From positions 1 to 22,052 of IMG/VR virus record IMGVR_UViG_3300028837_000559: DNA of 22,052 bases. One strand, given 5' to 3'. Numbering within the stretch: the first letter of the stretch is position 1; every line of letters begins with the position of its first letter. Positions 1 through 22,052 of this stretch are shown here, one piece after another. Source of the stretch: a virus. Both the position numbers and the translations under genes were made by a program. A model generated the notes under the pieces. That model had not been told where the DNA came from, ran no database searches, and worked only from the letters and a program-made list of their open reading frames with translations.

Positions 1-566
1 TGTTCTTCCGACCTCCCATCAGTACGACCGCGAATAGGGTGGGAAAGGTAGGCGGTAATTTTTTTGGGGGATTCTGCGGGGGTGCATTTTATGTTGAAAG
101 GAGGAAAACCTAAAAATGAAGGAAGGGGAAATCCGATTCCAAATTTTTGTTGTCGCAGCATTGCCGCTTCCCGGGGGTCGTGTGGAAGATTTTGTGGGTT
201 TGATTTTTTGTATTTTGGCAGATCATCCAATTCTTCTGGAAGTATTCCCCGGTTTACCATTTCCCTCGTATGTAGAAATGCCGCGAGGTTCCAAAAAGCT
301 GCTACAATATGAGGTTCATCCCGTTGTCCGTCTCGATATTTATTGATATGCCGCAACGCAGAATCTAAAAATTGACTTAAAGGCATCCCTTTTTCCCAAT
401 TACGAGCGTCATATTTCAATGCTCCTGCTTCAAAATGTTTTGCTAACAATTCAAGAGCAACTGGAGGAATAAGATCAAATCGCCCCTTTCCCGTTTCCGC
501 ATCCCGAACCGCACCAGAATCGAAATTACGTCGAGTTCCACTATCTTTTATGTTTGGTTGATCCAT
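1..566 (-). CDS. dATP/dGTP diphosphohydrolase-like protein with a C-terminal deoxyribosyltransferase-like start (partial)
   Basis: The gene runs off the left edge; 188 codons are visible from the ATG at 566. Residues about 17-115 (SGAVRDAETGKGRFDLIPP, then KYDARNWEKG, LRHINKYRDG, HIVAAFWNLAAFLHT) match, from memory, the phage domain first called DUF5664 and later the dATP/dGTP diphosphohydrolase N-terminal domain, a nucleotide-pool enzyme. After a Pro-rich linker, residues 169-181 (KITAYLSHPIRGR) look like the first strand and phosphate loop of nucleoside 2-deoxyribosyltransferase or DUF4406 proteins. The ATG shares one base with the stop of the upstream gene (TAATG), so translation is probably coupled. 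The first domain is a fairly sure call; the second rests on about 20 residues. Confidence 0.78.
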   Translation of the reverse strand, partial: MDQPNIKDSGTRRNFDSGAVRDAETGKGRFDLIPPVALELLAKHFEAGALKYDARNWEKGMPLSQFLDSALRHINKYRDGQRDEPHIVAAFWNLAAFLHTREMVNRGILPEELDDLPKYKKSNPQNLPHDPREAAMLRQQKFGIGFPLPSFLGFPPFNIKCTPAESPKKITAYLSHPIRGRTDGRSEE

Positions 567-829
567 TAGTAAACGTCTCCATTTTCTTGTATTTTTTCAT
601 CTTCATATTCTGCTACTACTCGTCTGTAAAATTCTTGTTTTACACATTCAAGTATGCCGACTACTTCATTTAATTCTGTGTATGAAACATTTTGTAAAAA
701 AGCAAGGCTAATTTGAGTTATAATATAATTTAATTCTCCCGCAGATAACGGGTCCATATACATTTTATCTTTAAAGGACTGAATTAACGATTCTAATTTT
801 ACCCGCTGCTCATGTTTTATATAAGGCAT
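566..829 (-). CDS. Small conserved phage protein (DUF6899-like)
   Basis: This 87-residue protein begins MPYIKHEQR and has the block GELNYIITQISLAF, then NEVVGILECVKQEFYRRVV and the acidic end YEDEKIQENGDVY. I recall this pattern from a widespread small phage and metagenome family catalogued as DUF6899; the function is unknown. It lies between two genes with almost no spacing: its stop shares a base with the next ATG, and its own start is 6 nt after the upstream stop without a clear ribosome site, which suggests coupled translation. The family name comes from memory and was not searched. Confidence 0.8.
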   Translation of the reverse strand: MPYIKHEQRVKLESLIQSFKDKMYMDPLSAGELNYIITQISLAFLQNVSYTELNEVVGILECVKQEFYRRVVAEYEDEKIQENGDVY

Positions 830-835
830 AATTTA

Positions 836-1093
836 CTATTCCCTTCCTTCCGCCATCCAAATAAGTAATTCTTTTTGAGTGTCAAAAACGTAAAAAGTTC
901 CTTCCGAAAAAGATGCCCATTCTCCGTTCGGACGTACAGCACGAATCTCTGTAGGTGACTCTTGCATAATCATATATCGAAATTCTTCACGTGGAACAGA
1001 AAATCCAACAAACGGATAATCTTGTCGTAATTGTGCGGGAGATTCTGCGAAAAGTATAGTATTATCTTTTACTCTGAACCTTACTTCTTTCAT
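836..1093 (-). CDS. Hypothetical protein, first gene after the tRNA-like leader
   Basis: An 85-residue protein starting MKEVRFRVKDNTILF. The frame stays open upstream to 1126, but the ATG at 1093 is chosen because AAGGAG lies six bases before it (1100-1105) and the upstream part falls inside the structured leader. It is a mix of short beta-like segments and charged residues (AVRPNGEWASFSEGTFYVF) with no motif I recognise. It is the first gene behind the consensus promoter at 1207-1234 and is followed 6 nt later by the DUF6899-like gene and then the nucleotide-pool enzyme, so these three probably form one transcription unit. Confidence 0.72.
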   Translation of the reverse strand: MKEVRFRVKDNTILFAESPAQLRQDYPFVGFSVPREEFRYMIMQESPTEIRAVRPNGEWASFSEGTFYVFDTQKELLIWMAEGRE

Positions 1094-1105
1094 AGTTTTC
1101 TCCTT

Positions 1106-1199
1106 ATTCGAACCTGCAATCTTCATCGGACTTCAACTCACTATTCAGATATTGCCTATTCCGTATGTAGCGTCTCGTTTTCCAATTCCGCCACGAGGC
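1106..1199 (-). ncRNA. tRNA-Leu-like 5' leader of the 836-1093 gene
   Basis: Read on the minus strand, the 94 nt starting at 1199 begin GCCTCGTGGCGGAATTGG, which contains the 13-nt D-arm signature GTGGCGGAATTGG of class II leucine tRNAs, and end GCAGGTTCGAAT (1117-1106), a T-arm 5' strand plus T-loop. The expected 3' half of the T-stem (CCTGC) and the acceptor 3' strand are absent: AAGGAG, the ribosome site of the next gene, follows at once. The first base lies 8 nt after the -10 box, about where transcription should begin. It is either a truncated tRNA gene or a tRNA-mimicking leader. An alternative hairpin, CTCGT with ACGAG, could form at the 5' end. Confidence 0.45.
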
Positions 1200-1206
1200 T
1201 AATACA

Positions 1207-1234
1207 ATTATACCATATTTTGAGCCATTGTCAA
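1207..1234 (-). promoter_or_regulatory. Leftward sigma-70 promoter
   Basis: On the minus strand there is a perfect -35 box TTGACA (1234-1229), a 16-bp spacer and a perfect -10 box TATAAT (1212-1207). It is placed to transcribe the tRNA-like leader and the three genes at 1-1093. Confidence 0.88.
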
Positions 1235-1276
1235 GAGGATAAAAAAATAAAGTTTCTGAAAACGTTAGTTAAATAT

Positions 1277-1465
1277 CTAACAATTTTTTTCATCGTGTCT
1301 CATAAATTGTTCTGTTTCCCGCCATTCATAAAAACCTTGAATAGTTCCAACATCTTCAATAATTTTTATAGCTTGGTAAATTCCGAGTTCATGTTTATCT
1401 GCAAATCGAGTTACTTCTTGTAGCCATTGCCGATAACGATTTTCAAATCCAGGGTCTTTTAACAT
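1277..1465 (-). CDS. Hypothetical small protein
   Basis: A 62-residue protein (MLKDPGFENRYRQWLQEV...) of mostly helical, charged sequence with no recognised family. Two ATGs follow the AAGGAG site. The first opens a three-codon frame ending TAA, whereas the second, at 1465, has the better 8-nt spacing from GGAG and opens this frame, so it was chosen. The ATGAAATGTTAA arrangement might let the three-codon frame modulate initiation. About 100 bases of AT-rich sequence separate it from the large inverted repeat upstream. Confidence 0.65.
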   Translation of the reverse strand: MLKDPGFENRYRQWLQEVTRFADKHELGIYQAIKIIEDVGTIQGFYEWRETEQFMRHDEKNC

Positions 1466-1560
1466 TTCATAATCTCCTTATTCATATATTCCACGAATAT
1501 ACTACATATATTCAAAATACTATTTCATAATATACAAGTTATCTTGCGAACAGGGAAAGC

Positions 1561-1743
1561 AACGTTCAGGGACGTTGGATTTGTCGAGCTATATGTTCTC
1601 TTATATCTTCTTCTTTTCTATACTTTACCTTTTCATATCTAAATATAATTTTAATATAAAGAAAGAAAAAGAAGAAAGTAAAAAGTAGTAATAAGCATAT
1701 ATAAAGAACATATAGCTGGACAAATCCAACGACAGGGAACGTT
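1561..1743. repeat. Large imperfect inverted repeat (183 bp)
   Basis: Arms at 1561-1606 and 1699-1743 are near mirror copies. CGTTGGATTTGTC (1573-1585) matches GACAAATCCAACG (1719-1731), one base is mismatched, AGCTATATGTTCT (1587-1599) matches AGAACATATAGCT (1705-1717), and outer AACGTTC (1561-1567) matches GAACGTT (1737-1743). The centre is pyrimidine-rich on one side and purine-rich on the other, so weak pairing can continue inward. ACAGGGAA occurs just outside the left arm (1550-1557) and inside the right arm (1732-1739). It could be an RNA hairpin at the end of the upstream leftward genes, a MITE-like insertion or a protein-binding site. No ribosome site supports an 80-codon frame that crosses it. 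Confidence 0.85.
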
Positions 1744-1746
1744 AGT

Positions 1747-2082
1747 TTACGATTTCGAGGGTAATCGACCGTATCTTTCCTCTGTTTTTCGTAAATCTGC
1801 AAGCTCATGGCGGTATTGTTGTCGCTTTGCTTTGTCTGGTCTCCATTCCATGTCGATATTTCGAATATGAAATCGAATCCGGTTGCTTTCCCGGTTTTCT
1901 AATTTATCCCGCATCGCGTTTCCATAGGCAATTTTACCCAAGATTTGAATGACCAGGATTTCGAGGGCTTTGTAACTACCTGTCCGAGTATCGAAGGTCG
2001 GAGTATATCGGACCTCCCCAAACTGGATCATTTGAGCACGTTCAAAGTGTTTACGTAGTTCTTGAGGGCTTAGTAAGCTCAT
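1747..2082 (-). CDS. Hypothetical protein
   Basis: A 111-residue basic protein (MSLLSPQELRKHFERAQMIQ... then RPDKAKRQQYRHELADLRK). The central stretch TGSYKALEILVIQILGKIAYG could be a buried helix; the C-terminal third is highly charged and probably helical. No family is recognised. The ATG at 2082 shares its A with the stop of the upstream gene (TAATG), and GGAGG lies just before it, inside the end of that gene. Its stop comes 4 nt before the right arm of the large inverted repeat, which may serve as its 3' RNA structure. Confidence 0.72.
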   Translation of the reverse strand: MSLLSPQELRKHFERAQMIQFGEVRYTPTFDTRTGSYKALEILVIQILGKIAYGNAMRDKLENRESNRIRFHIRNIDMEWRPDKAKRQQYRHELADLRKTEERYGRLPSKS

Positions 2083-2285
2083 TATTTTTCCTCCGCTTCC
2101 ACTTGGTCCACTGTTATTTCATGTCCAAAAAGATCATTATAAATCTTCAACAATGTTTCGGTTGGACAAAGGTTTACATACGCAAATATCTCCTCGACCA
2201 TCCAAGAAGTTCTGATTTTGTTGTCGGGGGTTTTGTTCATAGATATTACCACATACACAAAATTACTATCATTGTAAGCCACCAT
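2082..2285 (-). CDS. Hypothetical small protein, start uncertain (A8 run)
   Basis: A 67-residue frame from the ATG at 2285; the conserved-looking part is NKTPDNKIRTSWMVEEIFAYV followed by TETLLKIYNDLFGHEITVDQVE. The end shares a short pattern (L..hYN..F...IT...h[DE]) with the small proteins at 2786-3052 and 3829-3954. No ribosome site fits 2285. The good site GAGGAA instead serves an ATG at 2299, whose frame (MPKKIWWLTM..., stop at 2246) leaves this one at a run of eight A. One base of slippage in that run would give MPKKNMVAYNDSN and join the frames. Translation could also begin at the internal ATG of MNKTPDNK. Confidence 0.6.
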   Translation of the reverse strand: MVAYNDSNFVYVVISMNKTPDNKIRTSWMVEEIFAYVNLCPTETLLKIYNDLFGHEITVDQVEAEEK

Positions 2286-2309
2286 ATTTTTTTTGGCATA
2301 ATTTATTCC

Positions 2310-2528
2310 TCACCGATTCATTGTAAAATATTCATTCCGTTTCCGCATTTGAGTTTCTAATTCTGCTAATGACATACGCTTTACTATATGAGTATGCCAA
2401 TATAACCCATCATCTTTAGCTTCTCGATTTTCTTGGTTAATTTTGCCACATATACAATCGGCTTCTTCAGCGTCTATATCATTTACAAGAAATTCCGTTC
2501 CATCATTTTGACATATAATAATTTCCAT
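2310..2528 (-). CDS. Hypothetical small acidic protein
   Basis: A 72-residue protein starting MEIIICQNDGTEFLVNDIDA, with a CxC pair (ADCICGK) and a charged helix at the end (RMSLAELETQMRKRNEYF). No family is recognised. AAGGAG precedes the ATG with good spacing, and that site lies inside the last codons of the 30-codon gene immediately upstream, whose TAA is one base from this ATG. Confidence 0.7.
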   Translation of the reverse strand: MEIIICQNDGTEFLVNDIDAEEADCICGKINQENREAKDDGLYWHTHIVKRMSLAELETQMRKRNEYFTMNR

Positions 2529-2529
2529 T

Positions 2530-2622
2530 TTATTTCTCCTTATTTTTTTCTTCCGCTTTCTTCGGGGTTACGGGGAAAATAATGGTTGTAACAATTGGGA
2601 TAGTCTTATAATATGTGGTCAT
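2530..2622 (-). CDS. Hypothetical 30-residue peptide
   Basis: MTTYYKTIPIVTTIIFPV followed by a lysine- and glutamate-rich end (PKKAEEKNKEK). The ATG overlaps the TGA of the 47-codon gene by four bases (ATGA), and the TAA lies one base before the next gene's ATG. The whole frame therefore bridges two other genes without a gap, which is the main reason to think it is translated. The purine-rich C-terminus also contains the ribosome site of the next gene, so this part may simply be a spacer that happens to stay open. Confidence 0.45.
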   Translation of the reverse strand: MTTYYKTIPIVTTIIFPVTPKKAEEKNKEK

Positions 2623-2762
2623 TCTGGTCCACTTTCATCCCAATCTATTTCCACTTGAATAGGAAACCAAGGGATATACAACTCTACAAATTCTTTGTGG
2701 CTTAAGTTGTCAATCGTATTTTTCATACGCTCAAACATTTCTGATTCTTTTAAGTTTTTCAT
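2619..2762 (-). CDS. Hypothetical 47-residue protein, relative of the 2786-3052 product
   Basis: MKNLKESEMFERMKNTIDNL then SHKEFVELYIPWFPIQVEIDWDE. The last 25 residues resemble the end of the neighbouring 88-residue protein (EKFVELHNAWFNTNITIDDIDWDE), and the DNA at the two ends shares TTCATCCCAATCTAT (2634-2648 and 2788-2802, plus strand). This looks like a partial tandem duplication. AAGGAT lies 6 nt before the ATG. Confidence 0.68.
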   Translation of the reverse strand: MKNLKESEMFERMKNTIDNLSHKEFVELYIPWFPIQVEIDWDESGPE

Positions 2763-2785
2763 ACTTCTATCCTTCTTTTGGTTAG

Positions 2786-3052
2786 TTATTCATCCCAATC
2801 TATATCATCAATTGTAATGTTAGTATTGAACCAAGCATTATGCAATTCAACAAATTTTTCCTGCTCCATTTTATTGAGTATTCGCCCCATATCCGCATCC
2901 ATTTTTGAGGCTTTCATCAATTTCTTTTGATCTGGAACCTCGACAATCTTCCATAATAATACCTCTATTGCTTCTTTATAAGCATCATCCAGGTTAGTAG
3001 CTCTGAGAGTCCGTCGATCATTTGGTTCATAATCGTTTACTAATACGAACAT
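2786..3052 (-). CDS. Hypothetical 88-residue protein
   Basis: MFVLVNDYEPNDRRTLRATN then LDDAYKEAIEVLLWKIVEV, ending NKMEQEKFVELHNAWFNTN and ITIDDIDWDE. The first half, with a beta-strand start and a DAYKEA helix, looks like a compact alpha/beta domain. The tail carries the short pattern shared with three other small proteins of this array. AAGGAA precedes the ATG at good spacing. The start is 2 nt after the upstream stop. No function is recognised. Confidence 0.72.
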   Translation of the reverse strand: MFVLVNDYEPNDRRTLRATNLDDAYKEAIEVLLWKIVEVPDQKKLMKASKMDADMGRILNKMEQEKFVELHNAWFNTNITIDDIDWDE

Positions 3053-3054
3053 AA

Positions 3055-3264
3055 TTACTTTCCTTTCGGTTTAGGTTGTACCATATCAAAATGATGGTAG
3101 TCATAGTCTGGAATATGTTTTAACTGTTCTTCACCCGGTTCGACAAAGTATTCTGAATTATTACACGCGGCAAATTGCTGATTCACACAGACAAAATACC
3201 CGTCTTTATTCTTTTCAAAATTTTGTATTACATATCCGTCGGTAAGTTTTTGAAATTTTTCCAC
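3055..3264 (-). CDS. Hypothetical small protein with GTG start
   Basis: A 69-residue protein with aromatic-rich sequence (DGYFVCVNQQFAACNN, then DYDYHHFDMVQPKPKGK). The start is GTG at 3264, preceded by AGGAG about 11 nt away, which is longer than usual. There is no later in-frame ATG before residue 60, so the GTG is the only reasonable start. It begins 2 nt after the stop of the gene at 3267-3485. No family is recognised. Confidence 0.62.
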   Translation of the reverse strand: MEKFQKLTDGYVIQNFEKNKDGYFVCVNQQFAACNNSEYFVEPGEEQLKHIPDYDYHHFDMVQPKPKGK

Positions 3265-3266
3265 GA

Positions 3267-3485
3267 TTATTTTTTCTCCTGTTCCAATTCATCGCACATT
3301 TGCAATCCAGCCTCAAAAAATTTACGTGCCCGTTTGACGGATAAATCTACTCCATAGCCGGAACTATCCTTAGCTCCAGTACAAATTCTGATACCATCCA
3401 CTGGACTACGGAAATTTAGTCCCATTTTTCGGATATGAAGTTTTCCCCCAAACCCAAAATTTTCTTTTACTGTAATACTTTTCAT
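3267..3485 (-). CDS. Hypothetical small basic protein
   Basis: A 72-residue protein: MKSITVKENFGFGGKLHIRK, then PVDGIRICTGAKDSSGYGVD and LSVKRARKFFEAGLQMCDEL. The layout suggests a small beta sheet followed by one long helix. AAAGGAAG precedes the ATG, and the TGA of the upstream membrane protein gene lies just before that site. No family or function is recognised. Confidence 0.7.
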   Translation of the reverse strand: MKSITVKENFGFGGKLHIRKMGLNFRSPVDGIRICTGAKDSSGYGVDLSVKRARKFFEAGLQMCDELEQEKK

Positions 3486-3498
3486 AATTTACTTCCTT

Positions 3499-3654
3499 TC
3501 ATATTAACCACTGTAATACTATGAATCCAGTTATTCCAATTGCATGTATCAATACGCCAATCATAGGCGCATAACTCTTTTTTATCAGTTTACCGATATT
3601 GATAATTGAAAACCATATCGCAATAAACAAAAAGAGAATTTTTAACGTCAACAT
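3499..3654 (-). CDS. Small membrane protein, two predicted helices
   Basis: A 51-residue protein with a hydrophobic segment at about 4-20 (LKILFLFIAIWFSIINI), a short basic loop (GKLIKKS) and a second hydrophobic segment at about 31-50 (MIGVLIHAIGITGFIVLQWL). It should be an integral membrane hairpin with the lysines in the cytoplasm by the positive-inside rule. GGAGAGGAG precedes the ATG, and the start overlaps the end of the upstream gene by seven bases. Its TGA sits directly before the ribosome site of the next gene. The function is unknown. Confidence 0.7.
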   Translation of the reverse strand: MLTLKILFLFIAIWFSIINIGKLIKKSYAPMIGVLIHAIGITGFIVLQWLI

Positions 3655-3812
3655 AATTTTCTCCTCTCCGCTTCCGGTATTGAAATTGGTAATTTATACC
3701 CTTCTTTGAGCAAATCAGCAATTACATTTTCTGGATACTTCTTCTGTTCAATTGCTAATTTGTAAACATAATCTCTATCTTCCGCCGTCTGAAAAATTGT
3801 GTTTGTTTCCAT
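3648..3812 (-). CDS. Hypothetical 54-residue protein
   Basis: METNTIFQTAEDRDYVYKLA then KYPENVIADLLKEGYKLPI, a mostly helical, charged sequence. AGGAGG lies 12 nt before the ATG, which is rather far, and forms part of the stop region of the upstream gene (TAGGAGG). The stop overlaps the start of the membrane protein gene. No family is recognised. Confidence 0.66.
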   Translation of the reverse strand: METNTIFQTAEDRDYVYKLAIEQKKYPENVIADLLKEGYKLPISIPEAERRKLC

Positions 3813-3828
3813 TTTCGTTTTCTTCCTC

Positions 3829-3954
3829 CTAATCTACCCCATTAAATGTTATCTTCTGAAGAAATACCCGATTATACATTTCCAATAGGGATTGTTTGCT
3901 TCCATGTTCAATTATATTTACTAAATGGTTCACAAGTTCAGTTTTACTTATCAT
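3829..3954 (-). CDS. Hypothetical 41-residue protein
   Basis: MISKTELVNHLVNIIEHGSK then QSLLEMYNRVFLQKITFNGVD. The end fits the short pattern seen in the proteins at 2082-2285 and 2786-3052 (helix, YN, aromatic, IT, acidic end). AAAGGAA precedes the ATG. The start overlaps the upstream TGA by four bases (ATGA). The function is unknown. Confidence 0.66.
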   Translation of the reverse strand: MISKTELVNHLVNIIEHGSKQSLLEMYNRVFLQKITFNGVD

Positions 3955-4115
3955 TCTACTATTCCTTTCGATAAACGATTACGTTCTTTAGTAGCTATCA
4001 ATCCTTTGCTATCTAAGATAGCTATTTGTTCTTTATCTGTACGCCCATTTCGTTTTTGACGACATAATTCTGCGGATTCTCGTCGTCTTTTCTTTTGTTC
4101 CCTTCCTCTTTTCAT
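3951..4115 (-). CDS. Hypothetical basic 54-residue protein
   Basis: MKRGREQKKRRRESAELCRQ, then KRNGRTDKEQIAILDSKGLI and a basic tail. With roughly a third of residues Lys or Arg it could bind nucleic acid, but no fold motif is visible. AAAGGAT precedes the ATG, and its TGA overlaps the next ATG. The upstream junction contains ATAGTCCGAAAGGAT, a relative of the ATAGTCCKATAA element found at other junctions of this array. Confidence 0.68.
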   Translation of the reverse strand: MKRGREQKKRRRESAELCRQKRNGRTDKEQIAILDSKGLIATKERNRLSKGIVE

Positions 4116-4120
4116 TTTAC

Positions 4121-4336
4121 TTATCCTTTCGGACTATCAAAACTTGCCAACACTTCATCAAATACTTTATTCAATTCGTCTCTGATCCATTCTACATCTG
4201 ATTTCGTGTATTCATACGTCGGTCCGGTTAAATTCTGAATCAATCCCATATGGTATCGAACCTTGTCTAATCTAGTACGAGCTAACCGGGTAAATTTGTC
4301 ATTCCTCGATTCTGTTTTCGGTGTTTGCGGTCTCAT
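4121..4336 (-). CDS. Hypothetical 71-residue helical protein
   Basis: MRPQTPKTESRNDKFTRLAR, then two probable helices (TRLDKVRYHMGLIQNLTG and SDVEWIRDELNKVFDEVLAS) in a hairpin-like layout. AGAAGGA precedes the ATG at 4336. No family is recognised. It ends 5 nt before the next start. Confidence 0.7.
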   Translation of the reverse strand: MRPQTPKTESRNDKFTRLARTRLDKVRYHMGLIQNLTGPTYEYTKSDVEWIRDELNKVFDEVLASFDSPKG

Positions 4337-4356
4337 AATTTTTTCCTTCTGTTAAA

Positions 4357-4617
4357 CTATTTCATAAATATATATTCACCAGCCTTGAGTTTTTTTTCCG
4401 TTTCTTTTGTAGATTCTCCTAGAAACTGATTACGATATCTGCTTGTAGTTACCGAACAATTCCAATTTGCCGCTAGTTGAGTAGGACCACTATTGGGAAT
4501 AAATACAATTACCGTCCGATAACTTTGGAAGTAACAACCCTCGTCGGTACTGATAACAAATTGATTTGCTACTGCACGACCTGATCTGTTACTCGTCATA
4601 TTTCTTACTTGTACCAT
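4357..4617 (-). CDS. Conserved small phage protein of unknown function
   Basis: An 86-residue protein with NMTSNRSGRAVANQFVI, then YFQSYRTVIVFIPNSGPTQL, and the end SVTTSRYRNQFLGESTKETE followed by KKLKAGEYIF. I recall this pattern (SNRSGRAVANQF, SYR, TTxxYRNQFLGE, GEYI) from many unrelated phages, where it is a conserved hypothetical protein of probable all-beta fold; I do not know its role. AGGAG lies before the ATG at normal spacing. Confidence 0.8.
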   Translation of the reverse strand: MVQVRNMTSNRSGRAVANQFVISTDEGCYFQSYRTVIVFIPNSGPTQLAANWNCSVTTSRYRNQFLGESTKETEKKLKAGEYIFMK

Positions 4618-4634
4618 GTTATTCTCCTATTCTG

Positions 4635-4829
4635 TTAGTTTCCTTCAATATCAGCTATTTTCAAAAATTCACAACCATCAAAATAGCAATCTGTAGCAGT
4701 AAATAAACCGGCTATTCTGGACTCCAGTATATATAAAACATGTTCTGCGGGAGTTCCACCACGTAAATCTTCCTTAGCTCCCTTGATGATTTCCGCTATA
4801 GCCTTAGAGTGTTTTTTTGGTATTCTCAT
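4635..4829 (-). CDS. Hypothetical 64-residue protein with an ultra-short mRNA leader
   Basis: MRIPKKHSKAIAEIIKGAKE, then HVLYILESRIAGLF and a CxxxxC pair (DCYFDGCEF). The frame is open to 4874, but that part covers the promoter, so the ATG at 4829 is chosen. It lies only 16 nt after the -10 box, giving a predicted leader of about 10 nt (GGGAAAAAACA-like) with no Shine-Dalgarno site. This is the first gene of a second leftward transcript. No family is recognised. Confidence 0.7.
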   Translation of the reverse strand: MRIPKKHSKAIAEIIKGAKEDLRGGTPAEHVLYILESRIAGLFTATDCYFDGCEFLKIADIEGN

Positions 4830-4845
4830 TGTTTTTTCCCATACT

Positions 4846-4874
4846 ATTATACAATATAATTTGTATATTGTCAA
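4846..4874 (-). promoter_or_regulatory. Leftward consensus sigma-70 promoter
   Basis: The minus strand has TTGACA (4874-4869), a 17-bp spacer and TATAAT (4851-4846), a perfect consensus in all three parts. The TGA stop of the upstream gene lies inside the -35 box, so the promoter is built into the gene junction. Confidence 0.9.
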
Positions 4875-5182
4875 ATTATTTTATGCAATTCGCATAATGG
4901 ATAACAGTCGTCCGATAATTCGACATAGCATACTTGATCATTACCCTCGAATTCTAGGTCTGATAATTCTACATCGAAATACTCGGAGATAATTTCGTGG
5001 AATTGTTTTTTAGTAGGAAAATAGCTACTAAATTCTCTTTCAGTACCAATATTATATTTTTCTTCTTCTACTTCGATTTCAATTTCACGATTGATGCAAC
5101 GTCGGTCATTTATATAGAGACCATCTTCGTCAGTCCACACATCGTAAGACCATAAATCCCACACTTGTTTTTGCGTTTTCAT
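4871..5182 (-). CDS. Hypothetical acidic 103-residue protein
   Basis: MKTQKQVWDLWSYDVWTDED, then GLYINDRRCINREIEIEVE, FPTKKQFHEIISEYFDVE and a final acidic stretch ending PLCELHKII. The beta-strand start (DVWTDEDGLYINDRRCI) resembles many phage hypothetical proteins that pair VNDR with short acidic domains; the role is unknown. The charge is strongly negative. AGGAGAAAATAATT precedes the ATG. Its stop codon is part of the -35 box of the next promoter. Confidence 0.75.
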   Translation of the reverse strand: MKTQKQVWDLWSYDVWTDEDGLYINDRRCINREIEIEVEEEKYNIGTEREFSSYFPTKKQFHEIISEYFDVELSDLEFEGNDQVCYVELSDDCYPLCELHKII

Positions 5183-5194
5183 AATTATTTTCTC

Positions 5195-5725
5195 CTATTC
5201 TTCTGCACAGTATTCACATAAATACCGCCCATTCACTTCTTTGAATGCCCCATCATAGTATTCCCCACATTTATCACAGCAAGTATGGCAATCGGGACAT
5301 ATGATTGAATTAGCTTGAATTTCCGTTCCACCAGCCCCCCGAAAATCCTCCAGGTAAATATCATCGGGATCAGTTAGCTCATCCCCACACTTATTGCATA
5401 AAGCGTACGGCCACTTGGGAAATAGCTCTGCATCGTTAAACTGATCGAACCACTTTACTAATCCAGATACCAAACCGCTATTGATTTCAGTGGCAATGTC
5501 TTTTAATCCCTTTTCAGTATCGAGATTGTAAATATAATAATCACAGTCCGCGGCATATTGTGGGTCCGATAAATAAATATCAGCATCTACAGCATTAGTA
5601 ACTCCATTCCTCCCACTAGAGAATACGTTGTGGAAGTTCCCGTTTACATCATAAGCGAAAAAATTCCATTCCCAAAAACATCCTTCATACCCGCCTCCGC
5701 TATACTGTACTAGCACATTTTTCAT
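5195..5725 (-). CDS. Phage protein with two C-terminal zinc-binding modules
   Basis: A 176-residue protein. The first 90 residues start MKNVLVQYSGGGYEGCFWEW and look like a globular alpha/beta domain that I recall as a conserved phage N-terminus (QYSGGGYDGCFWEWN). Residues about 109-175 hold CNKC, CPDC, CDKC and CEYC pairs spaced as two treble-clef or LIM-like zinc modules. A role in binding protein or nucleic acid is an inference. AAGGAG precedes the ATG at 5725. It is the largest complete gene of the leftward array and is not preceded by a visible promoter. Confidence 0.8.
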   Translation of the reverse strand: MKNVLVQYSGGGYEGCFWEWNFFAYDVNGNFHNVFSSGRNGVTNAVDADIYLSDPQYAADCDYYIYNLDTEKGLKDIATEINSGLVSGLVKWFDQFNDAELFPKWPYALCNKCGDELTDPDDIYLEDFRGAGGTEIQANSIICPDCHTCCDKCGEYYDGAFKEVNGRYLCEYCAEE

Positions 5726-5736
5726 AATTTTCTCCT

Positions 5737-5820
5737 TTATTTACCCGTCCACCAAGTCAACACATTATCGGCCACAAACGATATTGCAATTACTAATGAT
5801 ATACTACCGACAATAATCAT
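5737..5820 (-). CDS. 27-residue membrane microprotein
   Basis: MIIVGSISLVIAISFVADNV followed by LTWWTGK: one hydrophobic helix of about 17 residues and a short Trp- and Lys-containing tail. AAGGAG lies before the ATG at ideal spacing, and the ATAGTCC-type element (5834-5845) is immediately upstream. It fits the gap between two genes exactly. The function is unknown. Confidence 0.6.
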   Translation of the reverse strand: MIIVGSISLVIAISFVADNVLTWWTGK

Positions 5821-5833
5821 AATACTCTCCTTG

Positions 5834-5986
5834 TTATAGGACCATCTCTTTTACTAATTCGTCTGGCATAATGGGGATGTAGTGGCCGGTTTTACAGTTT
5901 TGGGCCTGTAGTTCTGTAATTTTTTGACACAATACATTACCATAATAAAACCGTTCATATATCCATATTCTTTTGAATTCGACCAT
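5834..5986 (-). CDS. Hypothetical 50-residue protein
   Basis: MVEFKRIWIYERFYYGNVLC, QKITELQAQNCKTGHYIPIM, PDELVKEMVL. There is no recognised family; the sequence has two cysteines and a probable strand-helix layout. GAGAGAAT lies before the ATG. The last codons and stop (GTC CTA TAA) belong to the repeated ATAGTCCTATAA-like element. Confidence 0.65.
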   Translation of the reverse strand: MVEFKRIWIYERFYYGNVLCQKITELQAQNCKTGHYIPIMPDELVKEMVL

Positions 5987-5997
5987 GTCATTCTCTC

Positions 5998-6138
5998 TTA
6001 ATTTTTAGCCAACACTCTTTGAAGGTCCGACAATGTTCCATCCGGGCAAAATTCTCGAAACAGTTCTAAGCCTCTGAAGGTTAAAAACCCATTGTTATCA
6101 ATAATTCCCGATTGATAGGCCCATTGTAGTAAATCCAT
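5998..6138 (-). CDS. Hypothetical 46-residue helical protein
   Basis: MDLLQWAYQSGIIDNNGFLT, FRGLELFREFCPDGTLSDLQ, RVLAKN. The sequence looks like a compact three-helix unit. GGGGAG precedes the ATG, behind an exact ATAGTCCTATAA element at 6152-6163. No family is recognised. Confidence 0.65.
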   Translation of the reverse strand: MDLLQWAYQSGIIDNNGFLTFRGLELFREFCPDGTLSDLQRVLAKN

Positions 6139-6159
6139 GTTATTCTCCCCGTTATAGGA

Positions 6160-6321
6160 CTATTCAATTTCAAGTTGAATTACAATTTCTGTTCCGGTAG
6201 TAGATTCAAAAGCATCAAGGCAATCCATAACTAAACTTTCAACATCCACACCATTGGTATCTATTCGATTATCATAACAAATATAATCACACAGATACTT
6301 TTGTAAATCACTTCTTTCCAT
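6160..6321 (-). CDS. Hypothetical acidic 53-residue protein
   Basis: MERSDLQKYLCDYICYDNRI, then DTNGVDVESLVMDCLDAFES and TTGTEIVIQLEIE. It is acidic and helical with a short C-terminal strand, and four cysteines without a metal-site spacing. AAGGAG precedes the ATG, behind the element at 6336-6347. Its TAG lies within the element at 6152-6163. The function is unknown. Confidence 0.65.
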   Translation of the reverse strand: MERSDLQKYLCDYICYDNRIDTNGVDVESLVMDCLDAFESTTGTEIVIQLEIE

Positions 6322-6335
6322 AACATTCTCCTTAG

Positions 6336-6566
6336 TTATAGGACTATCGTTTCTTTTACCAAATTATTTTTATGTCCGCATTCAAAACAGTAATTATAGG
6401 ACCAGTATTCTATCTGATCTTTTTTCCATCCGTTTTGTTTCATCCAAACCGCTCGATCACGTTTTTGTTTAGAGGCAATTTCACCACTAGAATGATATTT
6501 ACCATTGACAGATATGCGATGCCAGCGAATTGAATTCGCTGATTTTCTACATTTATTACATTGCAT
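6336..6566 (-). CDS. Small zinc-finger protein
   Basis: A 76-residue protein with CNKC at residues 3-6 and CFEC at about 60-63, a likely four-cysteine zinc site that brackets a basic middle (RWHRISVNGKYHSSGEIASK, then WMKQNGWKKDQIEYWSYNY). The arrangement suggests a zinc-ribbon-type nucleic-acid or protein adaptor, but no family is recognised. AAGGAAAATGTT precedes the ATG. The stop region (GTC CTA TAA) is part of the repeated junction element. Confidence 0.74.
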   Translation of the reverse strand: MQCNKCRKSANSIRWHRISVNGKYHSSGEIASKQKRDRAVWMKQNGWKKDQIEYWSYNYCFECGHKNNLVKETIVL

Positions 6567-6590
6567 AACATTTTCCTTATCGGACTATCT

Positions 6591-6680
6591 CTATAATCCC
6601 ATACTTTTAGCGAACATACTCATTACAAACAAGAATCCGCCGAACATAGTCAATACAGCCAATGCCAATTTAACACTCAT
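6591..6680 (-). CDS. 29-residue membrane microprotein
   Basis: MSVKLALAVLTMFGGFLFVM then SMFAKSMGL: a single hydrophobic helix with a short basic residue at each end. AAGGAAAATA precedes the ATG, and the gene fits exactly between its neighbours. The function is unknown. Confidence 0.58.
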   Translation of the reverse strand: MSVKLALAVLTMFGGFLFVMSMFAKSMGL

Positions 6681-6681
6681 A

Positions 6682-6765
6682 TTATTTTCCTTTATAATAG
6701 TATGCAATCAACACCAAAACGGCTGTCTGCATAATCCCGAACACTATTGCCAATATAATACTCAT
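6682..6765 (-). CDS. 27-residue membrane microprotein
   Basis: MSIILAIVFGIMQTAVLVLI then AYYYKGK: a single hydrophobic helix ending in an aromatic and basic tail. The ATG overlaps the TGA of the leaderless upstream gene by four bases, so it is probably translated by re-initiation. Its last codons hold the ribosome site of the next gene. The function is unknown. Confidence 0.58.
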   Translation of the reverse strand: MSIILAIVFGIMQTAVLVLIAYYYKGK

Positions 6766-6884
6766 TCATTACTTTCGTAACATTTACATTCTTCACCAGA
6801 TTCTAACACCGTATCACATTCTGGATTAGTACAACAACAACAAGGCCAAATCCGCGTATCTTTCGTTTTTTGTATATCATCCAT
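6762..6884 (-). CDS. Cysteine-rich 40-residue protein, predicted leaderless mRNA
   Basis: MDDIQKTKDTRIWPCCCCTN then PECDTVLESGEECKCYESNE. Seven cysteines in 22 residues, including CCCC, suggest a small metal-binding or disulphide-rich peptide. It is the first gene of the leftward array. The ATG lies only 6 nt after a consensus -10 box, so the mRNA should start at or next to the A of ATG, with no room for a ribosome site. No family is recognised. Confidence 0.68.
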   Translation of the reverse strand: MDDIQKTKDTRIWPCCCCTNPECDTVLESGEECKCYESNE

Positions 6885-6890
6885 ACTATT

Positions 6891-6918
6891 ATTATATCAT
6901 ATGCAGGATATTTGTCAA
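6891..6918 (-). promoter_or_regulatory. Leftward sigma-70 promoter of the early array
   Basis: The minus strand has TTGACA (6918-6913), a 16-bp spacer and TATAAT (6896-6891), then 6 nt to the ATG at 6884. It is the head of the leftward array and is predicted to give a leaderless transcript. Confidence 0.88.
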
Positions 6919-7285
6919 GTAAAAAGTGAATATAATTTGTATATTTTGTGTATATTTTATTTCGATAACCGTCACGCTCGCGAACGTCTGATAATACTAT
7001 GGCGTATTGTAGATACAGCTTGTCGATTATTATCGGACTATAAGAGTATGGTATATGCGGCGAATATATAGAGCATATATCATATAGGTACGTGGCGTGT
7101 GACGCAGGAGAAAAGGGAGACGGCGATCAAAACATTATCGGACGTAGCGGAGGCAGATGACGCGGGAATCACATTATCGGACCCGGAGGGGGTACCTTGT
7201 CGATAGAGGGTTATGGGACGCCCGGACGCGTAAATCGTCAACTCAAAGGGAACCAAATAATTTTTTGACCATAACCATTTTTTAT
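6919..7285. other. Divergent, gene-free control region; candidate replication origin
   Basis: No convincing gene lies here. Next to the leftward promoter is an AT-rich block (about 6921-6962). Further on are a hairpin AATAC/GTATT, TATATGC (7052-7058) pairing with GCATATA (7073-7079) across a 14-nt loop, and a GC-rich island. By hand count, 83 of 140 bases in 7091-7230 are G or C. TTATCGGAC occurs three times in one direction (7030, 7135, 7174); the last two sit in a near-repeat, ATC(AAA)ACATTATCGGAC, 39 nt apart. The mix of iteron-like repeats and an AT-rich block would suit an origin or a divergent operator. This is inference. Confidence 0.5.
7233..7259 (+). repeat. GGAACCAAATA repeat, copy 1
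   Basis: AAATCGTCAACTCAAAGGG followed by AACCAAATA, matching copy 2 (GTCAAC, TCAA, GGAACCAAATA) with small gaps. It lies just upstream of the promoter at 7286. Confidence 0.7.
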
Positions 7286-7313
7286 TTGACTTTCGTGAAT
7301 TCTGTGGTACACT
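7286..7313 (+). promoter_or_regulatory. Rightward promoter 1 (TTGACT type)
   Basis: TTGACT (7286-7291), 16-bp spacer, TACACT (7308-7313), then 6 nt to ATG at 7320. The -10 box is the weakest of the four related promoters. Confidence 0.72.
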
Positions 7314-7319
7314 TGTATT

Positions 7320-7484
7320 ATGGATACACCAAATAATCAGTATCAGCCGACGAATCGAGAGAAGGTGCGGAAACCGAAACGAGGATTATTTTGGTGTTGG
7401 GGGTGTGATATGCAGAGAGTGGGGGAATGGGGAAAATGTTCGGTTTGTAGAACGAGGAATAATAGAAAGCGAAGGAAGAAATAG
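7320..7484 (+). CDS. Basic zinc-ribbon protein, predicted leaderless mRNA
   Basis: A 54-residue protein: MDTPNNQYQPTNREKVRKPK, then CWGC (26-29) and CSVC (40-43), and a strongly basic tail (RTRNNRKRRKK). The four cysteines form a classic zinc-ribbon spacing and the tail could bind nucleic acid, so a small regulator is plausible but unproven. No ribosome site is present; the ATG lies 6 nt after the -10 box. It is the first gene of the rightward half of the genome. The ATG is the only sensible start, since the upstream frame covers the promoter. Confidence 0.72.
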   Translation: MDTPNNQYQPTNREKVRKPKRGLFWCWGCDMQRVGEWGKCSVCRTRNNRKRRKK

Positions 7485-7511
7485 TCAACCCTCAATGGAA
7501 CCAAATATTTT
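7480..7511 (+). repeat. GGAACCAAATA repeat, copy 2
   Basis: It contains GTCAACCCTCAATGGAACC followed by AAATATTTT. The 18-nt string AATGGAACCAAATATTTT (7494-7511) is identical to copy 3. It starts inside the end of the zinc-ribbon gene. Confidence 0.8.
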
Positions 7512-7572
7512 GTGGCTATTAAAACCCTTTTTGTGATCCATAACGATCTTTGTGGATATTCTGTGATCCACT

Positions 7573-7590
7573 AATGGAACCAAATATTTT
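7573..7590 (+). repeat. GGAACCAAATA repeat, copy 3
   Basis: AATGGAACCAAATATTTT is identical to 7494-7511. Just before it lie TGTGATCCA twice (7532-7540 and 7562-7570) and an inverted pair GTGGAT/ATCCAC (about 7552-7571). These look like operator-type elements upstream of the promoter at 7615. The start regions of the methyltransferase gene (AATGGAACCCGATATTT) and of the 8303 gene (AATGGAACCAAC) are close variants. Confidence 0.8.
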
Positions 7591-7614
7591 TTTATTGTTT
7601 TTACCATTTCGTCC

Positions 7615-7643
7615 TTGACTTCTACTGGTTTGTATGTTATACT
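7615..7643 (+). promoter_or_regulatory. Rightward promoter 2 (TTGACT type)
   Basis: TTGACT (7615-7620), 17-bp spacer, TATACT (7638-7643), then 7 nt to the ATG at 7651. It drives the methyltransferase-like gene. Confidence 0.85.
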
Positions 7644-7650
7644 TATGGTA

Positions 7651-8259
7651 ATGGAACCCGATATTTCAAATAGGATTATTTTAGATTTGTGTGGGGGAAC
7701 TGGAGCGTGGTCTAGGCCATATAAAGAGACGGGATATAAGGTGAAGGTTATTACCTGGCCGCTGTGGGATGTAAGATTGTGGCCGTCGAGAAGGAGTATG
7801 GAGGACCGGAAGTCAAAGGAGTTGAAATCGGTCGAAGAATATATTGGAAAGGTGCATGGAATTTTAGCCGCTCCCGTTTGTACGGTTTTTTCTAATGCGG
7901 GAGCGAAGTATCCGAGAACAGATGAAGAATTGATAGAAGCATTGTCATTGGTTGATGCTTGTTATCGAATTGCAAATGTATTACAGCCGCATTTTTTCTG
8001 TATGGAAAATCCAGTGGGGAAGTTGCGAAAATGGTATGGTCCACCCGCCATGTCTTTTCAACCATGCGATTATGGCGATCCATATACGAAGCGAACGTTG
8101 TTGTGGGGGTGGTTTAATCGTCCGATAATGAATCAAGTAGAACCGACAGAAGGTAGTAAGATGTGGAAAAACTATGGAGGAAAAAGTTCATATACAAAAC
8201 AGCAGCGAAGTATTACTCCTTCCGGTTTTGCAAAAGCATTTTTTGAAGCGAATCAGTAA
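7651..8259 (+). CDS. DNA (cytosine-5) methyltransferase-like protein
   Basis: A 202-residue protein with the main marks of C5-cytosine methyltransferases: motif I DLCGGTGAW (12-20, S-adenosylmethionine binding), motif IV AAPVCTVFS (73-81, with the candidate catalytic Cys77), motif VI ENPVGKL (119-125), a YGDPYTKRTLLWG block (141-153) that resembles the Arg-containing motif, and a C-terminal ITPSGFAKAF. Compared with the usual PPC, the second proline is valine, and the protein is short with almost no target-recognition domain. Similar compact proteins are common in phages and may methylate phage DNA against host restriction. The frame is open back to 7615, but that is the -35 box, so the ATG at 7651 is the start, 7 nt after the -10 box with no ribosome site. 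Confidence 0.82.
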   Translation: MEPDISNRIILDLCGGTGAWSRPYKETGYKVKVITWPLWDVRLWPSRRSMEDRKSKELKSVEEYIGKVHGILAAPVCTVFSNAGAKYPRTDEELIEALSLVDACYRIANVLQPHFFCMENPVGKLRKWYGPPAMSFQPCDYGDPYTKRTLLWGWFNRPIMNQVEPTEGSKMWKNYGGKSSYTKQQRSITPSGFAKAFFEANQ

Positions 8260-8267
8260 TTTTTTCC

Positions 8268-8295
8268 TTGACTTCTGCTGAATTTGTGGTATAAT
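8268..8295 (+). promoter_or_regulatory. Rightward promoter 3 (TTGACT type)
   Basis: TTGACT (8268-8273), 16-bp spacer, TATAAT (8290-8295), then 7 nt to ATG at 8303. It lies 8 nt after the methyltransferase stop. Confidence 0.88.
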
Positions 8296-8302
8296 TATAG
8301 TA

Positions 8303-8454
8303 ATGGAACCAACAATATATTATGTGAAAAGGATTGGCAGCCTTTGGGGGGAATAGCTACTTGTGAACGAGAACGATCAAGTGAACTTCCGTTTTCAACT
8401 GCAAGGTATTACGACAGCGAATTTTTACAGGTGATGGTAAAATATGAGGATTAA
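8303..8454 (+). pseudogene. Small gene split between two frames at a G6 run
   Basis: The ATG at 8303, at the expected transcription start, opens only 17 codons (MEPTIYYVKRIGSLWGE, TAG at 8354-8356). The -1 frame is open across the same region and reads on as protein-like sequence (GGIATCERERSSELPFSTAR, YYDSEFLQVMVKYED) to a TAA at 8452-8454, with GAGGAT of the next gene just before the stop. It has no ATG of its own after the promoter. A -1 shift in the run of six G (8346-8351) would join both parts into about 50 residues. This could be a real frameshift mutation, an assembly error or programmed slippage. The 17-codon peptide may instead be a leader peptide. Confidence 0.5.
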
Positions 8455-8457
8455 GAA

Positions 8458-8787
8458 ATGGAACTCAAAAAATACTTTTGGCAATGGTTAGGATTATTTT
8501 TGATTGCCGCAGCGTATGGCTTTGGCGTGGGACCATATTTTATAGTGTCATTTATACTGTTGGGAATTGTGGGGATTATAGATGCTTATGTGCTGATTGT
8601 TGAGAGATACTCTATTAGCCGCAAAATTCATAAGCAATTTAAATGGCAATGGGATTTTGCTATACTGGGGGGGTTGTTAGCACACGCAACATGGCATTTT
8701 TGGGGAAAAGACGTAGTGTGGGGTCAGATGGTATTGTTTATTTGGTTATTTGCAATATGGGGGCATTTTTTTTGGTCAAAGGATTAG
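8458..8787 (+). CDS. Integral membrane protein, about four helices
   Basis: A 109-residue Trp-rich protein. Hydrophobic segments lie at about 8-27 (WQWLGLFLIAAAYGFGVG), 28-48 (YFIVSFILLGIVGIIDAYVL), 66-82 and 88-106 (QMVLFIWLFAIWGHFFW), with a basic loop between the second and third (SRKIHKQFK). GAGGAT lies before the ATG. Size and topology would allow a holin, but no endolysin is visible nearby, so the role is open. Confidence 0.75.
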   Translation: MELKKYFWQWLGLFLIAAAYGFGVGPYFIVSFILLGIVGIIDAYVLIVERYSISRKIHKQFKWQWDFAILGGLLAHATWHFWGKDVVWGQMVLFIWLFAIWGHFFWSKD

Positions 8788-8790
8788 ACA

Positions 8791-9018
8791 ATGTTTAAAA
8801 CAAAGTTTAAAGCGGGGTTAATAGCTCAAGTATTTCTAAAAGCAGAACAACAACAGATTCCAAAACCAGATGTGCAGTTAGTGGAAATTTTTGTTGATAT
8901 GTTAGAAAAAGAAATTCATCGACCACGATTAGCATATGCTACTATGAATCAGTTGATTTGGGAGATACAAAGCCGGATGCAAAAACATAATCTTGCAGAT
9001 AAAAGGGGGGATGAGTAA
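8791..9018 (+). CDS. Hypothetical 75-residue helical protein
   Basis: MFKTKFKAGLIAQVFLKAEQ, then two further helices (DVQLVEIFVDMLEKEI and YATMNQLIWEIQSRMQK). AAAGGAT in the end of the previous gene is its ribosome site, and its stop shares a base with the next ATG (TAATG). No family is recognised. Confidence 0.72.
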   Translation: MFKTKFKAGLIAQVFLKAEQQQIPKPDVQLVEIFVDMLEKEIHRPRLAYATMNQLIWEIQSRMQKHNLADKRGDE

Positions 9019-9191
9019 TGGGACCAGAAAAAAGAACTTCACAATCATATAACCTTTCTCCTCCGCGTCAATTGAGAATAAATATCACAAAACAAATAGG
9101 CCGAAATTCTCCTTGTTATTGCGGAAGCGGTCGCAAGTTCAAAAAATGTTGCATGAAGGCGGTGGAGAAATCAGAATATGAATCCCGCTAA
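9018..9191 (+). CDS. SEC-C motif protein
   Basis: A 57-residue protein whose second half, IGRNSPCYCGSGRKFKKCC (27-45), is a textbook SEC-C zinc motif (CxCGSGxKxKxCC), best known from the SecA C-terminus, where it binds zinc and SecB or ribosomes, and from many unrelated proteins. The first 26 residues are basic and polar and probably flexible. The ATG overlaps the previous stop (TAATG); the end overlaps the next gene by 14 bases. Its phage role is unknown; an adaptor or partner-binding peptide is a guess. Confidence 0.85.
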   Translation: MGPEKRTSQSYNLSPPRQLRINITKQIGRNSPCYCGSGRKFKKCCMKAVEKSEYESR

Positions 9192-9444
9192 TCCTGTTTT
9201 AACAGAATCAGAAAAAATTCTCAATGGATTAATTATCCTTTGCGTGAACGGGTATCATTGTACGAGGGCAGGGTCGGGTTATATTGTATCCGGGGGTCCG
9301 GTGATGAAGGAAGCACATTTAGTTCTTGAAAGTCTTGGATGGTTTTTCGATCAAATTCGCGGAAGATGGGAATTTCCCGTATTTCCTTCAGACCCGCCAG
9401 GTGAAAAAAGAAATGCGGGACCGGGGAGTGGAGAACCAGTATGA
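9178..9444 (+). CDS. Hypothetical 88-residue protein
   Basis: MNPANPVLTESEKILNGLII, then GYHCTRAGSGYIVSGGPVMK and EAHLVLESLGWFFDQIRGRW. It looks like a compact alpha/beta domain followed by a Gly- and Pro-rich tail (SDPPGEKRNAGPGSGEPV). GGAGAAATCAGAAT precedes the ATG inside the SEC-C gene. The stop overlaps the next ATG. No family is recognised. Confidence 0.7.
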   Translation: MNPANPVLTESEKILNGLIILCVNGYHCTRAGSGYIVSGGPVMKEAHLVLESLGWFFDQIRGRWEFPVFPSDPPGEKRNAGPGSGEPV

Positions 9445-9707
9445 AAATTGAAGCCTACGTTTGTGACAAGTGCATGGATCAGATCGAAGTTAGTTGTTGT
9501 CTCCGTGTTCCCTTTTCCCCGCAATTAACAATATATCGGGGGGTGGGGTTGGCCGGGAGTGAATCAATTCCCGTTACAACACAATATTGCCACAGGATCG
9601 AAGATGTAGATAATGTGACTTTATGCCCGGAGTGTGCGGGTTTAACAACAAAGGAATTTGTAGAAACCAATTGGGAAGGAGTTCAGGAATACTTGGCAGG
9701 ATTATAA
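9441..9707 (+). CDS. Zinc-ribbon-like protein
   Basis: An 88-residue protein with CDKC at 8-11 and CPEC at about 62-65, a probable four-cysteine zinc site around a beta-rich core (LTIYRGVGLAGSESIPVTTQ), then a helix (TKEFVETNWEGVQEYLAGL). Such single-domain zinc ribbons are common in phage accessory regions. It starts by ATGA overlap with the previous gene. The function is unknown. Confidence 0.75.
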   Translation: MKIEAYVCDKCMDQIEVSCCLRVPFSPQLTIYRGVGLAGSESIPVTTQYCHRIEDVDNVTLCPECAGLTTKEFVETNWEGVQEYLAGL

Positions 9708-9802
9708 TGGTTATAGTAATTACTCTGAAAAATATTACTGCTTTATCTGTGATATTTGGGGGAATTTACTTGACTCTTGAACAATCCGTGATATACTTGT
9801 AA
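9707..9802 (+). CDS. 31-residue membrane microprotein over a promoter
   Basis: MVIVITLKNITALSVIFGGI then YLTLEQSVIYL: one hydrophobic helix. The ATG shares a base with the previous stop (TAATG). The last third of the frame covers the promoter at 9770-9797 and the TAA lies in its start region, so the frame could be a chance extension of the promoter DNA; it is reported with modest confidence. Confidence 0.45.
   Translation: MVIVITLKNITALSVIFGGIYLTLEQSVIYL
9770..9797 (+). promoter_or_regulatory. Rightward promoter 4 (TTGACT type)
   Basis: TTGACT (9770-9775), 16-bp spacer, TATACT (9792-9797), then 6 nt to ATG at 9804. It is placed to drive the protease-to-capsid operon. Confidence 0.82.
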
Positions 9803-9803
9803 T

Positions 9804-9869
9804 ATGGACAATAAAGGATCGAACGTATGCGATCAAATGAGCCGTCAATGGCTCATCTTAAATCTTTGA
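9804..9869 (+). promoter_or_regulatory. Leader peptide with two hairpins before the protease gene
   Basis: The ATG at the expected transcription start opens 21 codons (MDNKGSNVCDQMSRQWLILN then L, TGA at 9867-9869). The same RNA can fold as GATCG/CGATC (9817-9821 with 9830-9834) and a perfect 7-bp stem ATGAGCC/GGCTCAT (9837-9843 with 9850-9856, 6-nt loop), without a long U-run after it. The 105-nt stretch up to the protease start at 9909 holds nothing else. It may be a leader peptide with attenuation, or a structured leader that protects the mRNA. Confidence 0.5.
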
Positions 9870-9908
9870 AAATTAAGGGTTTATGATAAGCTATTGCAGG
9901 AGATTGAT

Positions 9909-10610
9909 ATGAAGCTACCAAAAGTATCAAAAACAACGAAAATAGGGATTTTATTTGCTATTCTTATAGGGATAATTTTACCTTCCGCAATTTTTATATA
10001 TCAAATACGTATGGATATTCCTATTCAGGAAATCACTGTAAAACCGTCAATTTCTGATAGTATTGTAAAGATCGAATCAGAATACGGCCAGGGATCGGGA
10101 GTTATAGTTGAACGGTCTGATGAGTATATAACGATTTTAACGGCTGCTCATGTTTTAGCTGATCCGGGTTTTGGGTTGACTTTTACAGTTACAGCGGATA
10201 ATGGGTGGTCTGCGGAGATTCTAACAGATTCGATCTATGTGGACACCGCTGTTGATTTGGGGGTATGCAGAGTACCTATTGATGAGAGTTTTACTCTCTC
10301 CGCTGTCCCTATGGGGCAAGGAATTGATTTTGGGGATGCGGTTACAGTAGTTGGATACGGGTTATTTGGTGAAAAGATAACTACTCGTTGCTACATTGCA
10401 GTTCCTCCGACAAAGGGAGAATTGATCCTGGACGGAACTGTTAATCCGGGTAATTCCGGTTGTCCGGTTCTTAACGATAATGATGAAATTGTGGGTATCG
10501 TTGTTGCGAAGATAATCGGTGGGGGATTTGAAGGTATAGGAATTACTCATTCCGTGGATATATGTAAGAATGTGCTTGAACGATACAAGATTCTCAGAGG
10601 GTTAAAATAA
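9909..10610 (+). CDS. Membrane-anchored trypsin-like (S1C, HtrA-type) serine protease
   Basis: A 233-residue protein. Residues 12-32 form a hydrophobic anchor (IGILFAILIGIILPSAIFIY). The protease domain carries the triad in usual order: His81 in LTAAHVL, Asp116 in AVDLGV, and Ser183 in PGNSGCP, preceded by GQGSGVIV, which is typical of HtrA and DegP relatives. There is no PDZ domain; the protein ends soon after the second barrel. The domain should face the periplasm or outside if the anchor is a signal anchor. AGGAG lies 7 nt before the ATG at 9909. The next gene starts within its stop (TAATG). Roles in processing virion or host envelope proteins are possible but not shown. Confidence 0.88.
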   Translation: MKLPKVSKTTKIGILFAILIGIILPSAIFIYQIRMDIPIQEITVKPSISDSIVKIESEYGQGSGVIVERSDEYITILTAAHVLADPGFGLTFTVTADNGWSAEILTDSIYVDTAVDLGVCRVPIDESFTLSAVPMGQGIDFGDAVTVVGYGLFGEKITTRCYIAVPPTKGELILDGTVNPGNSGCPVLNDNDEIVGIVVAKIIGGGFEGIGITHSVDICKNVLERYKILRGLK

Positions 10611-10867
10611 TGAGTAAAGTAAAAACGTGGTATCAAAAACTTCGTAATAAACTTCGTCCGATGGATGAAAGAACAAAGAAATTTCATCAAGAATTAGCAG
10701 ATCAAGCCTTTACTGAAGGCTATACAAGGGGCCACAAAACGGGGGTTGCTGTGGGGTTTGAAGAAGGTAAAATGGCAGGGATCGACATTGGAAATGAATT
10801 AGGGTACGAATCAGGATACCAGGACGGGCGAGTGGATATGGCTCAATATATGCAAAAAGAAGCATGA
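10610..10867 (+). CDS. Glycine-periodic protein (Yae1-like repeat)
   Basis: An 85-residue protein with a basic start (SKVKTWYQKLRNKLRP) and a middle with glycine every four residues (TEGYTRGHKTGVAVGFEEGK, MAGIDIGNELGYESGYQDGR). The pattern resembles the repeated GxxxG sequence of Yae1-type and FliH-type helices, which pack tightly against another helix. It may form a helical dimer or bind a partner. It begins in the protease stop (TAATG), so the two are probably translated together. Confidence 0.72.
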   Translation: MSKVKTWYQKLRNKLRPMDERTKKFHQELADQAFTEGYTRGHKTGVAVGFEEGKMAGIDIGNELGYESGYQDGRVDMAQYMQKEA

Positions 10868-10882
10868 GAGTACATTTAAAAT

Positions 10883-11167
10883 ATGAAAATACAAACTCAT
10901 GTATTTTGTGGACAAAAATATACGATCTGTTTTCACGAAGATTATCACGGATCGTGTGATGTTACTCCGGTAGATAGAAAGCGTTGGGAAATGTTTATTT
11001 TGGCAAAACGTCAAAATACCCGATCATATTTAGATACTGTAATACATGAAGCGATTCACGCTTGCGGATTAAAAAATGAAACTAAAGTAACACAAATGGC
11101 AAAGGATATTTCTCGGTTCCTTTGGAGAATAGGTTTCCGGTTAAAAAATGTCTCGTCCGAAGAATAA
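10883..11167 (+). CDS. Putative zinc metallopeptidase (HExxH)
   Basis: A 94-residue protein with VIHEAIHACG (54-62); His55, Glu56 and His59 form the HExxH zinc site, and Glu66 in KNETKV is a candidate third ligand. The end (ISRFLWRIGFRL) matches what I recall of a small phage family annotated as putative metallopeptidase, in which the domain resembles SprT or ImmA proteases in miniature. The start has only a weak ribosome site, and the frame overlaps the next gene by 20 bases. Whether it has activity or only a structural zinc site cannot be read from sequence. Confidence 0.78.
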   Translation: MKIQTHVFCGQKYTICFHEDYHGSCDVTPVDRKRWEMFILAKRQNTRSYLDTVIHEAIHACGLKNETKVTQMAKDISRFLWRIGFRLKNVSSEE

Positions 11168-11618
11168 TTTTAATTTTCGCTTTGTGATAGACTCAAGAGA
11201 GCAAAAACCGTATCATTTTAAAGAGGATGATATACGGAAGAAGTTAGATACCGGGGATTATTCGATTGAAGAATTAGAAGATTGTATTTGTGTCGAACGA
11301 AAAGAAATCAATGATTTTATTGCTTCTGTTCTTCCGGGTCGGGGTTGGAAACGGTTTCAAAAAGAACTTAAACGGTTACAGGAGTTTGAATTAGCCTGTA
11401 TTATTGTAGAGGCCACTTGGTTTGATATTTGTGAAGGGCATTATCGAAGTGAATTACATCCGAATTCTTTAAAGGGGTTTGTGATGCGGGTTTTAGTAGA
11501 TTATGGAATTCCCATTTATTTTGTATCAAACCGAGCTTATGGAAAAGTATTTGTTGAAAAATGGCTGCAACGAGCAGCTTTAAAATTTCATCCCGTATTA
11601 GTAGGAGAAAACGAATGA
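11148..11618 (+). CDS. ERCC4-type (XPF-family) nuclease
   Basis: A 156-residue single-domain protein with the signature of the ERCC4 nuclease fold: VIDSREQ (13-19, Asp15), LDTGDYS (33-39, Asp37) and CVERKEINDF (48-58, Glu50-Arg51-Lys52). The DSRE, GDY and ERK residues are the metal-binding catalytic set of XPF and Mus81, which cut branched or flap DNA. There is no helix-hairpin-helix tail and no helicase. In this position it may resolve replication or recombination junctions before packaging. The start overlaps the HExxH gene by 20 bases and the stop overlaps the next ATG. Confidence 0.9.
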   Translation: MSRPKNNFNFRFVIDSREQKPYHFKEDDIRKKLDTGDYSIEELEDCICVERKEINDFIASVLPGRGWKRFQKELKRLQEFELACIIVEATWFDICEGHYRSELHPNSLKGFVMRVLVDYGIPIYFVSNRAYGKVFVEKWLQRAALKFHPVLVGENE

Positions 11619-11983
11619 AGGTCGAACCTTTTGGTGGACGAGTATTATTAAAGAAAGATAAACCGAGAACGAGAACAAAAGGTGGAATTCATCTTCCGTC
11701 CGCAGGTAGTCAAGTAGGAGGTATTTCACGGGGTACTATTGTGGAAATTGGAGCCGGTGGACAGAATACCGATGGTGTAACTATTCCGATGCGGGTTAAA
11801 GTCGGGGATCGAGTATTGTTTATTCCCGATTTTGGTAACTCTCAGTTGAAAATTGCAGAGGAAGAACATTATATTTTACCAGAAGACGGAATACTTGCTA
11901 TACTTTCAAATGAAAGTGAAGATGAGTTAGGGGAAGTGTTAGAAGTTGAATCGGTAAAAGTACCGAGGATTTTAAAACATTAA
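11615..11983 (+). CDS. GroES-like co-chaperonin (Cpn10 family)
   Basis: A 122-residue protein that follows Cpn10 from end to end: KVEPFGGRVLLKK, the mobile-loop tripeptide region KGGIHLPS, then RGTIVEIGAGG, VKVGDRVLFIPDFGN and LPEDGILAIL. In GroES the loop reads GGIVL; here it reads GGIHL, so the residues that touch GroEL are mostly kept. About 25 charged C-terminal residues are extra. Phage T4 gp31 and related proteins replace host GroES so that the capsid protein can fold in GroEL, and a like role is likely here since the head genes lie downstream. GGAG precedes the ATG at 11615, which is better than earlier in-frame starts inside the nuclease gene. Confidence 0.92.
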   Translation: MKVEPFGGRVLLKKDKPRTRTKGGIHLPSAGSQVGGISRGTIVEIGAGGQNTDGVTIPMRVKVGDRVLFIPDFGNSQLKIAEEEHYILPEDGILAILSNESEDELGEVLEVESVKVPRILKH

Positions 11984-11994
11984 AAGGATAAAAA

Positions 11995-12354
11995 ATGGAA
12001 ACGTATTTGTCAGATAATAAAGGCCATAGAATTTCAGCCGATCCATATATGGTGCATCCGGTATTAGCAAGCGGTATTAAAGTAACTTTAACAAATGCCG
12101 ATGCAAATTATACTCAGACATTATTAGCCGGAGCAACTTATAGAATTATATGCCATAAGACTGCTGCTGCTTCCCATGACGTTGTATTTGCAAGTGTTAC
12201 CGGAACCGCCGTTACTGATGCAAATAAAGAATGGTCTTTTCCGCTTGGTCAAAATGGGCTTATTACTATGCCAAAAGATAAGACTACATTGAATCTTGCT
12301 TCGACTTTGGCGGCGGTAGAAGTTTATTTGGTTCAATTGGATATGACAATCTAA
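11995..12354 (+). CDS. Hypothetical beta-rich protein, possible virion component
   Basis: A 119-residue protein rich in Ala, Thr and Val with alternating strand-like segments (GIKVTLTNADANYTQTLLAG, then HDVVFASVTGTAVTDANKEW). It has no charged helices and looks like a jelly-roll or other beta sandwich, as in head decoration or fibre proteins. AAAGGAT precedes the ATG. The stop shares a base with the next ATG. No family is recognised. Confidence 0.7.
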   Translation: METYLSDNKGHRISADPYMVHPVLASGIKVTLTNADANYTQTLLAGATYRIICHKTAAASHDVVFASVTGTAVTDANKEWSFPLGQNGLITMPKDKTTLNLASTLAAVEVYLVQLDMTI

Positions 12355-12659
12355 TGACCTTTACAGAATTAATTCAACAAGTTGCGGAAGAACGAAATGA
12401 AAAGGGTTCTCTTGATACAAACCAAGAGAGACTTGTTCGTGATCTGTGGAAATTAGCTATCGGTTGGACAGATAAAATTGTGAAGCCGGGGGAGATTGTA
12501 CAAACGTACCATCCTCCAGTTAAATGGGCGGCTCAATTGGTGGTGGAGTTAGTGCAAACCGATGGATCGGAAGATCAAGATAAAGCCACGCATGAGTTAT
12601 TAAAGGATTTGAAGAAACTGGTGGAAGCGAATAAGTTGAATGATGAGTTTTTAGAGTAA
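12354..12659 (+). CDS. Hypothetical helical protein just before the terminase
   Basis: A 101-residue helical protein (MTFTELIQQVAEERNEKGSL, DTNQERLVRDLWKLAIGWTD, then HPPVKWAAQLVVELVQTDG). Its place directly upstream of the large terminase subunit is where many phages keep the small subunit, but no helix-turn-helix is obvious, so that identity is only a possibility. It begins by TAATG coupling. Confidence 0.68.
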   Translation: MTFTELIQQVAEERNEKGSLDTNQERLVRDLWKLAIGWTDKIVKPGEIVQTYHPPVKWAAQLVVELVQTDGSEDQDKATHELLKDLKKLVEANKLNDEFLE

Positions 12660-12693
12660 ATTTTTTTATCTCGAAAATGTAGTTATAGGACGT

Positions 12694-14634
12694 ATGACAT
12701 TTTTAGCAACACAACCTGTTTTATCTGAACCGTTTCCCGATGTACCAGAAATATGGAAATGTCCGGTTACTGGATTAAAAGTTCCAAAGGCTTTTGATAA
12801 GAATTTAGAATACCGGAAAAGAATATTGGAACGAGCAGAAAAAGACAACGGGTTGCAAAAAGAATTATTGTCCGCTTGCACTCTTTCACGCCTTTATTGG
12901 TTGAATACTTTTGGATGGACATTCTCTCCGCATTTATTTATTAACGGAGAAAAACGCCCGAATCCTTATCCGCATCAGCCATTTATCTCTTGGGATATTC
13001 AGGATTTTGCATTTAATGAACTAGGGGATGCGATTGATAATGGAAAATCTTTGGGAATTGATAAGAGTCGGCAAATGGGAGTATCGTGGTTAATTATTGC
13101 GGTACTTTCGCATTTATGGCTCTTTTACCCCGATCAGAAAATTGCAGAATTAAGTCGTATTGAAGATTTTGTAGATATGCCGGGGGAGGATAAATGTTTA
13201 TTTTGGAAACATGATTATATTCATACCCGCCTTCCGCAATGGATGTGTCCGCCTGCGTGTTTACCGGGCCAAAAGAATCGGGTGAGTATGCGGATTTCAA
13301 ATGTGTGGAATGGAAGTTTGATTTCTGGAGAAGCGACTACAAAAAATGCTGCAAGGGGTGGAACAAAATCGGTAGTGTTTACCGATGAATTCGGAGCTTG
13401 TGAAAATGGGGATGCGATGATTCGGGCTTTAGGAGAAGCGGCTTGTTGCTGGTTAGTAAATAGTACACCGGTAGCCGGGTCCGCTTATTCTCGATTAGTA
13501 CAATCGGGAAAGATCAAGTTTATTAAAGTTCCTTGGTGGGAACATCCGGGTAAAGGAAAAAATCGATATATTCAATATAATGAAGTTATTCAAAAGTGGG
13601 AAATTCGATCTCCTTGGTACGATAAAGAAGAAGAAGAACATGATCGAGCATATATGGCTGAAACACATGACATGGATCATCTGTTAGCCGGTCAAACCTT
13701 TTTTGATAACCAAATCTTTGAACAGCATAAACTTAAATTTGGGCGTCCGCCACAAACGACTTATGAGGTAAAATTTAAAGAGGGCATTGCAAACGACCAA
13801 ATTCCTAAGTTATTGTCAATGCGAACTGCAAATGAAATTGAAGCAACCTCGGATCGAAAAGGAAAATTGAGTCTTTGGTGTAATCTCACCGAAGATCGAA
13901 ACGAAAAATTTCGACCGGATCAGTCAGTTGAATATACATTTGGTATTGATATTAGTAAAGGACAGGGAGCTAGTAATTCAGTGGTTGCTGTTTATAATTC
14001 CGATACAGGGAAAAAAGTAGGAGAGTGGGTTGATTGTAATACTCCCGCTTACCGATTTGCTCGACTTACTGTAGCCCTTGCTCTTTGGTTTGGTGGACGT
14101 AATCCACGACAACTTCCTTTAATCATTTGGGATGCAAATGGCGATCCAGGAATTGAATTTCGGGATGTGTTGATTTCAGAATTGCATTATCCTTTTTATT
14201 ATAAAGATGAAACGTTGGGGCAGGAAACCACGAAGAAAAAGAAAACTCTAGGTTTTCATGCGGATCGAACGAAAAAAGTAGCTTTATTGAGTTATTATCA
14301 AAGTTGTATTGCTAACGAAACGATTGAAAATTACAACGTGCTTTCACTTGATGAGACTAAAACTTTTATTAAGTTTAATGATGGAAGTGTTGGTCCGGCT
14401 CAATTCGCAGCAGAAAAAGGTGGAGCTAGATTAGCTCACGGGGATCGAACTTCTGCTGATGCTCTTGCTACTTGGGGGATGAAATCGAAATCAAGAAGAA
14501 GAACAAATCCTGGTGGACAAGCTCCCGTGAATAGTTGGCAAGGTCGATTTAATCAACACGCTAAAATAAAAAAAGAACGACAAAGCGATTTGACTTCTTA
14601 TCAATGGAATAGGAGACTGCAAGGTGTCAGATAA
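12694..14634 (+). CDS. terL: Terminase large subunit (packaging ATPase and nuclease)
   Basis: A 646-residue protein that pumps DNA into the prohead and cuts it. The ATPase half has a Walker A variant KSRQMGVSW (124-132), a Walker B strand VVFTDE (227-232) and the NAARGGTKS stretch (218-226) before it. The nuclease half has three acidic centres in RNase H-like order: Asp419 in GIDISKG, Asp480 in IIWDANGD, and Asp584 or Asp589 in HGDRTSADALA. The length fits the family. The ATG follows TTATAGGACGT, a copy of the dispersed TTATMGGAC motif that also serves as a weak ribosome site. The last 11 bases overlap the portal gene. Confidence 0.95.
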   Translation: MTFLATQPVLSEPFPDVPEIWKCPVTGLKVPKAFDKNLEYRKRILERAEKDNGLQKELLSACTLSRLYWLNTFGWTFSPHLFINGEKRPNPYPHQPFISWDIQDFAFNELGDAIDNGKSLGIDKSRQMGVSWLIIAVLSHLWLFYPDQKIAELSRIEDFVDMPGEDKCLFWKHDYIHTRLPQWMCPPACLPGQKNRVSMRISNVWNGSLISGEATTKNAARGGTKSVVFTDEFGACENGDAMIRALGEAACCWLVNSTPVAGSAYSRLVQSGKIKFIKVPWWEHPGKGKNRYIQYNEVIQKWEIRSPWYDKEEEEHDRAYMAETHDMDHLLAGQTFFDNQIFEQHKLKFGRPPQTTYEVKFKEGIANDQIPKLLSMRTANEIEATSDRKGKLSLWCNLTEDRNEKFRPDQSVEYTFGIDISKGQGASNSVVAVYNSDTGKKVGEWVDCNTPAYRFARLTVALALWFGGRNPRQLPLIIWDANGDPGIEFRDVLISELHYPFYYKDETLGQETTKKKKTLGFHADRTKKVALLSYYQSCIANETIENYNVLSLDETKTFIKFNDGSVGPAQFAAEKGGARLAHGDRTSADALATWGMKSKSRRRTNPGGQAPVNSWQGRFNQHAKIKKERQSDLTSYQWNRRLQGVR

Positions 14635-16360
14635 GAAAATTAGTCCTGCGGCACTACAAGATGCGATTGAATCTTCTGGAAATAGGCTTCGAGCTTTTCG
14701 ACAAGCCCGTGCATTATTTGTTAAAGAATATGTCGGACAGTATTATATGAATATCCCGGAATATCAGGGACAGAAACCTTTGAATCTTATTCATTCCGCT
14801 CTCCGGGCTATTATTCCGAATATTGTAATGAAGAACCCCCAATTTCATATTTCTACAGAAAATACTGAACTATGGAATCGAGCCGATTCTTTAACTTCAG
14901 ATGTTAATTCAGCAATTCAACAAATGCACTTTAGCGATACTATCCGGGCTACGATGGTCGATGCCTTTTTTGGTTTTGGGGTATTTCACACAGCATTACA
15001 TGCAACCGATACATTTTTAACAGTTAATGATATGCGGCTCGATCCAGGGCGTATTATGACTGAACGGATTGATCTCGACGACCTAATTTTTGATCCGACG
15101 TCGACTCGTTTTCTTTTTACGGACGGAGCATTTTTAGGACACTTCACCCGCGTACCCCGACAACGACTATTAGATAAAGACGGATATGAACATGATATTT
15201 TGAAACAAATTCCAAATGCTTCTGAGCAACGGATGAAACAGAATTTAGTTTCAGATATATCAAAAGTTCGACAGCATGGGTGGGAATTTTCGGAACTTCG
15301 GGATTTGATTGATGTCGCTTGTTTGTACTTTCCGAAACAACAAGCGGTTATGTTGCTTCCCGACCCGAAAGCCGTTCGATCTGATAAACCTATTTTTATG
15401 ACAGATTATCATGGACCGGATGGTGGGCCATACGATTTCTTAACATTTAGCCAACCCGTTCCGAATAACCCGTTTCCCGTTGCTCCGGTTAGTCTTTGGT
15501 ATGACATGCACAATTGCGCAAATGATATATTTCGTAAGGCGATGTCTCAGGCATTACGGCAAAAAGATGGAATGGTTTATAACCCGCTTCATGCGGATAC
15601 AGCACAGGATGTTGTAGATTCTAAAGATGGGTTTACGGTAGCCGGTGATCCGTCGGGTCTTAAAGAATTTTCTATCGGAGGCCAAAATCCCAAAAATATG
15701 GAATTTACCGGGGCTTGTCAAACCTGGTTTAATTATTTAGCCGGAAATCCTGAAATGTTAGCGGGGTTACAAACCCAACAAGAAACTGCTACAGCAGCCC
15801 AAATTCAATCTGGTCAAGCGAATATTTCAATTCAAGATTCTACTTTTCTAACTGAACAAAGCGTTGAAAGTATTGGTTATAAAATTGCATGGCATCTTAT
15901 TGATGATCCGCTTAATATTGAATATTCTAAAACCGATTGGTTAGAATTTATGTTTGAATTGGTGGCTCGATCAATGATTAAACTTGATCCGCAAATTCGA
16001 GCAAGACGAATTCAAGAATTTTTTGCAAATGTAATTCCACAAATTGCTAATGCAACTATGATGTTTACACAGATGGGAATTCCATTTAATGTTCAAGAAG
16101 CAATGATTTCTGTAGCAGAATCTTTAGGAATCGAAAATGAAATTGCCCGGATTTTGAATGATCCGTATATTACACAGAAAATGCAAAATGCAATGGCGAT
16201 GGGACCAGCAAAAGCTAGTAAGGCTACAGGAACAACGAATATGTCGGGTGGCGGGGTAGCGGCTCCCGGAGCCTCTAGTCCCATGACCGTTCCTACCGCC
16301 CCCCAAGAACAAAACCAAATAGCTCAACAGGCATCGGGGCAAGTTGGATTCGGAGGATAA
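14624..16360 (+). CDS. Portal protein
   Basis: A 578-residue protein whose place after the large terminase subunit and before the scaffold, and whose content, fit a portal, the ring through which DNA passes. The N-terminal part (QARALFVKEYVGQYYMNIPE, then NLIHSALRAIIPNIVMKNP) is the usual start of podovirus-like portals, and the C-terminal 60 residues are a flexible Gly-, Ala- and Gln-rich tail. The start is GTG at 14624, with AGGAG 8 nt upstream, and overlaps the terminase end by 11 bases. Confidence 0.9.
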   Translation: MSDKKISPAALQDAIESSGNRLRAFRQARALFVKEYVGQYYMNIPEYQGQKPLNLIHSALRAIIPNIVMKNPQFHISTENTELWNRADSLTSDVNSAIQQMHFSDTIRATMVDAFFGFGVFHTALHATDTFLTVNDMRLDPGRIMTERIDLDDLIFDPTSTRFLFTDGAFLGHFTRVPRQRLLDKDGYEHDILKQIPNASEQRMKQNLVSDISKVRQHGWEFSELRDLIDVACLYFPKQQAVMLLPDPKAVRSDKPIFMTDYHGPDGGPYDFLTFSQPVPNNPFPVAPVSLWYDMHNCANDIFRKAMSQALRQKDGMVYNPLHADTAQDVVDSKDGFTVAGDPSGLKEFSIGGQNPKNMEFTGACQTWFNYLAGNPEMLAGLQTQQETATAAQIQSGQANISIQDSTFLTEQSVESIGYKIAWHLIDDPLNIEYSKTDWLEFMFELVARSMIKLDPQIRARRIQEFFANVIPQIANATMMFTQMGIPFNVQEAMISVAESLGIENEIARILNDPYITQKMQNAMAMGPAKASKATGTTNMSGGGVAAPGASSPMTVPTAPQEQNQIAQQASGQVGFGG

Positions 16361-16361
16361 T

Positions 16362-16742
16362 ATGCCGATTTATTCTTTTAAATGTAAAACTTGTGGACGA
16401 ACATTGGATAGTTATCGGACTATGGCGGATTCTGATAAAGAGTGTACTTGTGAATGTGGGGCACTTATGATCCGCGATTTTCAAAACGGAAAACCCCATG
16501 TTACTCCCGAACGATATTCTCATGCGATTGTGAGTGATGCCCTGGGAATTCACCCCGATCAAACAGCGGAACATCAAGCGGTTTATCCAAATATCCCGGT
16601 TACTCCAACCGGACAATTAGTTTTTGAAAGTTACAAAGAACACGAGAACTATTTAAAAGAAAATGGGTTTCAATTTAAACCCCGTAAAAGAAAAATAAGG
16701 GGAACAGTTACTAAAGTTTCTGAAATGTCAACCCCGCGTTAA
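16362..16742 (+). CDS. FmdB-like zinc-ribbon protein
   Basis: A 126-residue protein beginning MPIYSFKCKTCGRTLDSYRT, the typical start of FmdB-type zinc ribbons, with CKTC (8-11) and CTCECG (28-33) as zinc ligands. After the first 50 residues it is basic, with a Pro-rich middle and tail (FKPRKRKIRGTVTKV). GGAGG precedes the ATG at 16362, 2 nt after the portal stop; an earlier in-frame start inside the portal gene lacks such a site. Small zinc-ribbon genes at this site between portal and scaffold occur in other phages; their function is not known. Confidence 0.82.
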   Translation: MPIYSFKCKTCGRTLDSYRTMADSDKECTCECGALMIRDFQNGKPHVTPERYSHAIVSDALGIHPDQTAEHQAVYPNIPVTPTGQLVFESYKEHENYLKENGFQFKPRKRKIRGTVTKVSEMSTPR

Positions 16743-16754
16743 AAGGAGAAAATT

Positions 16755-17876
16755 ATGCCAGAAGAAGTGCAACAAACTGAAACAGTACAAGAAGGAGTTG
16801 AAGGAGAAACTCTCGGAACTCCCTCGGATACTGTTGTTGATGAACAAAAGGTTACAGATGCGTTGAAATCGAAGGTTCCTGGATTTTTTAATACCGAGGT
16901 AGAAGCTCTTATTGAAGGATCGGAAGTTGATGAATCAAACGGAGAATCTACCCCTGCCGAAGAATCGGGCCAAGTCGAATCACAAACTGTAACAGAAAAT
17001 ACTAACCAAGCAAAAGAAACAGAAACGAAACCGGAAGAAGGTGAAAAAGAAACCAAAAATAAAACCGAAATACCAGAAGCTCATGCACGGGCATTAGAGC
17101 ATGTTGGATGGAAACCAGAGGATATTCAAAAGCTACATGAAGCTGATCCAACTTTGTTACAAGATACGGCAAAACGAGCTTATGATGCCGATCAACGATC
17201 TAATCAATTGTATCGACAAGCTGGACAGAATTTGTTGGGGGGTACAACAGATACTTCACAACAGGAAACTACATCTGAACAGAAAGTTGTCGATGTTGCA
17301 AAACTTCGAGAACAATATACCGATGCAGACGGAGAAGTTTCTGATACTGTTAAGCCGCTTCTTGATGCGGTGGAAGCAATGTCACAACAGGTTCAACAGT
17401 TATCTACCGGACAACAGCAAATTGTTCAACAGGTAACAGCAAAGCAACAAGCAGAGCAAGAACAAACGACTAAGGAACTTCGGCAGGAATTAGATCAATT
17501 TTTGGGGGGGGTGCAATCTACAGGATATAAAGAATTTTATGGTGATTCTTGGGATTCTGCTGCCCCCACACAGATACAAAATCGGATAACTCTATCTCGT
17601 GAAGCTGGAATTGTTAGTGCTGGTATGTACGCCTATGGAGACGATATAACTTATCCAGAAGCTCTTAGTCGTGCTCATTCTCTTTTGGTAGCTCCTTTGG
17701 TTGAAAGAAAAATAATTGATGGTATAAAAGGAACTTTACAAAAACGAAGTAACAATTTAGTTTTGGATGTTGCATCTACGCAGCAGAGCCAGTCTGATAA
17801 AGCGGGTAAAAAATCATCCCCGACAGGAAGCCCGGCTAAAGTTGCGGAAGTAATGCGAAAAATAGGTTTGACATAA
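16755..17876 (+). CDS. Scaffolding protein
   Basis: A 373-residue highly acidic protein, Glu-, Gln- and Thr-rich at the start (residues 1-100), with a helical core at about 102-150 (HARALEHVGWKPEDIQKLHE) and long Gln-rich coiled-coil stretches (AMSQQVQQLSTGQQQIVQQV), ending in a basic segment (DKAGKKSSPTGSPAKVAEVM, then RKIGLT). Charge, coiled coil, basic C-terminus and the place between portal and capsid gene fit a scaffold that directs prohead assembly, as in P22, where the basic C-terminus binds coat protein. AAGGAGAAAATT precedes the ATG. A run of eight G (17504-17511) lies within the gene. Confidence 0.85.
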   Translation: MPEEVQQTETVQEGVEGETLGTPSDTVVDEQKVTDALKSKVPGFFNTEVEALIEGSEVDESNGESTPAEESGQVESQTVTENTNQAKETETKPEEGEKETKNKTEIPEAHARALEHVGWKPEDIQKLHEADPTLLQDTAKRAYDADQRSNQLYRQAGQNLLGGTTDTSQQETTSEQKVVDVAKLREQYTDADGEVSDTVKPLLDAVEAMSQQVQQLSTGQQQIVQQVTAKQQAEQEQTTKELRQELDQFLGGVQSTGYKEFYGDSWDSAAPTQIQNRITLSREAGIVSAGMYAYGDDITYPEALSRAHSLLVAPLVERKIIDGIKGTLQKRSNNLVLDVASTQQSQSDKAGKKSSPTGSPAKVAEVMRKIGLT

Positions 17877-17900
17877 CATAAAGATAAGTGAGGTTAAATT

Positions 17901-19019
17901 ATGGCTGGACTAGCCCCTGCAGATATGAGATTATTGATTCAAACGACTAAGGAAAATTTACCGAAACAGAATTTTGAAGTCGGTTGGGATCATTTGGATT
18001 ATGAATTTTGTCGTATTTATCAAAATGAGCGAATGGTAGTTGACGGTGGAGAAAGTATTACTCGTTATGTGATGCTTGATCCCGGTGGGAACGCTCGGTA
18101 TCGTTTGCCGTTCGATCAGGATTCTCCGACTATTAATACGACAATGTTAAAGATTAACGTTCCTTGGTGTCGAGTAGGAACGCATTATTCCTGGGATATT
18201 ACGGAAATTCTTCAGAATCGCGGAAATCCACACGGGATAATTGATTTAGTAAAGGCTCGTCGAACTGACGAATTATGGGGTTTGGCGAATTTGATTGAAC
18301 AACGTGGTTGGAAAACTCCTGCAACTTCTACGAGTACGTTACATCCTTACGGAGTTCCATATTATTTGAATTGTTTAGATGCGGATTCTGTTACAGGTGG
18401 ATTTAACGGACAGACAATTCGATTCCAGGATGCAACTTGGAGTTATACTTGTGCAGGAATCAATGCAAACACGAGTACAAAATGGAAGAACTATGCCGAC
18501 GTTTATACCGACATTGATAATGCCTTTTTAGATACAATGCGAAAGGCATTTGTAAAAACGGGCTTTAAGGTTCCTCCGTTTGTGAAAGACCCGTCTGATA
18601 AACGAGTTGCCCCGAAGCGTGGATATGCTGATGCTGATACCATTGTGAAAATGATGAGTTTACAGGATGCTCGTGACGATAATCATACTCCTGTTGATTT
18701 ATTTGGTAAGGTAATGGTTCCGATCCGGGTAAGTGAGGATGGGGTGGTGTATATTAACCGTATTCCATTTATTCCGATTACTGAACTTGATGGTGTAACT
18801 GATCCGATAACGGATGATGCTTATGCTCCAGTTTATGTAGTTGATTTCTCTAAGTTTGTTCCCGTAGTCCTTCGTGACTATTGGATGGAAGAAACCGAAC
18901 CGATGACACAGGCAAGTTCTCATACGACATATACTCTTTATCTCGATGGTGCTCATCAGAACTTGGTGACGAATCGTAGAAAAGCTGGTTTCGTTATACA
19001 TAAAGCGATTACCACTTAA
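17901..19019 (+). CDS. Major capsid protein
   Basis: A 372-residue protein directly after the scaffold. It begins MAGLAPADMRLLIQTTKENL, continues with a long loop region rich in aromatic residues and ends NRRKAGFVIHKAITT, the kind of end seen in HK97-fold coat proteins. The size is normal for a coat protein. GAGGTTAAATT precedes the ATG. It is named by place and overall pattern; no structure-based comparison was possible. The 60 bases after its stop are AT-rich and hold the ribosome site of the next gene and no clear terminator. Confidence 0.85.
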   Translation: MAGLAPADMRLLIQTTKENLPKQNFEVGWDHLDYEFCRIYQNERMVVDGGESITRYVMLDPGGNARYRLPFDQDSPTINTTMLKINVPWCRVGTHYSWDITEILQNRGNPHGIIDLVKARRTDELWGLANLIEQRGWKTPATSTSTLHPYGVPYYLNCLDADSVTGGFNGQTIRFQDATWSYTCAGINANTSTKWKNYADVYTDIDNAFLDTMRKAFVKTGFKVPPFVKDPSDKRVAPKRGYADADTIVKMMSLQDARDDNHTPVDLFGKVMVPIRVSEDGVVYINRIPFIPITELDGVTDPITDDAYAPVYVVDFSKFVPVVLRDYWMEETEPMTQASSHTTYTLYLDGAHQNLVTNRRKAGFVIHKAITT

Positions 19020-19080
19020 TCGTATTTGTTTGTAGTATATAAATAAAATAAACAAAAATCAAAATAACAGGAGTTAAATA

Positions 19081-20214
19081 ATGCAAGTTTCGCAAGGAAA
19101 TGAAAGCCTCGTTCAAGTTAAAGAGGTTATGTTTACCCCCGCTGTGACGACCGATGTGTTGAAAGCGGGGTATGGCGTATGTTATAATTACGATGCCGTT
19201 GATGATTGGGATGGGTTTACGACTACTGAAAATCAGTTTTCCAAAGCGGCTGTTACTTATATAGAAGGAGCACAGGATTTTAATGCTAGATTCCTGGAAG
19301 TAGAAAAACCTGCTGCTTCTAATCTTCATAGTTTTGCCGGTATCGTTCACCCCGATTCAGATGGAGCGGTTCTTGGTGACATTATCAAGATTTTTGTGCC
19401 GGTAAATGGTGTGGTTCCGGTTTATACTGAATTGGATTGTGTAAACGGCCAAACGTTATTTGCCCTTATTAGTGCTTCCTATGTTCTCGGTAATCCCGTT
19501 TATGGTGGAAGTGCTGCTCCCTTCCGTGTAATTGGTGTTGCGGCTGAAACGATTGATCGTCATACTATTAACGGTTTGTGTTGGGCACGAATTGGCCCGG
19601 AATACGGTTGTGAATTTACTGGTTGTGGTGTTACCGCTAACAATTTGCAAGTTGGTAGTGATGCTGCGGCGGGTGATCTTATAGCAAAATTCCTCAGTGT
19701 AGAAACGATTCAAACTGGTGGAAGTTTTAGTGCTTATCGTATTCGTGGTGAAATCGCCGGTGCTGGTGCAAACGGTAATCTTGGAGCCGGTGCAAGAATT
19801 GAAGGTGTCGTTAATAGTACCACCGTAGGTAGCACTTGTGCTGCTTCGATTCACTTGGTATTTAAGACTGGGGCAACAAACAGCGGGGGGTTGTTTGATG
19901 GTCTTTATTGTAAAGTTGAGAACCAAGATGCTACGCCTGCGGCTCTTACGGGTGCAACGGTTCAGGTTCTACGCTTGGTTACACAGTTAGATGAAGACCC
20001 CGGTGAACATTCAATGATTCGATTTGAAGCTGAAGGTTCTGATACACCGGATTATTTGTTTACAGCAAAGTCTATGGCGGCTATTGCTGGTACGGTATCT
20101 ACTGGTGATGCCCCGGCCCCGGCTGCGGGCGATATAATGTGTACCGTCAAAATTGATGGCGGTGCTGGTGCTGGTACTTATTACCTCTGTTTGCTTGCAG
20201 ATAGTGGAGTGTAA
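19081..20214 (+). CDS. Virion structural protein, likely head decoration or fibre
   Basis: A 377-residue protein, rich in Gly, Ala, Thr and Val, that looks entirely beta. The first part (AVTTDVLKAGYGVCYNYDAV... ASNLHSFAGIV) resembles decoration-like modules that stud phage capsids. The second part, from about 175 on (AYRIRGEIAGAGANGNLGAG, then TGATVQVLRLVTQL), is a separate domain with repeating turns. AGGAG precedes the ATG. It follows the capsid gene and is followed by a terminator-like hairpin, which suggests strong expression of capsid and this protein together. Confidence 0.7.
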   Translation: MQVSQGNESLVQVKEVMFTPAVTTDVLKAGYGVCYNYDAVDDWDGFTTTENQFSKAAVTYIEGAQDFNARFLEVEKPAASNLHSFAGIVHPDSDGAVLGDIIKIFVPVNGVVPVYTELDCVNGQTLFALISASYVLGNPVYGGSAAPFRVIGVAAETIDRHTINGLCWARIGPEYGCEFTGCGVTANNLQVGSDAAAGDLIAKFLSVETIQTGGSFSAYRIRGEIAGAGANGNLGAGARIEGVVNSTTVGSTCAASIHLVFKTGATNSGGLFDGLYCKVENQDATPAALTGATVQVLRLVTQLDEDPGEHSMIRFEAEGSDTPDYLFTAKSMAAIAGTVSTGDAPAPAAGDIMCTVKIDGGAGAGTYYLCLLADSGV

Positions 20215-20227
20215 ATTATAGTTTTTA

Positions 20228-20292
20228 GGTCCGCCTACGCTTCTTTTAATGCGGGAGCGTAGGTGGGACCATTTTTATTTTCCCGCATTAAA
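20228..20292 (+). terminator. Terminator-like hairpin with possible pseudoknot
   Basis: The stem is GGTCC-g-CCTACGC (20228-20240) with GCGTAGG-t-GGGACC (20257-20270), followed by ATTTTTATTTT (20271-20281): a rho-independent terminator shape. Its 16-nt loop contains TTTAATGCGGGA (20245-20256), a perfect 12-nt complement of TCCCGCATTAAA (20281-20292), which lies immediately before the next gene's ribosome site AGGAG. Both pairings can exist together as an H-type pseudoknot. Confidence 0.82.
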
Positions 20293-20304
20293 TAGGAGAT
20301 TATT

Positions 20305-20697
20305 ATGGATTTGGTATTGAATTTAAAACATTGGGAAGTGGAGGTTCCAGAAGTTGTTAAAGAACTTGATCCCACTACACAGAAAGAAGTAAATGTATTT
20401 TCTGGAAAGACGATCCAAGAGGATTATCCGATCCGAGAGAATCTACAAGCAATGCTTCGTTCTCCTGGTGTTTTCTCAGAAGTGAATGACGTAGCGGAAG
20501 CGGTAGTCCTTGCTCGTTTGATTAAAGATGAAACGGATGATGAGATACTATTAGATCGACCGCAGGTGATTCTTCTAAAAAAATGCCTCGATACTCATTT
20601 AAAAGCTGCTGCTGAACAGCGAGGTAATTTTGGTGGACTTAACCATGAACCGCTTATTATACGAGTCGCGGAATTGGCGAAAGAAGCAAAGGTATAA
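20305..20697 (+). CDS. Hypothetical protein in the head-tail region
   Basis: A 130-residue protein: strand-rich start (MDLVLNLKHWEVEVPEVVKE), then helices (ENLQAMLRSPGVFSEVNDVA, EAVVLARLIKDETDDEILLD, VILLKKCLDTHLKAAAEQRG). There is no recognised family; place and size would allow a connector or assembly role. AGGAG lies 7 nt before the ATG, directly after the 12-nt strand that can pair with the terminator loop, so its translation may be tuned by that fold. Confidence 0.72.
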   Translation: MDLVLNLKHWEVEVPEVVKELDPTTQKEVNVFSGKTIQEDYPIRENLQAMLRSPGVFSEVNDVAEAVVLARLIKDETDDEILLDRPQVILLKKCLDTHLKAAAEQRGNFGGLNHEPLIIRVAELAKEAKV

Positions 20698-20699
20698 TA

Positions 20700-20846
20700 A
20701 TGCCAGTTGGATCGAAGGTACATGATATTTATAAAGCCCTTCGGAAAAAAGGTATGAGCAAAGAACGAGCAGCAAAAATTTCTCAAGCTGTATCGGGACA
20801 GGCTCTTGCAACTGGACGATCCCCTAAACATAAAAGGAATAAATAA
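20700..20846 (+). CDS. Conserved 48-residue phage protein
   Basis: MPVGSKVHDIYKALRKKGMS, KERAAKISQAVSGQALATGR, SPKHKRNK. I recall this layout (MPxGSKV, a helix, KxxAxxISQxxTGQxLxTGxxPK) as a small basic protein found in the late regions of many phages; its function is unknown, with DNA or RNA contact likely from charge. It starts 2 nt after the previous stop and ends by TAATG overlap with the next gene. Confidence 0.76.
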   Translation: MPVGSKVHDIYKALRKKGMSKERAAKISQAVSGQALATGRSPKHKRNK

Positions 20847-21301
20847 TGGCGGCTCCGACTTCTGCAATGACAACTGCTGATTTAGTATTAGTAGTTGCGA
20901 AATTATTAGGTATAGCGTGGTATGGTCTTGATGGTCAAAATTCTGCATTAGTACCCATACAACGAGTTCATCTTGAAGATTGTTTGGGAATTGTAAACGA
21001 CGGAATTCGTCGGTTTATCCAATATGGTCCGAAAGAAGGATGGCGATGGCGAAAACGAAAAACAACCGTCACCTTTAATACCACCGGAGCCGGTGCAATT
21101 CGTCAAGCATGCCGTGCTGAAGCAGCGGCTCAATATGAAGATATTCCGCGTACTTATTTAGATGAATTTTTTAATCTTGTACTTCCACAAGCTCATGTGT
21201 TAGATGGGCAAGCGGCTCCTCGTTCTGTAGGATCATTGAATGATGTGATTCCGTTTTTCTGGACTCGACGAGCCAGTGATACACTTGTTAATAATGAATA
21301 A
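20846..21301 (+). CDS. Probable head-tail connector (adaptor) protein
   Basis: A 151-residue protein with CLGIVNDGIRRFIQYG and GWRWRKRKTTVTF in the middle. Similar pieces (a helix ending NDGxRRF followed by a Trp-rich WxW turn) are what I recall from head-tail adaptor proteins that sit under the portal. The first 20 residues hold a hydrophobic helix (TADLVLVVAKLLGIAW). It is also consistent with the position after coat genes. AAAAGGAATAAATA is the ribosome site. The C-terminal half is otherwise unrecognised. Confidence 0.6.
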   Translation: MAAPTSAMTTADLVLVVAKLLGIAWYGLDGQNSALVPIQRVHLEDCLGIVNDGIRRFIQYGPKEGWRWRKRKTTVTFNTTGAGAIRQACRAEAAAQYEDIPRTYLDEFFNLVLPQAHVLDGQAAPRSVGSLNDVIPFFWTRRASDTLVNNE

Positions 21302-21320
21302 TCTTAAAGGAGATTAAATA

Positions 21321-21878
21321 ATGCTTAGAGCGAGTAATTTAAAAGTATCTACAGCCTTGATTGTAAATGGGTGTGGATTTAAAAAGTTTATTGACCTGTT
21401 TAATTTATGCCGGGATACAAACGGTGCTACACTTACTAATGGGACAACTCCGCCTATTGCGGCCCTTGAATCGAACCTTTTAGGGATTGTTCCTGCAAGT
21501 CAATCTACTTTTGTTTGTAAAATAATCCTTGAAGTTCCCCGTGATTACGACCAAACGAATGACCGTTTACGTTTGCGATTTTTAGCCAATTCCGCCGGAA
21601 ATACAAATACCCCGACTCTTGATGCTACAATTTATCGAAAACGAGCCGGTGTTGCAATTTCAAGTGATCTCGATCCAACCATATCCCCCGCAGTAAATGA
21701 TCTTACTACGCTTGCCGGATGGGTTGAAATTAATGCAGACGGTAAAGGTTGTCAACCCGGCGACATTCTTACAATTGAAATTACTGCTTCTGCTCATGGA
21801 ACTGATGCTCTTAATATTTACGGGGTCGAAGCAGTTTATGACAGTGATTTAGTTTACAACGTAAAAACGGAACGCTAA
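21321..21878 (+). CDS. Virion structural protein, beta-rich
   Basis: A 185-residue protein with short strand-like segments through much of its length (FVCKIILEVPRDYDQTNDRL, then LRLRFLANSAGNTNTPTLDA, and GDILTIEITASAHGTDALNI). It looks like a jelly-roll or galectin-like beta sandwich, as in small phage structural or receptor-contact proteins. AAAGGAG precedes the ATG. The stop shares a base with the next ATG. The exact role is unknown. Confidence 0.7.
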   Translation: MLRASNLKVSTALIVNGCGFKKFIDLFNLCRDTNGATLTNGTTPPIAALESNLLGIVPASQSTFVCKIILEVPRDYDQTNDRLRLRFLANSAGNTNTPTLDATIYRKRAGVAISSDLDPTISPAVNDLTTLAGWVEINADGKGCQPGDILTIEITASAHGTDALNIYGVEAVYDSDLVYNVKTER

Positions 21879-22052
21879 TGGCAAATACTTCATTTGTACC
21901 TCCGATAAATGGGCTGCATAAAGGGGGTCCGGTATCGGCACAGCCGCAATATACCTCCCCCGATTTGCTGAATGTACGGGTATATGATGTAATCGAAAAT
22001 CGTGCTCGTATGGGACAACGTCCAGGTTTAAAAAAATGGGGGGATGGAGATA
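21878..22052 (+). CDS. Virion-associated protein (partial, runs off right edge)
   Basis: Fifty-eight codons are visible: MANTSFVPPINGLHKGGPVS, then SPDLLNVRVYDVIENRARMG and QRPGLKKWGD. I recall the pattern INGL, a short linker, P(D/E)xLNVRxYD and RxRxGQRPG from the start of a conserved structural protein of podovirus-like phages that have this gene order. The start is TAATG-coupled to the previous gene. The remainder is outside the window. Confidence 0.75.
   Translation, partial: MANTSFVPPINGLHKGGPVSAQPQYTSPDLLNVRVYDVIENRARMGQRPGLKKWGDGD

Follow-up and report, generated by a model that had tools for sequence, protein, structure and literature searches.

Start codons at the predicted transcription start of strong promoters in a probable phage genome fragment

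The window, meaning the whole analyzed stretch of 22,052 bases, is a viral record (IMGVR_UViG_3300028837_000559) with a G+C content of 39% and is probably a fragment of a phage genome. Profile matches identified genes for TerL, a weakly SU10-like portal and GroES, and the capsid protein was identified via its position and its relatives. Genes run leftward to the left of about 6.9 kb and rightward to the right of 7.3 kb. At this divergence and further to the right lie five promoters that share one layout:

6891..6918, minus strand: promoter TTGACA-16-TATAAT, TG before the -10, ATG 6 nt downstream (motif scan)
7286..7313, plus strand: promoter TTGACT-16-TACACT, ATG 6 nt downstream (motif scan)
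7615..7643, plus strand: promoter TTGACT-17-TATACT, ATG 7 nt downstream (motif scan, repeat comparison)
8268..8295, plus strand: promoter TTGACT-16-TATAAT, duplicate of the 7615 site, ATG 7 nt downstream
9770..9797, plus strand: promoter TTGACT-16-TATACT, ATG 6 nt downstream, identical in contig L005

The four rightward sites had been listed in a first-pass annotation. All of them, at 7286, 7615, 8268 and 9770, match TTGACT-N16/17-TAYAMT-N6/7-ATG exactly, and this pattern was found 0 times in 100 dinucleotide shuffles. A search with the looser TTGACW-N16-18-TANNNT-N6/7-ATG returned exactly five sites in the window, with 0.08 expected. The fifth, overlooked before, is TTGACA-16-TATAAT-AATAGT-ATG at 6918..6882(-). 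Since this site is leftward, the pattern occurs on both strands, and its promoter and the one at 7286 point away from each other, with the intergenic region between them. In 5/5 sites a TG lies one base ahead of the -10 box (extended -10), and in all of them the -10 box ends 6-7 nt before the start codon, as in TANNNT-led leaderless genes. With sigma70, an ATG 6 nt after the -10 box has its A at the expected +1, and with 7 nt the A is at +1 or +2. Two near-consensus promoters of the window are exceptions: at 4874(-) the ATGs lie at +3 and +16, and 1234(-) stands ahead of an SD-led gene with a leader.

Downstream of the promoters the following features were found:

6762..6884, minus strand: predicted leaderless 40-codon Cys-rich ORF (MDDIQKTKDTRIWPCCCC...), without SD (motif, ORF)
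7320..7484, plus strand: predicted leaderless 54-codon ORF, CxxC...CxxC, zinc-ribbon-like, without SD (ORF)
7651..8259, plus strand: predicted leaderless DNA methyltransferase gene, 202 codons, without SD (phrog_757, E=8e-44)
8303..8356, plus strand: 17-codon ORF across the 8327 junction, in another frame than the L005 ORF (L005 comparison)
9804..9869, plus strand: predicted leaderless 21-codon mini-ORF ahead of an SD-led protease gene
9846..9896, plus strand: hairpin, z -2.8, with the mini-ORF stop codon at the loop side

The phrog_757 profile aligns from residue 6 of the methyltransferase, thus the ATG at 7651 is well placed as a start. The 40-codon ORF had no match in Pfam, and profile searches gave no family match for the 54-codon ORF. 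Two of the four ATGs listed initially had been said to open clear proteins. This is correct for 7320 and 7651 only; the ORFs that begin at 8303 and 9804 have 17 and 21 codons. Likewise, to call each ORF the first gene of its unit is apt for 7320 and 7651, and also for 6884(-), which had been missed. It does not fit 8303 and 9804, which are short ORFs before SD-led genes.

Pairing with the anti-SD was about -5 to -11 kcal/mol for most window genes, and -1.1 kcal/mol or weaker at the five starts. The earlier statement that these ATGs have no ribosome site in a genome whose other genes have strong ones was therefore borne out: SD is absent at the five starts and present at most other genes.

The 7615 and 8268 sites are homologous copies, with 86-88% over the boxes (repeat families D5 and D7). 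As duplicates, they reduce the four rightward sites to about three independent cases. A AATGGAACCAAATATTTT-like stretch occurs in five copies, at 7245, 7493, 7572, 7649 and 8301. Two of these are at the predicted leaderless starts, and the other three have no promoter ahead. From these repeats, it looks as if a promoter-and-start cassette was duplicated and then partly lost. The L005 contig is 100% identical to the window from 8327 to 22052, except for a 596-base insertion at 21096. This insertion (L005 12912-13509) lies inside gene 20846..21301 and is a second structural difference between the contigs. Upstream of 8327 L005 differs and carries an intact 69-codon ORF that runs on into the common sequence. 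Because of this difference, the 8303 ORF is a probable stump, and a deletion probably removed the leaderless gene that once stood there. An assembly artefact in place of a deletion is possible, if rather doubtful: L005 holds just 142 bases past the junction, at its contig end, but its 69-codon ORF is uninterrupted across the junction and is broken in the window version.

The 5'-uAUG layout was found at 9804: the AUG at the predicted +1 would be 5'-terminal, and its short ORF is followed by an SD-led gene. The gene behind it has a Trypsin_2 match, and its SD (9898-9902) starts right after the other arm of the hairpin. The 9804 ORF is probably a mini-ORF at the very 5' end, ahead of the SD-led protease, and its translation may aid that of the protease by opening the hairpin. 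E. coli mRNAs of this kind, in which an SD-led gene follows a short ORF whose AUG is 5'-terminal, have been described and were tested by lacZ fusions and toeprints (PMC4965119), whereas the 9804 case is predicted from sequence. In the related contig L129, a 7-codon predicted leaderless ORF overlaps the start of the following gene, whose SD lies inside this short ORF, an arrangement that resembles an engineered leaderless bicistronic design (PMC10367133).

Relatives were traced via structural proteins or a left-arm gene. For the region from 6.9 to 8.3 kb, the methyltransferase returned no close relatives and TerL returned only L005 and L006, and L006 ends short of the region. Since no close relative spans 6.9-8.3 kb, the three best genes (7320, 7651 and 6884) are without direct comparison. 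Capsid similarity led to contig NZ_JAAEQH010000323, which belongs to a Neptuniibacter-labelled MAG and whose TerL, portal and MCP are 44%, 37% and 53% identical to those of the window. In its upstream region, 3/3 strong promoters, on both strands, have an ATG at 6 or 7 nt. Three further promoters with an ATG at 6 or 7 nt lie on another contig of this bin, 19.5 kb long, which also encodes homologs of window 566..829(-), GroES and SEC-C motif. As the two contigs together have about 50 kb, like several portal-family contigs, they are probably one genome, although the 19.5-kb contig was spotted via the motif itself. The rest of the bin gave 12 matches versus 11 for the shifted control. Because the remaining contigs show no excess, the layout belongs to the phage, and the idea that the MAG uses leaderless starts throughout was rejected. 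L211, found via window gene 5195..5725(-), has the layout at 2/3 strong promoters; at the third, ATA replaces ATG and an SD-led gene follows.

Over 87 family loci, taken mostly from a portal profile search, ATG offsets peaked at 6 (11 loci) and 7 (5 loci), versus about 3 per offset elsewhere. Pooling the window with L128, L129 and L211 gave an ATG at 12/17 strong promoters with about 4% expected per site, a figure that is biased upward by the window's own five sites, which had been selected in the first reading. The -10-to-ATG spacing is kept in L128, L129 and L211 and in the family histogram, while the spacer sequences differ among sites. It is not kept in all relatives, and in the distant relatives L007, L008 and L115 the promoter-ATG pattern is absent.

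We also searched viral contigs more widely. As controls the ATG(GA) was shifted; a reversed-pattern control was not relied on, since promoter content is lost in it. Searches for the extended motif found 97 viral contigs with ATGGA at +6 nt, versus 6 with ATGGA moved 5 nt, and in these 6 the ATGGA lies mostly within an SD site or a short leader. The 97 contigs group into 21 ORF families, 13 of which have at least 50 codons, compared with 1.5% of ATGGA in shuffled sequence. The largest family is a conserved, uncharacterized 68-aa protein with the motif ahead in 49 marine-type viral contigs (within L010-L106). The 7-nt variant was rejected as a wider signature, being present in one other contig only, with the ATGGA in an SD site.

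In the Methylophilales phages MEP401/402 the 68-aa gene sits between the portal and scaffold genes. The same motif precedes it there, in phages of a proteobacterial host, so a leaderless start is no sign of Deinococcus or Actinobacteria, and the host clue originally drawn from it is unsupported. MCP relatives were found only in MAGs labelled Neptuniibacter and Planctomycetia. Similarity searches for a host gave no DNA match among phages, no MCP match and only distant TerL matches. In the Planctomycetia MAG (G007), the pattern at 5-8 nt occurs 39 times versus 25 in the shifted control, a mild excess.

The prediction of leaderless mRNAs is in line with the promoter-ATG geometry, the lack of SD and the spacing kept in relatives. 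The promoters would be of sigma70 type, with a near-consensus -35 and an extended -10 box so near to the gene that RNA would start on the A of the ATG or one base before it. Host RNA polymerase would then make mRNAs without a 5' leader, and by analogy with E. coli their 5'-terminal AUG may be bound directly by 70S ribosomes. The promoter-proximal genes at 7320, 7651 and 6884(-), each the first ORF of its unit, are probably read from such predicted mRNAs, with the genes further down being SD-led. For this explanation as a whole, with promoters that set the ATG at +1, leaderless first ORFs, the deletion at 8303 and a role for the 9804 mini-ORF, we estimate a probability of about 0.78.

Alternatively, ATG at +1 could be a preferred initial transcribed sequence of copied cassettes and no start codon, and the next SD-led gene would be the true first gene. 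The promoter copies in the window and the short ORFs before SD-led genes at 8303 and 9804 would agree with this, as would short ORFs in relatives (7 codons in L129, 9 codons in L128) and in several of the 97 motif contigs. However, the ATGs at 7320, 7651 and 6884(-) are the only starts available to their genes, and the 13 families of at least 50 codons are not short ORFs. Furthermore, the L211 copy before an SD-led gene carries ATA, so the promoter itself needs no ATG triplet. We therefore regard this alternative as unlikely. That RNA starts further upstream at unrecognised promoters, giving SD-less genes with leaders and making the boxes incidental, is very improbable: weak promoter matches are many in this AT-rich DNA (66 found versus 63 expected), but the window sites are far above the chance background (0 to 0.08 expected) and their spacing is preserved although spacer sequences differ.

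Predicted leaderless expression from +1-ATG promoters, the reading we prefer, has known counterparts. Leaderless genes led by a -10 box have been described across bacteria (Zheng et al. 2011, PMC3160421). In these, as in the window, the -10 box lies some 12 bp ahead of the start codon and there is no SD; those genes are chromosomal, whereas the window is from a phage with other genes strongly SD-led. Leaderless mRNAs were predicted from PL1, PR2 and PL2 of cluster O mycobacteriophages (Corndog and others; PMC4351075). There, as in the window, promoters (sigma-A in cluster O) are divergent and the predicted +1 coincides with the first nucleotide of the start codon. The cluster O host, however, is a high-G+C actinobacterium with many leaderless genes, and no sequence relation to the window is shown. 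Transcripts without a leader, as predicted for the window, are also made by Thermus phage phiYS40 (reviewed in PMC3594737). These belong to the middle and late classes, in a host with an abundance of leaderless genes, while the window probably has sigma70 host-type promoters.

With its promoter-ATG layout, this so far unstudied phage lineage adds a clear and conserved example of the already known leaderless mechanism. We tentatively suggest that an environmental, otherwise SD-led phage lineage systematically lets the start codon coincide with +1 at the strongest of its host-type promoters, which would make promoter-proximal genes leaderless, and that at some promoters a mini-ORF opens the next SD (leaderless bicistronic). 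Where gene callers depend on SD, starts of this kind may be overlooked or misplaced; those of the 40- and 54-codon ORFs are examples. If confirmed, leaderless phage expression would be extended beyond the usual leaderless hosts to a lineage rich in SD sites, and TTGACW-N16/17-TATAMT-N6/7-ATG would be a simple motif for promoter-proximal phage genes in metagenomes.

Some further elements were observed in the window. The 1234(-) promoter is perfect (TTGACA-16-TATAAT; window 1100-1234, minus strand), and the leader behind it, ahead of the SD-led gene, contains a lookalike of a tRNA-Leu 5'-half (GCCTCGTGGCGGAATTGG...). Neither ARAGORN nor Rfam found a tRNA at 1100-1234(-), and Rfam gave no match at gathering score on the window. 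The divergent intergenic region (7132-7182) holds two copies of ACATTATCGGAC at a distance of 39 bases, and related copies lie close to 7029 and 8119. Directly upstream of the 7615 promoter, GTGGAT/ATCCAC inverted repeats at 7535-7580 may form an operator.
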